Notes under the pieces: generated by a model
Database searches by the model: none
What the model saw: the letters and a program-made list of their open reading frames with translations, nothing else
Told to the model about the DNA's origin: nothing
In this document: positions 1 to 64,000 of the stretch, one piece after another
Layout of the letters: each line of letters opens with the position of its first letter
How positions within the stretch are numbered: the stretch's first letter is position 1
Position numbers and translations under genes: made by a program
NCBI GenBank assembly: GCA_017430725.1
Contig: JAFRMK010000006.1
Location: forward strand, 50,333-114,332
DNA length: 64,000 nucleotides
Direction: 5' to 3'
Source of the DNA: Candidatus Saccharimonadota bacterium
GTDB taxonomy: Bacteria > Patescibacteriota > Saccharimonadia > Saccharimonadales > Saccharimonadaceae

Positions 1-1
1 G

Positions 2-1837
2 CTCATTATCGCGTCTGCTGAACCGGAAAATCCCTATGATGATATTCAAAATCCTTTCCAAATCTTTTATGACGGCGTAAACAGCGATTTTACGAGCACC
101 ACGATTGGCTTCAACATGGGTGGCGACGAACTAAGTAACGTTACGCTCACTTTGCACGGCATGACCTTTGAGAACGGCAAATCCGTCGTTGAGCGCAACG
201 ACCTTTTTGCCAACAACTCCGAAATCTATTATGAAGTAAGCGACCTCTTCGACCCAGAAACCATGCAAATCGTAATTCGGGGCGAGAGCCAATACCAAAC
301 CGTACTCGAGGTTGTTGACGGCCGAGTCAGCTTTGTCGGTTTAAACGTCCCTGGTGACTACGTGAACTTAACCATGGAAAGCAAGCGCGACGACGGCGAC
401 AATCCTGAGCCACGCCCTGATCACCCTGGCGAAGAGACTAGCGCCCAGATCACCATTACGAGTACGTCAGCATATGCGAAAAGCTACGCTAACGCCCGCA
501 TCGACCTGAACGCCCGCACCATTAATACTTCTGACTGCGACCCAGACACCGAGTGCGACACGCCAGATTCACTCACAATCAACGATTTCCGCTACAACTA
601 TGACGCCGAAAACGACAACGGCATGGTCACCTTTGACTTTGCGACGCTGTTTATTGAAAAATACGTCAATAAAATCACAATCAACAATGTCGACTACGAC
701 ATTCCAATCGACTACAGCGACGAGCTGAGCTGTCTTCAGGCCTACGATCATCAGCTCCTGGGCTTCTCGCTCCAGGTACCGAAGGCCGACGCTTATAATA
801 TCGTTGTCGATGTGACCCAGAATGAGGGGCGAGACGTCTGTATTAGCAACTTCCTCTGGACCAGCAATCCCGAACTTGCTGGCGAGGATATCTATATCGC
901 ACATTCGCGCCTCGAACTTGTCCGTCTCGAATGGATGCCACCAAACACCCCAGAAGAGGATGAAGATGAAGCCAGAGTCGTGCTCGAAGGCGAAGATTTG
1001 AACAATCTGCCAGAGTGGGCAAAGGAGCGGGGCATGGTGCTCGAATTTGACGACGGAAGCCGTAGAGAGGACAAAGTCGGCGAGCTAGTCGTTCCAGCCT
1101 TCACGCTTGCGACGATGCGCATCGTGCCAGAGTATGGTTACCAAGTCACCTCCTTTGGCATTAATGGCCAGAACGTCTTCACTGGCGACGCTATTTCCGA
1201 GTTCACCTTCAACGTTCACAAGGGCAACTTCCACCTTGGCGCTGAAGTTACGGCAGTCAAAGATGCCGTGAAGAGCGAAACCGCCAAAGTCACTTCTGGC
1301 TCCATTCAGCTCGGGGGCCTCGAAATCGATTCCGGCACAGCTGTTTTGACTGTTAGCGACGCAAATGTCAACAACACGCAAATTGCCAACTTCCAGAACG
1401 CTGCACCCGGTTATGAAGTTTCGACCTTCCTCGACGTTAACCTCGGCCAAGTCTTCTATAAGGGTGACGGCGACTCAGACAACTACTGGGACGGCGTTGA
1501 AATGAAGAACCTAGTCCACGACGCGACGGTTACCCTGCGTCTTACTGACGGCGTAGACGGCAACTCTGTTGTAATCATCCACGAAAAACACGACGGCACC
1601 TACGAAGTAATCCCGACAACTTACAACCCCGCCAATCATACCATCACCTTCAAGACCTCAAGCTTTTCAAACTACGCCATCGCTTCCACCACGACCGAGA
1701 ATGTATCTGATGGCTCCACGCCAAACACCAGCGACAGGATTCTGCCATTCGCGTTAATCTTCCTCGCTAGCGTATGCGGTGTGGTTTTCGCCATTCATCA
1801 CGTCCGCCAATCGCGCAACCGTGGCTCAAAGAACTAG
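2..1837 (+). CDS. C-terminal part of a large cell-surface protein (start lies upstream of window)
   Basis: The frame is already open at base 2, so the gene begins outside the window; about 611 residues are visible. The visible part is acidic and rich in Asn, Thr and Asp, as in secreted beta-rich wall proteins, and I see no enzymatic motif. A Ser/Thr-rich linker leads to TPNTSD, then a hydrophobic stretch of about 19 residues and a tail of Arg and Lys. That is the layout of a sortase sorting signal; TPNTSD looks like a divergent form of the NPQTxD tail of seven other proteins here. The stop codon abuts a recombinase remnant. Function beyond a wall-anchored or membrane-anchored adhesin-like protein is not inferable. 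Confidence 0.8.
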   Translation, partial: LIIASAEPENPYDDIQNPFQIFYDGVNSDFTSTTIGFNMGGDELSNVTLTLHGMTFENGKSVVERNDLFANNSEIYYEVSDLFDPETMQIVIRGESQYQTVLEVVDGRVSFVGLNVPGDYVNLTMESKRDDGDNPEPRPDHPGEETSAQITITSTSAYAKSYANARIDLNARTINTSDCDPDTECDTPDSLTINDFRYNYDAENDNGMVTFDFATLFIEKYVNKITINNVDYDIPIDYSDELSCLQAYDHQLLGFSLQVPKADAYNIVVDVTQNEGRDVCISNFLWTSNPELAGEDIYIAHSRLELVRLEWMPPNTPEEDEDEARVVLEGEDLNNLPEWAKERGMVLEFDDGSRREDKVGELVVPAFTLATMRIVPEYGYQVTSFGINGQNVFTGDAISEFTFNVHKGNFHLGAEVTAVKDAVKSETAKVTSGSIQLGGLEIDSGTAVLTVSDANVNNTQIANFQNAAPGYEVSTFLDVNLGQVFYKGDGDSDNYWDGVEMKNLVHDATVTLRLTDGVDGNSVVIIHEKHDGTYEVIPTTYNPANHTITFKTSSFSNYAIASTTTENVSDGSTPNTSDRILPFALIFLASVCGVVFAIHHVRQSRNRGSKN

Positions 1838-2190
1838 CCACTCATCTTGTCTGAGCCTCTTTACAAAAAACTACTAGACATGAGCCTTAGAGGACTAATA
1901 CAAGACGACGTATTTGAAGAAAAAGACCGCCAACTACGAGAAAGAATAGGAAAAATAAAAAAAAAGTAAATAAAGACGCGCAGGAACGCAATAAAAACTG
2001 GTACGAAAAAATAGGCAAGACACTAGAAACCATTAGAAGCCCTAAAGAAAAGATGGAGGCAGCCGAAAACTCAGGCGAACGAAGAGCAATACTACAAGCC
2101 ATTGGACCCGTAGCGAAGCCTGCAGAACGAAAAATTGGCACAAACCAAAATGAAAGGGCTTTAACAGCCATTTACAGAAGAAAAATGCCG
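1838..2190 (+). pseudogene. Remnant of a serine recombinase C-terminus (frameshifted)
   Basis: Two adjoining frames together read like the C-terminal coiled coil of large serine recombinases. The first, from 1838, includes LLDMSLRGLIQDDVFEEKD and stops at a TAA at about 1967-1969, just after an A-rich run. The second continues from about 1970 with NWYEKIGKTLETIRS and then GERRAILQAIG, the usual position of the family's Trp-containing helix and its 'R.I...lG' segment. The catalytic N-terminus is absent. It starts directly after the stop of the surface gene and ends just before a tRNA gene, so I read it as debris of an integrated element. Assignment is by pattern recognition only. Confidence 0.55.
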
Positions 2191-2213
2191 AAAAATCGGC
2201 TTTATATTCCTTT

Positions 2214-2289
2214 TGGTGGGGGCAGCTGGGTTCGAACCAGCGACCAATCGGTTATGAGCCGACTGCTCTAACCACTGAGCTATGCCCCC
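2214..2289 (-). tRNA. tRNA with CAU anticodon (elongator Met or Ile2)
   Basis: The minus strand folds as a complete 76-nt cloverleaf: acceptor GGGGGCA pairs with TGCCCCC, discriminator A, CCA is encoded. The anticodon stem TCGG/CCGA encloses CTCATAA, giving CAU. CAU is read by elongator Met or, after lysidine modification, by Ile2; the anticodon-to-T-arm region resembles E. coli Ile2, so I leave the identity open. Confidence 0.93.
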
Positions 2290-2316
2290 ACATCTTCCAA
2301 GTATAGCAAAAACAGA

Positions 2317-2325
2317 TGATATAAT
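2317..2325 (+). promoter_or_regulatory. Extended -10 promoter (TGATATAAT), leaderless start of the following gene
   Basis: TGATATAAT ends 6 nt before the GTG at 2332. With a normal 6-7 nt gap from -10 to +1, the transcript would begin at the start codon. No good -35 is seen. Confidence 0.7.
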
Positions 2326-2331
2326 AAAATT

Positions 2332-2748
2332 GTGCAGAAACTAAAAACCAAACTTCGTCAGTTGCGCTATATGTTGAAAAATGAGGTGCTGACCTTGTCG
2401 CACCTGAGCCTGATTGGCATTTTGGTACTTTTTGTGTGGTGGACGGCAAGCGCCGTAAACTCGATGAGTCTGAACTGGACCCTGCAACAGCGCCTTGCCG
2501 AGCGTCGGGTTCAGAAGTCCAAGCTCGAAATTGAGGTCGAAACGTTGCGCCTGGAGCAAGAATACCTCAAGTCCGCCGAATATCAAGAATATATGGCACG
2601 CGCCAAGCAGAATCGCATGGCGCCGGGAGAGACCATGGTCATTTTGCCGCAGAACAGCGAGGCGGCCAAAAACAAGTACAAAACCCCGGACGAGACCAAC
2701 AAGCTTCGCAGCAATCTCGAACAGTGGCTGAACTTCCTGTTCGGCTAG
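2332..2748 (+). CDS. DivIC/FtsB-like septum formation initiator
   Basis: The 138-residue product has one membrane segment (about residues 24-45, ending near ASAVNSM) followed by a Leu/Glu/Arg-rich coiled coil and a short C-terminal domain with the pattern RMAPGETMVI, which matches the DivIC/FtsB bitopic division proteins. In that family the coiled coil pairs with FtsL and recruits FtsQ/DivIB at the septum. The GTG start is supported by the -10 box exactly 6 nt upstream; an ATG at 2371 is the alternative but would cut into the region before the membrane helix. It stands alone, followed by the initiator tRNA. Confidence 0.8.
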   Translation: MQKLKTKLRQLRYMLKNEVLTLSHLSLIGILVLFVWWTASAVNSMSLNWTLQQRLAERRVQKSKLEIEVETLRLEQEYLKSAEYQEYMARAKQNRMAPGETMVILPQNSEAAKNKYKTPDETNKLRSNLEQWLNFLFG

Positions 2749-2751
2749 TTC

Positions 2752-2780
2752 TTGACTTTACGCGAATTTTGGGGTACAAT
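2752..2780 (+). promoter_or_regulatory. Sigma70-type promoter of the initiator tRNA
   Basis: TTGACT (2752-2757), a 17-nt spacer and TACAAT (2775-2780) lie 12 nt before the tRNA 5' end. Confidence 0.8.
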
Positions 2781-2791
2781 TATAAGCACGT

Positions 2792-2868
2792 CGCGGGGTA
2801 GAGCAGTCTGGTAGCTCGTCTGGCCCATAACCAGAAGGTCGTTGGTTCAAATCCAACCCCCGCCACCA
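2792..2868 (+). tRNA. Initiator tRNA-fMet (CAU), with unusual anticodon arm
   Basis: The 77-nt gene is almost superimposable on E. coli tRNA-fMet, including GTAGCTCGTC and GAAGGTCG around the anticodon arm, and encodes CCA. Position 1 is C and position 72 is C, so the unpaired 1:72 hallmark of initiators is kept but as C:C instead of C:A. The three G-C pairs of the anticodon stem are reduced: 29-41 is T-A. Position 33, nearly always T, is C (loop CCCATAA). Confidence 0.95.
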
Positions 2869-2902
2869 TATTTAGACTACATGTTGAACATGCACAATAA
2901 TA

Positions 2903-2925
2903 ATCCCCGTAACAGGGGTATTTTT
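2903..2925 (+). terminator. Possible weak terminator after tRNA-fMet
   Basis: CCCC and GGGG pair around a 6-nt loop and are followed by TATTTTT. The 4-bp stem is short, so confidence is low. Confidence 0.35.
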
Positions 2926-2964
2926 GTTGCTTTTGTCTAATTTTTGAGTTGTTTTTAGTCCGCT

Positions 2965-3007
2965 AACCATAAACGAAATGGGTCATAAAATACCCAAGCC
3001 GTTACAA
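2965..3007 (+). repeat. Left arm of a 43-nt imperfect inverted repeat
   Basis: This stretch matches the reverse complement of 8679-8721 at 41 of 43 positions (both include ACCATAAACGAAA and ATAAAATACCCAAGCCGTTA). The arms enclose about 5.7 kb holding two surface genes and the DUF4143 ATPase. A weaker relative lies near 7092-7117. Confidence 0.85.
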
Positions 3008-3040
3008 TTTGTTTCGCTAGTGTTTAAAGCCGTTACAGGG

Positions 3041-3066
3041 CGATACAAAAACGATACAAAAACGAT
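3041..3066 (+). repeat. 11-nt direct tandem repeat in the upstream region of a surface gene
   Basis: CGATACAAAAA occurs twice in direct succession and is followed by a third CGAT. It lies about 20 nt upstream of the -35 of the next gene and could be a regulator site or simple slippage product. The 2869-3215 gap otherwise holds only the weak terminator, the inverted repeat arm and the promoter. Confidence 0.6.
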
Positions 3067-3086
3067 CCGTTAATACTTTTGAACTA

Positions 3087-3143
3087 TTGCCAAAACCATA
3101 AACATGTTGTATATTACGGACAGTGTTGGAGTAAAATAAAAAC
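3087..3143 (+). promoter_or_regulatory. Promoter and conserved leader of NPQTxD surface gene (copy 1)
   Basis: TTGCCA (3087-3092), a 17-nt spacer and TATATT (3110-3115) form a good promoter. The block from -35 through the early leader, including AGTGTTGGAGTAAAA, is repeated with high identity upstream of the minus-strand surface operon (15072 down to about 15015). Conservation includes the spacer and leader, so it marks a recent duplication or a shared regulatory site. Confidence 0.75.
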
Positions 3144-3215
3144 TTAATTAATAACGGCTGAGCCCTGGAGTGAAGCAGCGGATTGCCGTCGGCCGTTTGA
3201 GGATATCTATACCCC

Positions 3216-5336
3216 ATGAAATCATTATTGAAGCCAATCCTCTTGGCGGTTGCCGGGATTTTTATCGGAAGCCTCCTATCTCCGTCCAGTGCTAGTGCAT
3301 CAGATGGCTTTATGATACCTGGCTTTAATGGCATTCCTCTGACGTTTTCGGATAATATAAGGGATAAACTTCCAACTCTCTCGCAAAACAATGGCTGTGG
3401 CACCGCCGACGCGAGCTCTTCCGTAAATTGCAATCTCGAGTCTGAAGATAGGGGCACTATTCTACCAAATGAAACGCCAAAAACGATGAATAACTGGGGC
3501 CATGACGGTAAAGGGATAATATTTGCGGATAGTAACACTTATCTTAAAGATAAAAGTGGCCAGACCGATCCTCAAGCTCGAACTGCACATAGCGGAGACC
3601 TTATTGGCTATTCGGTCAAAGTTGAGGCCACTAACTGGTATAACGGGGGAGAGGAAACGTTACCCTTCTACAGATACCAAGTGAAGGTGGGGCTAGAAGA
3701 GGGGATGACGGTCGATCCGTCCACTATTGTCGCATCGGTCGGCGGGGATAGATTAAATACATCTGAATATGAATACGAAATTAGCGATTCAAGCGGTGGA
3801 TACTATACCGGTTTTTATTCGGATAATGTGCAGGTTCTTACGATTACGATCCCTTGGGCAACATACACGCGAACTGCTCAAATGTATGGCCCTAATACGA
3901 TTGACGGCTTTATCTACTCATTGGACGAATTTATTTATGAGGATAACTCAACAATCGAGGTTACTTTTTCTGCAAAAGTCGACAAAGATACCGGCTCACT
4001 CTCAGCAAAAGCCGCTTTTCGGGGCGGATTAATAACAAACAAAGTGACGATGGAGCTAGGCAGTGACAACATAGAGAGCCTTTCAATCGATTCTGAAAAC
4101 GGAACTATTCCTACTGCAACAGCATGGCTAGACGGAGGCCTACTAATAAAGCGCATAGGCGTCGACGGCCAGCCGGTGGAGGGCGCAAAATATGTTATTA
4201 ATGACGTCAAAGCGAGCCTTAGCGACAGAGGCGAATACGAATATGATCCTTTGGGCGACATAACGGAATTTGTAACAAACGAAAAAGGCGAAGCGATAAT
4301 AAAAAACGTCCCCATTGGGACATATTCCGTGACGGAAGTTAGCTCTCCAGACGGAAGTGTAGCTCAAACACATACGATAGCTCATAATCTCGAAAAAGAT
4401 CTTTTGCCCACGCAGTATGGCGAGAGGAACTATAGTTTCAATCTGTTCAATGAAAAAGGAACGGATGTGACAGACTGTATTGAAAAATTTTCTGATGGAA
4501 CAAAGGCTCTAAACTATTTATGTGTCTATAGGATAGCCGCCGGATACGATATGGGAGACGGCATGGCATATTATGACGAAGAAAAACAATCCTACGCATC
4601 TCTTCTTGGAGATGTGGTCAAGGAGGGGGAGGAGTATATTATAGGCGGTGCGGACGGAGCTCACATGGAATACAGTCCAGAACTCGGACGCTATAGATTT
4701 GCAATGTCGCTAAGCGACACCCTTGGAGAAATGTCTTCGGGTAGCGATTCTGGCCTCTCGACAAAGCTTAACGTTGAGAAAAATGCTGACGGAACTGCAT
4801 CATTTTCGATGTTCGGTATCATTTTTAATGACCTACCTTTCGATGAAAAAACGAACTGCTATAGCGGAACTACTGAACAAAACGGGTCGTCGCACGAGTT
4901 TTCTTTCTGCGAAGACGGTGACGGTTATTTAGTTAGGAGTGGAAACGAATCTTCATATCTTTTGGCAAAAAAGGTCAATGATAATGAATACGATCTGAAC
5001 TATGACGTTTTATATTATGACATCGAGGAAATTGACGACAGTACCATAAAAATAGGAATGTACCTGCCAATGCTATGGAGCAAGTATCTAGATACCTATC
5101 TCGTTTCACCAGCAGGAAGCGATATAGAACTTGTAGCAATGGATTTTTCATATCGTGAAATCATGGCGACCAGCTACCTATTTGTTGGCATCCCGTTAAA
5201 CGATGAAACTACACCCGAAGAAATTCCATCTAACCCTCAAACCACCGACCCCATCCTCCTCCCCCTGATAACCCTCACCGCACTTGGCCTAACGATTCTT
5301 GCTTCAAAACAACTAGCCTTAAAGGGGAGGAAATAG
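3216..5336 (+). CDS. Secreted NPQTxD surface protein with SpaA-like domain
   Basis: The 706-residue product has a signal peptide (about 1-28, ending SSASA), a region with WGHDGKGIIF near residue 92, a SpaA/Cna-B-like prealbumin domain at about 307-390 (LLIKRIGVDGQPVEGAKY to VTEVSSPDG) and a C-terminal half with Tyr-Asp and CYSG...CEDGDGY elements. It ends with NPQTTD at about 673, a hydrophobic segment and KGRK, the layout of a sortase signal. It is paralogous to the three minus-strand genes at 8734-14954 and shares their promoter sequence. The position that carries the isopeptide Lys in Cna-B domains appears to be Arg here, so the internal crosslink is doubtful. Role is presumably in attachment or envelope display; the ligand is unknown. 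Confidence 0.88.
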   Translation: MKSLLKPILLAVAGIFIGSLLSPSSASASDGFMIPGFNGIPLTFSDNIRDKLPTLSQNNGCGTADASSSVNCNLESEDRGTILPNETPKTMNNWGHDGKGIIFADSNTYLKDKSGQTDPQARTAHSGDLIGYSVKVEATNWYNGGEETLPFYRYQVKVGLEEGMTVDPSTIVASVGGDRLNTSEYEYEISDSSGGYYTGFYSDNVQVLTITIPWATYTRTAQMYGPNTIDGFIYSLDEFIYEDNSTIEVTFSAKVDKDTGSLSAKAAFRGGLITNKVTMELGSDNIESLSIDSENGTIPTATAWLDGGLLIKRIGVDGQPVEGAKYVINDVKASLSDRGEYEYDPLGDITEFVTNEKGEAIIKNVPIGTYSVTEVSSPDGSVAQTHTIAHNLEKDLLPTQYGERNYSFNLFNEKGTDVTDCIEKFSDGTKALNYLCVYRIAAGYDMGDGMAYYDEEKQSYASLLGDVVKEGEEYIIGGADGAHMEYSPELGRYRFAMSLSDTLGEMSSGSDSGLSTKLNVEKNADGTASFSMFGIIFNDLPFDEKTNCYSGTTEQNGSSHEFSFCEDGDGYLVRSGNESSYLLAKKVNDNEYDLNYDVLYYDIEEIDDSTIKIGMYLPMLWSKYLDTYLVSPAGSDIELVAMDFSYREIMATSYLFVGIPLNDETTPEEIPSNPQTTDPILLPLITLTALGLTILASKQLALKGRK

Positions 5337-5346
5337 GGGAGAGACT

Positions 5347-7043
5347 ATGAGAACTACTAAACTGGCAAGCTACCTACTAGCCACTGCCGTCATGGCCGTC
5401 AGCCCGTTTACGGCTTTCGCCACCGAAGGCTCCGGCACGGCACCAACGGTCTCTCCTTTTACGATTACCTCGCCTCCAAAGCGGACAAGGATACCGTGAT
5501 AGATTTCAATGAAGCGCCGGCGACGGGGAATGAAGTCAACAACGATTTTGGCACGACCATACCGGTGAGTGATATCGGTGGCCTCTACATGCTTCAATCC
5601 ACTAAAGACGACGAGAAGCCAGTCTATTTCTACCGTGGGAATGTGAAAGACAACAACGTCATCCTGAACGACTTCTGCTGGCTGATGGTTCGGACGACCG
5701 AAACTGGGGGCACGAAACTCATCTATAACGGCACGCCAACTGAAGACGGGCAGTGCTTGGGCGATCCGGATTGGACAATCGAGAGCCTCGAAAGTGCATA
5801 TACCTCTTCTGGCCTTACTTCCGTGCCTAAAACAAATATCGGCATCTCAAAGTTTAATAACAAAATGAACTCCCCGGCAGATCTTTACTATATGTACGGT
5901 GAACGGTTTGAGTCCCAGAAAATAACTTTCAGCTCAGGAACGTATTTCGGCAATGACGTCGAATATGTAAACAGAGCCTATACGCTGAAGGATACGGTGA
6001 CGGTCAGTAACTATAACGAGTCTCTCGTTGCCTCAAATGGCCACCATTATTCTTGCACAACAACCAGCACTACGTGTTCGACCGTCCATTATGCAACTTA
6101 TCCGATTAACTCAAGTTATGGTTATTTTATTACGCTTTCTAATGGCGATACTTACGAGACCGCCTTGGAAAAAATGATGACCAACGAAAATGAATCAACC
6201 GCAAAACGGACAATTGAACGGTGGTTTTCTTCGAATATGGTGGATGCCATTGATTTACTGGAAGATACGACGTGGAATAGCCAAAAGGCATTCGAATCTG
6301 GTACGCTTAGATCAAAAAATGTCAATACTAAGAGCGAATATGACGAATATAATATTTCAAAGGAGATAATCGATGCCTATTATTACGGGATTGAGCGGGA
6401 TGATAGAAACGCTTTGCCCCTAATGCATGAACTCCTTCCAGAAGATGACGATAACAGCGAAGGGCAAAACTCCTCGATAGACTACAATATCGAATACCTT
6501 GGTTATAATTCTCACGTGTCGCTTGGTTGTCCTGTAAAAAAAGATTGCTATACAGTTGATTCTACGGACGGAAATGGAGCACTCTCGTATCCCGTTGGGA
6601 TGTTGACTACCTCTGAAATGCTACTGGCGGGCAATGGCTATCCTAGCATGGTTGAGGGAACGTATCTTGACGACGATTCGATATGGTGGCTACTGACTCC
6701 GTTCATGTTTGTGGGCAGTTCGGGAGGCGTAGGAGACTTTTTCGGGCCTTATGGGCAGGCAATGTGCGCCAATCCAGACAAGAGCTATGGGCTTCGCCCC
6801 GCAGTATCTTTGAATAATATGGTTGTTGCGCTTGAAGGAGACGGGAGCCCGTCATCTCCGTTTGCGAATTTGATGGTTGTTTCTGACGAAGAAGAGACGC
6901 CTAGTTCTGAAACTAAGGAGGATGAGGAAGAGGCTACGCCCATAAACCCCCAAACCTCCGACACTCTCATCAAAGCCGCCTGCATCATCCTCGCCACGAC
7001 AACTTCCGCATATATTATCGGGCGTAAACTCTCTCGCAGATAG
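5347..7043 (+). pseudogene. NPQTxD surface protein gene with a frameshift after the signal peptide
   Basis: An ATG at 5347, after the AGGGGAG at 5336-5342, opens a clear signal peptide (KLASYLLATAVMAVSPFTAFA), but that frame stops at 5494. The rest reads in another frame from about 5445 to 7043, with YDYLASKADK directly before the GTG at 5496, so the two parts join if one T is added to the TTTT run at 5457-5460. The body is rich in Tyr, Asn and Asp with DFCWLMVRTTETGG and YGLRPAVSL, and ends NPQTSD, hydrophobic segment, RKLSRR. It lacks the SpaA-like domain of its neighbours. It may be a true mutation, a slippage-controlled switch, or a homopolymer base-call error; the intact downstream frame (515 codons) suggests a recent or artefactual event. 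Confidence 0.75.
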
Positions 7044-7188
7044 ATTGAATCCGTTCCTGTATAGACATTAATCTCGGGACATTTTGATGGGGGCGTAACG
7101 GCTTGTAGCGGCTTGGGGCCATTCCTGCACTTTCTACGATTTGGGCTCTATAGAGAAGACGCCATTTACATTAGGCCTCGCTTTTTGC

Positions 7189-7266
7189 GGAAAAAGTGTA
7201 CATAAGCACATTAAATCCGCCGAATTAGTGCGTTTTTCTACACTTTTTCCTAGAAAATAGTATAAT
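7189..7266 (+). promoter_or_regulatory. Promoter with a 12-bp inverted repeat (putative operator)
   Basis: GGAAAAAGTGTA (7189-7200) and its exact reverse complement TACACTTTTTCC (7239-7250) are 38 nt apart. TATAAT (7261-7266) follows, so the right arm covers the -35 position. This fits a repressor bound at two half-sites or a looped dimer. It precedes the DUF4143 ATPase gene. Confidence 0.6.
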
Positions 7267-7293
7267 CAGGGCGTAATCAATGAAGGAATTAAT

Positions 7294-8622
7294 ATGTATC
7301 GGAGCAAAATTGAATCACTCGTTGCGTGGAAGAACTCGACAAGGCGGAAACCCCTCATCTTAAACGGAGCAAGGCAGGTTGGGAAGACCTGGCTGTTGAG
7401 AGAGTTTGGTGAGCGATACTACGATTCGGTGGCATATATTAATTTAGACAATAATGAAACAGCCAAGCGGTTGTTCGATCTGGACTTCGATATTGAGCGC
7501 ATCATCAATGGGCTCGAGCTGCTCTCTGGTATCAAAATCATGCCGGGCAATACCATTATCGTCTTGGATGAAATACAGGAGTGCCCCAAGGCACTGGCTT
7601 CGTTGAAATACTTCTATGAAACAGCACCAGATTACCATGTTGCGGTAGCGGGCAGTCTACTTGGCGTCGCAAAACATGCGGGAACATCATATCCGGTGGG
7701 GAAAGTCCAAACCATTGACCTCCACCCTCTGACGTTTTCAGAGTTTGTTCGTGCGAGCGCCAGTTCCTCGCTCGCCGATGCTCTGGACAGAGCCGACCTG
7801 ACTTCACTTGAGCCTTTCCACGCAAAGCTGATTGATCTGCTGAAACACTATCTCGTCATTGGCGGAATGCCTGAAGTGGTCCAATCGTACGTTGACGAGG
7901 GAAATGTTCTAGCCGTGCGCAAGATTCAAAAACAAATCCTCCGGGATTATGAAGGGGATTTTTCTAAGCACGCCCCATACAATCTTACGCCGAGGCTACT
8001 CGAGATTTTCAATATTATTCCGGCAGAATTGGCGAAAGAGAACAAAAAATTCATCTTTAAAATGATTCGAACGGGCGCAAGGGCCGCCGAGTATGAAAGC
8101 GCACTTTTGTGGCTTGAGGACGCAGGGGTTGTTCGGCGCGTACATCGGGTAAGTGCGGCTAAAATGCCCCTTAAGGCGTACGCAGAACGTGAAGCGTTCA
8201 AGCTCTACCTGTCCGATGTTGGTCTGCTCGGCGCGCAGGCAGACTTAGCACCTGAAGTCATTCTTGAGGGTGACCGCTTGTTTACTGAGTTTAAGGGCGC
8301 CATGGCGGAACAATTCGCCCTTCAGGAGTTGGTCGCCACCGGCTATAAACCCCTCTACTACAAAAAAGATAAACCAAGTCGTGAGGTAGATTACATTCTG
8401 GATCTAGGACACCAATTGTTGCCATTGGAAATCAAATCTGGAAAAGGCTCTTCGGGCAAGTCTCTCGCCGAGTTCGTAGAAGAAAACTCGATTTCTCGAG
8501 CGTTCAAACTCACTACTCAGACCCTCCACATCCGCAGAACAAGTGCTATAGACTACGTGCCACTCTACCTGTGCTCAAAGGTAAAAGAAATATCCGAATT
8601 AACCAAACGGGAAGCTGGTTAG
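7294..8622 (+). CDS. AAA family ATPase with DUF4143 domain
   Basis: The 442-residue product starts at ATG after AAGGA. It has an N-terminal AAA_14-type ATPase domain: Walker A GARQVGKT near residue 24, Walker B-like IIVLDEIQEC near residue 89, and AVAGSLLGVA sensor segment. The C-terminal half carries DUF4143 features (YLSDVGLLGA, EFKGAMAEQFALQEL, EVDYILD and LPLEIKSG), a fold resembling restriction-type nucleases with D and E-x-K. This family is common as scattered, horizontally moved single genes in bacteria and archaea; its biological role is not established. It sits between NPQTxD genes, inside the 43-nt inverted repeats. Confidence 0.88.
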   Translation: MYRSKIESLVAWKNSTRRKPLILNGARQVGKTWLLREFGERYYDSVAYINLDNNETAKRLFDLDFDIERIINGLELLSGIKIMPGNTIIVLDEIQECPKALASLKYFYETAPDYHVAVAGSLLGVAKHAGTSYPVGKVQTIDLHPLTFSEFVRASASSSLADALDRADLTSLEPFHAKLIDLLKHYLVIGGMPEVVQSYVDEGNVLAVRKIQKQILRDYEGDFSKHAPYNLTPRLLEIFNIIPAELAKENKKFIFKMIRTGARAAEYESALLWLEDAGVVRRVHRVSAAKMPLKAYAEREAFKLYLSDVGLLGAQADLAPEVILEGDRLFTEFKGAMAEQFALQELVATGYKPLYYKKDKPSREVDYILDLGHQLLPLEIKSGKGSSGKSLAEFVEENSISRAFKLTTQTLHIRRTSAIDYVPLYLCSKVKEISELTKREAG

Positions 8623-8678
8623 GAGATTCAAAATAAAAGTAACAGGGGAGTGTAACGGCTTGTAACGGCATGTACGGC

Positions 8679-8721
8679 TTGTAACGGCTTGGGTATTTTA
8701 TGGCCCGTTTCGTTTATGGTT
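8679..8721 (-). repeat. Right arm of the 43-nt imperfect inverted repeat
   Basis: Reverse complement of 2965-3007 with two differences. It lies between the convergent ends of the ATPase gene and the surface gene on the minus strand, and is preceded by additional TGTAACGGCT-type copies (8651-8690). Confidence 0.85.
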
Positions 8722-8733
8722 TTGGCTTGGTGT

Positions 8734-10950
8734 CTAGCGGCGCGATAAAGCGTGTCTGGCAAGTGCGATGGGGGCAACACATGCGACGGCCGCAATGATT
8801 AGTTTGACGACGGCGTCGGAGGTTTGGGGGTTGGCGGGGAGAAATTCTGGCTGAATATCGTCGCTAGCAGTATCGCGCACATCCATTAATATCACCTCAT
8901 TCGACAATATCGTGTCTGGCGCATAGCTACGCTCCATAGTAATCGCAAAGATGAATAGCAAATACATCGCATATTTGTTGTCGTGTAGGTGCACTAAAGG
9001 CTGTATTTGTCTATATTTGACGCTGCCGTCACTGAGGGCGCGAATTGTCTCTGCGCCAACATCAGGGAGAAATTTATAATTCCCACTCTCATCGTCGTAG
9101 TCGAATCTGTATTCTCCAATGCCGGGTATTGCCAAGACAAAGTGATCGCCATATTTGGTCACTGGGTTCGGAGCTCCCTCAATTTCGCCAACATAGCACC
9201 GTTGTTCTTCGTCGTATACGAGCACTGTGTCGTCAGCGTCTTTGCCCAGACGAACCGTAAGCGATTTGTCGTCGTTTTCGATAATTTCCCAACCAACATC
9301 GATATCGGTTTCGACATTATGCACATACATATCATTAACCTTGTCATATTCAAAAACTTTTTCTTCGCCATTTTCATTAAGAATGTAATAATTTGCACCC
9401 TTAAGGAATGAGACATTATCATTATCATCTTCAGTGCCAGGGAGAGCCAGGTCCGTGTCACCCGTAGTGGTTAACAGCAAATCTTGGCCAGACTTCTTTA
9501 ACGCAACATCGTTTGGCATCAGACGGTCGCCCAAAGACCCGACATAGCTATCCGAAACGGCGTCATACTCGAAAGTGATAATGTTACCAGAGATATTCGC
9601 GACTAATCCGTCGTCGCTCGGTACGATGTAAGCTGTGCTATCATATGATGGCTCGTATCGCTGAGTCTCATTATTCCAAGTCATTAACACGACTGCATCG
9701 TTTGGCGTGATGACCAGGCGACCATCGACCAAGTATTCTATCGCCTGCGCATAATCAACCGTCTTGTCCGGTTCGTTAGGATTTTCAATTAAAAACTGTT
9801 CTCGATAATAGCCGTGCTCGGTCTGAGAGGAGACATCAACCAATCTCTTTACTGGCGAGGCGAGCTCGCGCCCGTCTGGTGCCTTGATTTCTCGCACGGT
9901 ATATTCGCCGAAAGCTAATCCCTTAATAAGCACTTCACCATATTCGTTTGTACGAAAACTTGCATGCGGGCCATCATTGTCAGCATAGTAGACGCCACCG
10001 ATATTCTTTGCGCTAACGCCATCAACCTCAATAACTGACCCTTCGAGGGGGTTCCCGGCCTCATCGACCCTGCGGATTAATAGGTTCCCCCAGCCAGAAA
10101 ACGTAGCGCGCTGGGATGTATCAGGCATTGTCTCTATCCTGGCAGCTTCGGTCGATGGCTCGTCGACCGCCTGCGCGAGCTCGTCATCCATTACATAAAC
10201 CATTTCGGCGGTCTGCTCATCGTAGTACGAATAAAAATACTTTACGGTAAGTGAAGTGTCATGCTCGACTGCATATTGCTTGAGCCGCTCATTCATTGTG
10301 AATTCTATAGACGCCTCTATTTCGGCATCATCGCGTATGGACTCTACGTTTTTGATAGTTCCATCAGTTTCCCAGATTTCACTTGGGCCACAGTCGCCGC
10401 TGCCGCTGAACAAAATCTCGCTTTCTCCATTTTCTGGTCGGATATTTGATGTTAACAGTTTACAAATACCGTTCATCTCTACATCCGCCCAAGGCACACC
10501 AAGTACGTACCATTGGCCGGCCTTTGTGGAGTGAAGGTCATTATCGAGGCTTATTTCTACACCGTTCACCGTTACCGCAAAGCTGCGCCCATTATCGCCG
10601 AGAATCTCATACCACTCATTAGCCATAATGCCAAAACCATAACTCGTAGCCGTGTGCCCGTCGATATATTTCTTGGCATTGAGCTTAATTGAATAGCCTA
10701 TAGTATCGCCAACTTCTGCAGCCGCGAGTTGTTTTGACATGTTCCCGCTCTCGTCCGTAACGTAATTATCCGTAAAGATAACGCCAAGGCCATCGTTACC
10801 CCAGCCAGGCATGTCATCGACGGCGGCGAAACTACTGGAGTTTTGGGCGAAATTGAACGCAGCGACTGACAGAAGGGTAGCGACGAGATAGGCGAGGACA
10901 ATTTTGCGGCGCGTGTTTTGGCGATGAGTTCTGCGGGTTAGAGCGTGCAT
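8734..10950 (-). CDS. Secreted NPQTxD surface protein, third gene of the operon
   Basis: The 738-residue product has an Arg-rich N-terminus and signal peptide (to about residue 42), WGNDGLGVIF near residue 50, a SpaA/Cna-B-like domain at about 290-370 (LLIRRVDEAGNPLEGS to VREIKAPDG), then at least four units of the pattern aromatic/Leu-x-Y-D-x5-Y (FEYDAVSDSY, FEYDKVNDMY, LVYDEEQRCY, FDYDDESGNY). It ends NPQTSD at about 707, hydrophobic segment and RHALSRR. Its start lies 4 nt after the stop of the preceding gene, so it is co-transcribed from the promoter near 15072. The CYxG element is kept but the second Cys found in paralogs is missing. Likely displayed on the surface; ligand unknown. Confidence 0.87.
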   Translation of the reverse strand: MHALTRRTHRQNTRRKIVLAYLVATLLSVAAFNFAQNSSSFAAVDDMPGWGNDGLGVIFTDNYVTDESGNMSKQLAAAEVGDTIGYSIKLNAKKYIDGHTATSYGFGIMANEWYEILGDNGRSFAVTVNGVEISLDNDLHSTKAGQWYVLGVPWADVEMNGICKLLTSNIRPENGESEILFSGSGDCGPSEIWETDGTIKNVESIRDDAEIEASIEFTMNERLKQYAVEHDTSLTVKYFYSYYDEQTAEMVYVMDDELAQAVDEPSTEAARIETMPDTSQRATFSGWGNLLIRRVDEAGNPLEGSVIEVDGVSAKNIGGVYYADNDGPHASFRTNEYGEVLIKGLAFGEYTVREIKAPDGRELASPVKRLVDVSSQTEHGYYREQFLIENPNEPDKTVDYAQAIEYLVDGRLVITPNDAVVLMTWNNETQRYEPSYDSTAYIVPSDDGLVANISGNIITFEYDAVSDSYVGSLGDRLMPNDVALKKSGQDLLLTTTGDTDLALPGTEDDNDNVSFLKGANYYILNENGEEKVFEYDKVNDMYVHNVETDIDVGWEIIENDDKSLTVRLGKDADDTVLVYDEEQRCYVGEIEGAPNPVTKYGDHFVLAIPGIGEYRFDYDDESGNYKFLPDVGAETIRALSDGSVKYRQIQPLVHLHDNKYAMYLLFIFAITMERSYAPDTILSNEVILMDVRDTASDDIQPEFLPANPQTSDAVVKLIIAAVACVAPIALARHALSRR

Positions 10951-10954
10951 GGTT

Positions 10955-13039
10955 TTAACGCGACCTCCTGATTAGTTGTTTGCGAAGGACGAAGCTTGGG
11001 ACGATACCGAGAAGCGTGATGACGAGGATTTTAAGTATGGCGTCGGAGGTTTGGGGGTTGGAGATTGAGTCGGGGACTACGACATCGTCGCCCTCTGTGC
11101 GAATGGGTTCTTCTATTGGATCAGGGTCAAGGCTTTCGTCTCTTGCGTTGTTATCAAACAGATACAGGGCCGCTAGAGTTTTGGCTGGTCCGTATTTGAC
11201 CGGGAACTGGGCTGCGCCCTCCGCCCCAGCCATAAAATACTTATCGAATGAACTTGAGTACCGGAGGAGCGTACCCATGACGGCATTAATAGCCGTAGGC
11301 TGCACATCATCAATAATGATACTGATTGCGTGATCATCCTTGGGAGCATAGCGGTTATTTGCACTATCAAACGCAAGCGTAATTCCAATACCGCCCCAAG
11401 TTTCTTGGTAACCATCGTCTTCTGGGCAAAGCTTCAGCGACTGACTACTATATGTCCCCGCGTAGCATCCGGTACTCTCGTCAAGCGTGAGCGTAGCGCT
11501 AAGATTATTTGCGCCATGGAGAGAACCGGTTTGGCCGTTTGGTATGAAATAATGCTGAGTCGCAGCCTCGGGGTCCATCTCCGCTACCGAATAATCAACA
11601 TAATACTTACCCAAGGCTTCATCGTATTGAGCAGCCCTTGTAACGGTTCTGGGCATTTGCGTTGTGCCCATTTTAGCAGTCACATCGTAACCATTTTCTG
11701 TTTTAACAATTTTTGATCCATCTGAGGCAGTATATTCTCCGGTCGACTCATCATAACTAAAAACATACTCTTGGTCAGAGCCGCCAAACATAAGCCCATA
11801 GAGCCTATTCGCGTCTACAACCATTCTGCCATCAGCACGATACATCACAAGATCGGTAATATCCGTTTCTTTAATACCAGTGTTTGGCACCCGCTCTACT
11901 GCATAACTGGTGCCGTAGTCAAGTTTTTGCAACTGCACAGAAAGGTCTCTAGTCAAGGTTAAGTTTTTTGCCTCAATACCCGATGGGACGCTAGTTTCTG
12001 TAGCGCTATATCGCCCGAAAGGCACTTTCGAAATAACGATTGTGCCGGTTTCGTCAGTTGCAAATTCCTCAACATTGCCGTTAGCTGAATATTGATAGAA
12101 GCCATCCTTAATTTTTGTCGCCTTGACGCCATCTACGACGTAAGTTGCACCATGAACTGGTTGGTCGTTTTCATTCAACCGCCGAATCATAATATTGCCG
12201 CTGAGGAGGACTTTGGCTTTGTATGCATCGGGCGCCGTATTTCCTTCATCAAAATAAAGCTCTTTTACGCTACCGTTGTCCAGATAGCTAGTATCACTAA
12301 TAGCTTTAACGCCCAATGTGTCACTGGCATCTTCTGAGATATTCACAGAAAATAGAACTTCGAATGGATTGCCATCAGCATAATTGAACGAACGAAAAGT
12401 ATTATTACTAGATTTAGCCCATTCAAGCCGCACGACAAAGGCTTCGCTAACGCCATCAATTTCAAGGTCTGAAGCGCTAGCAGTGACAAGCTGATAGTTC
12501 GAGCTAGGAATAATTTGGTCGCCAACTTTTACGACAATCGACGATTTGTCGAGTGACATATAATCTGGTATATATGCGCCAATTGCGTATGATAGAACTG
12601 GCTTTGTGTTATCTACGTCAAAGTATCTCTCGCCTGCCATCTTAAGAGAGATGTCAATTTTATCCCCTGGTTTTGCAGTGCGATATTGCCAATTTTTGCT
12701 ACCATCACTTTCGGTAATTAAATATGTCTCGTCCGTAAAGGCGATACCCTCACCGTCATGGCCCCACATGGTTTTTTCTTCGGAAGCGTCATTAAAGAGG
12801 ACGCTGGGTGATGCGCTCTGGTTACAACTTAGGCTACTATCGGGATTTGACGGCAGACACTCATCGTCAGAAAACGGGTGCAACAATCGAAAAATACTGA
12901 CAGATTGATGGTCCACTTCTCCTGTCTGTCGCAAAATGCTTGATGCGTTGGCGCCATGGACTATTATCATGGAGGAAGCCAGAATTGCGCCGGAGCATAT
13001 CGCTAGTCTTATTAATTTATGGTTGTTTTTCACGCGCAT
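10955..13039 (-). CDS. Secreted NPQTxD surface protein, second gene of the operon
   Basis: The 694-residue product has a signal peptide (about 1-32, ending HGANA), WGHDGEGIAF near residue 92, a SpaA/Cna-B-like domain at about 280-362 (IMIRRLNENDQPVHGATY to ATETSVPSG), then repeat units (FSYDESTGEY, LTLDESTGCY, LAFDSANNRY) and the pair CYAG...CPEDDGY. It ends with NPQTSD at about 661, a hydrophobic segment and RRSR. Spacing to the genes on either side is 1 and 4 nt, so translation is probably coupled. The conserved Arg-Arg before the first strand replaces the usual isopeptide Lys. Confidence 0.87.
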   Translation of the reverse strand: MRVKNNHKLIRLAICSGAILASSMIIVHGANASSILRQTGEVDHQSVSIFRLLHPFSDDECLPSNPDSSLSCNQSASPSVLFNDASEEKTMWGHDGEGIAFTDETYLITESDGSKNWQYRTAKPGDKIDISLKMAGERYFDVDNTKPVLSYAIGAYIPDYMSLDKSSIVVKVGDQIIPSSNYQLVTASASDLEIDGVSEAFVVRLEWAKSSNNTFRSFNYADGNPFEVLFSVNISEDASDTLGVKAISDTSYLDNGSVKELYFDEGNTAPDAYKAKVLLSGNIMIRRLNENDQPVHGATYVVDGVKATKIKDGFYQYSANGNVEEFATDETGTIVISKVPFGRYSATETSVPSGIEAKNLTLTRDLSVQLQKLDYGTSYAVERVPNTGIKETDITDLVMYRADGRMVVDANRLYGLMFGGSDQEYVFSYDESTGEYTASDGSKIVKTENGYDVTAKMGTTQMPRTVTRAAQYDEALGKYYVDYSVAEMDPEAATQHYFIPNGQTGSLHGANNLSATLTLDESTGCYAGTYSSQSLKLCPEDDGYQETWGGIGITLAFDSANNRYAPKDDHAISIIIDDVQPTAINAVMGTLLRYSSSFDKYFMAGAEGAAQFPVKYGPAKTLAALYLFDNNARDESLDPDPIEEPIRTEGDDVVVPDSISNPQTSDAILKILVITLLGIVPSFVLRKQLIRRSR

Positions 13040-13040
13040 C

Positions 13041-14954
13041 TTAGTTTACTCTCCTAGTTAGCCGTTTACGAACAATGTAAAGTGGAAGTGTACCGATAGC
13101 TGCAATGGTGATAGATTTTAAGAAAGCATCGCCGGTCTGTGGGTTGACGATGTCTTCTGGCATTGTTCCCGAACCAGAAGTTTTCTCCCGGAACAAGAAT
13201 TCGGTTCCGAGAACGGTCTGCGGAGCAGTGTTAAGCAGCCATAATGTCTCGTCCATGAACATGTAGTGGGCTCCTATTTGCGGGATCACGACTATGGGAT
13301 AATTGCCCAATAAGCGAAGCTCTGAATCGGACTCTTCTTCTATTGAGATAATCGCCGAAGATGATTCGACATATCCGTCGACGCCTTCGTCATAAACACA
13401 ATGTACGCCAATATTATAGGAGCCGGAACTCAAGGCCATTTCTTCGATGAAATAATAACCAGATTCTCCATCGGAACACATGGTTATAGTTGCGTTCTCC
13501 TCCTGCAAAACACCTTCATAGCAGCCAGTTTCATTATTTAGGAAAAGCGCGTTGGGTTGGTCCCCCGTAACAAAAGTAGCCTGATCGCCATTAATAGTTA
13601 ACTGGAGATTGTTATTTCTCGTATTATTTATTCGAGCCAAATACTTATTGAGCGTCGAATCATACACGAAATCGACTGGCTCGGCGTTGTCTAAGAGGAG
13701 CTGGTATCCGTTTGCGGTCTTTTTAACAACGCCACCATTAAAGGAATATCCGCCTTGACTCTCGTCCATTGTCGCGATAATCTCTCCGCTAGAGCCCCCC
13801 ATGAACGCAGATAATTCTGGATATGGAACCATCTTGCCCTGATCGGAATCGATGATGGATGAAGTTATGTCAATGTCGTAAAGATTCATGCGATAACTCA
13901 GTTTTCCGGTTTCGATTTCTCGAATATCCTGCTCAAGGTTCTTGCTGATTGTGCTCACCAAGACTTCATAGCCTGTTGGACTAGATACTTCTTTTGCGGT
14001 GTAAGTACCAAAGGGTACGCCATTAATGACAATCACACCGTCCTTATCTGTGACGAATTCGGAAACGCTACCATTGCTATCATAAGTATAGGTCCCGTTT
14101 ACGGCGTGATCGGCATTTGCTTTTACGCCGTCAATGATGTACTTGGCGCCAGCGAGAGGCTGATTGTTAGTGTCAACTCTACGAATGACAATATTGCCGT
14201 CCAACATAACATCGAGCTGGTAGCCCGCCCCACCATATAGCACACTGCCAGAGCTAATGATTTTGGAATAATTATTCGTGTATGCGCTATAGCCGGCACG
14301 GCTAAACAGCTGACTCGGCGCATCAGAGTCGATAGTTGCTGAGTATGTCAACTCAATTGCAGCGCCTTCTGGGTAATTAAATGTCGTGGTTCCCTGTGAA
14401 GTCTGCGAAAACGTGATTGTTTTTCTTAAATAGTAGCTCAGTCCGAGTTCCCCATTTACTTGTTCGACACTGACGTCTTCATCTGAAATAACCTGATCGT
14501 TAATCCTCAAAACTATCGAGTCGTAATCAAGCGTTAAGCCCTGCGAAAGCGAGGCGGTAATAGTGTAGGTACTGAACGGCTCCGTCTCCGCGTCATCATA
14601 GTATCGCTCTGGTTCAATTTTGACCGAGAAGCTCAAAGTATCGCCACGTTTGGCGGTCTTCAGATGTGGGTTTCCGTCTACCAGGCCATCGCTGTCAGCA
14701 AAGACGATGCCTTCGCCCTCATACCCCCACAGGGTCTCGCCGTCTGAAATACGGTTATATAGAAGGGTCGGGATGGAGTCGTCGGTACTGCTAGGCTGGG
14801 CAGGCTCAAGGAGCGGAGCCGACTCCAGTCCGAATGGATTCGTGAACTCTGAATCCAGAAAACCGAGCGCCGACGCACCCGCAGTGTTGAATAGTCCGGC
14901 AGTCGCGACAGCAAAAATGCCGGATAAAATAAGTTTTTTATAGAAATGACCCAT
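13041..14954 (-). CDS. Secreted NPQTxD surface protein, first gene of the operon
   Basis: The 637-residue product has a signal peptide (about 1-29, ending TAGASA), WGYEGEGIVF near residue 75, a SpaA/Cna-B-like domain at about 250-335 (IVIRRVDTNNQPLAGAKY to AKEVSSPTG), YD-type repeat units (FVYDSTLNKY, LFLNNETGCY) and CYEG...CSDGESGYY. It ends NPQTGD at about 604, a hydrophobic segment and RRVN. It is the promoter-proximal member of a three-gene operon. The 5' untranslated region of roughly 80 nt has no strong Shine-Dalgarno sequence. Confidence 0.88.
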   Translation of the reverse strand: MGHFYKKLILSGIFAVATAGLFNTAGASALGFLDSEFTNPFGLESAPLLEPAQPSSTDDSIPTLLYNRISDGETLWGYEGEGIVFADSDGLVDGNPHLKTAKRGDTLSFSVKIEPERYYDDAETEPFSTYTITASLSQGLTLDYDSIVLRINDQVISDEDVSVEQVNGELGLSYYLRKTITFSQTSQGTTTFNYPEGAAIELTYSATIDSDAPSQLFSRAGYSAYTNNYSKIISSGSVLYGGAGYQLDVMLDGNIVIRRVDTNNQPLAGAKYIIDGVKANADHAVNGTYTYDSNGSVSEFVTDKDGVIVINGVPFGTYTAKEVSSPTGYEVLVSTISKNLEQDIREIETGKLSYRMNLYDIDITSSIIDSDQGKMVPYPELSAFMGGSSGEIIATMDESQGGYSFNGGVVKKTANGYQLLLDNAEPVDFVYDSTLNKYLARINNTRNNNLQLTINGDQATFVTGDQPNALFLNNETGCYEGVLQEENATITMCSDGESGYYFIEEMALSSGSYNIGVHCVYDEGVDGYVESSSAIISIEEESDSELRLLGNYPIVVIPQIGAHYMFMDETLWLLNTAPQTVLGTEFLFREKTSGSGTMPEDIVNPQTGDAFLKSITIAAIGTLPLYIVRKRLTRRVN

Positions 14955-15014
14955 TTTTTGTTTTGACCCTTTGTAGCCAAAAAGACCTCAAGAATTGCCT
15001 TTTGACCTGTTAAC

Positions 15015-15072
15015 GTTTTTATTTTTACTCCAACACTAGCCCAAATATACAACATGCTCATGGTTTTTGCAA
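15015..15072 (-). promoter_or_regulatory. Promoter and conserved leader of the surface operon (copy 2)
   Basis: On the minus strand TTGCAA (15072-15067), a 17-nt spacer and TATATT (15049-15044) are followed by a leader containing AGTGTTGGAGTAAAA. The whole block matches 3087-3143 with few differences, including in the spacer. Confidence 0.75.
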
Positions 15073-15121
15073 GACCTTTCATTGTAGCCGATGGGCGGCC
15101 GCCTACAAGAGGTCGGCCATT

Positions 15122-15150
15122 TTGACACATTTCGCATCTTATGCGACAAT
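15122..15150 (+). promoter_or_regulatory. Probable ftsH promoter
   Basis: TTGACA (15122-15127), 17-nt spacer and GACAAT (15145-15150). It is divergent from the surface operon promoter, about 50 nt away. Confidence 0.6.
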
Positions 15151-15198
15151 TTAATGACAGAGGAGACGCAAGAAGCGTCCCGATATTTGAGGAGTTTT

Positions 15199-17097
15199 AT
15201 GCCACAATACAAAAATAATGCAACCGGCAAAAAGGGCAAGGCCGGCAAAAAGCCCGGAACGTTTCTTAATTTTCTGCGATACCTATCATTTTTCCTGATA
15301 ATCGTGTTGTTTATTTCGCTTTTTACGGGCGGCAGCACCGTCCAAAATGGCGCTAGCGCCGAAAAAAGCCTTTCCGAAATTCTCAGCTACGCCAAAGACG
15401 ACAAACTCGAAAATATCGAAGTGCGGGGCGACACCCTGACCGTGACGCCAAAGGCGGATTCCGGCCTCGAGCAGATGACCTCGCGCAAAGATTCCTATAG
15501 CTCTCTCTATGAGCAGGGTTTTGCCGACGTCATTGACGAGGGCAAAGTTGCCGTAACGGTCGTCGAAGACGTTGATGTCGCGGCCATCCTCCTGAATGCC
15601 GCCAGCGTAATCTTACCGATTATTATTCTCGGCGGTTTCCTTATCTACATGCTGCGCCAGGCTCAAACCATGAACAGTCAAAACATCGGCTTCGGCAAGG
15701 CGCGTGCTCGGGTTTACGGCAAGGAAAAACACCGTGTCACTTTTGCCGATGTCGCCGGAAACGAGGCCGCTAAACAGGATCTTGCCGAAATTGTTGACTT
15801 TCTCAAAAACCCGAAGAAGTACCAAAAACTTGGCGCAAAAATCCCACGCGGTGTGTTGCTGGCCGGCGAACCTGGCACCGGCAAAACCTTGATGGCGCGT
15901 GCCGTAGCCGGCGAGGCCGACGTGCCGTTCTTTTCGATTTCGGGCTCTGAATTTGCCGAGATGTTTGTCGGTGTTGGCGCATCGCGCGTGCGTGACTTGT
16001 TTGACAAAGCCAAGAAAAATGCGCCCAGCATCATCTTTATTGACGAAATTGACGCCGTCGCCCACAAGCGTGACGCAAGAGGCGGAGCAGGGCGCGAAGA
16101 CGAACAGACCCTGAACCAAATTCTCGTCGAGATGGACGGCTTTGATAACGAGACCGGCGTAATCGTCATTTCCGCCACCAACCGTGTCGACATGCTAGAC
16201 AAAGCTTTGCTGCGCCCCGGTCGTTTTGACCGCCACGTCAATGTTACGCTTCCGGAGCGTCAGGACCGTGTTGAAATTCTCAAAGTCCACTTCAAGAATA
16301 AGCCACTTGCTGATGACGTAAATCTCGATATGCTGGCCGCCAAGACCGCCGGCAGCAGTGGCGCCGACCTCGCCAACATCGCCAACGAGTCTGCGATTGG
16401 CGCCGCCCGTCAAAACCACGACACCATCACTAGCAAAGACATCGATGAGGCCTTCGAGCGAATCGCAATTGGTCCAGAGCGCAAATCGAAAGTCATGAAC
16501 GACAAAGAACGCCGCATCACGGCTTATCATGAGGCTGGACATGCTGTCGTCGGACACGTCTTGCCGGATTCCGACCCTGTTCACAAGGTCACTATTATCC
16601 CACGCGGTCGCACCGGCGGTGTCACCTGGTTCTTGCCCCCCGAAGATCGCAGCTATAAGAATATCTACGAGCTGAAAGACGTGTTGGCCCGTGCCATGGG
16701 TGGCCGTGTCGCCGAGCGTCTCGTGTTGGGCGACGATGGTATCACCACTGGCGCCAGCTCTGACCTCCAAAACATCGCCGAACTCTCACGCGAGATGGTC
16801 ACGGCGGAGGGCATGGGCAACAAGTTGCGCGACCAAGTCTTCAACAGCGACGAAGTCAACTTCTTCGGCGACCGTGCAAAAATCTATTCCGAGAAAACCT
16901 CCGAACTCATCGATGCAGAAATCGAAGCACTCAGTAAAGAGGCCGCCAAGCGCGCCGAGGCCGTCCTGAAAGCAAATCGCAAGAGTCTCGACGCCTTGGC
17001 CACGGCTTTGCTCGAGCATGAGACTCTCGAAGAAGCCGAAGTCGCCAAAATTCTCAAAGGCACAACTCTGCCAGAACAGGCCAAACTCCACGAGTAG
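15199..17097 (+). CDS. ftsH: ATP-dependent zinc metalloprotease FtsH
   Basis: The 632-residue product has the full FtsH layout: a first membrane helix (about 20-40), a short extracytoplasmic domain, a second helix (about 133-153), AAA+ domain with Walker A GEPGTGKT near residue 223, Walker [10 protein letters not shown], the second region of homology with RPGRFDRHV, and the M41 protease zinc site HEAGH near residue 444. It degrades misfolded membrane proteins and short-lived regulators at the inner face of the membrane. I chose the ATG at 15199 because GAGGAG lies just upstream; the longer in-frame extension to 15091 would run through the promoter and encodes no family sequence. Confidence 0.97.
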
Positions 17098-17118
17098 AGT
17101 GATACAATAGAGTGGGAT

Positions 17119-18750
17119 ATGAAGATGCGTAAGAATCATTTTCGCTCGGTCGTCTCGATGGCGAATGCGAAGTTATCAATTCGCTCAGCGGCGATTATTT
17201 TGGCCAGCTCGACGCTCGTGTCGGCACTGCTCGGCATCTTCCGTGATCGCTGGCTCAACTCAATGTATTACGATACCTACCCAGCCGGTCTTGATGCCTA
17301 CACGGCGGCTTTTACTGTGCCGGATTTTCTGTTTTTCCTCATCACTTCGGGCGCGCTCGCCGTCACCTTCATCCCAATTTTCAACCAACGTCTCGTCAGT
17401 GGCAACAAAAAATCCGCCTGGGAACTCAGCACCAGCCTAATAAACTTCCTCGCTCTCATCAGCCTGGTCGCTTCTATCATTATCATGGTTTTTGCTGACC
17501 CCTTGGTCCGCTACGTCGTGGCGCCCGGCCTCAACGAGTCCTCCATGGCTCTCGCTATCAATATGATGCGCGTCATCGCCATCAACCCGTTCCTGTTCTC
17601 TATTTCGACCGTCCTTTCCAGCATGCAGCAAGCCGTCGGTCGCTTTGTTTTCTACGCCATCGCCCCTGCGCTATACAATGTTGGCATCATCGTCGGCATT
17701 CTCGGCTTCACTAGCGGCATCAATCTCTTCGGCTGGCAAATCTTTGAAGGCGGTATTATGGGCGTTGCGATTGGCGTGGTTTTTGGCGCCATCCTGCAAC
17801 TCATCGCCAGTATCATCGGTTTGGTCGGCATCGGTTTTGAATATGATTTCAAAATTCACTGGCGCAATTTGGGCTTTCGGCAAGTTCTCAAGACTTTGCC
17901 GGTTCGCTCCGTCGACCAAGGCATCGATTATGTCGCCAGCATCATGAACACCAATCTCGCATCTCGCATGGGCGAGCAGTCGATTCGCGCCTTCCAGCAG
18001 GCCTCATCACTCCATTCCATGCCTGTCAACCTGATTGGCGTTGCGATTTCTACGGCCTTTTTCCCGCAACTCAGCGATGAGGCAGGCCGCAACGACGAGG
18101 CGCAGTTCCGCAGCACCCTGCGCGAAGCCTTGCGCTCCATCGTCTGGATTTCGCTCCCCATTGCGATTGTTGCTTTCTTCACGCGTGGCTATGTCGTCAA
18201 CTTCATCAAAAATGGTGGTGACGCTAAAATCGCCAGTGTGCTGGCCGCCTTCATCGTCGCCATCTTTACGCAATCCATCTATCACATCGTGGCACGCGGC
18301 TATTATGCTCGCCAAAACACCCGCACGCCGCTCGTCGTGTCGATCATTGCTTTCGTCGTTCAAATAATCTTCGCCGTCGGCTTGAGTGTCTTGAATTTCG
18401 GTCCCGAAGGGCTCGCCTATGCAGTTTCCATCAGCGCTCTTTTCGAGGTCGCGTTGTTGCTCTGGCTGGAAAACCGCGACATGGGGCACCGACTGCTTAC
18501 AAAAGAATTTTGGCAAGCCATGCTCCGCATGAGCATCGCCGCCTCGCTCACTGGTGTCGTGTCGTACATCCTGACCAAAATCATGCCGCTGCGCGCCACG
18601 GACAATTCGTTCTTTGACACCTTCCCCAAATTCTGCATTATCGTCGTCGCATCTGGGCTTTTCTATCTCTTGGCCTGCGCACTGCTTAAAATCACGGAAG
18701 TCCAACCCGTGTTGGCAAAAATCAAAAAGATTCTCTTTAAGAACGTCTAG
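17119..18750 (+). CDS. murJ: MurJ-like lipid II flippase
   Basis: The 543-residue polytopic protein shows MurJ/MviN family features: an N-terminal SAAIILASSTLVSALLGIFRD-like entry helix, many membrane helices spread over the whole length, and conserved Arg/Asp in the early loops. It moves lipid-linked peptidoglycan precursor across the membrane. It follows ftsH by 21 nt but has its own TGATACAAT box, so it may be transcribed both with and without ftsH. The start at 17119 is the first of two ATG codons spaced 6 nt apart. Its 3' end overlaps the convergent YtxH-like gene by 4 nt. Confidence 0.92.
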   Translation: MKMRKNHFRSVVSMANAKLSIRSAAIILASSTLVSALLGIFRDRWLNSMYYDTYPAGLDAYTAAFTVPDFLFFLITSGALAVTFIPIFNQRLVSGNKKSAWELSTSLINFLALISLVASIIIMVFADPLVRYVVAPGLNESSMALAINMMRVIAINPFLFSISTVLSSMQQAVGRFVFYAIAPALYNVGIIVGILGFTSGINLFGWQIFEGGIMGVAIGVVFGAILQLIASIIGLVGIGFEYDFKIHWRNLGFRQVLKTLPVRSVDQGIDYVASIMNTNLASRMGEQSIRAFQQASSLHSMPVNLIGVAISTAFFPQLSDEAGRNDEAQFRSTLREALRSIVWISLPIAIVAFFTRGYVVNFIKNGGDAKIASVLAAFIVAIFTQSIYHIVARGYYARQNTRTPLVVSIIAFVVQIIFAVGLSVLNFGPEGLAYAVSISALFEVALLLWLENRDMGHRLLTKEFWQAMLRMSIAASLTGVVSYILTKIMPLRATDNSFFDTFPKFCIIVVASGLFYLLACALLKITEVQPVLAKIKKILFKNV

Positions 18751-19103
18751 TTCTTCTTGTCGATTTTCTTCTTAACTTCTTTTTTGACTTCTTCGCCCTT
18801 GTCAGCAACTTTCTTAGCGGTCTTTTCGGCTTCTTTTTTGACCTCTTCGCCCTTGTCAGCGACCTTCTTGGCGATTTTCTCGGCCTCTTTCCCCAATTCC
18901 TCGGTCTTTTCTTTGCCACGCTTTAGTAATTTCTCGCCAGCTTCCTTCGCTTCTTTTAGTGCCTTGTCGCTACCTTCTTTGATGTCCTTGCGGGTTTCTT
19001 CACCCGATTTCGGCGCCATCACCAAACCGGCAATTGTTCCGGCAATCGCTCCAAAGATTGCGCCAAGTGCAAATTTACTTCCTTTTTTCTTCTGTTCGCT
19101 CAT
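18747..19103 (-). CDS. YtxH-like small membrane protein with Lys/Glu repeat tail
   Basis: The 118-residue product has a Gly-rich membrane segment (FALGAIFGAIAGTIAGLVMA) followed by PKSGEETR, the hallmark of YtxH-domain proteins, and a long charged helix with the repeat KKVADKGEEVKKE present twice in near-identical form. Such proteins are small membrane-anchored proteins linked to stress in Firmicutes; the function here is unknown. Its first 29 nt overlap the end of the upstream gene, so the two are co-translated. The Lys/Glu tail may change length through the repeated DNA. Confidence 0.8.
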   Translation of the reverse strand: MSEQKKKGSKFALGAIFGAIAGTIAGLVMAPKSGEETRKDIKEGSDKALKEAKEAGEKLLKRGKEKTEELGKEAEKIAKKVADKGEEVKKEAEKTAKKVADKGEEVKKEVKKKIDKKN

Positions 19104-19395
19104 TTTTTGTTCCTTTCTTTTTAGCTTTAGCTTTTGCAGGCTTTGCGTTCTTTTCTACTTCAGTCTCAGTGTAAGCGTTCACGAAGTGTTTGACAAGACC
19201 GCCAACCGTCGTCATATCTCGTACGTTATCGACGATATCATCTGCTTTTTCGGCGATACCTTGTCCTTGCACAACGACTTTGCGCGCCTCTTTGGTAAAT
19301 GCCACCAGTTTGACCAAGAGAACAATCCCCACCACCAGGAAGATAAAAAGCGTGACGGACAAGATTGTTACCAATATCCACAGTGCGGTATTCAT
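19075..19395 (-). CDS. Small membrane protein, unknown function
   Basis: The 106-residue product has one N-terminal membrane helix (about 5-29, LWILVTILSVTLFIFLVVG), a middle amphipathic region, and a Lys/Ala/Glu-rich cytoplasmic tail. GGAGGG precedes the ATG. It overlaps the YtxH-like gene by 29 nt and follows galU by 5 nt, so all three likely share a transcript. I do not recognise a domain; the arrangement with a YtxH-like partner suggests a small two-protein envelope unit. Confidence 0.75.
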   Translation of the reverse strand: MNTALWILVTILSVTLFIFLVVGIVLLVKLVAFTKEARKVVVQGQGIAEKADDIVDNVRDMTTVGGLVKHFVNAYTETEVEKNAKPAKAKAKKKGTKNERTEEKRK

Positions 19396-19400
19396 TTTTG

Positions 19401-20243
19401 TTAGCCCTCCATTTTCATAAATTCTTGATATGCTGCATAGTAGTTCTTCGGGTCACCCGTCGTGAGCCATTTACCATCGCTTTTCGCTACAATCACGTCA
19501 CCCGATTTTGCCAGCTTCGTAATCGCATCAACCGTCCAAAGTTCATCATCCAATCCGGTGTTGCCTGGCACAAGATGTGCAAAAACTTCTGGTGTCAGCA
19601 GGTAACGGCCATAAGAAGTCAAATTCGACGGTGAATCTTCTGGTCGAGCCGGCTTTTCGACGATATGGCTGAGTGTCATCTTGGTCTCGTCTTTGAGCGC
19701 AATCATGCCGTACTTGTTCCAGACTTCTTGTGGCATCTCTTGGGCGGCAATGATTGCCTTGGCGTCGGGATTCTTTTCGAACGCCTCCATCAAGGTCGCC
19801 ACATCGCCTTTGCCAAAAATCATGTCATCGCTGTATAGCGCCAAAAAGGCCTCGTCATCGTTCAGGTACGGCTTGGCGCTCGCTATCGGCGAACCGTTGC
19901 CGTAGGGCAGACTAGGATCCTGCTCAATAATCGTGACGTTCGCAATCGATAACACATTGCGTACACTTTCGAAGCGGTCCAGCTTGCCTTGTGATTCCAG
20001 CTGTTTATAAATTTTTTCGCAAGGATTGGTAAAGTAGTCTTCATAAATCGGCCTTCCCTCGGGTGTCGCCACGATGATAATGTCATTGATGCCGCCCGCA
20101 ACACATTCCTCTACGACATATTGCATAATGGGTTTTGGCCCCAGCGGAAGCATTGCCTTCGGGATTGTTTTGGTAATTGGCAGAAACCGACTCGCAAAGC
20201 CTGCGTCGGTAATGATCGCCTTCGTTGCTTTTTTGAATGCCAT
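19401..20243 (-). CDS. galU: UTP-glucose-1-phosphate uridylyltransferase
   Basis: The 280-residue product is the usual length for GalU and has the nucleotide-binding start (ITDAGFASRFLPITKTIPK), PLGPKPIMQYVVEEC, and the later LYSDDMIFG metal/sugar-nucleotide motif and EKP segment. It makes UDP-glucose from UTP and glucose-1-phosphate for glycan and envelope synthesis. The usual LGTR of the first motif is FASR, with the Arg kept. AAAGGAGG precedes the ATG. It is followed at 5 nt by the two small membrane protein genes. Confidence 0.93.
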   Translation of the reverse strand: MAFKKATKAIITDAGFASRFLPITKTIPKAMLPLGPKPIMQYVVEECVAGGINDIIIVATPEGRPIYEDYFTNPCEKIYKQLESQGKLDRFESVRNVLSIANVTIIEQDPSLPYGNGSPIASAKPYLNDDEAFLALYSDDMIFGKGDVATLMEAFEKNPDAKAIIAAQEMPQEVWNKYGMIALKDETKMTLSHIVEKPARPEDSPSNLTSYGRYLLTPEVFAHLVPGNTGLDDELWTVDAITKLAKSGDVIVAKSDGKWLTTGDPKNYYAAYQEFMKMEG

Positions 20244-20261
20244 TTTTTCCTCCTTTTACTC

Positions 20262-21683
20262 TTATTGCGTTAGCTTTTGCTTAATTAATTCGTTGACCGT
20301 GGCGGGATTCGCCTTGCCTTGTGAGCGCTTCATCACTTGCCCGACCAGGAATCCTATCGCCTTCATTTCGCCGTTGCGAATATCTTCCGAGGCCTTTGCA
20401 CATTCCGGCAAAGCCAGCACCTCATCAATCATCGCCCCCAGCGCATCAACATCGTTTTCCTGTAGCAAATTCATCTCTTTCGCCAGGGCATGCGGTCGTT
20501 TTGAAGTATTCTTTTTGTCGTACATCTCAAGAAATACTTCTTTGCCGGCCGTCGATGACAGCTCTTTATTCTCCACCATTTCTGATAACTCCAACAATTC
20601 GTCCGCCGTGCCGAGCGCAAAATTCTTGTCAGCATTCTCTTCCGCCAGTAGAATTCCCGAGAACCAGTGTGCGATGCGAGGTGCCAGGGCGCTGTTTTTG
20701 TCGCAGGCTTCGGCCAGACGCTGTGCAAGAATCGGATGATTCAAAATTGCCTCGCGCTCGTTATTGTCCAGAGATAACACGCCAAAGATGCTACGGTAGC
20801 TTTCCGGCATCATGGGTAGTTGTTTTGCGATTTCGTCAACATAGCTTTGTTCCAGCACAATCGGCGGCACATCTGGCTCTGGCATATAGCGATAATCTTG
20901 CGCCTCTTCCTTACTGCGCTGCGGACTGGTTTTACCGGTCGCATCGCTCCACCCACGCGTTTCCTGTTTGACGCTTTCGCCCTTCTCAAGCAGGGCCTTT
21001 TGACGGGCGTATTCATACTCGATGGCTCGCTCTACGCTGCGGAAAGAGTTCAAATTCTTGATTTCGGCCCGCGTTCCCAGCTTGTCAGTCTTGGAAATTG
21101 AGATATTCACGTCAAAGCGCATGTTCCCTTGATACAGGTCTCCGTTCGTCACGCCGGCATAAATCATCAAACGATGCAACTCCTCGCAATAGAGCCGTGC
21201 TTGCGCTGCCGAGTGAATGTCCGGCATCGACACGATTTCAATCAGCGGCGTGCCTGCCCGGTTTAGGTCAACCAGCGAATATCCGTCAAAATGGCTCAGC
21301 TTGCCGGCATCCTCTTCCAGATGCGCGTGCTCAATTTTGACGCTCGAACCATCCGGCAGGTACACGACGCCGGCGCCAATGATTGGTTGGTAGAGCTGCG
21401 AAATCTGGTAGCCTTTCGGTAAATCTGGATAATAGTAGTGTTTGCGGTCAAACCGGCTGATCAAATTAATCTTGCAGTTCATGGCCAGGCCAGCCTGAAT
21501 CGCCTTGTCGACAGCGGCCTTGTTCAGCACCGGCAACATTCCCGGCAGGGCATAGTCGACCGGACTAACACAGGAGTTCGGCTCCTTGTCGGTCGCATCA
21601 TTGTCGACCCCGCTGAATAGTTTGGTCTTCGTGTTTAATTGTACGTGGCATTCAATGCCGATGGTCATTTTGTAGTCGTTCAT
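20262..21683 (-). CDS. gatB: Aspartyl/glutamyl-tRNA amidotransferase subunit B
   Basis: The 473-residue product has the GatB catalytic start (IGIECHVQLNTKTKLF), the DRKHYYYPDLPKGYQISQ segment and the C-terminal YqeY-like tail domain ending NPATVNELIKQKL. With GatA and GatC it converts Glu-tRNA-Gln (and Asp-tRNA-Asn) to Gln-tRNA-Gln, needed when GlnRS is absent. Its start overlaps the stop of the small membrane protein between gatA and gatB by one nucleotide, so translation is coupled in the order gatC, gatA, membrane protein, gatB. Confidence 0.96.
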   Translation of the reverse strand: MNDYKMTIGIECHVQLNTKTKLFSGVDNDATDKEPNSCVSPVDYALPGMLPVLNKAAVDKAIQAGLAMNCKINLISRFDRKHYYYPDLPKGYQISQLYQPIIGAGVVYLPDGSSVKIEHAHLEEDAGKLSHFDGYSLVDLNRAGTPLIEIVSMPDIHSAAQARLYCEELHRLMIYAGVTNGDLYQGNMRFDVNISISKTDKLGTRAEIKNLNSFRSVERAIEYEYARQKALLEKGESVKQETRGWSDATGKTSPQRSKEEAQDYRYMPEPDVPPIVLEQSYVDEIAKQLPMMPESYRSIFGVLSLDNNEREAILNHPILAQRLAEACDKNSALAPRIAHWFSGILLAEENADKNFALGTADELLELSEMVENKELSSTAGKEVFLEMYDKKNTSKRPHALAKEMNLLQENDVDALGAMIDEVLALPECAKASEDIRNGEMKAIGFLVGQVMKRSQGKANPATVNELIKQKLTQ

Positions 21684-22105
21684 TAAATCGCCCCCAAATC
21701 TTTTAAGGCTTGCTTATAGGTCGCAAGCGCATTTTTGGCCTGTTTGTAATCTGGCTGAAAATTATTGTCGTGTGCAATCTGGTTGCGCAGTTTGTGCGCA
21801 TGCCAGACCTTGTTCAATTCGCTGAACTTTTCCTTGCCAATTTTTTTCATGCGGTCACCCATGGTTCGCCCCTGCACGCCCATTTCGCAAAGCGCCTTAT
21901 CAAGCAGTTTGTCTCCCTGGATAATCACCATCGCATATGAGGCCTCATTGCCAGGCTGAAGCGAGTTTTCGATGCGCAAAAAGTTTACCTGGTAAGCTTC
22001 TTTGTCGAACATCGCGCCGTGCTTCTTGGTCAGATTAATTGTAATCAATACCAAGATTGCCACCACCAAGACGGCTAGCAGGAAAAACAATAACGATGCA
22101 TCCAT
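21683..22105 (-). CDS. Membrane-anchored protein inserted between gatA and gatB
   Basis: The 140-residue product has one N-terminal membrane helix (about 5-25, LFFLLAVLVVAILVLITINL) and a soluble helical domain with DKLLDKALCEMG and HKLRNQIAHD, the latter resembling the conserved R-x4-6-H motif of HEPN-type helical domains. It overlaps gatA and gatB by one nucleotide each, so it is an integral operon member. Function is unknown; the R-N-Q-I-A-H motif makes a HEPN-like fold the best guess. Confidence 0.75.
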   Translation of the reverse strand: MDASLLFFLLAVLVVAILVLITINLTKKHGAMFDKEAYQVNFLRIENSLQPGNEASYAMVIIQGDKLLDKALCEMGVQGRTMGDRMKKIGKEKFSELNKVWHAHKLRNQIAHDNNFQPDYKQAKNALATYKQALKDLGAI

Positions 22106-23487
22106 TAGTCTTTCTCCTCAACGTGTTTAGCAATACTCAAAAGCATTTGGTCGTTGCCTCGCCAAGCACACAACTGTGCGCCGACGGGCAGATTGTCTTT
22201 GGTCTTACCCGCTGGTACCGAAATTGACGGGATACCGGCCAGGCTTTGCGGCACACTCATCACGTCCTCCATATACATCGCCAATGGGTCATCGGTTTTC
22301 TCGCCGAATTTGAAGGCCGGTGCTGGCGCAACCGGACAGAGTAATACATCAACTTTCTCGAAGGCCTCCTTATAGGCCCGAATCAGCAAAGTGCGCGCCT
22401 TCTGCGCCTTCAGATAATAAGCATCAAAGTACCCGGAGCTCAGCACGAAGTTGCCAATCAGGATGCGGCGCTGGTTTTCCGGCATGAACCCTTCGTTGCG
22501 CGTCTCTTGATATAGACTGTCTAGGTCATGCGCTTTCGCCGAGCGCAAACCGTAACGTACGCCATCATAGCGACTGAGGTTGGATGCCACTTCGGCCGGT
22601 TGCACGATATAATAAATCGCCAGGCCGTATTTCAGCATCGGGATACTGATTTCTTCAACCGTATAGCCCGCTTTTTTCATCTTTTCGGCATATTCGTTGA
22701 CGCATCGCACAACCTCTGGGTCTACACCATCGCCCATAAAATCCGTAATCAGGCCAATCTTCTTCTCCTTTGCGGCCGGCAACTGGTCTTTCCAGAACTT
22801 TTCCAGCGTCGTCGAATCTTTGTCATCTTTTCCGGCCATGACGTCCATCACCAGATTGATATCGTCGGCGTTCTGGGCGAAGCATCCCATGGTGTCGGTC
22901 GAAGAGGCCATCGCTACTACGCCATAGCGGCTCACCGTGCCATAAGTCGGCTTAATGCCGTAAATACCGTTAAAGCTGGCCGGCTGTCGAATTGAGCCAC
23001 CGGTGTCACTCCCCAGCGCGAACTCGACAATTCCAAGCGCTACTGCCACCGCTGAGCCACCGCTGGAGCCGCCTGCCACCCTTGTCGGGTCGGCGGCGTT
23101 TTTGGTCGGCCCAAAGAAAGAGTTTTCGGTGCTTGAACCCTGCGCATAGGCATCCAGGTTGGTACGCCCAATCATAATGGCGCCCTCATCCTCCAGTCGC
23201 TTGACAGCCGTGGCCGTGATTGGCGCCGGAAAATTGTCCAGCATCTTTGCTGCCGCCGTTGTCACGCCTTCGGGGCTAAGGTAATTGTCTTTCAGGGCGT
23301 ACGGCACACCCGCCAAGCGCCCGACCTTTTCGCCTTTAGCAATGCGTTCGTCGATTTCGCGAGCCTTTTCTATGGCTCGCGCTTCGTTCATTGAAATAAA
23401 GCAATGGTAATCTTCATATTGCTTTGCCTTCTCCAGTGCTTCACGCACCAAATCGACGGCTTTGGTTTTTTGGTCTGCTATTTTCAT
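22105..23487 (-). CDS. gatA: Aspartyl/glutamyl-tRNA amidotransferase subunit A
   Basis: The 460-residue amidase-signature protein has the Lys of ALKDNYL, the GGSSGGSAVAVA loop and SDTGGSIRQPA, the family's Lys / cis-Ser / Ser triad. It generates ammonia from glutamine for GatB. I chose the ATG at 23487, giving a 4-nt ATGA overlap with gatC; the open frame extends 12 codons further upstream into gatC and has no family sequence there. Confidence 0.95.
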   Translation of the reverse strand: MKIADQKTKAVDLVREALEKAKQYEDYHCFISMNEARAIEKAREIDERIAKGEKVGRLAGVPYALKDNYLSPEGVTTAAAKMLDNFPAPITATAVKRLEDEGAIMIGRTNLDAYAQGSSTENSFFGPTKNAADPTRVAGGSSGGSAVAVALGIVEFALGSDTGGSIRQPASFNGIYGIKPTYGTVSRYGVVAMASSTDTMGCFAQNADDINLVMDVMAGKDDKDSTTLEKFWKDQLPAAKEKKIGLITDFMGDGVDPEVVRCVNEYAEKMKKAGYTVEEISIPMLKYGLAIYYIVQPAEVASNLSRYDGVRYGLRSAKAHDLDSLYQETRNEGFMPENQRRILIGNFVLSSGYFDAYYLKAQKARTLLIRAYKEAFEKVDVLLCPVAPAPAFKFGEKTDDPLAMYMEDVMSVPQSLAGIPSISVPAGKTKDNLPVGAQLCAWRGNDQMLLSIAKHVEEKD

Positions 23488-23771
23488 AATACTTTTGGCA
23501 CCTTTATCTGGTGATCTTCGCACTCGGTCGTCAAGGCCAACAAATCATCGCGTTTCGCCTCAAACTCGGTTATTTCGTCTGCGCGCCATACATTTTTCAT
23601 GTCAAAGCACTGATAGGTCGGCTCTACGCCCTCCGTATCAAGTTCGTCCAATTGGGAGATATAGCCCACGATATCATCGAGCTTTGCTTGCAAAGGCTCG
23701 ATTTCATCTTCCGCGATTGAAATATTCGACAGTGTCGCCAGGTGCAAAACATCTTCGCGTGTAATAGACAT
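23484..23771 (-). CDS. gatC: Aspartyl/glutamyl-tRNA amidotransferase subunit C
   Basis: The 95-residue product matches GatC: ITREDVLHLATLSNISI, then the loop around LDDIVGYISQLDELDTEGVEP that wraps GatA and contacts GatB. It is the first gene of the gat operon. A TGATATAAT box ends 9 nt before the ATG, so the mRNA leader is very short or absent. The stop is TGA, showing that UGA is not recoded. Confidence 0.94.
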   Translation of the reverse strand: MSITREDVLHLATLSNISIAEDEIEPLQAKLDDIVGYISQLDELDTEGVEPTYQCFDMKNVWRADEITEFEAKRDDLLALTTECEDHQIKVPKVL

Positions 23772-23808
23772 AGTACATCTATTATATCAGAGAAAAGCGC
23801 AAAAAGGG

Positions 23809-25350
23809 CTAGAAGCTAGACAAGGGTTTAATGTCCGCACCCAGATTGCAGAGGCGTTGTGCGAAATCTTCGTATCCGCGCGCAATTGAATAGACGTTCC
23901 GCAAGACCGATTCGCCCGGCGCACACAGCATTGCCAACATCACGACGACTGCCGGCCGTAAAGCTGGCGGCGCCATCATCTCTGCCGGGCGCCAATTGGT
24001 CGGACCGTTCACGAAAATCCGATGCGCATCGAGCAGTTCGATGTCGGCATTCAGCCGATTCAGCTCAGTACTGTAAATTGCTCGGTTCTCAAACACCCAG
24101 TCGTGAATCAGCGTGCGCCCTTCCGCCGTGGCCGCAATCAGCGAGAAGAAGGGTAGGCAGTCAATATTCAACCCCGGGAAAGGCATCGGGTGGATTTTAT
24201 CAACCGGCGCCGTTAACTTTGATTTCAAAATCTTCACGTCGACCAATTTGGTGCGGCCATTGCTCGACAAATACTCTTGACCAAGCTTGAATTTTTGGCC
24301 CATGGTTCGCAACACCTCAAGCTCAATCTCCAGAAAATCAATCGGCAGACGCTCAATTGTAATCTCGGAGTGAGTCGCAATTCCCGCCGCCATGAAGCTC
24401 ATCGCCTCAATCGGGTCTTCGCTCGGCGTGTATTCAATATCTTTCGCTAGCCGCTCGCAACCATGAATCGTGAGCGTCGTCGTCCCCAACCCTTCAATCT
24501 TCACGCCCAGCTTTTCGAGGTAGAAACAGACGTCCTGCACCATGTAATTGGAGCTCGCCCCCACGATTCTTGTTTTGCCGGGGAATAGCGCCGCTGCCAT
24601 AATGGCGTTCTCGGTCACCGTGTCACCTCGCTCGGTGAGGACAATTTTCTTCTTCTCGCCGCTCATTGGGTGCACATCTGCGATATAAAAACCCGGGTCA
24701 CTCTTCGCGTCAACTTCCAATCCGAAGGACTTCAGCGCGTGCAGGTGCGGTTCCACCGTGCGCGAGCCGAGTGAGCAGCCGCCAGCATAGGGTAGCCGAA
24801 AGTGTTCAAATTTATGGAGCAGCGGACCAAGGAACATGATAATCGTGCGCGTGCGACGTGCCCCGGCCACATCAAGCTTTTCCAGCGCCAGATGTTTCGG
24901 TGGAATCACTTCCAAATCATGGCCGTCATTTATCCAATTTGTTTTCACGCCAATTGATTCCAGCACTTCGATAATCCGATAGACTTCTTCGATGCGCGCC
25001 AAGTGTCGGAATACGGATTTCTTTTCGTTTAACAGGGAGGCGCAGAGAAGTCCAACCGAGGCATTTTTTGACGTATTGATACGTACACTGCCATGAAGCG
25101 TCTTGCCACCTTTGATGCGATATCCCTGATCTCCTTGGTCGCCCAGCGACACGATCGGCGTCTGCAGCGCACGGCTAATTTTGCGGATAATCTCCAGCGA
25201 GGCATTCTGTTTGCCCCTCTCGATACGGTTTATCGCCGACTGGCTGGTGCCGACTTTTTGCGCCAACTCTGCCTGCGTCATATCTTGTCTTGTCCTGGCC
25301 TCGGTGATTAGTTTCCCGATTTCGGCCAGATAGTCTGCCTTTGGATTCAT
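23809..25350 (-). CDS. murA: MurA-type enolpyruvyl transferase with an N-terminal HTH domain
   Basis: The 513-residue product starts with an XRE-type helix-turn-helix (about 5-70: TQAELAQKVGTSQSAINRIE) and continues as UDP-GlcNAc 1-carboxyvinyltransferase: the catalytic Lys in INTSKNAS (Lys95) and the loop GGCSLGSRT with the reactive Cys192, target of fosfomycin. It transfers enolpyruvate to UDP-GlcNAc, the first committed step of peptidoglycan. MurA alone is about 420 residues; the extra 80 are the HTH. The start codon is preceded by TGATATATT ending 6 nt upstream, so the HTH is translated from a leaderless mRNA. The fusion suggests a link between enzyme state and gene control. Confidence 0.9.
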   Translation of the reverse strand: MNPKADYLAEIGKLITEARTRQDMTQAELAQKVGTSQSAINRIERGKQNASLEIIRKISRALQTPIVSLGDQGDQGYRIKGGKTLHGSVRINTSKNASVGLLCASLLNEKKSVFRHLARIEEVYRIIEVLESIGVKTNWINDGHDLEVIPPKHLALEKLDVAGARRTRTIIMFLGPLLHKFEHFRLPYAGGCSLGSRTVEPHLHALKSFGLEVDAKSDPGFYIADVHPMSGEKKKIVLTERGDTVTENAIMAAALFPGKTRIVGASSNYMVQDVCFYLEKLGVKIEGLGTTTLTIHGCERLAKDIEYTPSEDPIEAMSFMAAGIATHSEITIERLPIDFLEIELEVLRTMGQKFKLGQEYLSSNGRTKLVDVKILKSKLTAPVDKIHPMPFPGLNIDCLPFFSLIAATAEGRTLIHDWVFENRAIYSTELNRLNADIELLDAHRIFVNGPTNWRPAEMMAPPALRPAVVVMLAMLCAPGESVLRNVYSIARGYEDFAQRLCNLGADIKPLSSF

Positions 25351-25387
25351 AATAAAAATATATCATCAGGTGCATAAAAATCACAAC

Positions 25388-25513
25388 ACGCTAGATATAG
25401 CGTATTTTAGTTTTCGTGCGACCATATCTGTTAGTGTTGTATTATTTACAATCTTACTTGCAAAACGCTATATATAGCGTTACCATTATAGCAATGCACG
25501 CTAAATGTGGTGC
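25388..25513 (+). promoter_or_regulatory. NrdR-box-like palindromes between murA and nrdD
   Basis: ACGCTAGATATAGCGT (25388-25403) and the perfect palindrome ACGCTATATATAGCGT (25465-25480) resemble the NrdR box (consensus about ACACWATATATWGTGT). A degenerate half-match, ACGCTAAATGTGGTGC, starts at 25498, 33 nt from the second box, close to the three-turn spacing of NrdR pairs. NrdR is the usual repressor of ribonucleotide reductase genes; it is not in this window. Confidence 0.65.
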
Positions 25514-25563
25514 AAGAATCGAAAAAACACAAATATTTTTTTACGCTAAACATAAGGAGGTCT

Positions 25564-27912
25564 ATGTTTAAGTCAATTCGAAAGCGTGACGGAAAAGTCA
25601 GTGCGTTTAATCCCGAAAAAATCACCGAAGCTATCGCCAAGGCCGGTGCGGCAACTGGCGAATTCGGCTATGATCGCGCCAAAAGCCTCTCTGCCAAAGT
25701 TGTGCGGGTCGCCCAGGCGGAAATTTCCAGCCGCATCCCGACGGTCGAGCAAATCCAGGACATCGTCGAGCGAGTCTTGATGGAGTCGGCCTTTAAAAAT
25801 ACCGCCAAGGCCTATATCGAGTATCGTGCCGAGCGCAGCCGTGTGCGCCACGCAAAAACGAAATTGATGCAGACCTACAATACGATTTCTGAAGCCGACG
25901 CCGAAGAGGATTCCGACGTGAAGCGCGGCAATGCCAACGTCGACGGCAATTCCGCCATGGGCAAAATGTTGCAATTTGGCGCCGAAGGCTCGAAGGAATA
26001 CGCCAAGATTTGCATTCTGCGCCCCGAATTCAGCTATGCACACGACCACGGCGATATCCACATTCATGACCTCGATTTTCTCGCCACCGGCACCCTGACT
26101 TGCTGCCAAACCGACCCCCTAAAGTTGTTCGAACACGGCTTCAACACCGGTCACGGCTTTTTGCGTACGCCACAATCCATCGGCACCGCCACCGCCCTCG
26201 CCGCTATCATCTTGCAGGCCAACCAGAACGAACAGCACGGCGGCCAGTCGATTCCCAATTTTGACTATGCGATGGCGCCATCGGTCAACAAGACCTTCCG
26301 CAAGTCTCTAAAAGAAAACATCAAAAAATACGAAGAGTTTACTGGCAAAAAACTCAATCTTGAAGTAACCGACGATATCACCTACGGCGACGACAAAAAG
26401 CTCAAAAAGAGCAAGATTCCGGCCAGCGTGATTAAAACTTCCAAAGCAGACACCGAACATCAGACGCTTCAGGCCATGGAAGGCTTTATTCACAACCTGA
26501 ACACCATGCACAGCCGCGCCGGCGCCCAAGTGCCGTTCACGAGCATTAACTTCGGCACCGACACGTCGCCAGAAGGACGCCTGGTTTCCAAGATGCTGCT
26601 CGAGGCGACCATGAACGGCCTCGGCCACCACGAAACGCCAATTTTCCCGATTTCCATTTTCAAGGTAAAAGAAGGCGTCAATTATAATCCGGGCGACCCC
26701 AATTACGATTTATTCAAACGCTCCATGGAAGTCTCCAGCAAGCGCCTCTTCCCGAACTTCACCTTCATCGATGCGCCGTTCAATCTTCAGTATTACAAGC
26801 CGGGCGACCCGGACACCGAAATCGCAACAATGGGCTGCCGCACCCGTGTCTTCGGCTCCTGCTTCAAAGAGACAGACGGTCACGTTTCCGGTCGCGGTAA
26901 CTGCTCCTTCACGACCTTGAACCTGGTGCGCATTGGCATCAAGCACGGTATCTGCCTCGGCGCACGCAAGAAGCCTGACTGGGATGCGTTCTATAAAGAG
27001 CTCGACGAAAAACTGCGTCTTTGCGCTGAGCAACTCCTACAGCGTTTCGAATTCCAGGCCAATCAAAAAGTCAAAAACTTCCCGTTCTTGATGGGGCAGG
27101 GTAACTGGGTTGGCAGCAATAAACTCGGCCCGAACGACAAGCTTCGCGATGTCATTAAACACGGCACATTGTCCATTGGCTTCATCGGTCTCGCCGAAAC
27201 ACTGGTGGCCATGACCGGCAAGCACCACGGCGAATCCGCCGAGAGTCAAGAGCTCGGCCTCGATATCATCAGCCACATGCGCGAATTCTGCGACGAGTAC
27301 ACCAAAAAGTACAAGCTGAACTTTTCGCTGCTTGCTACGCCCGCCGAGGGCTTGGCCGGCCGCTTTACTCGCATGGACCGCAAAGAATACGGCACCATTC
27401 CGGGCGTCACAGACCGCGATTTCTACACAAATTCCTTCCACGTGCCGGTCTACTACCCGATTTCGGCATTCGAAAAAATCGACATCGAAGCCCCCTATCA
27501 CGCACTCTGTAATGCCGGACACATTACATACATCGAAATGGACGGCGACCCATCCGAGAACATTGAAGCTTTTGAAGCGGTGATTCGCCACATGAAGGAG
27601 GCCGGCATCGGTTACGGCTCAGTCAATCACCCCGTAGATCGCGATCCGGTTTGTGGTTTCGCTGGCATCATCGAAGGCGATGTCTGTCCAAGTTGTGGGC
27701 GTCATGAACACGATGGCGAATACGGCTTCGAGCGCCTGCGCCGTATTACCGGTTACTTGGTCGGTTCACTTGAGCGATGGAACGATGGCAAGAAAGCTGA
27801 AGAGGCCGCTCGCGTGAAACACAATGTTTCGGTTGGTCAATACGACCTCAAGACCAAGGCCAAGCGCGAATCGAAAAAGGCATCTCAAAAAGCTGCCGTC
27901 GGCAAAGCCTAG
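25564..27912 (+). CDS. nrdD: Anaerobic ribonucleoside-triphosphate reductase, class III
   Basis: The 782-residue product has an ATP-cone at the N-terminus (about 1-95), the catalytic barrel, and near the C-terminus the glycyl-radical motif RRITGYL with Gly730. Zinc-site residues are CGFAG and CPSCG; the first Cys of the usual four appears to be Asp (DPVC), so the zinc site may be altered. It makes dNTPs without oxygen. The ATG at 25564 is chosen because AAGGAGGT lies 7 nt upstream; the open frame reaches 25507 without family sequence. NrdR-like boxes precede it. nrdG follows 15 nt downstream. Confidence 0.96.
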   Translation: MFKSIRKRDGKVSAFNPEKITEAIAKAGAATGEFGYDRAKSLSAKVVRVAQAEISSRIPTVEQIQDIVERVLMESAFKNTAKAYIEYRAERSRVRHAKTKLMQTYNTISEADAEEDSDVKRGNANVDGNSAMGKMLQFGAEGSKEYAKICILRPEFSYAHDHGDIHIHDLDFLATGTLTCCQTDPLKLFEHGFNTGHGFLRTPQSIGTATALAAIILQANQNEQHGGQSIPNFDYAMAPSVNKTFRKSLKENIKKYEEFTGKKLNLEVTDDITYGDDKKLKKSKIPASVIKTSKADTEHQTLQAMEGFIHNLNTMHSRAGAQVPFTSINFGTDTSPEGRLVSKMLLEATMNGLGHHETPIFPISIFKVKEGVNYNPGDPNYDLFKRSMEVSSKRLFPNFTFIDAPFNLQYYKPGDPDTEIATMGCRTRVFGSCFKETDGHVSGRGNCSFTTLNLVRIGIKHGICLGARKKPDWDAFYKELDEKLRLCAEQLLQRFEFQANQKVKNFPFLMGQGNWVGSNKLGPNDKLRDVIKHGTLSIGFIGLAETLVAMTGKHHGESAESQELGLDIISHMREFCDEYTKKYKLNFSLLATPAEGLAGRFTRMDRKEYGTIPGVTDRDFYTNSFHVPVYYPISAFEKIDIEAPYHALCNAGHITYIEMDGDPSENIEAFEAVIRHMKEAGIGYGSVNHPVDRDPVCGFAGIIEGDVCPSCGRHEHDGEYGFERLRRITGYLVGSLERWNDGKKAEEAARVKHNVSVGQYDLKTKAKRESKKASQKAAVGKA

Positions 27913-27927
27913 AGAGGGACACCGGCG

Positions 27928-28470
27928 ATGCGTACAACAAAGACCAATTTGCTCTGCGACCCGCAAATGGATGTGCCTGACGGCTTCATCCGTTTGTCGG
28001 GCGACCTGGAGCGCGACAGTATCGTCAACGGTCCCGGTCTGCGCGCCGTCCTTTGGACGCAGGGTTGCCGCCAACATTGTCCCGGCTGTCAGAATCCTGA
28101 GACGTGGAGCGAATCGCCCGACGTGGGTGCGCTGGTGCCCATTCGCCAAGTCAAGGCCGAGCTGCGCAAGCTCAAAGGCCAAAGCGGCATTACGTTTTGT
28201 GGGGGAGAGCCGCTATTGCAGGCCAAAGCATGCCTTGAAATCGCGCGCTTCTGCAAAACAGAACTGGGCTGGAATGTCTGGTCATTCACTGGTCTGATTT
28301 TCGAACAATTGCCTCGTTCTGGTCCGGTCTGGGACTTCATCTGCGAGTTGGACGCTCTGATAGATGGGCCTTTTATCCAATCTCAGCGTGACTTGACCAT
28401 GAAGTTTCGCGGCAGTCGCAACCAACGCATCTTACATCTCGACCACGGCAAAATTGTCTCAACCGAATAG
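27928..28470 (+). CDS. nrdG: Anaerobic ribonucleoside-triphosphate reductase activating protein
   Basis: The 180-residue product is a small radical-SAM enzyme with the cluster motif CRQHCPGC (Cys47, Cys51, Cys54), the GPGLR segment before it and TFCGGEPLLQ as the SAM-contacting Gly-Gly-Glu. It installs the glycyl radical on NrdD. It lies 15 nt after nrdD in the same operon. Its 3' end overlaps the convergent transporter gene by 12 nt. Confidence 0.95.
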   Translation: MRTTKTNLLCDPQMDVPDGFIRLSGDLERDSIVNGPGLRAVLWTQGCRQHCPGCQNPETWSESPDVGALVPIRQVKAELRKLKGQSGITFCGGEPLLQAKACLEIARFCKTELGWNVWSFTGLIFEQLPRSGPVWDFICELDALIDGPFIQSQRDLTMKFRGSRNQRILHLDHGKIVSTE

Positions 28471-28936
28471 CTGGCCGAGCAACCCGAACGATATCGCCAG
28501 CATGATTAGGCCTGCCAGCAGCGTACCACCGGCTACCGCGCACATAGTGCGACGAAAATCTAGCCCCAAAAAGCTTGCCGCTAACGTGCCCGTCCAAGCG
28601 CCAGTCCCCGGGAGCGGAATGCCGACAAAAAACACGAGCGCAAGGTAAATACTGGCATGGTTTTTCTGTTGTAATTTCTCGCCGCCTCTTTTTCCCTTCT
28701 TGACACAAAATTGACAAAACTTTCGGAGCCATTCATTTTCTGAATCTGCGCCACTGCGTAAAAGACTTTGCGCGAACATAAAAATGAAAGGCATCGGCAA
28801 CAAATTGCCCAGCATCGCCACGACCAATGAGGGGATGACCGGCAGACCCAGCCCCGAAGCAATCGGAAGTGCCCCCACGCAACTCAATCAAGGGCAACAT
28901 CGACACCCCCAGAACTATCAAAAAATTTTTGAGCAC
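28459..28936 (-). pseudogene. Small multidrug export (COG2426-like) membrane protein, frameshifted
   Basis: The N-terminal part (KNFLIVLGVSMLPLIELRG) reads from a GTG at 28936, after GGTGGAGG, and the rest (ALPIASGLGLPVIPSLVVAM, then further helices and a GTGAWTGTLAASFLGL loop) reads in a second frame. The two join exactly as in family members (PLIELRGALPI) if one G is removed from the five-C run at 28872-28876. So the gene is broken, phase-variable, or carries a base-call error. The family are small polytopic membrane proteins of uncertain transport function. Confidence 0.75.
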
Positions 28937-29018
28937 CGCACCTCCACCTTTCTCTTGCAATAAGTATATCATTAAGGGCCAATAATCGCCAGCAAAGCAT
29001 AAAAACTATCCCATAATA

Positions 29019-29047
29019 TTGACATAAAAGACAATCTGTGCTATAAT
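29019..29047 (+). promoter_or_regulatory. Consensus sigma70 promoter
   Basis: TTGACA (29019-29024), a 17-nt spacer and TATAAT (29042-29047), a perfect match, with a likely transcript start near 29054. The Shine-Dalgarno GGGGGG lies at 29081-29086. Confidence 0.9.
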
Positions 29048-29092
29048 ACAAGTTACGTCCAAAATCATTATCAAAAAAAGGGGGGCTTACCA

Positions 29093-29572
29093 ATGGGCGC
29101 AAGAATTTTTACAATATTTGGAAGCTTTGAAGGAGATAACCGGCGGGTTATCTCTGGCGAACTCGTCGAGCGGCCTGGTGGCGAGACTCGGGGATATTTC
29201 TTCGAGACCGATACCTACGGACATCGCTCGAAGCGATTCGTTTCTGGCTATTTTGCCAAAAACAATCGCAGCGGCAAAGTAGGTTTCGCCTTCTTTGCGT
29301 TATCGAACGAGTTCGAGCCGATGCAAGGACTGATTCTCGACATCGAAGAGGGCCGTCCCGGCTATTGGAGCCGGCAAGATCCGCTGCGCGGGGGGTTTGA
29401 GCGCGCCGGAGATATGGTGCTCAAATTCAAAGAGCAAGAGTTCACGATTGAGGACTCTCATCGGATTGAGCGCTCTTGCGCGCGGCTCGACGAGGCCGTT
29501 CATGCCAACGCCGAATATTGGCGCCTGGCAAGCTGCACCGCGGACTATGTCCGCAACGCATGCGCCTCGTAA
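29093..29572 (+). CDS. Hypothetical 159-residue protein
   Basis: A single-gene unit with a perfect promoter, AAAGGGGGG before the ATG and a strong terminator after it. The product has a soluble, mixed alpha/beta look (IFTIFGSFEGDNRRVISGEL, then GDMVLKFKEQEFTIED) and no membrane segment or signal peptide. I do not recognise the family. The strong signals suggest high expression in an otherwise accessory stretch, so it deserves structural prediction. Confidence 0.75.
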   Translation: MGARIFTIFGSFEGDNRRVISGELVERPGGETRGYFFETDTYGHRSKRFVSGYFAKNNRSGKVGFAFFALSNEFEPMQGLILDIEEGRPGYWSRQDPLRGGFERAGDMVLKFKEQEFTIEDSHRIERSCARLDEAVHANAEYWRLASCTADYVRNACAS

Positions 29573-29601
29573 GCGCTTCTAATAGGAGACTTCCAATATT
29601 T

Positions 29602-29627
29602 GCCCGGGCAAACAGCCCGGGCTTTTT
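29602..29627 (+). terminator. Intrinsic terminator
   Basis: Perfect 8-bp stem GCCCGGGC / GCCCGGGC with a 5-nt AAACA loop, followed by five T. Confidence 0.92.
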
Positions 29628-29633
29628 CCTTGC

Positions 29634-29889
29634 CGTCTTTCGAGTTGTCGGAGTTGAAAGATACTACCTCGGTTTTCCACCTATATATGTCGGCGTGGAT
29701 TTTGGTATCCGCAATGCGGTTGGCACAGAGACGCTTTTCGCCACAACCGCGCTGTTCCGTGATGCTACGGTTGCACCCGAAAATATCCCCAACCCTCAAA
29801 CCGCTGACGGCGCCAAGACAATCGCCCTTACCCTTATTACTCTAACGGCTCTTGCGACTGTCTGCTCCAAGCGTCTCCTGCGCAGATAA
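29634..29889 (+). pseudogene. 3'-terminal fragment of an NPQTxD surface gene
   Basis: The frame starts inside the terminator region and has no start codon of its own, but ends with NIPNPQTADGAKTIALTLIT, a hydrophobic segment and RLLRR. The preceding residues (RYYLGFPPIYVGVDF ... ATTALFRD) match the same place in the truncated gene at 60-61.8 kb and the gene at 3216. It appears to be the tail of a deleted or disrupted surface gene. Confidence 0.75.
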
Positions 29890-29897
29890 CGGCGCTA

Positions 29898-30479
29898 TTA
29901 CTTCTTTGCCGACGCACTCGCAGACTTTTTCTGCATGATTTCTGCGCCGTATTTACAGACAACGCTCATTACGAGCATCATGATGCCAAGACCAAGCGAT
30001 ACCGAAATAGTTAACGTGTCGTCGATTTTTCCAGTTAAGTGCTTTTCGAGTGCAAATATGGCGATTTGCGCAATTATTGAAGTCACGAGTGGCAGTACGA
30101 TCGCGTAGATGCCAAGTCGCTTGAGCTCCTGCGCACCATCAAAGGTGAACGGCGTACCCGCCTCCAGTTCGTGTTTGAAATAGCGTTCGGCCATCTTTGC
30201 CAGTGCCGCTTCGCAGGCGCAGATAACCACGGCAAGCCCCATCGCAACATACGAGACCGCCCGGAAGGTGTCTTCTGTTATGTTGTCTTTTATCTCTTGC
30301 GGTAATTCGGCCATGCCCTGTATTGTTACATTGCCAATTTCTGCTTCCTCTGGCAAAAATACCGTGCAGAGTAGTCCCAGCAGGCAAATGCCGCCCGCTA
30401 TCACGCACAACACGAACACTATCTTGCTCAAAATACGCCCCAACTTTGCGAGTTTTTGTATGGTTTCTAAAGATTTCAT
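29898..30479 (-). CDS. Four-helix membrane protein, DUF2975-like
   Basis: The 193-residue product has four predicted membrane helices (about 18-42, 73-92, 125-145, 155-175) separated by a soluble loop with EEAEIGNVTIQGMAELP. The helix pattern and the segment GTPFTFDGAQELKRLG resemble DUF2975, a family often found beside a small XRE regulator; none is adjacent here. GGAGGG precedes the ATG. Function unknown. Confidence 0.7.
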   Translation of the reverse strand: MKSLETIQKLAKLGRILSKIVFVLCVIAGGICLLGLLCTVFLPEEAEIGNVTIQGMAELPQEIKDNITEDTFRAVSYVAMGLAVVICACEAALAKMAERYFKHELEAGTPFTFDGAQELKRLGIYAIVLPLVTSIIAQIAIFALEKHLTGKIDDTLTISVSLGLGIMMLVMSVVCKYGAEIMQKKSASASAKK

Positions 30480-30581
30480 GAAATCCCTCCGCTATGTTTC
30501 TGTTTATAGTTATAATTGCTGGGCGCATGGTTTTCAAGTCTTGCCAAAACCAAACACATGCATTTACTCCGCAAATACATA

Positions 30582-30610
30582 TTGACATAAGCAGCATAGT
30601 ATGGTATAAT
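30582..30610 (+). promoter_or_regulatory. Consensus sigma70 promoter
   Basis: TTGACA (30582-30587), 17-nt spacer, TATAAT (30605-30610). Confidence 0.9.
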
Positions 30611-30653
30611 GGCTAATAGCATCTACGATTAATAGACAAGGGGGTGGTGTTTA

Positions 30654-30977
30654 TTGGAAGGGTGCTCTTCTGAAAAAACTTTCACGAAGAGAGTTTTTTC
30701 TTTCACTAGCGACGATCGTGCTTCGCTAGATAACGTAAGCGTTGGCTCGCTGGCCAACGTCTACGCTAAGAACGAAGAAGACGAGATTGTGTCTATTTCG
30801 TTCAAAGTGACGCGTGATGCGTACCTTGGAAAAGGAGCTCGATGGATTTATGGTGAAGTTTTGGACTCTCCGGCTGTTGGATATCATCAGATTGAGATTA
30901 AGCTTCATAAAGATAATCCTAATGCGGACACCATTGAGATATTTCCGCAGGCTCCACCTATTAATAAACTCCGCTAA
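30654..30977 (+). CDS. Hypothetical 107-residue protein, TTG start
   Basis: The frame has no ATG or GTG near its 5' end; a TTG at 30654 follows GGGGGTGG by 7 nt and lies 43 nt after the -10, so I place the start there. The product is soluble, charged, with beta-strand patterns (FSFTSDDRASLDNVSVGSLA, GARWIYGEVLD) and no membrane segment. I do not recognise it. Like the unit at 29093, it is a monocistron with a perfect promoter and a strong terminator that overlaps its last codons. Confidence 0.6.
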   Translation: MEGCSSEKTFTKRVFSFTSDDRASLDNVSVGSLANVYAKNEEDEIVSISFKVTRDAYLGKGARWIYGEVLDSPAVGYHQIEIKLHKDNPNADTIEIFPQAPPINKLR

Positions 30978-30996
30978 CAGATTTAGCGGAGTTTTT
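30967..30996 (+). terminator. Intrinsic terminator overlapping the coding end
   Basis: An 11-bp stem AACTCCGCTAA / TTAGCGGAGTT with a 5-nt loop runs into TTTTT. The left arm includes the last codon and stop of the preceding gene. Confidence 0.9.
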
Positions 30997-31003
30997 CGTT
31001 TCA

Positions 31004-32194
31004 TTATGGGACTGATGGCCTATGCGAGATATCTTCTCTGACTTTAATATAGGCGTTCTTCGGCGCAGGCATGCCAGGTCGCTGAGGCATGAATTCAATG
31101 CCTTGCGATTCGAGGCGGTCTCTCCATTTTTTAATGCTATAGTGGTCCGGCATAGGCATCATAATGTGGCCATCATCCCATTCTTTTCGCATAGTTTTAA
31201 TTTCTTGAGCTAGCTGACGCGATCTGTTGCCCGGCTCTTTAGAAAGATCTAAAAATTGACCAAGCACAATGGCGCCGAATTTTTGAGCACGGGTTTTTGG
31301 GCTTGGATAATCCTTGTGGCGTTCGGCAAAAAAGGCTTCGTTGACATCGCCAATACCGCGGCCAAGATGAGAGGCGGCGTCATACCAAACCGGCACGCTA
31401 CGCATCTGATGTTCGCCGTTGGGGCTTACTTGCATGCCAGCCTCCCAATAGGTGTAACCATTGACGCTGGCAGCTTCCGGTATTGCCCGAGAAACAAGGT
31501 ACTTGGCTATATTGAGAGTTGAGCCGCTGCGGCCGACTTCATCGACGATAGTAATATTTTTCCCTTCAAGACCGGTTGGCGTGCTCATGATTTTTTCAAC
31601 ATCTTCTTCTTCGATGCCGCCAGGTATGTACAGAGCGCGAATACGGGCTATATCCTCAGCGCTAACATTTTCTGCAAGAAAATCTTCAAAATGCGCAACA
31701 TGTGAAGATTCTCCGTCGGCATCCTTAATGTAGCCAGAAGAATCTACCGGCGTGTCAGTACGCGCAAACCATTCCATGCGGTCTATGGCAAGATAAGAGT
31801 GTTCAGGACGAGGCTTATCCGTAAAGGCATCCCAGAAAACATTATTTAGCCAGCTAACTGGGCGAGCGGACTTGTCGAGATATATGATATGGTCTGCGGC
31901 CGGCATTTTTTGTTTATTATCTTCGCCGGCAAGAACAGCTATACAATCGGCAGTTGCTTTCACGAAACGTCCCATAGTTTCATCGAGCGGAAGAACCTCA
32001 GCGCGGTCGCCCCAATTCTCGCCCTTTTCGGCCTGATTGGAAAAAATAGCAAAATCTGCTGGATTTACATGAAAACGCTTAGCAGGATCAGATAGAAGTT
32101 CATTTTCTGAATACTGGTTTGGATCTTCCGGAAAACGCAATCCCGTTGAATCTCTTTCGTTGCTTTCGCTGCTTGTTCTTAATATCTCTGACAT
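31004..32194 (-). CDS. Phosphoribosyltransferase-like protein
   Basis: The 396-residue product contains ITIVDEVGRSGSTLNIA near residue 214, which matches the PRPP-binding loop of type I phosphoribosyltransferases (hydrophobic stretch, two acidic residues, Gly-x-Thr-type turn), although the second Asp is Val-spaced as DEV. The rest is unfamiliar: an acidic N-terminal part and a Lys/Arg-rich C-terminus (KKWRDRLESQGIEFMPQ). GGGAGA precedes the ATG. It is not near purine or pyrimidine genes. Orphan PRTase-like proteins occur in mobile and stress-related loci, but a specific role cannot be given. Confidence 0.65.
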   Translation of the reverse strand: MSEILRTSSESNERDSTGLRFPEDPNQYSENELLSDPAKRFHVNPADFAIFSNQAEKGENWGDRAEVLPLDETMGRFVKATADCIAVLAGEDNKQKMPAADHIIYLDKSARPVSWLNNVFWDAFTDKPRPEHSYLAIDRMEWFARTDTPVDSSGYIKDADGESSHVAHFEDFLAENVSAEDIARIRALYIPGGIEEEDVEKIMSTPTGLEGKNITIVDEVGRSGSTLNIAKYLVSRAIPEAASVNGYTYWEAGMQVSPNGEHQMRSVPVWYDAASHLGRGIGDVNEAFFAERHKDYPSPKTRAQKFGAIVLGQFLDLSKEPGNRSRQLAQEIKTMRKEWDDGHIMMPMPDHYSIKKWRDRLESQGIEFMPQRPGMPAPKNAYIKVREDISHRPSVP

Positions 32195-32370
32195 CTGATC
32201 AATCTCCCTTATTTTTTATTTTACTACAGCCTTTAGTTTTCTTATTTGAATAATGAATTCGCGTACGCTTGATTGCCTAGGGTATTAGAAGGTTATTCGA
32301 AGAAAAAGTAAATATTACAACAATTTTATTATGTAATAACTCAAGAAAAATAATAGAGCAAAAATGGCAC

Positions 32371-32390
32371 TTATACACATGTTTTCCACA
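32371..32390 (+). other. Two DnaA-box-like sequences in direct orientation
   Basis: TTATACACA (32371-32379) and TTTTCCACA (32382-32390) each differ by one base from the DnaA box TTATCCACA. They sit in an AT-rich, gene-free stretch (32195-32529). They could regulate or serve an element origin; chance is possible. Confidence 0.35.
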
Positions 32391-32408
32391 GATGTAGCGT
32401 TAATGCTT

Positions 32409-32486
32409 AACAGGGGTAGAATGCTTATGCTTGCAATCATTGGCATATACGGTATAACAGGGGTAATTTGGAAACATAACCCCTGT
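32409..32486 (+). repeat. AACAGGGGTA direct repeats with one inverted copy
   Basis: AACAGGGGTA occurs at 32409 and 32456, and ACCCCTGT at 32479-32486 is the inverse of the second copy, forming an 8-bp stem around a 14-nt loop. It may be a terminator-like hairpin or regulator sites before the structured region. Confidence 0.5.
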
Positions 32487-32529
32487 AAAGGGTGTTGCGA
32501 CTATATTGAAAACATGCTACGATTATAGT

Positions 32530-32860
32530 GTCTCCAAGGAGCATTGAGGCTCGGAGACGAAAGGGTGGAATCTACTGAAAAGAGCGGGCCTTTTCGTCAT
32601 GCAGCCATCCGCGGAGGTGCAAATATATTAGACAATATAAAGACGTCTGCGCGAGGGATACATTGAGAAAAGCTCAACTTCCATCCGCAGGCGTCTTTTC
32701 ATATATTGCGCAGGCGTGTAGTTTGCCGAAAACTACAAAAAAGACGTATTCGGCTCATTTGGACGTGAACGAATACGCCTTCGACGCATACCCTCGTTTT
32801 TGCTCGGATATGTGCTTTATATTATATCAGAAGCAGAATCCGAGCAAACTCGAGCGGTAT
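32530..32860 (+). ncRNA. Chain of strong hairpins, putative structured RNA or 5' leader
   Basis: After a candidate promoter (TTGCGA 32495-32500, 17 nt, TACGAT 32518-32523) the RNA could fold into successive hairpins: GTCTCC/GGAGAC (32530-32558), a 13-bp stem 32639-32698 with an inner TTGAG/CTCAA loop, an 8-bp stem 32717-32737, an 8-bp stem CGTATTCG/CGAATACG (32745-32777), and a 73-nt hairpin 32788-32860 with about 21 pairs in four blocks. A 72-codon open frame here (32663-32881) is disfavoured because its sequence is dominated by these inverted repeats. The region ends 36 nt before the DUF4417 operon. Confidence 0.55.
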
Positions 32861-32896
32861 ACCTTTCATCACCAACTCTAATTGGAGGAAGAGCAT

Positions 32897-33547
32897 ATGG
32901 CTCGAAATCTTCAGGAGGAGTCCTTCAAATACTCAAAATATATAAAAGGTGCGGAGCTCGTTGGCTCCGAAGGTTTTCCAAAACTTAGCCCTACTCAGGC
33001 TATTCCGAACAATGTCATCTCGTTCAATGAGTGGCGAGCAAAACGATATCCAAAAGGATATTGGGTAGATCATTTCATCTATGACTACTTCTTTAACTGC
33101 GTCTATGCGAATTGTGATAGATATCTAGATCACTATCGTAATGCGGATGGCGTAATCGGAACAGATTATTCTGCCTATCGGGACATGCCAGCTTATCACC
33201 GAAAAGAAAGCGTAGGGAGGAATCGAGAAATCGATTACTATCTGCAAAGCAATGGCGTAAACGTCATCCCAGTAGTCTCATATGCCTATCCGCGTGACTT
33301 CGAGTGGTGTCTGGATGGCCTGCCGCCAAATTCGTCCGTCGCCATATCGACGAATGGCTCTATGCAAAACTTCGTGAGCCACGAGATGTTTATCGAGGGT
33401 GCAATTGAAGTTCAAAAACGACTCAAGCCATCGCATCTCATTATTGCCGGTGGCCCTGTGCCGGAGCTAGACGCACTTTTTGATAATATTGTCTATTATC
33501 CAAATTATTCACAACGCTTAATGATAAGGAGAAAACAAAATGGGTAG
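32897..33547 (+). CDS. DUF4417-family protein
   Basis: The 216-residue product carries the DUF4417 pattern: FNEWRAKRYPKGYWVDHFIY, then DGVIGTDYSAYRDMP, NREIDYYLQSNGVNVIPVVS and SVAISTNGSMQNF, ending in LKPSHLIIAGG. The family is common on phages and mobile elements and has no established function. The ATG at 32897 follows GGAGGAAG by a normal spacing. It is the first of three overlapping genes and is preceded by a highly structured RNA region. Confidence 0.8.
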   Translation: MARNLQEESFKYSKYIKGAELVGSEGFPKLSPTQAIPNNVISFNEWRAKRYPKGYWVDHFIYDYFFNCVYANCDRYLDHYRNADGVIGTDYSAYRDMPAYHRKESVGRNREIDYYLQSNGVNVIPVVSYAYPRDFEWCLDGLPPNSSVAISTNGSMQNFVSHEMFIEGAIEVQKRLKPSHLIIAGGPVPELDALFDNIVYYPNYSQRLMIRRKQNG

Positions 33548-33938
33548 CACTGGTGCATACCTCAAGACTGGGGGATTCAAAGAATATGGCTGGGAAGAGG
33601 CTGGAACCATGTATGGCGTCAAAGTCTTAAAGAAAAAGACAAAAGGCAAAGAGAAGCAATCGCTTCCGCCATTCTCAAACACACCAGGCACAGCATATAT
33701 TCTTCTTAACCCGGACGGCAGCTTTAAACAGTTTTGCCAGTATGGGGAAGATCGCAGCCTGGAATTCGTGATAGATTACGGCCGTCACGGAGAAAAAGAT
33801 CCAAATCTCCACATTCATCGCTACAAAAACGGCCAGCGTCAGGGGGAGCCCGAGATAATTGTATCAAAAGAAAAAGGCGTCCTTAATCGGACGCTGTATA
33901 ATAAATTTAAGAAGTTCCTAAAAGGAGTCGATCTATGA
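33540..33938 (+). CDS. Hypothetical protein downstream of DUF4417
   Basis: The 132-residue product begins 8 nt before the DUF4417 stop, after AAGGAG. A Lys-rich centre is followed by NPDGSFKQFCQYGEDRSLEF and the motif HIHRYKNG. The His-x-His pattern and basic character resemble small mobile-element proteins with an uncertain nuclease-like fold, but I cannot name a family. It overlaps the next gene by 4 nt. Confidence 0.7.
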   Translation: MGSTGAYLKTGGFKEYGWEEAGTMYGVKVLKKKTKGKEKQSLPPFSNTPGTAYILLNPDGSFKQFCQYGEDRSLEFVIDYGRHGEKDPNLHIHRYKNGQRQGEPEIIVSKEKGVLNRTLYNKFKKFLKGVDL

Positions 33939-34207
33939 AAACAGAAGATTACAGCGATCTCATCGCCCAATATACGGAAGCGCTTGTTGGCTATCATGAA
34001 ATTGAGTTTAAATACAATGGCCATATGTATGAAATGGAGCGCGAATCGGAGGGTAAGTATAGTATCTGGGAGTGCGATATTGACGGTACTAATGGTGCGA
34101 AAATAGCCACCGTAAAAACTCCAGAAGAGATTTTTGCAATTAAATGCTTTGGCGGGAAAACTATTCTGGAAATTGACGATGATGTCACGGACGCCATTGT
34201 CTTCTAG
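33935..34207 (+). CDS. Small acidic hypothetical protein
   Basis: The 90-residue product is acidic (EIDDDVTDAIVF at the end) with an alternation typical of a small beta-rich domain. It overlaps the preceding basic protein by ATGA. A basic protein followed by an acidic one is a layout seen in toxin-immunity pairs, but nothing else supports that here. A terminator follows at 34221. Confidence 0.7.
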   Translation: MKTEDYSDLIAQYTEALVGYHEIEFKYNGHMYEMERESEGKYSIWECDIDGTNGAKIATVKTPEEIFAIKCFGGKTILEIDDDVTDAIVF

Positions 34208-34220
34208 GTGCTAATCAAAG

Positions 34221-34245
34221 AAGCCGGCCCAGTGCCGGCTTTTTG
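34221..34245 (+). terminator. Intrinsic terminator of the DUF4417 operon
   Basis: AAGCCGGC pairs with GCCGGCTT around a 5-nt loop and is followed by TTTTT. Confidence 0.9.
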
Positions 34246-34279
34246 TTGTGGCAATTTTAGCAGATATCATCTGTTTGCA

Positions 34280-34288
34280 TGATATAAT
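34280..34288 (+). promoter_or_regulatory. Extended -10 promoter of the structured RNA
   Basis: TGATATAAT, with the TG of the extended -10, places the transcript start at about 34295, the first base of the closing stem below. Confidence 0.75.
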
Positions 34289-34294
34289 CAAATT

Positions 34295-34443
34295 GCTACA
34301 ACATTACAATCAAATAGAGTCTAACAATTACGTAGGCTCTCCGAATAAAAGACAGAAAGCGGCCCTGCCGCAGTCTAGGTTTTTCTTTTATTTGGAGAGA
34401 CTCGGATTGTTAAAGTTGTAGCGACTCGACAGGGTCGCTTTTT
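34295..34443 (+). ncRNA. Rod-shaped structured RNA with own promoter and terminator
   Basis: The ends pair (GCTACAAC 34295-34302 with GTTGTAGC 34415-34422), then ACAATC/GATTGT, then GAGT/ACTC, then a one-sided 16-nt bulge (34321-34336) and a 16-bp helix 34337-34352 with 34384-34399 (one G-T), capped by GCGGC/GCCGC. A terminator GCGAC...GTCGC plus TTTTT ends it at 34443. The general shape recalls 6S RNA but is shorter and the bulge is on one strand, so I do not name it. A second GGGTCG hairpin (34481-34495) just before the next start codon could pair instead with the terminator stem, so it may also act as an attenuator for the restriction-modification genes. Confidence 0.65.
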
Positions 34444-34497
34444 GTTTTATGGTGAGGTGATTTCTCCATATCTTTTGAACCGACCCGCGGGGTCGCT

Positions 34498-35187
34498 ATG
34501 TCAAAGAATACGGAAAAACCATCTAAGAAAAAAGCACGAGTTCAATCTAAAACAAAATCTACCAAAACTCAGGGTATTAAATCCCGTGAGCGTGTGCGCA
34601 ATGCTGGCGAAGTCTTTACGCAACCACGCGAAGTGAAAGCCATGTGCGACTTATGTGAACCGACCATTTCAGAGATAGATAAAAAGGTATTTGAACCGGG
34701 TTGCGGTAATGGAAACTTTTTAACGGAAATTTTAGAGCGAAAGCTCAAAAAAACTGGTAAAGATGAATATAAAGTTCTCATTGCGCTCAGTAATATCTAC
34801 GGCGTAGATATTGCGCGCGATAATCTTGAAGAAGCGCGTGATCGCATGAAAAATATCGTCAACGCGCATTTTAAGGGCAAGAAAAACTCTGCCTCATTTT
34901 TGATGGCGATGGATGCCATCTTAAAAGCCAACATCTGTTATGGTAACCTGCTTACTGGCCGTAAGAAGATCTACTTAATTAACTGGATCCCGAACAACAA
35001 TGGCGGCTTCGAGCTTGAAAAATGGAACTTCGAGGATATCGAGAAACTCCGTGAATCTACTAAACAGACTGATATGGAAAATCTAGCAAAAACATCTGAA
35101 GAACTTTTGCGCCCGCCGATAAAACCACCCGAAAAGCCCAAACCTAAGCCTAAGCCAAAGTCGGCAAAACAAGCAACGTTATTTTAG
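34498..35187 (+). CDS. Short DNA methyltransferase-like protein of a restriction-modification locus
   Basis: The 229-residue product opens with a Lys-rich stretch, then EVFTQPREVKAMCDL and the SAM-binding motif I FEPGCGNGNFL, and SNIYGVDIARDNLEEAR as motif II. The catalytic NPPY motif of adenine methylases is not found; the corresponding place reads ICYGNLLTG. It ends in a Pro/Lys-rich linker (PPEKPKPKPKPKSAK). So it may be a non-catalytic or accessory SAM-binding partner. The start is overlapped by the CGACCC/GGGTCG hairpin 3 nt upstream. The large restriction subunit begins 13 nt downstream. Confidence 0.75.
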   Translation: MSKNTEKPSKKKARVQSKTKSTKTQGIKSRERVRNAGEVFTQPREVKAMCDLCEPTISEIDKKVFEPGCGNGNFLTEILERKLKKTGKDEYKVLIALSNIYGVDIARDNLEEARDRMKNIVNAHFKGKKNSASFLMAMDAILKANICYGNLLTGRKKIYLINWIPNNNGGFELEKWNFEDIEKLRESTKQTDMENLAKTSEELLRPPIKPPEKPKPKPKPKSAKQATLF

Positions 35188-35199
35188 GGAAGGGCAAAA

Positions 35200-38100
35200 A
35201 TGAAATCAGTTCGAGAAAAAGTAATCTACATATATAAACATATCAACTATCCAGCGCATGAAGGTTGGCTAAAAGTTGGTGATGAGACGACATTTGAATC
35301 CGATCGAACATCGAACCAAAATACCGCCGCCAACATTCCGTTTGAAGTCTTATATAGGCGCGCCGCGGTGGATGTTTACGGCCAACCCTTCCGGGATTAT
35401 GAAATCCACAAAGCACTTAAACAGGCCGGAGTTAAATGCGAGAAAAAGAATACGGATTCCGGCCGCGATTCCGAGTGGTTTCAATGCGACCAAAATTTTA
35501 TCGAAAGAGTCATAGACAATCGCATTAATTGTCGTGAAGAATTTTTGAATTACCGCAAAGAAGGCAGTGGAATCATTCCGCGCAAAGAACAGGCTGACGC
35601 GATCGAACAGACCTATGATTACTGGAGTAATCGCGCCACTTTTCCCGACAGAAAGTTTTTATGGAATGCGAAGCCACGCTTTGGTAAGACTCTGACATCA
35701 TATCTTTTTGCAGAACAAATTAACGCTCAGAGAATTTTGATAGTTACAAACCGCCCAGGAATCGCTGATTCTTGGGCGAATGATTTTTATGATCATATTG
35801 AACCGAGAAATCCAGGAAAGTGGATATTTGCTGCTTCGAAAGCGCGAGATATTCGTGACGGCCAAGGAAACCTAATTCGTAAACTAATAACGCGTGAAGA
35901 TTTATTGAAATCGCCAGACGCCATACGCAGGCCTCTGATATTTTTCATCTCTTTACAGGATATTAAAGGCAAAGATGGTGAGGTGAATGATTTTAAAGAA
36001 AAGAATCAGTGGATTTTCGACGTAGGTCAAAAATGGGACTTATTGATAATTGACGAAAGCCACGAAGGTGTGAAGACGACAAAGACGAAGAATGTTCTCA
36101 AGAGTTTAAACGTCGACTTTACGTTACACCTATCTGGCACTCCATTCCGCGCTATTGCCGACGGAGACTTTACTCAAGATCAAATCTATAGTTGGTCTTA
36201 TTCTGATGAGCAGAAAGCCAAGAAAGAATGGGACTATACAAAGGGCGTAAATCCATACGAGGCCCTCCCGCAAATGAATATCTTCGCATATCAGCTGAGT
36301 ACTTTGATGCAAGATATCGCAAAGGAAGAAGAAGCTTGTTTCGACTTATCGGAATTCTTTAAAACTTCCGGAGACCATTTCTTGTATGAGGACTATGTTG
36401 TTAATTGGCTTGATATGATTTCTGGCTACGATCGGGAAAAAAATCGTAGAATAACACGAGCCATAGAATTACCGTTCGATACTGAAGAAAAACGCAATAA
36501 TTTGCGACATACGTTCTGGATTTTGCCGGGCGTTAAGGCATGTAAACGATTAAAACAATTGCTAAACGAGCATCCTGTTTTTGGCCCAAATGGCGATAAT
36601 TATCAGATTGTTTTAGCGGCAAGCGATGGCGATGATGAATTTGGCGGTAAAGACGAACTCGACGACCTGCGCCGCGCAATGACTGACGAACCGTGGAATA
36701 CGAAGACCATAACGCTATCATGCGGAAAGCTAACTACTGGAATTACAGTCAAACCATGGACCGCAGTTTTAATGCTGTATGGTTCTGGAGGTGATGGCAG
36801 TATAGCGAGAACTAGCGCCACTAGATATCTGCAGGCGGCCTTTCGTGCGCAAAATGCTTGGGAATACGAAAGAAACGGCAAAAAATACACGAAAGAGGAT
36901 TGTTTCGTCTTCGATTTTATGCCGGATCGTATTTTGACTACAATTAGCCAATATGCGACAGAACTATGCGCTACTTCAGTTGCGCGTACGGTAACCGGCA
37001 AAGCTGCGATTCGTGAATTGCTAAACTTCTTGCCGGTTGTATCAATGGATAACTACGGCAAACTTCGCCAGCTTGACGCTAATGATGTCGTTGAACTTCC
37101 GCGCAAACTTATCGCTAAAGAAATTGTTGATGGTGGGTTTGTTACATCAAACAAGCTCTTTAATGTTAGTAATATCTTTCATGCCTCGCCCCAGGTTCGT
37201 AGCATTCTCGACAAGCTAACCGCTGTTAAAAAGCAAAAGCTTGAGAAATCTCCATCCGAAGTGCCAGAAGCGCAAGTCGAAATCGATGAAGAAGGTGAAC
37301 CAGTCATCGATCCGGAGACGATTATTAACTCATCCCATAACGTCCTCGGTAAAAAAGTCTATTCAGAGGCACAGTTTACCGAAGAAGAGCAAGAGGCAAT
37401 CATCGAGGCTGCCGTTAAAGAAACTGAAATCCCAGACTATATAACGATGCGCATGGAGCCAGAAAAAATCGACTTAGCTAAACTTGCGGCCAAAGAAGCT
37501 CGCGAAGATGCGAGAAAAACTAAGAAAGACGAACGCAAGAAAGAAGAAGATCTTTATCGCGACAAATTGCGTGGTTTTGCTCGTTGTATTCCGATGATTT
37601 TGCATGCATTTGGCTCCTTAGATATGACCTTCGATGACCTAGAAAAGAAAATATCCGATGATGATTTTTATGAATTAACAGACATTACGAAGGACGAGTT
37701 CCGCGTTCTTCGTCAAAACAATTTCTTTAACGAGGATAACTGCACGGTAGCCATCCGCGAATTTATGAATCGCGAGAAAGAATTGTCGGACTACTTTGTC
37801 AACGATGAAGATAAAGATATTTTCAATTACATTCCGGTGCAGCGGAATAATCAGGTGTTCACGCCTAAATTTGTCGTCAATAAGATGCTCGATGCGCTTG
37901 AAGAACAGAATCCAAACATATTTAAATCCGAAAAACGTAAATTCCTTGATCCATACTCGAAGAGTGGTCTTTATATGGCCGGAGTCGTAAAGCGGTTGTA
38001 TAAAAATTTGCGACCAAGATTTAATTCCGATCATGATTGCGTAATGCATATTCTTGGCAACCAAATCTACGCGTGGTCGCCAAACCAAATATTACGCAAG

Positions 38101-39333
38101 GCATCAATCAATACAGTGATTGGCTTTACGCGGTTTAAGCGAGATGAGTACGACCAAAAAGAACGTCGCGCTTTAGAAAATCATTTCCTAAATTACAACC
38201 CTCAATCCGAAGATAACGAAATTAGCCTAGAAAAAGTAAAAGAACATATCAGCGAGTGCTGGGAGGAGAATATGAAATTTGATGTTATTATTGGCAACCC
38301 GCCGTACCAACAAGGTAGAAGGCAAATATATGCTGACTTTTATAAGTTAGCAGTCGATATGTCGCCAAATCAATTAGCGTTCATCTTCCCAATAGGCTGG
38401 CAAAAAGCGACTAATACCAATGGATTGAGCCAATTAAATAATGAAAAATATAAACGCGATAAATGTATTGTTAGAATTGATAATTATTACGAAGACGGCG
38501 ACGATAAGTTATTCCCAGATGTAGGGACGGGTGGGGTTAATATTGTGTATCGCGACGGTTTTTATGATAATGGTGGCGAAATTGCTAAATACGAATATGG
38601 AAAAGAAATAGGCAAAATGATCCTACCAATTGAGCGTTCGGAGATGGATAAGCCAGAGGAATTAAAAGAGTTACTTGATATTATAAACGTCTCCAAGAGT
38701 ATGGAAAAATTTGGGTCGGCGCGAAAACCGTACGGTTTTTGCGCCGACCCACTCAAGAAGCCTGAAATTTATAATATCAGACTTCTTGACTCTAAAAATA
38801 GCGAAAGTGACGTGAGGCTTTTTGGATTATTGCCGGGAGAAAAGCGAGGCTATAAATATATTTCCAGAAGTAGTATTTATCTTGATAAAACATCAACAAA
38901 ATATGCTGAATGTCTGAAATTTATTGATAAGTATAAGCTATTCGTCCCGAAGGCGTGGGGCAACATGTCCAAAGTGGCTGGCCTTGGCGGCGCATATTCA
39001 AATATTTTACTGGCAAAACCCGGAGATATTTGCTCTGAAACCTATATACAATTTGGGCCATTCAATACAGAGAGCGAAGCTAGGAAGATGTCTAAATATT
39101 TCATGACTAAATTCTTTAGGGCGTTACTATTTTTAGGCAAGGACTCGCAAAATACAGCACGAGATAAGTATCAATTTATTCCTCAGCCAGATTTATCTAA
39201 ACCGTACTGGGGCCTTCCAGTAGATGCAATCGACGAGGCCTTATTTAATCAATACGGAATTCCAGAGCAAAATAGAGACTTCATTCGCAAAAACATTCAA
39301 CAGCGCGATGAAAGCAATGTTGAAATACTATAG
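35200..39333 (+). CDS. Large restriction-modification protein: GIY-YIG + helicase + adenine methylase
   Basis: The 1377-residue product combines three parts. Residues 7-85 (IYIYKHINYPAHEGWLKVG) resemble GIY-YIG/T5orf172 nuclease domains. A helicase-like ATPase follows, with PRFGKTLTS near 158, IIDESHEG near 284 and SGTPF near 311. The C-terminal part is an Eco57I-like adenine methylase, with motif I FLDPYSKSGLY near 916 and GNPPYQ near 1033, and a target-recognition region after it. Such a chain would cut and modify DNA using ATP, like single-chain Type I or ISP enzymes, with the GIY-YIG domain as the likely nuclease. A SD-like GGGAAGGG lies before the ATG, and the short methylase-like gene precedes it. 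Confidence 0.87.
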   Translation: MKSVREKVIYIYKHINYPAHEGWLKVGDETTFESDRTSNQNTAANIPFEVLYRRAAVDVYGQPFRDYEIHKALKQAGVKCEKKNTDSGRDSEWFQCDQNFIERVIDNRINCREEFLNYRKEGSGIIPRKEQADAIEQTYDYWSNRATFPDRKFLWNAKPRFGKTLTSYLFAEQINAQRILIVTNRPGIADSWANDFYDHIEPRNPGKWIFAASKARDIRDGQGNLIRKLITREDLLKSPDAIRRPLIFFISLQDIKGKDGEVNDFKEKNQWIFDVGQKWDLLIIDESHEGVKTTKTKNVLKSLNVDFTLHLSGTPFRAIADGDFTQDQIYSWSYSDEQKAKKEWDYTKGVNPYEALPQMNIFAYQLSTLMQDIAKEEEACFDLSEFFKTSGDHFLYEDYVVNWLDMISGYDREKNRRITRAIELPFDTEEKRNNLRHTFWILPGVKACKRLKQLLNEHPVFGPNGDNYQIVLAASDGDDEFGGKDELDDLRRAMTDEPWNTKTITLSCGKLTTGITVKPWTAVLMLYGSGGDGSIARTSATRYLQAAFRAQNAWEYERNGKKYTKEDCFVFDFMPDRILTTISQYATELCATSVARTVTGKAAIRELLNFLPVVSMDNYGKLRQLDANDVVELPRKLIAKEIVDGGFVTSNKLFNVSNIFHASPQVRSILDKLTAVKKQKLEKSPSEVPEAQVEIDEEGEPVIDPETIINSSHNVLGKKVYSEAQFTEEEQEAIIEAAVKETEIPDYITMRMEPEKIDLAKLAAKEAREDARKTKKDERKKEEDLYRDKLRGFARCIPMILHAFGSLDMTFDDLEKKISDDDFYELTDITKDEFRVLRQNNFFNEDNCTVAIREFMNREKELSDYFVNDEDKDIFNYIPVQRNNQVFTPKFVVNKMLDALEEQNPNIFKSEKRKFLDPYSKSGLYMAGVVKRLYKNLRPRFNSDHDCVMHILGNQIYAWSPNQILRKASINTVIGFTRFKRDEYDQKERRALENHFLNYNPQSEDNEISLEKVKEHISECWEENMKFDVIIGNPPYQQGRRQIYADFYKLAVDMSPNQLAFIFPIGWQKATNTNGLSQLNNEKYKRDKCIVRIDNYYEDGDDKLFPDVGTGGVNIVYRDGFYDNGGEIAKYEYGKEIGKMILPIERSEMDKPEELKELLDIINVSKSMEKFGSARKPYGFCADPLKKPEIYNIRLLDSKNSESDVRLFGLLPGEKRGYKYISRSSIYLDKTSTKYAECLKFIDKYKLFVPKAWGNMSKVAGLGGAYSNILLAKPGDICSETYIQFGPFNTESEARKMSKYFMTKFFRALLFLGKDSQNTARDKYQFIPQPDLSKPYWGLPVDAIDEALFNQYGIPEQNRDFIRKNIQQRDESNVEIL

Positions 39334-39398
39334 GGTTTGAATAACGCGATTTACCTCTAGATTGCCCAACTTTAATCAAAACTTTTAGATTTTTGTGT

Positions 39399-39452
39399 AA
39401 AAAAATCCACCCCTGTTGCATTTTGACAAAATGCACAAATTATGGGTGGGTT
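39399..39452 (-). terminator. Terminator of tRNA-Val (minus strand)
   Basis: CCACCC/GGGTGG with an inner TGCATTTT/AAAATGCA; on the minus strand the stem is followed by seven T. It could also stop plus-strand readthrough from the restriction gene. Confidence 0.8.
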
Positions 39453-39467
39453 AGAATAAGCTAACAG

Positions 39468-39544
39468 TGGTGGACCCTACTGGGCTTGAACCAGTGACCT
39501 TACGAATGTGAATCGTACGCTCTAGCCAACTGAGCTAAGGGTCC
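39468..39544 (-). tRNA. tRNA-Val (CAC)
   Basis: Minus strand cloverleaf: acceptor GGACCCT/AGGGTCC, encoded CCA, anticodon loop TTCACAT gives CAC. It bounds the accessory region 29-39.4 kb. Confidence 0.95.
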
Positions 39545-39602
39545 GTAGCGAAATTATACCACATCTGGCGGTATTGGGGCGAAGATGCTAAGATAAAAAC
39601 AG

Positions 39603-40640
39603 ATGAGTATTGAATTGGGTTTTGATGCATTAGAAAAACTTCAAAAAGAACGCCAGGAGCTGACGGATTTTTTGGGGCAGCCCAACGCATATGCCGACAA
39701 GAAATTTGCCAGCAAAAGTCGACGCCTAACCGAGGTCGAAGAGCTGATTAAGCTGGGAAAGCAGCGCCAACAGCTCCAAAAAGACATCGCCGAGGCAATT
39801 TCCGACCCCGAGCTCGCCGACATGAAGGCCGACCTCGAAAAAGAATTGGCCGAAACGGAGCAAAAAATTACCGAACTGCTGTTGCCGAAAGACCCCAATG
39901 ACGACAAGCCGGCCATCATTGAAATCCGCGCCGGTGCTGGTGGCGATGAAGCCTCACTCTTTGCGGGCGACCTATATCGAATGTATTTGCGTTACGCTGA
40001 AAACCATGGCCTGAAAGTGGAGCTTCAGTCTGAAAACGTCAACGACGCTGGTGGCTATAAGGAGGTCATTATCCGAGTTAGTGGCGACCAAGCGTATGGC
40101 AAACTCAAATTTGAAGGTGGCGTGCACCGCGTTCAGCGTGTCCCAGTGACCGAATCGCAGGGGCGCATCCACACGAGCACCGCAACGGTGGCCGTCCTTC
40201 CAGAGGCAGAAGAGCAGGACATCGAGATTCGCCCCGAAGACCTCAGAATCGACATATATCGCTCAGGTGGACACGGTGGTCAAGGCGTCAATACTACCGA
40301 CTCGGCCGTTCGTATCACGCACCTGCCCACAAACACCGTAGTCACGATGCAAGATGAGCGCAGTCAGCAACAAAACCGCGAGCGTGCTATGACGGTCTTA
40401 CGTTCGCGTCTTTTGGAACGCAAGATTGCTGCCGACCGCGCCGAGGCGTCGGATGCAAGAAAAACTCTTATTGGGACGGGCGACCGTTCGGAGAAAATTC
40501 GCACTTACAACTATCCCCAAGACCGCATCACCGACCACCGCATTCATTATTCTCGAAGCAATATTCCTTCGGCTATGAACGGCGACATCGATGATATCAT
40601 TGAGGCCCTGATCAACCATGAACGTGGGCTCATGGCTTAA
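39603..40640 (+). CDS. prfA: Peptide chain release factor 1
   Basis: The 345-residue product has the class I release factor layout: N-terminal helices, the [16 protein letters not shown] region, the GGQ loop (residues 225-227, GGHGGQGVN), and [14 protein letters not shown] after it. It releases peptides at UAA and UAG and is methylated on the Gln of GGQ by PrmC, encoded next. A TGCTAAGAT-type box ends 8 nt before the ATG, so the leader is minimal. It overlaps prmC by 23 nt. Confidence 0.96.
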
Positions 40641-41457
40641 ACAGGCTAGCACTAGCGGCGTCGATCGGCTTGACGCCGAGCTCATTTTGGCGACGGTGAT
40701 CCAAAAAGAGCGCATATTCCTGTGTAGTCATCCGGAATATGAAATTAGCGAACAAGAGAAAGGTGAAGCGAGCCAAATGTTGGCTCGACGTCTTGCGCAC
40801 GAACCGCTAGCCTATATCTTGGGCTACAAAGAGTTTTATGGTCGAAAGTTTCGCGTCACTCCCCACACGCTCATCCCCCGTCCCGAAACGGAAGCGATTA
40901 TTCGGAATATCAAGTCACTTTTTACCTCCTTTCCTGAGCTTAACCGGTCGTCGCCCGCGATTCTCGATGTCGGCACCGGGAGTGGCTGTATTGCGATTTC
41001 TCTAGCCCTCGAACTCCCTAATAGTCAAGTAACCGCCGTCGATATATCTGCCAAAGCGCTCGACTGCGCCAAGTATAATGCCATGCAGCTCGGTGCCACA
41101 AACATAAGCATGAAAAAATCGAATCTTTTTTCAGCCACCCCTGAAAAATACGATATTGTTGTGGCGAATTTGCCCTACGTGGACCGTACTTGGCCATGGC
41201 TCGACCATGCGATGCTCGGCTATGAGCCGGCGCAGGCTCTTTTTGCTAACGACGATGGCTTAGCAGAAATTAAAAAGCTTATGCTTGCTGTAAGCGCTCA
41301 TCTGCGCCAGAATGGTTTCGTGATCCTGGAGGCGGACAAGTCTCAACATCAAAAAATCAGCGACTTTGTCGCCGAAAATACCGATTTGGCGCCTATTGCG
41401 CCTGACGATTCCCAGTCCCTGGTCTTGATTTGGCAGATGTCGGCGCCGAAGCACTAG
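40618..41457 (+). CDS. prmC: Release factor glutamine methyltransferase
   Basis: The 279-residue product has the PrmC N-terminal domain ([25 protein letters not shown]) and the SAM domain with [15 protein letters not shown] and ANLPYV in place of the usual NPPY. It methylates the GGQ Gln of release factors. It overlaps prfA by 23 nt. Its last 65 nt overlap a possible minus-strand gene. Confidence 0.93.
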
Positions 41458-41674
41458 ACGGTCGCACCGTTCTCGTGTGTTGCGCCACGCGGGATTGTCC
41501 ATAACCTTGCACGTGCTTACGATTTCGCTCAATTTTTTGACGTTTTTTGAAGCTTTCAGCCGACGTTGCTCCAAACGCTGCGCCGCTCTGTGCTCGTGCA
41601 TAGCCCGAGCTATGTATCACGTCTGACGTATTAGCGCGCATCACGCGCTTGATGATCTTACTGCTGAGTGCCAT
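41393..41674 (-). CDS. Possible small basic protein, antisense overlap with prmC end
   Basis: A 93-residue frame on the minus strand, basic and without membrane segments, starts ALSSKIIKRVMRANTSDVIHS and GYARAQSGAAFG. A TATAAT box on the minus strand ends 7 nt before its second ATG (41674), and a TTGTC-type -35 lies about 16 nt upstream of it; this matches the leaderless signal pattern of real genes here. The last 65 nt overlap prmC. I keep it because of the promoter and its regular helical composition. Confidence 0.5.
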   Translation of the reverse strand: MALSSKIIKRVMRANTSDVIHSSGYARAQSGAAFGATSAESFKKRQKIERNRKHVQGYGQSRVAQHTRTVRPSSASAPTSAKSRPGTGNRQAQ

Positions 41675-41701
41675 CAATTCCATTATACCACCCGTAATCT
41701 A

Positions 41702-41730
41702 TTGACAAAAAAGTTCAAATCTGATACAAT
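41702..41730 (+). promoter_or_regulatory. Promoter of the Thr/Pro-rich surface gene cluster
   Basis: TTGACA (41702-41707), 17-nt spacer, TACAAT (41725-41730). It is divergent from the small minus-strand gene. Confidence 0.85.
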
Positions 41731-41797
41731 AATAGAGATTTTTGGTGAATGTGTTAAACATTAGCGAATTTGGCAGTTTAACAGCTGAGAAATCTGC

Positions 41798-41819
41798 TCA
41801 TTACTGTGCAAAAGCACAG
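41798..41819 (+). promoter_or_regulatory. Conserved leader motif with hairpin (copy 1)
   Basis: TCATTACTGTGCAAAA (41798-41813) is repeated exactly at 43516-43531. Here it forms the hairpin CTGTGC/GCACAG with a four-A loop (41804-41819), about 35-40 nt before the SD AAGGAGG. Confidence 0.7.
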
Positions 41820-41865
41820 CAGGAGAAAGAAGGGGTCGGTTTATTAAGAAAGGAGGTGTGTGCGC

Positions 41866-43281
41866 ATGACGTACACACTTAGACAGCGCACCGTGGCGGC
41901 TATCATGGCCGTCATTGCAGCGCTTTTCTGCGTGCTGCTTACTGGCGTAAACAGCGCGCCAAAAGTTTTCGCACTTGATAGGGATGGCGACGGTGAAACT
42001 CCGGCAGAATATGCCGAAACAACCGAAGCCAAACCGGCAGAACCGGTCCACGAGGTGCACTACTATACCTACGAGGTACAGGAGTGCAATTTCGGACCGT
42101 CTGCTTATAGCCAGGGGCGAAACTCGGAATTCAAAACCGTTCTCGACTACGTCTATCGGGTCGAGAATGGCAAGCCAACCGGCAACCTGCTACAGCGTTG
42201 CTGGCACGACCCGGCTCTGATGGGCGGCGTGTTGGTCGCGGCCAAGCACAAGCTCGACCTGTCGTGGTCGCAACTGCTTGGTGAACGCGCCAGCGAATTC
42301 GACAATCTTCGGATTGGCGAAATTGCTGATGCACTCCATCTGGCGTTCCTGGACGACCAGGGATTCTGGACGGAGGCCCACGGTCGTTTCGCAAGTCTTC
42401 TGGGGAGCGCCCAGAAGGTCTACATCGAAGACCTCGGAGACTACGCTTCGAGTATGTATATGCTCGAGGATATTATCGATGGCGATAAGCCGTCCGTAAT
42501 CGTACGTAACAGTACGAATTGCGGCGGTCACGCTATCGTCTTCGACTTCGGTAAGGGCGGAACTCTCAAGTTCCGTCTTGAATGTGGTTACCAGAACATT
42601 GAGGTAACCTATTGGCCGGTACCAAAGGCACCGCCGGTGCCCGACAGGCCGTCCACGCCGAAGCGGCCGCCGAGAACCACCACCACAAAGAAGACCACCA
42701 CGACCACCACGGTCCCGACCACGGAGCCGACAACCGAGCCGACCACAGAGCCGACAACCGAGCCGACAACTGAGCCGACAACCGAGCCGACTACGGAGCC
42801 GACTACGCTGAAGTCTAAAGACCCAAATGCGGGTCCGCAGGCTCAGACTGGCGGTACGAATCCGGATTATGGCGGCGGCGCTAATCAGGACAACGACACT
42901 TCCTTGACGGAAGAGCCTTCTAGTCCCGATAGCTACACACCGCCGGCACCGCCGGAGACGACCACCGCTTCGCCGTCTTCCACTGTCGCAGACCGCGATG
43001 TCTACATTCCTGAAGCCACCGACAGTGGTTCTCAGGTCGTAGACGAAGAAAACGGCAAGGCCGAAACCGCCGACGGCAAAGATTACGTCGTCCAGGCCGG
43101 CGATGGCCAGGATCGCACCGATCTGGGCGAAATCCAGGCCAAAGCCGAAGCAGCTGCCAAAGAGGATAACACCTCTGGTGGTGGCGACGACGACGTTGGG
43201 CCCAAGCCCGACAGGTCGACCGGCCCCGAGCCGTCGCTTGGTCCAGACATCAACTCCGAAGCCATTGCGGCTCCGGAATAA
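41866..43281 (+). CDS. Secreted Thr/Pro-rich protein with TTEP repeats
   Basis: The product (about 471 residues) has a signal sequence (to about residue 38, VFA), a conserved N-terminal domain with NFGPSAY, RCWHDPALMGG, DALHLAFLDDQGFW and LECGYQNI, then a mucin-like stretch of Thr and TTEP repeats, the segment KDPNAGPQAQTGG, and an acidic low-complexity end closing with NSEAIAAPE. It is paralogous to the gene at 44298. No sortase tail or C-terminal membrane helix is present, so it is probably secreted or bound non-covalently. The ATG at 41866 follows AAGGAGG; a GTG at 41860 is a near alternative. A 16-nt leader motif precedes it. Confidence 0.85.
   Translation: MTYTLRQRTVAAIMAVIAALFCVLLTGVNSAPKVFALDRDGDGETPAEYAETTEAKPAEPVHEVHYYTYEVQECNFGPSAYSQGRNSEFKTVLDYVYRVENGKPTGNLLQRCWHDPALMGGVLVAAKHKLDLSWSQLLGERASEFDNLRIGEIADALHLAFLDDQGFWTEAHGRFASLLGSAQKVYIEDLGDYASSMYMLEDIIDGDKPSVIVRNSTNCGGHAIVFDFGKGGTLKFRLECGYQNIEVTYWPVPKAPPVPDRPSTPKRPPRTTTTKKTTTTTTVPTTEPTTEPTTEPTTEPTTEPTTEPTTEPTTLKSKDPNAGPQAQTGGTNPDYGGGANQDNDTSLTEEPSSPDSYTPPAPPETTTASPSSTVADRDVYIPEATDSGSQVVDEENGKAETADGKDYVVQAGDGQDRTDLGEIQAKAEAAAKEDNTSGGGDDDVGPKPDRSTGPEPSLGPDINSEAIAAPE
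42718..42801 (+). repeat. 12-bp tandem repeat encoding TTEP (about 7 copies)
   Basis: Seven 12-nt units (ACN ACN GAG CCG) encode Thr-Thr-Glu-Pro. Differences are at third positions mainly, so the protein repeat is kept while DNA drifts. Confidence 0.9.
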
Positions 43282-43301
43282 ACCTCTTCTATCTCTACCA
43301 G

Positions 43302-43323
43302 GGGAGGGGCAAATGCCCCTCCC
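43302..43323 (+). other. G-rich hairpin after the first Thr/Pro-rich gene
   Basis: GGGAGGGGC and GCCCCTCCC pair in 9 bp around AAAT. No T-run follows, so it is more likely a 3' RNA stabiliser or a factor-dependent terminator. A similar 10-bp hairpin ends the paralog at 45454. Confidence 0.7.
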
Positions 43324-43425
43324 TCCTCCAAGACTTTCGCTCGGTAATGAACAGATTATCGTCACAGATAAATAACCATAAGCAAACAATATTTTACGCT
43401 AATGGTAAATTAGTATAAAATGCTA

Positions 43426-43454
43426 TTGACAAAAAACAAAATATTTGATATAAT
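43426..43454 (+). promoter_or_regulatory. Consensus promoter of the coiled-coil membrane gene
   Basis: TTGACA (43426-43431), 17-nt spacer, TATAAT (43449-43454). The 383-nt gap 43282-43665 holds the hairpin, this promoter and the leader motif. Confidence 0.9.
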
Positions 43455-43515
43455 AGACTTAGCTAATCGCAGAGTCTGCGAAAGGCCTGACGAGAGGTGA
43501 GCGTTAAAAATCAGA

Positions 43516-43544
43516 TCATTACTGTGCAAAACTGTTTTTTGCAC
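43516..43544 (+). promoter_or_regulatory. Conserved leader motif with hairpin (copy 2)
   Basis: Same 16 nt as at 41798. Here GTGCAAAA pairs with TTTTGCAC in an 8-bp stem (43524-43544). Confidence 0.7.
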
Positions 43545-43665
43545 GGTTAGGCCCGCCCAAGGGTCTATGACAACCTTCTGCCTCCAGAGAGGCATTGACA
43601 TATCGGTAGAGACAACACACTAGAGTTGGCACTGCCGAAATGCAGTGCCCGAAGGAGGAAAAACC

Positions 43666-44295
43666 ATGAAAAACAACTCGATGGCGAACTCTGCGGCTAT
43701 CGCAGAACAGGTCGCCGAGCTGCTCTCCAAAGAGCGCGAAGAGGCCGTTGCGGAAGTTAAAAAATCCGCAAGGGCAACCCAGGAAGTTGTCAAAAAGACA
43801 ACCAAAACCTCTGCCGCGGCCACTCAAGAAGTGGTCAAGGCAGAAGCCAAGGCGGTAACCGCTAAGGTCGGCGAACATGCCGACGTGCTTAGCAGCACCA
43901 TCGTCAAGGAAGCGCGCGAGACGCGCGACCACGTGACAGATGTTGTCGATTATCGGCAACCGGTCGCTTGGGCGCTTATCTGCGTACTCCTGGCAGTGCT
44001 CTTGTTCTTCGGAGCGAGAATGCTGTTCTTGGCACCAAACCTGCTCAACCTACCCGGTATTTATACCGAACAGGTCGAGCGGGATGCCGACGGAAACATT
44101 GACCCGGCCAAGATTGTCGAGGTCAAAGACGCTGACGGTACGGTTGTTGCTTATGAAGCGCCGACTGTACACGTTCTAACCGAACAGGCCAGAACGGTAG
44201 CGTCCATCTGGGCGATAATCATCGCGCCCCTGCTGGGGCTAGTCATTTATTTTTCCGCTCCATCTTTCTATAGATGGAACCGAAAGGAGGAATAA
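43666..44295 (+). CDS. Membrane protein with N-terminal coiled coil
   Basis: The 209-residue product has an Ala/Glu/Lys/Thr-rich helical first half (about 1-95) with repeated TQEVVKK-type segments, then a membrane helix (about 100-120, WALICVLLAVLLFFGARML), a soluble loop with a VERDADGNIDPAKIVEVK stretch and a second helix (about 180-200). Both ends face the cytoplasm. GGAGG precedes the ATG at 43666. It lies between the two paralogous secreted proteins and shares their leader motif, so it may assist their transport or anchoring. I do not recognise a family. Confidence 0.75.
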   Translation: MKNNSMANSAAIAEQVAELLSKEREEAVAEVKKSARATQEVVKKTTKTSAAATQEVVKAEAKAVTAKVGEHADVLSSTIVKEARETRDHVTDVVDYRQPVAWALICVLLAVLLFFGARMLFLAPNLLNLPGIYTEQVERDADGNIDPAKIVEVKDADGTVVAYEAPTVHVLTEQARTVASIWAIIIAPLLGLVIYFSAPSFYRWNRKEE

Positions 44296-44297
44296 TT

Positions 44298-45428
44298 ATG
44301 ACTATCAGACGTCGTCGACTCATCGCCAGCATCGTCGCGATCTTCACGATTGTGGCGATTGCTTTGTTGGCGACAGGCGCCAGCTCCCGCGGTAGCCTTG
44401 CTACCGCGTTGGGGTACGGCAAGAACGCAACGACGAAGGACCGGATTCACTACTATGCGCACGAAGATGCGCATAGCTACAATTTCGGCCCGACCGCCTA
44501 CAAATCCGACGATCCGGACGCCGTCTGGATCGTCAATGATGCCGGGCAGGTAGTTGGCGACTTTTCGGAGCGCCTCTATCATGACCCTGCATTAGTTGCT
44601 GCCATCGCTACCGACATCACTGGTCGGAACGAAGCCGCTTGGTCAACTATTCTTGGCAAACGAGCGGCCGAATTCAAGGCCAAGCGAGTCGGCGAGCGGC
44701 CTGATGCGCTTCATCTTGCATTCCTGCAGGATGAAGCTTATTGGGATGAAGTGCGAGGAAACATCCTCGATTTCTTCAAAAAAGGCAGCGCCACCGTCAG
44801 CGAGCTCAAAGAGTATACATCAAGCATGTATATGCTCGACCGAGCTCTCGACGACGACAAACCATCGGTGGTGGTGCGAAGAAGCTCCAACACTGGCGGC
44901 CATTTCCTCTGGTTCAATCTCAAAGACCAGGGCGTATATGGCTATCGGTTGGAGTGTGGCTATCAGCCGGTAGACGTAGAAGTTTACTGGCCGGCGCCAC
45001 CGTCGCCACCGGTGCCGGACAATCCGACGCCAACACCGACGCCGACGCCGACTACTACCACTACGCTGAAGCCGAAAGACCCAAATGCGGGTCCGCAGGC
45101 CCAGACCGGTGGTAAAAACGCCGACTATGGCGGCGGCGCGAATAAGTCCAACGACACGAAGCTCACGCCAGAGCCGACCAGTCCGCGGACCTATACGTCG
45201 CCATCCGCTCCGACGGCCAAAACGACGAGGCCCGCCACAACGGCGACGCCTCAGACATCGGCCAAGCCGGCTACGACAAAGGTCGATAACAAGACCTACG
45301 ATATCGTGACCGGCAACGACCAGTCTAAGGACTTTCAGCCCTTGGACGAGGTCCAGCAGAATCCGCCAGCGGTCGAGCCCGCGCTCAACCCCGGCACAAA
45401 TTCTGAGGCCATTTCGGCCCCAGAATAA
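44298..45428 (+). CDS. Secreted Thr/Pro-rich protein, paralog of the 41866 gene
   Basis: The 376-residue product has an Arg-rich N-terminus and a signal-type hydrophobic segment (ASIVAIFTIVAIALLATGA). It follows the paralog's order: NFGPTAY, RLYHDPALVAA, DALHLAFLQDEAYW, KEYTSSMYMLD, LECGYQPV, then a Pro/Thr linker with PTPTPT, KDPNAGPQAQTGG, and the ending NSEAISAPE. The KDPNAGPQAQTGG segment is identical to the paralog also at DNA level over about 25 nt, pointing to recombination or strong constraint. AAAGGAGG lies before the ATG, 2 nt after the preceding gene's stop. Confidence 0.85.
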   Translation: MTIRRRRLIASIVAIFTIVAIALLATGASSRGSLATALGYGKNATTKDRIHYYAHEDAHSYNFGPTAYKSDDPDAVWIVNDAGQVVGDFSERLYHDPALVAAIATDITGRNEAAWSTILGKRAAEFKAKRVGERPDALHLAFLQDEAYWDEVRGNILDFFKKGSATVSELKEYTSSMYMLDRALDDDKPSVVVRRSSNTGGHFLWFNLKDQGVYGYRLECGYQPVDVEVYWPAPPSPPVPDNPTPTPTPTPTTTTTLKPKDPNAGPQAQTGGKNADYGGGANKSNDTKLTPEPTSPRTYTSPSAPTAKTTRPATTATPQTSAKPATTKVDNKTYDIVTGNDQSKDFQPLDEVQQNPPAVEPALNPGTNSEAISAPE

Positions 45429-45453
45429 CCTTGGGCAGGCTGGAGCACATTGA

Positions 45454-45477
45454 GAGGAGGAGCACTTGCTCCTCCTC
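45454..45477 (+). other. GC-rich hairpin after the second Thr/Pro-rich gene
   Basis: GAGGAGGAGC and GCTCCTCCTC pair in 10 bp around ACTT, without a T-run. Equivalent in place to the hairpin at 43302. Confidence 0.7.
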
Positions 45478-45627
45478 GTCCCCATGAAGCCTCCATGAAA
45501 GCTCAATAAATCATTGACATTCTTTTGCCCAGTAACGATCTGACTTTTGCGCAAATTAACAATTTGTGGCTAGTATAGTTAAAAATTTTCACTCCATAAT
45601 GAATTATCAATCATGAAAGGATTCAAA

Positions 45628-47745
45628 ATGAAGAAAATCACTAAAGCTGGTCTTGGCTTGGCTGCGGTTGCCGCAGTGGCCGGTGCCAGTGCTTTCGTGG
45701 CGTTCGCCTGGGGCCCTTCGCGTACAACTTACACAATGGCTAAACCAGCCGACCACGTAGTTTTTAACTCAATCATTGACAATAACAAAGAAATCGGTGA
45801 CGAGCGTTACTTCGTCAGCGCTTCTGAATACACCGGTAACGCTGCGAACAACAAATGGACCGACAAAACTGCTGTCGAAAACGGCAAAGAGTATGTCGTC
45901 CGGATGTACGTTCACAATAACGCCGCCTCAAATCTTGGCCTAGTCGCAAAAGACACGCGTGCTTACGTTGTCTTGCCGACCGAAACTGCTACTTCCATTA
46001 CGGTAAGCGGTAAGGTTTATGCTTCTAACGCCAACCCAACGACTGTTTGGGACCAAACCACTTTCACCTCAAAGAATGGTGAAGCGTTCAACCTCGCCTA
46101 TATCCCTGGTACGGCGAAATATTACAACACCAAGGATGGCAAGGAACGGACTTTTAACCTTGATACTGCCAGCAACGACCTTTTCACGAATAAAGGTATG
46201 CTGTTGGGTTACGACCAAATGGATGGTAACTTCCCTGGTTGTAGCGAGTATTCTGGCTATTTGACCTTCCACGTCAAGGCTCAATTCGCCTCTAACCCCG
46301 ACATTTCTATCTCGAAAGAGGTAAAAATTCTCGGTACTGACACTTGGAGTGAACAAGTGAAAGCCAAAGCTGGTGACACTGTCCGTTACCGCATTCAATT
46401 CAAGAATACCGGTAATACGACTTTGACCAACGTCATTGTGCGTGACATCTTGCCGACCGGCCTTACCTACGTCAAGGGCTCGACGGAAGTCTTCAACTCC
46501 GCCAACCCGAACGGTGCGAAGGTCAGCGACAACCTGATTACGAACAACGGCATCAACATCGGCGACTATGCCGCCGGTGCTAACGCTTGGATTTACTTCA
46601 ACGCCACGGTTGATCAGGCTGTGAGCGAAAAGTGTAGCAACACTTTGCTTCGCAACGTGATTCAAGCCAATGGTGGTAGTGGCACCAAAGAAGATACGGC
46701 TGACGTCCTTGTTGACGGCAAGACCTGTACTTCTGGCTTCGAACTTGACAAGAAAGTTCAGCTCAAGGGTGGTAGCGACTGGTCTGAAACTGTGAAAGCT
46801 AACGTTGGCGACGTCATTCGTTACCGCATCGCTTTCAAGAACACCGGTAATACCAAACTTGAAAACGTCGTTCTGCGCGACACTCTGCCGGCTGGCATTA
46901 GCTACAACAAGGGTACGACCATGCTTGACGACAAGAAGATGGCCGACGGCGTCATTTCCGCTGCCGGTTTGAACATCGGTAGCGTCGAAGCGGGTAAGAC
47001 CGTTTATCTGTATTTCTATGCTACGGTAAGCGGCAGCCTCGATGAGTGTGTTGAGCACACTTTGACTAACACAGTTAAGGGTAGCTACAACAACGACGAC
47101 AAGACTTCCAAGACTGACACCGCCGTGGTGAAAGTCGAGGGCAAGGATTGTTCCGAAAAAGAGAACCCAGGCTTTACGATTGACAAAACCGTACAGCTCG
47201 AGGGTGGCAAAACCTGGAGTGAAAATGTAACTGCTAAAGCTGGCGACAAGGTTCGTTACCGCATCCAATTCAAGAATACCGGTAACACAACCTTGAAGGA
47301 CGTCATCGTTCGCGATGTGCTGCCTGCTCACATGAATTATGTGGCCGGCACGACTGTCCTGTATAACTCTGCCAACGCCAACGGCAAAACCGTTGCTGAC
47401 GGTATCGTCTCCAAAGACGGCATCAACATTGGCGACTATGCCAAGGGCAGCGAAGCTACGATTTACTTCTATGCTACTGTCAGCGCTGACCTCAAGGACA
47501 ACTGTGAAGATTCACTGTTGACCAACACGGTTAAGGGTAGCTACAACAAAGACGATAAGACGACTAAGACCGACACCGCCGACGTCACTGTCGAGGGCAA
47601 GGTCTGTACGCCTGATACTCCAGTCACCCCAGGCACTCCGAGCGAGTTGCCAAAGACTGGTGCTAGCTCCATCGTCAGTGGCGCCATTGGTCTCGCCAGC
47701 ATGGCGACCGCCACTGGTTACTACATTGCTAGCCGCAAACAATAA
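45628..47745 (+). CDS. LPKTG-anchored surface protein with three DUF11-like repeats
   Basis: The product (705 residues from the ATG at 45628) has a signal peptide (LGLAAVAAVAGASAFVAFA), an N-terminal domain of about 200 residues, three repeats of roughly 140 residues each starting near KEVKILG, KKVQLKG and KTVQLEGG and containing RYRIQFKNTGNT (or RYRIAFKNTGNT) and RDxLP, then a Pro-rich linker and LPKTG about 32 residues from the end, a hydrophobic segment and SRKQ. This is the classic sortase A arrangement, in contrast to the NPQTxD tails elsewhere in the window. The ATG at 45613 is a weaker alternative, since AAAGGA lies just inside it and before 45628. The repeats share paired Cys residues. 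Probably an abundant wall protein or adhesin. Confidence 0.9.
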   Translation: MKKITKAGLGLAAVAAVAGASAFVAFAWGPSRTTYTMAKPADHVVFNSIIDNNKEIGDERYFVSASEYTGNAANNKWTDKTAVENGKEYVVRMYVHNNAASNLGLVAKDTRAYVVLPTETATSITVSGKVYASNANPTTVWDQTTFTSKNGEAFNLAYIPGTAKYYNTKDGKERTFNLDTASNDLFTNKGMLLGYDQMDGNFPGCSEYSGYLTFHVKAQFASNPDISISKEVKILGTDTWSEQVKAKAGDTVRYRIQFKNTGNTTLTNVIVRDILPTGLTYVKGSTEVFNSANPNGAKVSDNLITNNGINIGDYAAGANAWIYFNATVDQAVSEKCSNTLLRNVIQANGGSGTKEDTADVLVDGKTCTSGFELDKKVQLKGGSDWSETVKANVGDVIRYRIAFKNTGNTKLENVVLRDTLPAGISYNKGTTMLDDKKMADGVISAAGLNIGSVEAGKTVYLYFYATVSGSLDECVEHTLTNTVKGSYNNDDKTSKTDTAVVKVEGKDCSEKENPGFTIDKTVQLEGGKTWSENVTAKAGDKVRYRIQFKNTGNTTLKDVIVRDVLPAHMNYVAGTTVLYNSANANGKTVADGIVSKDGINIGDYAKGSEATIYFYATVSADLKDNCEDSLLTNTVKGSYNKDDKTTKTDTADVTVEGKVCTPDTPVTPGTPSELPKTGASSIVSGAIGLASMATATGYYIASRKQ

Positions 47746-47806
47746 AGTTGACCGCCACATGTAGAGCTTTCCCAAAAGCATACAAGTCGACGGGAAACTA
47801 ACGCGA

Positions 47807-47840
47807 AAAGCGAGATTCCGATTCCGGGGTCTCGCTTTTT
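47807..47840 (+). terminator. Intrinsic terminator after the LPKTG gene
   Basis: AAAGCGAGA and TCTCGCTTT pair in 9 bp around a loop and are followed by TTTTT in total. Confidence 0.88.
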
Positions 47841-47879
47841 GTTTGCGAAGAACAAAAAGATTATGCTAAAATATAACAC

Positions 47880-47993
47880 ATGAATAAGGGTGAGATGCCG
47901 AACGGTGCAGACACGCCAAAGCCGGTTATTTTTTCATCTGGAAATACCGTCATTTCCACTTTGGGCGCCGTATTCGCCTCGGAGGCAAAGTAA
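47880..47993 (+). CDS. 37-residue leader ORF upstream of the VirB6-like gene
   Basis: ATG at 47880 opens 37 codons (NKGEMPNGADTPKPVIFSSG onward) whose stop overlaps the next ATG as TAATG. A box TGCTAAAAT ends 7 nt before the ATG, the leaderless pattern. The peptide could be a real small protein or serve mainly to couple translation to the next gene. Confidence 0.55.
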   Translation: MNKGEMPNGADTPKPVIFSSGNTVISTLGAVFASEAK

Positions 47994-50383
47994 TGAGACT
48001 CAGGCAAGCTATTCGCAAGAGCATCTTGGTCGTTGCGCTTCTTTCAGTCAGCCTGCCGGTGATATTCAGCCAAGTTGTCGCCGCCGCCCCCTCCAGCTCC
48101 GATGACAGCTCGGCGGTCTGTTATGACAACTCGGGTGCACTCGGCTGGGTAGTTTGCCCGGTCATCAATATCGGCGCACCGGCGATAAAAAAGTTGGTGG
48201 AAAACTTCATCGAGCCATTTTTGCAAATTGATGTGCGTATTTTTGGTGACCGCAGCGACAACCTTGTCAACGCCTGGTCACAGTTTCAGGCCATCGCCAA
48301 CATCGCTTTTGTCGCCATCTTCATCGTCGTCATATTCTCGCAACTCACCGGAGTTGGTATCGGCAACTACGGTATCAAAAAAATCCTTCCCAAACTTATC
48401 ATCGCCGCAATCCTCATCAACGCCTCGTATATCATCTGCCAGCTTGCCGTTGAAGTCTCAAATATCGTCGGCCTAGGCATCAAAAACGTCTTCATGGGCG
48501 TTGCGGACAACGTGAATACTGTAAGCGTCAGCAATCTCGAGAGTGGCACGACCGAGATAGCCATCGACAAAGGCCTGTCGTTTGGTCTCATTATAGCCAT
48601 CGTGGGGGCACTATCGGTCGCAGCGTTCATGAGTTCTGGCCCCATTGGCATTTTACTCACGCTAATCGTAATCGGCGCCTCTGTCTTGATGCTTTTCGTT
48701 TTGCTGTCAATCCGTCAAGCGCTTGCCGTCCTGTTGGTCGTAGTCTCGCCAATCGCATTCGCATCATACATGCTTGACGGCACCAAAAAAGCCGTCTTCG
48801 ACAAATGGTTCCAGCTGTTTAAGGCCATGCTGATTGCCTATCCGATAATTAGCCTGATAATTTATGGCGGCCAAGCCGTCGCGCGTATTCTCATCGGTGT
48901 CAACAGCGGCACTGGCGGCATGGGCTTCATTCTCGGGGCGGCCATTGCCTGTGTTGCGCCTATCTTCTTTATCCCGAGCCTAATCGTGAAATCCTTCGGC
49001 AGCCTCAGCGGCCTCGTCGAGACCGCACGCAAAAGACTCACGCCGAGTCGCGCCGGTATGGAAAAAGATATCAAAGAGGGCAGGGGGATTGGCAAGATTG
49101 GCGCCGTCAGAACCCTGAACGATACCCAGCGCGCCATTGAGAAGGCCAGGAGTGCCAGACGAGCCGAAAAACGATACGACAAAATCAAAGAAGGGGGCAC
49201 GTCGCGCATTAGGCGAGGCGCTAGCAATTGGGCCGCCAGCGGTGGCGTCAGAGGCAGAGTCGGCGGAGCAGTGCTAAAAGGCTACGACCAGCAAGCGCGA
49301 GTTTTGAAACGTGAGGCAAACGCCGCCTTCGACGACGATGTCGAGACCGAGAAAATCACCTATTTCAGCGGGCTCAGCGACAGCGCCATTGCTGACGATT
49401 TTGAAAAACTGATACCAGGCGGCCCTGACGGTGAGGCCAAATTCAACAGTGCCCATGTAATTGCCGGCCTTGACAGTATTTTCAAGGAAGAGGATTTTAT
49501 GAGAGCCTACATCGCCGCTTCTCAGAATAATGATTTCCAGGAGGCGCTAAAGGATCCAGAGTTTCGCAAAAAAGTTAACTCTATGTTGGCCAAGCGTGGT
49601 CCCACCGGTGTCGCAATCGCCAAGACGAACGAGAAGATTGCTACCGGCAGTCAGACGATCGGTGAAGGAGAGAACCAAAAAGCGGTCGAGAGCTTTAGTT
49701 TTGCCAACGCAGATTTCAGGGAAGCATACGAGAAAAATCTTGGAGGAGTCGAAAACTCATCCTTTGACAACGTATCAAAAGACACCTTTGCGCGTTATAT
49801 GATCAACGGCGAGTCTTACAGTCTTATGGATGGTGCTACGGCGACACAGATTGCCCATATCGCCGAAAGCGGACTCACCGGTGGTACTAGTAAGGAATAT
49901 ATAGAATACGTCGAGGGCTCCGCTAAGCGCGAAGAAGCGGCGCGCAACCTCACGCCAGAGGGCGTCATAAGCCTGACTCCGGCGCAAGCCTTCGCCTATG
50001 GTGGGCACGCGGACGCAGTGAAAGCTGGTGAGGCATTTGAGGCAAGCGGCGGCGACTTGAGCAAGACCGCGGAAATGCTCGCCCGTCGCGAAGGTGGTAG
50101 CCAAGACGTTGCCGCAGAATATCAAAAGCTCCAAGCCGCCGTGGTATCCTTCCAGAACAATACCACAGGCGCCAGAGAAGAAGCCTTGTCGCCGTCGACT
50201 GACCGTAGCCGTATGAACCCATTGATGAATATGTTCCTCGGACAGGCCACGCCGACGAGGAATTCTGCCGCGAATGCTGCAGGGGGTGCTGTAGGGAACG
50301 CTACTGCAAGTTCTCCCGAGCTGGTCATCGACCACAGTCAAGGTCAGCGACCAGGCCCCGAGAACTATAGTAGTTCGCGGTAA
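47993..50383 (+). CDS. VirB6/TrbL-like polytopic membrane protein
   Basis: The 796-residue product has a signal-like N-terminal segment, then several membrane helices between about residues 95 and 345, including a Cys-flanked loop and a long hydrophobic core (FVLLSIRQALAVLLVVVSPI) that resembles VirB6/TrbL membrane channels of type IV secretion. The C-terminal 400 residues are soluble, charged, Ala/Glu-rich and Gly-rich, ending in low complexity. The start overlaps the small upstream ORF by one nt. No other type IV secretion gene is adjacent, so the role may be in DNA or protein transfer, or an orphan surface channel. Confidence 0.6.
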   Translation: MRLRQAIRKSILVVALLSVSLPVIFSQVVAAAPSSSDDSSAVCYDNSGALGWVVCPVINIGAPAIKKLVENFIEPFLQIDVRIFGDRSDNLVNAWSQFQAIANIAFVAIFIVVIFSQLTGVGIGNYGIKKILPKLIIAAILINASYIICQLAVEVSNIVGLGIKNVFMGVADNVNTVSVSNLESGTTEIAIDKGLSFGLIIAIVGALSVAAFMSSGPIGILLTLIVIGASVLMLFVLLSIRQALAVLLVVVSPIAFASYMLDGTKKAVFDKWFQLFKAMLIAYPIISLIIYGGQAVARILIGVNSGTGGMGFILGAAIACVAPIFFIPSLIVKSFGSLSGLVETARKRLTPSRAGMEKDIKEGRGIGKIGAVRTLNDTQRAIEKARSARRAEKRYDKIKEGGTSRIRRGASNWAASGGVRGRVGGAVLKGYDQQARVLKREANAAFDDDVETEKITYFSGLSDSAIADDFEKLIPGGPDGEAKFNSAHVIAGLDSIFKEEDFMRAYIAASQNNDFQEALKDPEFRKKVNSMLAKRGPTGVAIAKTNEKIATGSQTIGEGENQKAVESFSFANADFREAYEKNLGGVENSSFDNVSKDTFARYMINGESYSLMDGATATQIAHIAESGLTGGTSKEYIEYVEGSAKREEAARNLTPEGVISLTPAQAFAYGGHADAVKAGEAFEASGGDLSKTAEMLARREGGSQDVAAEYQKLQAAVVSFQNNTTGAREEALSPSTDRSRMNPLMNMFLGQATPTRNSAANAAGGAVGNATASSPELVIDHSQGQRPGPENYSSSR

Positions 50384-50406
50384 CCGCCTTCAACAAAACC
50401 GAACGA

Positions 50407-51186
50407 CTAGGCCTCGCAGGCGCGTAGTAGTTTTTCGTAGAGCATTGCGACGGTCAGTGGACCAACTCCACCAATGCGCGGCGTCAGCGTCAAGTCATTA
50501 CGCTCCTCGCGCACGCCGTCGTCTAGATCGCCGTGTATTTTACCGTCCTCGCTTGCGGTGCCAGCATCGACCACTACGGCGCCTCGCTTCAGCATCGCGC
50601 TTTTAATCAGACCTGGTACGCCCGTTGCCGTCACAACGATGTCGAAGTTTTTCAACTCTGCCAAATCGTCGCCCTTATCAAAGCAGTGCACATCATAGCC
50701 AGATGCTTGCCACATCTTCAAAAGCGGTGCCCCGACCAGTCGGCCATGTCCTACAATCGCAATTTTCGCCCCGGCCAGGTCGACATTGTAGCCGTTCAGG
50801 AGCCAGTGAATCGCCATCGCGGTCGCCGTGTCGCTTTTTCCTCTCAGGCCATCAACATCCTTCTCGACGGGGATGAGGTCGAGAATTTTCTCGTCCAACT
50901 CAGTCAGCGGCAATTGCACCACGATGCCGTGCACGCTCTTGTCTGTCGCCGCCTTTTTCAGCGACTCCTCGGCATTAGCCTTGTTCAGCCGTACAATCTC
51001 GACATCAATCGCTAAATCTTCACCATAGTATTGCTTCTTTTCCATATATTTTGCAATCACCGGGCTGTCGTTGTCATAGAAGATAACCAATTTCGGTTGG
51101 ATGCCCGCATCTCGCAAGCCGCGCGAGCGTCGCGCTTGGCCCGCTTTGATAAAGCCCACCAATTGTCTGCCGTTTAATTCTTTCAT
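50407..51186 (-). CDS. folD: Methylenetetrahydrofolate dehydrogenase/cyclohydrolase
   Basis: The 259-residue product has FolD features: KLVIFYDNDSPVIAKYMEKK in the first domain, VQLPLTELD, KDVDGLRG and the NADP-binding VGHGRLVGAPLLKMW. It interconverts 5,10-methylene- and 10-formyl-tetrahydrofolate, needed for purine and thymidylate metabolism and formyl-Met. The usual YVxxK Lys context reads IAKYMEKKQYY. It overlaps murB by 4 nt (ATGA). Confidence 0.93.
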   Translation of the reverse strand: MKELNGRQLVGFIKAGQARRSRGLRDAGIQPKLVIFYDNDSPVIAKYMEKKQYYGEDLAIDVEIVRLNKANAEESLKKAATDKSVHGIVVQLPLTELDEKILDLIPVEKDVDGLRGKSDTATAMAIHWLLNGYNVDLAGAKIAIVGHGRLVGAPLLKMWQASGYDVHCFDKGDDLAELKNFDIVVTATGVPGLIKSAMLKRGAVVVDAGTASEDGKIHGDLDDGVREERNDLTLTPRIGGVGPLTVAMLYEKLLRACEA

Positions 51187-52214
51187 GCTTCCCCTATTTC
51201 CATTGGTTCTTGTTCGAGTCGATAGCCGTATTTCTCGAAAACGGCCGACACGATTGCTTCGCGCGCTTGTGCCAAGTCGCTATAGCTCTTGGCGTGGTCA
51301 TTAATCAGTACCAGGGCGGCTTTTTCCGAAACGCGCATTCCGAAATAATCCTTACCTTTTAGTCCGGCCTGTTCAATCAACCAACCGCTTGGCACTTTGC
51401 CGCCGTCCCAAACCGGGATACCCTTGGCTTCTGCGGCCTTGGCCTCCGTTTCATTCAAATAGACGTTCTTAAAGAATGAGCCGGCCGAAGCCTCAACCGC
51501 TGGGTCGGGCAACTTGCTCGCCCGAATCGCCGCCACTGCGTCACGAATCACTTGCGGCGAATAGTCAGTGATTTCTCGCTCGTCCAAATAGGCTTGCAGG
51601 GAAGTGTAGAACGGTGGCGTCAGTTGAGTTTTGCGTAATTCCACGGTCACGCTCGTAATGAAATATCGCCCCACGCCGTCACCTGTATTAAAAATGCTGT
51701 GGCGGTAGCCCAAATCCAGCTCGTCCGCCATCATGTGCTTGAAACAGTTGTCCCGGCAATCATAGACGCAGACCGAGTGCAGTACTTGCTTGGCCTCTTG
51801 TCCATAGGCACCCACGTTCTGCACTGGCATCGCGCCAACCGTACCCGGCACTTTCGAAAGTGCTTCGATGCCGGAATAGCCAAATCCTTCGCCGTTCCAC
51901 AGCTTCACGCTATATTCGACCAGGTCGTCCAGCAACTCGCCGCTTTTTGCGCACAGCCGAATCGACGTTTGGTCGCTGTCAATCACATAAATACCACGCA
52001 AGCGATTTACGAGTATCACACCGTCAAAGCCGCCGTCGCGACCAATCACGTTGCTTCCACTCCCCAAGATGTAAGTCGGCAAATTCTTGTCTTGTGCGAA
52101 ATGATAGGCCTCCGCCAAGTCCTTGTCTTCCTCAATCTCAATTACGTATCGCGCCGGCCCGCCGAGCCGCATCGTCGTCAGCTCCGCAATCGGCACATTT
52201 TCTCGTATGTTCAT
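51183..52214 (-). CDS. murB: UDP-N-acetylenolpyruvoylglucosamine reductase
   Basis: The 343-residue product shows MurB features: TTMRLGGPARYVIEI, ILGSGSNVIGRDGGFDGVIL for FAD binding, SKVPGTVGAMPVQNVGAYGQE, RHSIFN, and SAGSFFKNV with the proton-donor Ser. It reduces UDP-GlcNAc-enolpyruvate to UDP-MurNAc. The ATG is preceded by TGATATAAT ending 6 nt upstream, predicting a leaderless transcript. It is first in an operon with folD. Confidence 0.94.
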   Translation of the reverse strand: MNIRENVPIAELTTMRLGGPARYVIEIEEDKDLAEAYHFAQDKNLPTYILGSGSNVIGRDGGFDGVILVNRLRGIYVIDSDQTSIRLCAKSGELLDDLVEYSVKLWNGEGFGYSGIEALSKVPGTVGAMPVQNVGAYGQEAKQVLHSVCVYDCRDNCFKHMMADELDLGYRHSIFNTGDGVGRYFITSVTVELRKTQLTPPFYTSLQAYLDEREITDYSPQVIRDAVAAIRASKLPDPAVEASAGSFFKNVYLNETEAKAAEAKGIPVWDGGKVPSGWLIEQAGLKGKDYFGMRVSEKAALVLINDHAKSYSDLAQAREAIVSAVFEKYGYRLEQEPMEIGEA

Positions 52215-52220
52215 ATTTAA

Positions 52221-52229
52221 ATTATATCA
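52221..52229 (-). promoter_or_regulatory. Extended -10 promoter of murB (leaderless)
   Basis: On the minus strand TGATATAAT, then TTAAAT, then ATG. The -10 to start gap is 6 nt. Confidence 0.75.
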
Positions 52230-52248
52230 AGAAACTTAAGAAAACACT

Positions 52249-53322
52249 TTATTCGAAGTCGCTGCGCCGAATTACATAACGCCAAGCATTCTTCTCGCCA
52301 ATGATGAAGAAATAACTTGCATTTGCGTCACAATAGAGGTTGATTGGCGCATGCGTTGAATTATAGACATCGAGTAGTTCGTCGAAATCGGACACATCCG
52401 ACACGCTTTCGCTCATGATATTTGGCGCACTTCGCATCTCGACAATCACGCCACCATAGTCATCCAGTATTTTGCGGACGTGAGTTTCATATGGGTATTT
52501 CGCTGCATGATGCATTCGCACGACTAGCCAAACCAAAAGGATTATTGCAGTCAAGAAGAGCAACGCAATACCCGAAAGCACACTGATTCGATGCACTAAA
52601 TCAGTCCCAACGGTTTCCTCTTTCAGTACGATGTCATCCTTTTTGATTTCCTTAATTTTGCCTTCAACTGAGGAGTTTTCATCAATCGCTATGGTGAAAT
52701 CGAGCCGCGAGCTAAATTGCGTAGCCTCGCTAAAACCCGCCGGCTTCACATCTCCTTCTATAATCATCGCAACATTCAACTTGCCTTTTGCGGTCACGCC
52801 CTCTGCCGCTGAGCTGAAACGCTTAATCTTCTCGAGATATTTTGCGTAGTCTATTTTTACATCTTGGTTCAACGCCAGACTGTTGCCAGAAATTGACGCA
52901 CTCTGCTCTGGCAGTAATTCGACTTCTTCTTCCCAAAGATGCGCGTCGACGTTCCCCTCGACTTTGTCCGCGCTCGTCAATGCGACTAATTTATAGTGCA
53001 ATACGCCACTCACGGGTACTGAAAAAGCCGCACTGTATTTATATTGCAAATCAAGATAATCTATTAGGCTAGTCGGATATGAACGATCCGAAGAGCCAGT
53101 TATATAGCCGTTTTCGTACACATCGTTCGGCAATAAATGCACGTCATACTCGATATTCGAGCCGCCTTCGTTGTATGACACGACATTCTTCGTTTTATCG
53201 ACCAGACCAAAAGTTAAGAGAATCACGCCAACTATTGCGATGAAAGCGGCAAGCGCCAAACTGCGACCAAGCAAATTTGTCGTAATCTCCTGCTTCTGTT
53301 CCTGCGCTTCTTGCATGCCCAC
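52249..53322 (-). CDS. DUF5305-like membrane protein of the SipW/TasA operon
   Basis: The 357-residue product has an N-terminal membrane helix (about 22-42), a large extracytoplasmic beta-rich domain (YSAAFSVPVSGVLHYKLV), a second helix (about 245-268) and a cytoplasmic C-terminus of about 85 residues. The layout and the SG-x-x-xYKL pattern match DUF5305 proteins, which co-occur with SipW-type peptidases. It starts 1 nt after the peptidase stop and closes the operon. Likely helps process or assemble the secreted TasA-like proteins. Confidence 0.7.
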   Translation of the reverse strand: MGMQEAQEQKQEITTNLLGRSLALAAFIAIVGVILLTFGLVDKTKNVVSYNEGGSNIEYDVHLLPNDVYENGYITGSSDRSYPTSLIDYLDLQYKYSAAFSVPVSGVLHYKLVALTSADKVEGNVDAHLWEEEVELLPEQSASISGNSLALNQDVKIDYAKYLEKIKRFSSAAEGVTAKGKLNVAMIIEGDVKPAGFSEATQFSSRLDFTIAIDENSSVEGKIKEIKKDDIVLKEETVGTDLVHRISVLSGIALLFLTAIILLVWLVVRMHHAAKYPYETHVRKILDDYGGVIVEMRSAPNIMSESVSDVSDFDELLDVYNSTHAPINLYCDANASYFFIIGEKNAWRYVIRRSDFE

Positions 53323-53323
53323 C

Positions 53324-54481
53324 CTATCCTTTATTAAATATTTCGTTTATCCATACGGTCGGAAAACCGATGTATTTGCTGACCGAAACGACTTTTCCGA
53401 CCACGTCTTCATCCGTCGCCTGAAAGCCGTCCGCGCTATCGTTGTTGTCGCCTTTTGTCGTAAAAGAGAATGCGTCTCCGTGCTCCTCGATTTCGACTAC
53501 TCGGTGCGTGATAATTACACGATCTTTTTTAAAAACCAAGATGTCATCTTTCCTGACGTCCTCGGCATCTAGTTTTTTCACGAGCACCGCATCGCCTCTC
53601 CCATAGACCGGCAACATCGAATCTGACGCTACCGCAATTAGCTGATATGGGAAAAAACCTGACACCAGCGCTGTTAAAATTATACCACAGACCGTAAGCG
53701 GAATGGTGATTATTTTGAAATTTATTCGCTTCAATCGAACCCCCGCTTCCTCCTCCGAGAACCGATCTGTCCTTAGTGTGGCGAGATAGATTATGAAAGG
53801 TAACAGTACGTGCAGAAACGAATAGAGATAATTGCCGAAAGCCGGCACGATTGGAATCATGTACGGATAAAGCATGATGCCGAGCTTAAAAACTAAGGCG
53901 GATTTTGTTCCGTGTCGGAAACAGAGGAAAGCGCAGAGCGTCTCTCGCGCAATCGTCGAAAAAACAACCATACAGAGGAAGAGAAATACCAGTTCTGGAT
54001 TATCAAAATTCACGCTTGGTAATTCGAGCAAAAGATAAAGCAAAATCGTCATCAGCGTGAACAGCCCGAGAATGTATCTGTGCTCGATATACTGTCGTGA
54101 AACGATGGCCCTCAGGTTTTCAACCAGTAGCGCCAACAGCAAAACCGGCAAAAAACCAGATAGAATGTTGCTCAGCTCCAACGAGAAGGCGCTGTGGTTA
54201 AAGCCAATAATCAAGCCCGAAGCATATGAAAGTATGCCATAAGCGAGCATAATCGCCACAACGGTTGCCGTCGTTGAACTGCGCAAGCGGTTTCGGTTTT
54301 TATACTTGCCTAATCGTTCCCTCGCCAAGACGATAACGCCAGCTAATCCTAAGACTAGCAAGTATTTCAGCAGCGTCAAATCTAACCATTTTTCCAAAAC
54401 GAAGCCCACAAAAACCAGCCCAGCCAATGCCAAACACATCTCTAAAACCGTTCGCTCTGTTTTCTGAAATCTTCTGCCCAC
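53324..54481 (-). CDS. sipW: SipW-type signal peptidase I with extended membrane domain
   Basis: The 385-residue product starts with about eight predicted membrane helices, longer than usual, then a peptidase S26 domain with SDSMLPVYGRGDAVLV (catalytic Ser), VIITHRVVEI (His where the bacterial type has Lys, as in SipW and ER peptidases) and TKGDNNDSADG. SipW-type enzymes cleave TasA-like precursors. The three such genes just upstream in the operon fit as substrates. Whether the extra membrane part acts as a channel or platform is unknown. Confidence 0.87.
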   Translation of the reverse strand: MGRRFQKTERTVLEMCLALAGLVFVGFVLEKWLDLTLLKYLLVLGLAGVIVLARERLGKYKNRNRLRSSTTATVVAIMLAYGILSYASGLIIGFNHSAFSLELSNILSGFLPVLLLALLVENLRAIVSRQYIEHRYILGLFTLMTILLYLLLELPSVNFDNPELVFLFLCMVVFSTIARETLCAFLCFRHGTKSALVFKLGIMLYPYMIPIVPAFGNYLYSFLHVLLPFIIYLATLRTDRFSEEEAGVRLKRINFKIITIPLTVCGIILTALVSGFFPYQLIAVASDSMLPVYGRGDAVLVKKLDAEDVRKDDILVFKKDRVIITHRVVEIEEHGDAFSFTTKGDNNDSADGFQATDEDVVGKVVSVSKYIGFPTVWINEIFNKG

Positions 54482-54493
54482 CTTTTGTCCTCT

Positions 54494-55060
54494 TTATGAA
54501 TATCCTAATGTTAACTTCGGATACAAGGTTTTTGAACCTGAGCCAGACTTATATCGTACGGTCACAAGGTAGCCGTCGTAGCCGTATCCATACAACCAAC
54601 AACCAGAGCCAGTTGCCCCAGAGCTCGTAAACACGACATCGTCTGCTTCGTCGTACAGGGTCACCGAAAAATCATAATATGTCGAACTAACGTTATTCAT
54701 TGTAAGAGTCGATAGCTGATAGTCCGTCGAGTCGATATTGGCGACTTCGATATAAAACGAACAGGTCTTGCCTACGCTTGGTAGGACGCATTTAAAATAT
54801 AGCTCCGTTCCCGTGTATGACATGTTCGAAATCGTGCCGCCGTTGCTTTCGTCGTCAAAGCTGCTGCTGTCAAAATACAGTGGTTTTGGTGCGGTGGTCG
54901 TAGTCGTCCCCGTCACCGAAAGCGTTTTCGTATAAGCCGCAAAGCCCACGGCCATAAAAAGTACTGCAAACACAAAAGCAGGCAAAATGAAAGCTTTTAC
55001 TGGACTGTCCTTTTTATTCTTTTTTAGCTTTCCCAATTTCGTTCCTCTATACTTGGTCAA
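54494..55060 (-). CDS. TasA/camelysin-like secreted protein (third)
   Basis: The 188-residue product has a Lys-rich start, hydrophobic signal helix (FILPAFVFAVLFMAVGFAAY) and the cleavage-region motif GFAAYTKTLSVTG shared with its two neighbours, then a beta-rich mature part with CVLPSVGKTCSFYI (paired Cys). It overlaps the preceding gene by 14 nt. Family: TasA/CalY type, whose members form surface fibres in Firmicutes. Sequence similarity is low, so this rests on motif, length and the adjacent SipW-type peptidase. Confidence 0.75.
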   Translation of the reverse strand: MTKYRGTKLGKLKKNKKDSPVKAFILPAFVFAVLFMAVGFAAYTKTLSVTGTTTTTAPKPLYFDSSSFDDESNGGTISNMSYTGTELYFKCVLPSVGKTCSFYIEVANIDSTDYQLSTLTMNNVSSTYYDFSVTLYDEADDVVFTSSGATGSGCWLYGYGYDGYLVTVRYKSGSGSKTLYPKLTLGYS

Positions 55061-55697
55061 ATTTAAAACTTATAGTTATGCTTATGTTTTGATTCGTAGT
55101 CGGCATATTGTTTACGTTTTCGGCTTGGATGAAGGCTGCATCAATTTCGAACCATAATCTGCCGGCCGTGGAGCCGCTCATTTTTGATACTCGCAAATTG
55201 CTGCTGCTTACATTGGTCGTTCCGTAATTGATTTTTGTGCCGTATGTTCCGTCGGTCGACCACGAAAGGTTAGAGGAGCCATTATAGGAAAACATCCGCA
55301 CAGCAATATATTGTTGTTGAGCTGTCGTCGGGCCGCTAATCGTGAAACTTGTCAATTTCGCATCAAACGTTCCCTCATTGATTGCATCAAGGTCGAATCC
55401 GCAGACGTCTCCCAGCGAAAGCGTACACTGAAAGGTCATACTCGAATCGCTGATAGAATGCGCCGTCGTATCGACATACCCCTCTTCATAGAAAGAATCG
55501 GGGTCCCACCTTACGCTCCAGACAGCTTTCTCGACAGATGCAGTCCCAGAAATGTTCAGCGTCTTCGTAAACGCTGCAAACCCGACCGCCATACCCAGTG
55601 TCGCGACAACAAGACCGAGCAGAGCAACCCATTGCGCCCCGAGGCGCTTCTGGATGCTTCGCCGTTTTCGTTTGTTGCTACTCGCTGACTTTTTCAT
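55047..55697 (-). CDS. TasA/camelysin-like secreted protein (second)
   Basis: The 216-residue product has an Arg/Lys-rich start, signal helix (VALLGLVVATLGMAVGFAAF) and the motif GFAAFTKTLNISGTASV, then a beta-rich mature part with CTLSLGDVCGFDL (paired Cys) and INEGTFDAKLTSFTISG, a segment nearly identical to the first gene's. This marks a recent duplication between the first and second genes. The start is 21 nt after the stop of the first gene. Confidence 0.78.
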   Translation of the reverse strand: MKKSASSNKRKRRSIQKRLGAQWVALLGLVVATLGMAVGFAAFTKTLNISGTASVEKAVWSVRWDPDSFYEEGYVDTTAHSISDSSMTFQCTLSLGDVCGFDLDAINEGTFDAKLTSFTISGPTTAQQQYIAVRMFSYNGSSNLSWSTDGTYGTKINYGTTNVSSSNLRVSKMSGSTAGRLWFEIDAAFIQAENVNNMPTTNQNISITISFKFDQV

Positions 55698-55717
55698 GGC
55701 GTTTTGCCGTTTTTATT

Positions 55718-56311
55718 TTATTGTTGCGTAAAGTCAAGCACGGCTTTCGGGCTGACCGTGACGGCCGATGACGGCAAATCGCTTGCGCTCGATGGCTGGA
55801 TATAATCAACACGCACTTTCACGGTGTGGCGCCCTGGCGTCGTGCCGGATTTCTTCGCAAGCGTGGTCGCATTTGAGACCGTTGTCGTTGCAGTATACGG
55901 CGTTGTAGCGCCATTGTAGTACAGCTTGTAGGTCAGGTATTTCGCTTGTGCCGTGGAGATGCCGCTCAGCGTCACCTTCGTCAATTTCGCATCAAACGTA
56001 CCTTCATTGACTACATCTATCGTGAATTCGCAGAACTGCCCAGGTGCAGTCAATGAGCAAGAAAATGCCAGCGTAGTGCCCGTATAACTTGTTTTTGTTA
56101 CGGTTTGGCTGCCGCTTGACGTAACTGGATCTTTAGTTGAATCAAAATGCACATTCCACGAAGCCAAGTCCACATTCGCCGTACCATTAATATTCAAGGT
56201 CTGCGTATAAGCCGCAAAACCAATCGCCATGAAGACAATCGCCAGCGCCAAAGCCCCAATCGTTGCACCTTGCAGGCGTTTTTGCTTTTTTAAATCCTTC
56301 TGTTTTTTCAT
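55718..56311 (-). CDS. TasA/camelysin-like secreted protein (first)
   Basis: The 197-residue product has a Lys-rich start, signal helix (ALALAIVFMAIGFAAY), the motif GFAAYTQTLNINGTANV, then CSLTAPGQFCEFTI with paired Cys and VVNEGTFDAKLTKVTLSG. It is the promoter-proximal gene of the five-gene minus-strand operon. Mature protein of about 160 residues; likely forms or coats surface fibres, an inference from family and operon only. Confidence 0.8.
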   Translation of the reverse strand: MKKQKDLKKQKRLQGATIGALALAIVFMAIGFAAYTQTLNINGTANVDLASWNVHFDSTKDPVTSSGSQTVTKTSYTGTTLAFSCSLTAPGQFCEFTIDVVNEGTFDAKLTKVTLSGISTAQAKYLTYKLYYNGATTPYTATTTVSNATTLAKKSGTTPGRHTVKVRVDYIQPSSASDLPSSAVTVSPKAVLDFTQQ

Positions 56312-56419
56312 GAATATTCCTTAAATATAACGCTCAAGTTTACTATAACCCCCCCCAAGGTATTTTGCAAGAGACGAATGTAGACGTGATAGAATACAAA
56401 CACGACATCTTGTCGGTTT

Positions 56420-56496
<77 letters not shown>

Positions 56497-56513
56497 TTGA
56501 AACGAACACAGCC

Positions 56514-57566
56514 ATGATGAAATACTTTTGGAAAAAGAAGACTATCCTGTCGTTTTTTGCCGCCGTTCTGATTGTCGCCATCCATAATTCGACCACTAGC
56601 CAGTTTAATTTTCCAGACAGCGCTATCAGTGAGGCGACTAAGGCCTTGCATAATTTCCTGGCCTACGCGCTTGGCGGTATTGCGGTGCCTTTTTTCTTTT
56701 TCATGTCCGGCGCCGCGCTGTTTCGTAACTACAACCCCGATAAATTTCGCGACAAAATGCGGTCACGACTCGGGAAACTAGTTGTGCCGTTTCTGGTTTG
56801 GAACACCATTGGTCTGCTTGTCGCCCTTGCTTATACCTACACACCGCTACGGCAATTCGTATCTGGCCGAGAATTTTTCGAGCCATCGGTTAAAAACCTA
56901 TTCGAGGGCATTTTCTTGTATAAATATAACTTCCACTTCTGGTTTATGTTCGACCTCATCATCTACACCTTGCTTACTCCCGTCATCTACGGCCTCATCA
57001 AGCGAAAAACAAGCGGAATGCTCTTTTTGGTCGGCTTATTCGTTCTTCCTCTGCTCGTCAAGACATCTCCCGTCATCAAGCTCGAATTCACCGTCTTCTA
57101 CGGGCTGGGCTGCTATATTGGAAAGCACCATCTGCGGCGCATCGCCACAAGAAGCCCCCGTCGGGCATCGATTATCTGCGGTCTCATGTCGCTGGTTCTT
57201 CTAGCTATCAGGATGCTGGCCGTCAGCGGCTTTATCCATCTCACCGTCATCGGCTCGCAGCTCTCTCTTTTGGCACTACTTTCATGCATCTATTTCGCGG
57301 TGGACCTTTGGCTTCCCAAAGCAGCCGACCGACGTTGCTACGACCAATTTTTCCCAATCTATGTCTTGCACCCCTATGTCGTCGCCTTGTTCGTAAAAAT
57401 ATTCAAGACGATTGGCCCAAACTCACCAGCTATCATGCTCGCATCAGAACTCCTCGCGACTCTATTTGCCGTGATCGTTATCACTAAATTGGCCGACATT
57501 TGGCAAAGGCGACTCCCCAAGTTCTATGCATTCGCTTTCGGGGGCGCTTTGCGGTCAAAATCTTAA
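56514..57566 (+). CDS. Acyltransferase 3 family membrane protein
   Basis: The 350-residue product has about ten membrane helices with the family's early His (VAIHNSTT) and VPFFFFMSGAALF followed by KLVVPFLVWN, and FHFWFMFDLIIY. Members transfer acyl groups to cell-surface sugars or peptidoglycan. The start at 56514 or the ATG 3 nt later are both possible. It sits just after tRNA-Arg and may be transcribed from the same promoter. Confidence 0.87.
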   Translation: MMKYFWKKKTILSFFAAVLIVAIHNSTTSQFNFPDSAISEATKALHNFLAYALGGIAVPFFFFMSGAALFRNYNPDKFRDKMRSRLGKLVVPFLVWNTIGLLVALAYTYTPLRQFVSGREFFEPSVKNLFEGIFLYKYNFHFWFMFDLIIYTLLTPVIYGLIKRKTSGMLFLVGLFVLPLLVKTSPVIKLEFTVFYGLGCYIGKHHLRRIATRSPRRASIICGLMSLVLLAIRMLAVSGFIHLTVIGSQLSLLALLSCIYFAVDLWLPKAADRRCYDQFFPIYVLHPYVVALFVKIFKTIGPNSPAIMLASELLATLFAVIVITKLADIWQRRLPKFYAFAFGGALRSKS

Positions 57567-57575
57567 ACTATCAAT

Positions 57576-58421
57576 CTATTGCGTAATTTCAATAGTCCAA
57601 TCGCCAATCGCCGAATCGCTGTAGCCGCCACTCTTTAGGGTGATGCGATACTTGCCGGCTTCGCTCTCGGGAATCGAGACGGACGAAACGCCCTCTGATA
57701 CGCCATTTACTACATTGTGCAAATCGACATAATTCAAGCCCATGTCGCCGTTAATGGGACTAAACTCGATATGGCCGCCGCCCCATTGCGTCGAGTCGTG
57801 TACGCTGTATTTCACGACATACAAGCCCGCATTCATCTGGAATGGCTCAGACACCCATTCGCCTTTGCCCTGGAACTTCAAGGCCGCAGCATTGTCGGTA
57901 AGATATTTATTGTCCGCTTCGCTGAATTTCGTCGTGAGCGTCAGCTCGTACTCCAGAATAGTTTTGCCGCTATCCTTGTCCGTCATGCTGATTGTATATA
58001 CGCGCTTTTCGTCATCGTGGGGCTTAACTTCTGTCACCTTCATTGGCTCAACCACGATTTCTTCGCTTACAAAGCTCAGTTTATTATCCGAAATCTCGAC
58101 TTCGTCGGCATTTTCCGAAATAGTCAGTTCGACGTCTCGGTTGCTCTTGAAGCTTCCCTCGATTTTCACATCGTCGCAACTCAAAACATCGTCCTCTTCG
58201 GCGAGCCCACATTCGGTCTCCATTTCAGCCTCGATGGTCTTCACTCCGTCAACGGTTTCCGCCTTCACGACTTTTGCGCCTTCGACCTTCAAACTGTTTC
58301 GCACGGATTTTCCGCCACTAATTTCTACATCATAGCTTGGCAAAACCACCTTCAAAATCACGATTGTCGCCACGACCGCCAAACCCAATGCCGCTAAACC
58401 AATAATTAGCTTCTTTTTCAT
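57576..58421 (-). CDS. Membrane-anchored secreted protein, unknown function
   Basis: The 281-residue product starts with a signal-anchor (KKKLIIGLAALGLAVVATIV), then a beta-rich extracytoplasmic part in two segments, the first with CGLAEEDDVLSCDDVKIEG, the second with SVHDSTQWGGGHIEFSP resembling a small pre-peptidase or carbohydrate-binding sandwich. I place the start at the ATG after GAGGTG, 21 codons inside the longest frame, which fits a normal signal peptide. Family not recognised. Confidence 0.75.
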   Translation of the reverse strand: MKKKLIIGLAALGLAVVATIVILKVVLPSYDVEISGGKSVRNSLKVEGAKVVKAETVDGVKTIEAEMETECGLAEEDDVLSCDDVKIEGSFKSNRDVELTISENADEVEISDNKLSFVSEEIVVEPMKVTEVKPHDDEKRVYTISMTDKDSGKTILEYELTLTTKFSEADNKYLTDNAAALKFQGKGEWVSEPFQMNAGLYVVKYSVHDSTQWGGGHIEFSPINGDMGLNYVDLHNVVNGVSEGVSSVSIPESEAGKYRITLKSGGYSDSAIGDWTIEITQ

Positions 58422-58508
58422 ACACACACCTCGTTTATTTATCCTGTTTCTAGTATAGCATTGTCGCCACAGGCGAGCACACAAAAACCACCATTAAGTA
58501 ACAGGTCA

Positions 58509-58517
58509 TGATATAAT
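58509..58517 (+). promoter_or_regulatory. Extended -10 promoter (leaderless) of the glycosyltransferase gene
   Basis: TGATATAAT ends 6 nt before the ATG at 58524. Confidence 0.75.
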
Positions 58518-58523
58518 AAGCTT

Positions 58524-60008
58524 ATGCGAGAATATTTAGCCAAACGCAAGCGCATATTCTCAATTTTGGCGCCGACCGTGTTCGGCATTTTATATATGCT
58601 GATTTGCATGACTTGTCTGCGCCGCTCAGTTTGGACGGGGGAGTCCTATTCCGCCTATCTCACACATTTCGGTTTTCGCGAAATATTCGATTTTAGCGCA
58701 GCTGGCACTCAGCCGCCACTGTATTATGTTTTTCTCAAAATCTGGGCGCATATTTTTGGCCGTTCAGATTTTGACCTGCGCTTCATGTCGGTCTTCTTCG
58801 GCGCCATCGCCATCATGTTCGCCTATATGTGGATGAAATACAAGTACGGCGCCAAATCCGCAACGCTCGGCGCGTTGCTGCTCAGCCTGTCGCCCCTTTT
58901 AATTCGCTGCGGTCAAGAAATGCAGCCATTCACGATGGCGACCGCAATCGTGCTCGCTTCGACCTACTTCCTCCAGCTTGCGCTCGACAACGAGAAGCAA
59001 AAGTGGTGGATAACTTATGCGGTTCTTGCGGCCGCTGGGCTCTGGACGAGCTATTACACCGCTTTTGCATTCCTCGCACAGCTCATCTATCTTTGCTTCG
59101 TCTATGGCAAAAGGGTTTTACAAAAGCGAGTCTTTCTGACGTTTGGCTTGGCGTGCTTGCTGTTCGCCGCATGGCTCCCCAAGCTCATCGCCCAATTGCC
59201 GCAATTTGGTGCCAATCCGGTCAGCCTGCACCGCTTGGCCGATTTCTGTGGGCAGGCCTTCTTGCTTCGCGACGCCGATAGCATCACCGGCGGCCTACTA
59301 CTCCTACTCATCACTGGTCTCAGCCTTGTCGCCTTGTTCGCGGCGAAATATCGCCACGGTCTGCGTTTCCTGCTTTGTGGCACGCTTGCGCCAGTCCTCG
59401 CCCTGATCATTTTCTCGGTTACGCCATTCGCACTTGAGCTAGCGCCTGAAAAAATCCTGTTTTCCGTAGTCTGCGCCACTATGTTGGGCGGCGTATCCAT
59501 CGTGATTCTCGCAAACAATCTGCGGCTGCACTCTACGCATCGACAACGCGCCAATTGGGCATTTGCTGGCAGCGCCGTCATTCTGCTATTATTGTCCGCC
59601 AGCGGCATCGGCGCCAGTTTCGAGCCGGCCGATTATGATTTTGACAAACTTCATCAGAACCTCGCCACCGTCAACGCCGTTGAGCAATTGCCAATTGTCA
59701 CGGACGACCCCTGGCTATACTACAACCTGAGTTTTTATGACACTTCGCAGGTCTTCTTCCTGGCCGAAGACGCAAGTTACGACTCTGGCTTGCTGCGACC
59801 GCTCGAAAAAAGCTACTTTGGCAAAATCTCCAAGCTTGACGCCTATCTTGAGAAGCATCACTTGAGCGATTTCTGGCTGGTAAAGGAGGCCCCAGCGCAC
59901 GGCGATATCGCTTCGCCGATTCCGGGCTTCGCGTCCGCCCAAGTGCTCACTTTGCAATTCCGCGACCATGGCCAATCATTTGAGGCCGTCCACTTCGCCA
60001 AGGAGTGA
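58524..60008 (+). CDS. Glycosyltransferase 39-like (PMT/ArnT type) membrane protein
   Basis: The 494-residue product has about ten membrane helices, an acidic first loop (WTGESYSAYLTHFGF, Glu-containing) and the FSAAGTQPPLYYVFLKIWAH segment typical of PMT_2/ArnT-type enzymes, where a PPLYY motif is followed by helices. They transfer a sugar from a polyprenyl phosphate to protein or lipid on the outer face of the membrane. The substrate is unknown. Start fixed by the box 6 nt upstream. Confidence 0.82.
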   Translation: MREYLAKRKRIFSILAPTVFGILYMLICMTCLRRSVWTGESYSAYLTHFGFREIFDFSAAGTQPPLYYVFLKIWAHIFGRSDFDLRFMSVFFGAIAIMFAYMWMKYKYGAKSATLGALLLSLSPLLIRCGQEMQPFTMATAIVLASTYFLQLALDNEKQKWWITYAVLAAAGLWTSYYTAFAFLAQLIYLCFVYGKRVLQKRVFLTFGLACLLFAAWLPKLIAQLPQFGANPVSLHRLADFCGQAFLLRDADSITGGLLLLLITGLSLVALFAAKYRHGLRFLLCGTLAPVLALIIFSVTPFALELAPEKILFSVVCATMLGGVSIVILANNLRLHSTHRQRANWAFAGSAVILLLLSASGIGASFEPADYDFDKLHQNLATVNAVEQLPIVTDDPWLYYNLSFYDTSQVFFLAEDASYDSGLLRPLEKSYFGKISKLDAYLEKHHLSDFWLVKEAPAHGDIASPIPGFASAQVLTLQFRDHGQSFEAVHFAKE

Positions 60009-60014
60009 AAAAGA

Positions 60015-60023
60015 TGATATAAT
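60015..60023 (+). promoter_or_regulatory. Extended -10 of tRNA-Pro
   Basis: TGATATAAT; the tRNA starts 10 nt after it. Confidence 0.7.
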
Positions 60024-60033
60024 ACAGGGCAGT

Positions 60034-60109
60034 CGGGGCGTGGCGCAGTTGGTAGCGCGCAGCGTTCGGGACGCTGAGGTCGCCCGTTCAAGTCGGGTCG
60101 CCCCGACCA
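60034..60109 (+). tRNA. tRNA-Pro (CGG)
   Basis: Acceptor CGGGGCG/CGCCCCG, encoded CCA, anticodon loop TTCGGGA gives CGG. A truncated surface gene begins about 135 nt downstream. Confidence 0.95.
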
Positions 60110-60139
60110 TCTCAATAAGTTTCACGACAATTCGACAGG

Positions 60140-60218
60140 CCTTCCAACCATGGGATTTTCCCTGGTTTTTTCGTGGTTCTTCAATGAACCTTCCAACTAC
60201 GGGATTTTCCTGGTTTTT
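60140..60218 (+). repeat. About 30-nt direct repeat after tRNA-Pro
   Basis: CCTTCCAACCATGGGATTTT (60140) and CCTTCCAACTACGGGATTTT (60189) begin two imperfect copies of about 30 nt, 49 nt apart, both running into CTGGTTTTT. They lie between the tRNA 3' end and the truncated surface gene. Confidence 0.75.
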
Positions 60219-60243
60219 GCAGTGTCGCCACCCCAAACGCAAG

Positions 60244-61839
60244 CTAGCGCTTGCTCACTCTTCTGCGCTATTTACGATTAATGGCAGAGCCCTTCCGTCT
60301 GACGCTTATAACGTTGAGCTTTATGATATACCCAAGGAAGAAGCCGAACAGGCGGGCTTTGACTTTTGTAACGAGTTCGTCATATCGCTTGACTGGGTTA
60401 ACGAAAGCGATACGCCGCTATATGCCGAAGGTTCAACTATAGAGTTCACTTATGAGGCAACTATTGAAGATGACGCGCCAAGCGAAGTATTTGGCCGAGG
60501 TGTGTATATTTACGGATCAAAGTCTGGCCACCAAGAGGTCTCCAGTACGGACTTTATGACGAATACTACTTACCAGGCGACCGCATTACTTGATGGAAAT
60601 ATCGTCATTCGTCGGGTTGACGCAAATTCTCTGCCAGTGGCGGGCGCCAAATACAGGATTAACGGAGTTGCCGCCACGGCAAATGGAGACGGCACATATA
60701 CATTCGATAAAAACGGTGACATCAGCGAATTTGTCACTGATGATACTGGTAAGGTCGTAATCCTTGGCGTGCCTCTTGGAGAATACACGGCAACAGAGGT
60801 CTCGTCACCCGACGGCAGTTCTCCTGCTCCGAGCAGCCTCACGATAGATTTGAAGACCGAGTCGAAGTCAATCCTTCTGGGCACCAGAACGGTGTTCTCT
60901 GATCCAGGTATTCTATCGCAACTAGGCCTGAGCCTCTCTCCGTCAAATATTGTCGAGGTTGCCGAGAATGAGTGGATTGCGCTATTCCCGGGCGAGGCGG
61001 TTCTTACGTATAATTACGACAGCTCTACGGGAAATTATACAACCACGAACGACAACGCTGAGCTTGATGCCATACGAAAAGACGGTGATAATCTTTACGC
61101 CATCGAAGAACACTCTACCGTCGACTATGATAGACAGTTTAAGCGTCTTCCGAATAATGATTACTATTTAACGGTTTCAGAATCAGATATTGGCTACCGT
61201 TGGGTATATATAATCAAGAGCGACGACGAGACGATTACGCTTATGAACGGCAGCAAATCGGCGATACTTGGGCTGGGCGATGATGGCTGCTTCCACGGAG
61301 ATATTGCTACCATTTTCTCAAGCAGTAGCAATGATAGTCTTGAAGAACCAGTAGTTTGCTCAAACAGCGAAGGTGGATATGAGCTAATCATGCCCACAGA
61401 AAATCGCGGAGAATATTATACTTTCGGATACCATTTCTCTCCCCGTGAAGCCGACACGGAGGAGGCGGAGGAGCTCGGCATAAGTGGCAACGAGCAGCTT
61501 TTCATCAACGATAACGAATTCATGGCATACTACGCTTCGATTGTCGACGACAATCAGATTACTCTTATATATGGATTCCCGATACATTATGATTCGGTCC
61601 TAAATCGTTATTTCATTGGAATTGCGGCACCGTCTCCGGCTGAAATTGAAATAACCCAAGAAACCATCGAAGACAAAGTAGTTGCTGCTGAATTCCTATT
61701 CAGGCCTTCTACGGGCGCCGATTCCCCTGAATCCATCCCCAACCCCCAAACCGCCGACCTTCTCCCACTCGCCATCCTTTCCGTAACCGTCCTCGCTTCT
61801 GTCAGCTACGTCGCCACCAAGCGAAAAACCAAGAGATAG
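60244..61839 (+). pseudogene. 5'-truncated NPQTxD surface gene
   Basis: The frame opens upstream inside tRNA-Pro with no start, and homology begins near 60262 (ALFTINGRALPSDAYNVEL), matching residues about 150 onward of paralogs. The signal peptide and the WGxxGxG region are missing. The rest is intact: SpaA/Cna-B-like domain (NIVIRRVDANSLPVAGAKY to TEVSSPDG), the YD-type units (YNYDSSTGNY, IHYDSVLNRY), CFHG...CSNSEGGYE, and NPQTAD with hydrophobic segment and RKTKR. Without a signal peptide it is presumably silent. Confidence 0.8.
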
Positions 61840-61874
61840 AGAACCAATTCCCGTTATTATCGTCCCTACCTTTC

Positions 61875-61911
61875 GGTGCCACCCTTCGGAGTAGGGCGGC
61901 ACCTTGTTTTT
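61875..61911 (+). terminator. Intrinsic terminator after the truncated surface gene
   Basis: GGTGCC/GGCACC with an extra CCC/GGG pairing block, then TTGTTTTT. Confidence 0.82.
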
Positions 61912-61963
61912 GGTATTTCAGATTGTTTGGGAGTGGGATCATGCCCTATAAACGAACGAGCAC

Positions 61964-61983
61964 AAAAAATGCCCAGATGGGCA
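61964..61983 (-). terminator. Terminator of tRNA-Arg (minus strand)
   Basis: TGCCC/GGGCA with ATCT loop on the minus strand, followed by TTTTTT. Confidence 0.82.
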
Positions 61984-62002
61984 AGCCTTTTCCGCGTATC
62001 AA

Positions 62003-62079
62003 TGGTACCTCCGACAGGATTCGAACCTGTGACACCTGGTTCCGAAGACCAGTGCTCTAATCCACTGAGCTACGGAGGC
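62003..62079 (-). tRNA. tRNA-Arg (UCG)
   Basis: Minus strand cloverleaf: GCCTCCG/CGGAGGT with one G-T, encoded CCA, anticodon loop CTTCGGA gives TCG. Confidence 0.94.
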
Positions 62080-62134
62080 ACGCATGGACATTATACCATG
62101 AAACACAGTTTTGCTCGGCGTGCCGGCGCAATGA

Positions 62135-62143
62135 TGATATAAT
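62135..62143 (+). promoter_or_regulatory. Extended -10 promoter (leaderless) of the following membrane gene
   Basis: TGATATAAT is followed immediately by an ATG and then, at the 6-nt gap seen elsewhere, by the ATG at 62150. Confidence 0.7.
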
Positions 62144-62149
62144 ATGCTT

Positions 62150-62527
62150 ATGTTAGCGCTTGATTTTTTGCAGTGGTGGTATTCGCGTGGCTGGGCGCAT
62201 TTTGCGGGCAGTTTAGTCGCGAAGCTGCGCAACATGACGGACTTTTTCTCGTTTTCGCTCTTGATTCGCACCTTGTTCGCACCCTTCCGCCAAATTTCCG
62301 CGCAGGGCACCGATTCCAGCGACCTCGCCACCCGCATTTCCGCCTTTTTCGACAAACTTCTTTCCCGCTGCATCGGCGCCGTGGTGCGCATCTCCATCAT
62401 GCTATTCGGCGGCATTGCCATCATCTTCGAATCGGCCCTCAGCCTGATTTTGGTCATCGTTTGGCCGCTCATCCCGCTTACGCCAGTTGCCTGCCTCGTC
62501 CTTTGTCTCGCGGGGGTTAGCCTATGA
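62150..62527 (+). CDS. Small membrane protein paired with an AAA+ protein
   Basis: The product (125 residues from the 62150 ATG) has two or three membrane segments (LVLCLAGVSL at the C-terminus) and an intervening charged loop with LLIRTLFAPFRQISAQGT. The end overlaps the AAA+ gene by ATGA, so they are translated together. No named family. I chose 62150 because its gap to the -10 box matches the other leaderless starts. Confidence 0.7.
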   Translation: MLALDFLQWWYSRGWAHFAGSLVAKLRNMTDFFSFSLLIRTLFAPFRQISAQGTDSSDLATRISAFFDKLLSRCIGAVVRISIMLFGGIAIIFESALSLILVIVWPLIPLTPVACLVLCLAGVSL

Positions 62528-64000
62528 AAAGTCTGGACTACAAGCATGTTCGCGCCAAAGAGGCGCGGCTTGAACGCGCGTTCGGCCACAAGGCCATTGT
62601 AATTATGTTAGAAATCGTAGTGCTGACCGGCCTCTGTTTCGGTTTCCTAATTCTCTGGCGTCACAGCTCGCTCGGCTGGCTCTTTATTGCCGTTTCGGCC
62701 GCCGTGCAGATGTTCATAATTTGGCTCGAAACCGAGCTGAAGCATCTGCCAACCCGCAAAGGCGACAACATCAATAACATTCTGTCGAAAGAATGTCTCG
62801 CATTGCTGGACAAAGACCCCACGCCCGTCAAGCTAGTCGAGGTCGCAGCGCAAACCCGCAGCGGCATTTTCCTCGCGAATCGTTATGGCATGGTGCCGCG
62901 CATTACTGGCGCGCTGGCGCTCGATGTTACTGCGAGCATCGATGAAATACTCACCAAGGCCCGCGAGGTACGCGAAGCGACTCGCTCCGAGCAAATATCT
63001 GGCGCCGTCCTGTTAGTGGCGACCATCTCTTGCAGTCCGCGTCACGAAGAACTGCTCCGCGCGCTCAAACTCGAGGTGAAAGACCTCTATGACGGCATAA
63101 TTTGGTTTAACTACCTGCACGGCCTCGTCAAAGGCATGAAGCAGCCTCGTCGCACCGGCGGGCTGGGGCGCGACCTCAGTTTTGGCTATACGCCGTTGCT
63201 GCAAAAATTCGCCCAAAACATCTCGCGCACACGCGAAGGCGGCATGGCGCTTCAGCTTCATCAGGCCTCGAGCAAAGAGGTGCTCGATCAAATCGTAAAA
63301 GTATTCTCCAGCGGTGGCCGCCAAAATGTCGCCCTTATCGGCCCAGAGGGTTCTGGTCGAAAGACCATTGTCTATTCTTTCGCCGACCTTTTGCTGAACG
63401 CCGACAGCGACCTGCCGTCGAAGCTGAAATTCCGTCAAATCTTCAAGCTTGACGCCTCCGCCTTGCTTAGCGTTGCCGGTGAACGCGGCGAGCTTGAGGG
63501 GCTGATGATGCGAATCATGAGCGAGGCCTATTCCGCCAAGAACATCATCCTGTGGCTCGACAACGCCCAGCTGTTCTTCGAAGAAGGGGTTGGTTCGGTG
63601 GATATTTCGAAGGTCATTCTCCCCGCCATTCAGGCCGGCCGTCTCCGCATGATTCTCACCATGGAGCAACAGCGCTACCTCGAAATTGAGTCGCTAAACA
63701 GCCAATTGGCCAACGCGCTGAATAAAGTGATGGTGACGCCCGCCGACGAAACCAGCACGATGAAAATCATGCAGGACCGTGTGCCATATCTTGAATACCA
63801 ACACAAAGTCACCTATACCATCTGGGCACTCAAAGAAGCCTATCGCTTGAGTGAGAAATATATCCATGATTTGGTAATGCCGGGGCGGGCACTTAACCTG
63901 CTCGAATCGGCGGCGGGGAGCGCCGAGGACGGACTCGTGACAGCCGGCTCGGTCCAGAAAGCCGTCGAGAAAGTCTATGGCGTAAAGATGCAGGCCACCC
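62524..64000 (+). CDS. Membrane-anchored Clp-like AAA+ protein (3' end outside window)
   Basis: At least 492 residues are visible and the frame stays open to the window end. Two membrane segments lie at about 28-46 and 50-70, then a region resembling the Clp-N/linker part, and a D1-type AAA+ domain with GPEGSGRKT near residue 273 and LWLDNAQLFF, and VMPGRALNLLESAAGSAEDG as the small-domain segment. The Walker A Lys is displaced by Arg (GRKT) and the Walker B Glu is Asn (LDN), so this ATPase domain may not hydrolyse ATP normally. Expect a second AAA+ domain to the right. Confidence 0.75.
   Translation, partial: MKSLDYKHVRAKEARLERAFGHKAIVIMLEIVVLTGLCFGFLILWRHSSLGWLFIAVSAAVQMFIIWLETELKHLPTRKGDNINNILSKECLALLDKDPTPVKLVEVAAQTRSGIFLANRYGMVPRITGALALDVTASIDEILTKAREVREATRSEQISGAVLLVATISCSPRHEELLRALKLEVKDLYDGIIWFNYLHGLVKGMKQPRRTGGLGRDLSFGYTPLLQKFAQNISRTREGGMALQLHQASSKEVLDQIVKVFSSGGRQNVALIGPEGSGRKTIVYSFADLLLNADSDLPSKLKFRQIFKLDASALLSVAGERGELEGLMMRIMSEAYSAKNIILWLDNAQLFFEEGVGSVDISKVILPAIQAGRLRMILTMEQQRYLEIESLNSQLANALNKVMVTPADETSTMKIMQDRVPYLEYQHKVTYTIWALKEAYRLSEKYIHDLVMPGRALNLLESAAGSAEDGLVTAGSVQKAVEKVYGVKMQAT

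What the first reader, a model, noticed from the sequence alone, without database searches (positions are those of the whole stretch)
52249..56311. SipW-type peptidase with three TasA/camelysin-like proteins in Saccharibacteria
The operon holds three secreted proteins with the common motif GFAA[Y/F]T.TL.I.GTA, a signal peptidase with His in place of Lys and an extra multi-helix domain, and a DUF5305-like protein. In Bacillus this combination makes TasA fibres. A fibre system could serve attachment to the host cell in this episymbiotic group. The paired Cys in each mature protein is an addition to the Bacillus layout.
Basis: partly seen in the sequence, partly recalled or inferred. Interest (0 to 1): 0.75.

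Follow-up and report, generated by a model that had tools for sequence, protein, structure and literature searches.

The report
TasA-like fibre operon in Saccharibacteria
A small genome that is likely a Saccharibacterium carries a tight five-gene cluster (three related proteins with a shared signal-peptide-like motif, a peptidase of the Ser-His signal-peptidase family and a DUF5305 protein) that is predicted to build a TasA-like surface fibre, which would likely be a second kind of filament beside its probable type IV pili.

Summary
In detail: all five minus-strand genes are there, packed end to end. The system is not confined to Saccharibacteria. The same cluster (TasA-like, SipW-type peptidase with about eight extra membrane segments, DUF5305) occurs in named Bacillota MAGs, and the SipW tree puts the window's copy in a clade shared by Saccharibacteria and Bacillota, apart from other copies of its family; all saccharibacterial copies as one clade are rejected (p-AU 4.65e-16). 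The genome holds seven TasA-like genes and a second operon whose extra large protein joins a TasA-like N-terminus, a fibronectin-III-like domain and a probable Hint (hedgehog/intein-type) module. The window's operon is a diverged relative with three subunits and without that protein. The paired Cys occurs in 7 of 7 TasA-like proteins of this genome and in few relatives. Predicted P2 and P2' are aromatic in all seven, as in B. subtilis TasA, a poor LepB substrate that SipW cuts. Camelysin (Pfam M73) membership was tested and not met, so I file it as a TasA-like variant, not as a member.

The parts
55718..56311 (-). TasA-like subunit 1, 197 aa; predicted cleavage GFA|AY at residue 33/34; Cys85 and Cys94
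56207..56221 (-). GFAAY motif of subunit 1: predicted SipW cleavage site with aromatic P2 (F) and P2' (Y), then the likely donor strand
   Evidence: sequence; P2' aromatic in 7 of 7 own, 19 of 19 other Saccharibacteria rows, 22 of 42 rows of the other named loci, 66 of 80 protein-search rows; P2 aromatic in 7 of 7, 19 of 19, 42 of 42, 79 of 80; meaning of the site from PMC10269814
55047..55697 (-). TasA-like subunit 2, 216 aa, Cys91 and Cys99
   Evidence: match to the A2 profile E 3.9e-52
54494..55060 (-). TasA-like subunit 3, 188 aa (TTG start), most divergent: 25-33% identity to the other six; lacks W52 and the NEGTFDA core motif; Cys91, 100, 154
   Evidence: A2 profile E 3.7e-24; identities and alignment
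53324..54481 (-). SipW-type (ER/archaeal) signal peptidase, 385 aa: about eight predicted membrane segments, one more next to the catalytic domain, Ser288 and His326
   Evidence: (SEC11A E 3.6e-24)
53618..53620 (-). codon of predicted catalytic Ser288
   Evidence: invariant in 18 of 18 rows; sequence
53504..53506 (-). codon of predicted general-base His326
   Evidence: invariant in 18 of 18 rows; sequence
52249..53322 (-). DUF5305 protein, 357 aa: two predicted membrane segments (about 15-45 and 241-274), strand-rich domain between them predicted outside, conserved C-terminal domain predicted inside
   Evidence: PF17231 over cut-off; 16 of 17 rows of its alignment match PF17231 at E up to 10; AlphaFold2 mean pLDDT 82.4; hydropathy
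56342..56370 (-). promoter-like site upstream of the first gene (weak; 7 such sites in the region against 6.1 in shuffles)
56420..56496 (+). tRNA-Arg(ccg), divergent; upstream border of the cluster

Best explanation
The cluster encodes three related small proteins, a peptidase of the Ser-His (ER-type) signal-peptidase family and a DUF5305 protein, and it likely makes a TasA-type surface fibre in which each subunit would insert its freshly cut N-terminal strand into the next subunit. Steps: (1) the three preproteins would be exported by Sec (inferred). (2) The SipW-type enzyme is predicted to cut them at GFA|A[Y/F]; P2 and P2' are aromatic, and in B. subtilis TasA a Trp at P2 and a Phe at P2' hinder LepB (PMC10269814; by analogy here, no cleavage-site program was run). 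(3) The exposed N-terminus A[Y/F]T.TL would become the donor strand that fills the groove of the next beta-sandwich (inferred from the model and from TasA). (4) A hairpin disulfide (Cys85-Cys94) would stiffen each subunit, made by one of two thioredoxin-fold (DsbA-type by recall) proteins of the genome (inferred). (5) DUF5305, with two predicted membrane segments, would hold SipW or the growing fibre at the membrane (inferred). (6) Subunit 3, which lacks conserved core residues, would be a minor start or cap subunit in place of the large protein that the sister operon has (inferred). What the fibre binds is untested; contact with other cells is the likeliest use.
Confidence: 0.68

Rival explanations
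1. The three proteins are exported, SipW-cut single beta-sandwich modules that sit one by one on the cell surface (binding or matrix proteins) and do not polymerise.
For: No sequence match to TasA; fold matches are middling and include many non-filament beta-sandwiches such as CBMs; copies without SipW or DUF5305 in the held stretch exist: 14 of 55 named loci and three genes in this genome.
Against: Seven related subunits with a conserved mature N-terminus; a TasA-profile module at the N-terminus of the large operon protein; conserved neighbouring peptidase.
Confidence: 0.2
2. The window's operon is a decaying relative of the operon on contig C6 and makes little or nothing.
For: It lacks the large protein and sits on a longer branch (0.78 against 0.30 for C6) in the SipW tree; subunit 3 has lost core residues.
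Against: All five frames are open, the predicted catalytic Ser and His are kept, the Cys pair is kept in all three subunits.
Confidence: 0.07
3. The proteins are camelysin-type metalloproteases, as the family name of the nearest Pfam model says.
For: Two of 35 alignment rows show a weak M73 match.
Against: No HExxH in 7 of 7 own proteins; no M73 match for the three.
Confidence: 0.02

Closest known systems
TasA fibre system of Bacillus subtilis (tapA-sipW-tasA)
   Same: Small subunits beside an ER-type signal peptidase; aromatic P2 and P2' at the (here predicted) cleavage site; predicted beta-sandwich with a free N-terminal strand; in the sister operon a larger protein has a TasA-like N-terminus, as TapA shares its first residues with TasA (PMC10151520, passages)
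   Different: No camelysin sequence match; peptidase carries about eight extra membrane segments; DUF5305 present; no TapA-like gene recognised among the five; Cys pair in each subunit; three subunits
B. cereus TasA/CalY/CapP filaments
   Same: Several subunits that could co-assemble, one SipW (PMC13082335, outline, abstract and passages)
   Different: DUF5305 present here; no search for CapP was made
Clostridium perfringens sipW-bsaABCRSD
   Same: SipW plus several secreted proteins; BsaA makes very stable filaments (PMC7395162, passages)
   Different: The five genes hold no two-component pair like bsaR/bsaS; subunits not compared by sequence
Archaeal bundling pili (Pyrobaculum; structure 7ueg)
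   Different: Poor rmsd (9.5); the paper itself (PMC9245690) was not held
Type IV pili of Saccharibacteria (TM7x; PMC12206443, passages)
   Same: Surface filament of an episymbiont; two PF00437 ATPases over cut-off in this genome
   Different: Other signal-peptide class, subunits and assembly machinery

Membership tests
TasA/camelysin (Pfam PF12389, Peptidase_M73) | Profile match over the curated cut-off | tested here: not met
   Own genome 0 matches; none for proteins 1-3 at E up to 10; 2 of 35 alignment rows, best E 0.0068; 1 of 10 divergent relatives, 14.6 bits against 22.5
TasA/camelysin (Pfam PF12389, Peptidase_M73) | Beta-sandwich (jelly-roll) subunit like solved TasA | tested here: inconclusive
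TasA/camelysin (Pfam PF12389, Peptidase_M73) | Polymerisation by N-terminal donor strand | not testable with these tools
   Only single-chain models; residues 36-53 without regular structure fit but do not show it
TasA/camelysin (Pfam PF12389, Peptidase_M73) | Encoded beside a SipW-type peptidase | tested here: met
Signal peptidase I, ER/archaeal type (TIGR02228) | Profile over cut-off and Ser-His pair | tested here: met
   86.1 bits, cut-off 51.85; Ser288 and His326 invariant in 18 rows; SEC11A match E 3.6e-24
SipW equivalog of Bacilli (NF046067) | Profile over cut-off | tested here: not met
   66.6 bits, cut-off 190
DUF5305 (PF17231) | Profile over cut-off | tested here: met
   44.3 bits, cut-off 29
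Sortase-assembled pilins | C-terminal LPXTG-like sorting signal | tested here: not met
   No LPxT[GAS] or NPxT[GAN] in 7 of 7 own TasA-like proteins

The most novel reading that the evidence does not exclude
Gut Saccharibacteria and gut Bacillota share, by gene exchange across phyla, a donor-strand fibre system of a new layout: disulfide-stapled TasA-like subunits, a two-part membrane unit (SipW with eight extra helices plus DUF5305) that cuts and launches them, and a TapA-like starter protein that ends in a hedgehog-type Hint module and so could be bonded covalently to a surface. The ultrasmall symbiont would use such fibres to hold or mimic its partner cells, which would point to Bacillota as partners.
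Probability: 0.22. Interest if true: 0.85.

Novelty: new variant of a known kind. Interest (0 to 1): 0.6.

Why it matters
Saccharibacteria live on other bacteria. The one paper on their filaments that I read passages of (PMC12206443) describes type IV pili in TM7x; its thicker (about 3.2 nm) filament could not be tied to genes by deletion. A TasA-like system would be a second, simpler filament class that likely needs no assembly ATPase. The clade shared with Bacillota is a lead to which bacteria these cells live with. The probable Hint protein raises the question whether a filament can be fixed to a surface by thioester chemistry. The main points can be tested with one purified subunit and a few genes taken from MAGs.

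Tried and rejected

A named family for the peptidase's N-terminal domain: Pfam gave only scattered weak matches (DUF4870 E 0.0014 in 1 of 18). A sequence bridge to camelysin through divergent relatives: one of ten showed M73, 14.6 bits against 22.5. NCBIfam: no family over cut-off shown for protein 1, and none matched by more than 1 of 35 alignment rows. Operon GC (0.465) lies within the range of equal windows (0.409-0.546), so base composition gives no sign of recent transfer. Promoter scan: 7 sites against 6.1 in shuffles; terminator scan: 11 against 5.0 (sd 2.0), some of them inside genes, not followed up. A single-sequence scan of genome contigs with SipW found no relative. Direction of transfer: not resolved, the tree has no outgroup. 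The 21 Saccharibacteria rows of the mixed clade as one clade are not rejected (p-AU 0.291), so one transfer is enough there. Misbinned contigs in MAGs were not tested for.

Rows dropped: in the SipW tree, rows under 340 or over 420 aa were left out (the upper limit for the named loci only) and identical rows merged. In the motif and Cys counts only TasA-profile proteins of 130-260 aa at E < 1e-20 from the named loci were used, identical rows were merged, so L097 is counted under P0003, and P0001 was left out because the window's own protein stands for it. The 'other named loci' group is 34 loci: 31 of Bacillota groups (29 by title, 2 Aphodocola), 2 Pelethosoma, which NCBI puts in Mycoplasmatota, and 1 'uncultured bacterium' (L139, which is in the tree). 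Several unnamed and named loci are evidently the same contigs (equal contig lengths), so the two surveys overlap.

Recalled, from no call: that the solved chains 6tmm/6y75 are Hint domains; that Hint domains of hedgehog proteins keep the first thioester step without the last Asn step; that Thioredoxin_4 proteins are DsbA-like; the rule that positive residues lie inside. Wang et al. 2022 on archaeal bundling pili was not held and is known only through papers that cite it. Papers: PMC9674648, PMC10151520, PMC7395162, PMC10269814, PMC12206443 passages only; PMC13082335 outline, abstract and passages; all others in search listings only. That TasA-like fibres in Saccharibacteria are not in print rests in this library alone; it holds no preprints and few subscription journals, and searches listed 25 of 219 and 12 of 190 papers. 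The 12 papers hold both words but are by title microbiome surveys and the like; I opened none. Searches (DUF5305; Hint domain with TasA) found no paper.
Full report
1. What is in the window. On the minus strand, 56311 down to 52249, five genes run head to tail: 197, 216 and 188 aa proteins, a 385 aa peptidase and a 357 aa DUF5305 protein, with gaps of 20, -14, 12 and 1 bases. Upstream lies a divergent tRNA-Arg (56420-56496), downstream a murB-like gene on the same strand (51183-52214; named from its sequence, not tested). A common transcript is likely from the packing but is not shown; terminator-like patterns lie inside protein 3 and SipW. That the genome is a Saccharibacterium is inferred from its nearest named relatives.

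2. The peptidase. TIGR02228 (archaeal/ER type) is met with 86.1 bits against 51.85, the Bacilli SipW equivalog is not (66.6 against 190). Ser288 and His326 are invariant in 18 rows, and the profile finds human SEC11A and SEC11C (E 3.6e-24, 3.7e-24). About eight hydrophobic segments precede the one next to the catalytic part. Full-length matches, extension included, are in 30 of 199 sampled genomes of the same family (my count of rows that span the profile from position 39 or lower to 375 or higher, one of them with a stop inside; 40 of 199 have any match at 1e-20) and in the Bacillota loci. Pfam gave no family for the extension. With PF10502 the genome shows three signal peptidases: one conventional on C5, over cut-off, and the two SipW-types, below it.

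4. The cleavage site. All seven TasA-like proteins of this genome read GFA-A-[Y/F]. If the cut is after GFA, as in TasA (no cleavage-site program was run), P2 is Phe and P2' is aromatic. PMC10269814 (passages) reports that Phe at P2' and Trp at P2 hinder LepB on B. subtilis TasA, that SipW cuts it, and that none of 143 verified LepB-cleaved proteins has an aromatic P2'. P2' is aromatic in 19 of 19 other saccharibacterial rows, 22 of 42 rows of the other named loci (20 have Leu) and 66 of 80 rows of the protein search; P2 in 19 of 19, 42 of 42 and 79 of 80. [quoted passage not shown] One residue would thus serve both cutting and assembly (inferred).

5. The Cys pair. Two Cys lie on the two arms of a predicted hairpin (strands 80-87 and 93-102 in protein 1; Cys85, Cys94). 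They occur in 7 of 7 own proteins, in 5 of 80 protein-search rows (P0002; P0003, identical to L097 of a roe-deer Saccharibacterium; P0006, 200 of 208 residues as in the C6 gene; P0008; P0063, 228 of 229 as in the C2 gene), 0 of 19 other saccharibacterial rows and 0 of 42 rows of the other named loci. The genome encodes two Thioredoxin_4 proteins over cut-off. The S-S distance was not measured.

6. DUF5305. Two membrane segments, a strand-rich domain between them, and a conserved C-terminal domain (FDELLDVYNS.H.PIN in most rows) predicted inside. PF17231 is in 24 of 244 genomes of the class sample (20 over cut-off), 3 of 286 of the phylum sample (2 over cut-off: this genome and one of its family), and none of 14 control genomes, B. 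subtilis among them (the control's name is read). In most clusters it follows SipW; in L091, L092 and L096 it stands on the other side of TasA. This suggests a partner of the peptidase or of the growing fibre (inferred).

7. The rest of the genome. Four more TasA-like genes lie outside the window: one on C6, two divergent ones on C5, one on C2. On C6 there is a second operon: TasA-like 1380-2006, SipW 2022-3173, DUF5305 3175-4272, then an 808 aa protein 4226-6652 of locus L056. Fifteen such large proteins aligned (A6) share a TasA-like N-terminus with G.A.Y, a fibronectin-III-like domain (fn3 in 9 of 15 at E up to 0.1; titin chain E 7.5e-7) and a probable Hint module (Hom_end_hint in 9 of 15, best E 0.0012; Hint in 5 of 15, best E 3.4e-4; where bits were shown they are below cut-off; at E 0.001 one of them, of L097, showed no family). 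The profile also finds 6tmm (E 2.6e-5; a Hint domain by recall) and a chain named 'Intein C-terminal splicing domain-containing protein' (8w20, E 0.025). Of 16 large proteins, 15 have the module's first Cys; B_L127 lacks it. The usual final His-Asn reads Thr-Asp, so the last splicing step would be lost while the thioester step could remain (inferred from recalled chemistry). Like TapA, which shares its first residues with TasA (PMC10151520), this protein could start the fibre (inferred). The window's operon lacks it.

8. Distribution and history. TasA-profile matches: 23 of 244 genomes of the class sample. A scan of named genomes with a 7-row alignment gave 55 loci, 21 of Saccharibacteria and 34 of others, 31 of these of Bacillota groups. 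A ruminant gut site is named in 7 of the 21 and 4 of the 34 titles; most of the rest name no site, so 'gut' is an inference for them. SipW and DUF5305 are in the same locus in 17 of 21 and 20 of 34; SipW alone in 4 (two of them at contig ends); neither in 14. In a 65-row SipW tree the window's copy groups with L097 and the C6 copy (99/95), inside an 18-row saccharibacterial clade (99/99), inside a 33-row clade with 12 Bacillota rows (100/99). Holding all 43 saccharibacterial rows together against the other 22 is rejected (p-AU 4.65e-16); holding the 21 of the mixed clade together is not (p-AU 0.291). The family was thus likely exchanged between phyla at least once, direction unknown; old duplications with losses, or misbinned contigs, are not excluded. 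Long branches (L061, L149, L141, L115) are unsure.

9. Verdict. It works most likely like a TasA fibre system, by donor strands after SipW cutting, confidence 0.68 for the mechanism. It is not filed as a camelysin family member, since the defining profile was tested and not met. It is a new variant: other subunits by sequence, an enlarged peptidase, DUF5305, and in the sister operon a probable Hint protein. The use in host attachment is open. In the searched library I found no paper on TasA-like fibres in this group (listings only, save passages of PMC12206443).

Noticed in passing
L056:4226-6652 (contig C6 of the same genome) and 14 relatives in alignment A6: Large protein of the sister operon: TasA-like N-terminus, fibronectin-III-like domain, probable Hint (hedgehog/intein-type) module with conserved first Cys and no terminal Asn; also in Bacillota operons.
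   Followed up: partly
L057:6373-7903 and L058:5631-6320: Three TasA-like genes of the same genome without SipW or DUF5305 beside them; all keep the GFAAY motif and the hairpin Cys pair.
   Followed up: partly
window 59968-61839 and L056:9268-11262: Two proteins with a SpaA (Cna-B-like) domain over cut-off and a C-terminal NPQT...KR sorting-type end, each a few kb from a TasA-like operon; three sortases over cut-off in the genome. The window ORF start overlaps tRNA-Pro, so the true start is likely later.
   Followed up: partly
window 56514-57566 and L057:8003-9835: Acyltransferase-3 family genes (PF01757 over cut-off) lie beside TasA-like genes at two places in the genome; could modify a surface polymer.
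   Followed up: no
L062:6029-6829, L079:2664-3464 and similar loci: In another group of the family the cluster has a 266-275 aa protein between TasA-like genes and SipW-DUF5305; the two that were scanned match CBM_2 over cut-off.
   Followed up: partly
L149:3725-9818: An Erysipelotrichaceae MAG with eight TasA-profile genes in a row followed by a SipW-type peptidase; no DUF5305 in the 10.7 kb held.
   Followed up: no
L126, L127 and P0067, P0075: TasA-profile N-termini on longer proteins (321-742 aa; LRR_5 listed for P0067 and P0075), so the module may also serve as the base of larger surface proteins.
   Followed up: no
window 52000-56600: Terminator-like patterns are about twice as many as in shuffles (11 against 5.0, sd 2.0), several inside genes.
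   Followed up: no
window 47993-50383: 796 aa protein with many membrane segments in its N-terminal half, resembling VirB6/TrbL-like proteins by eye; no Pfam match at E 0.001.
   Followed up: no
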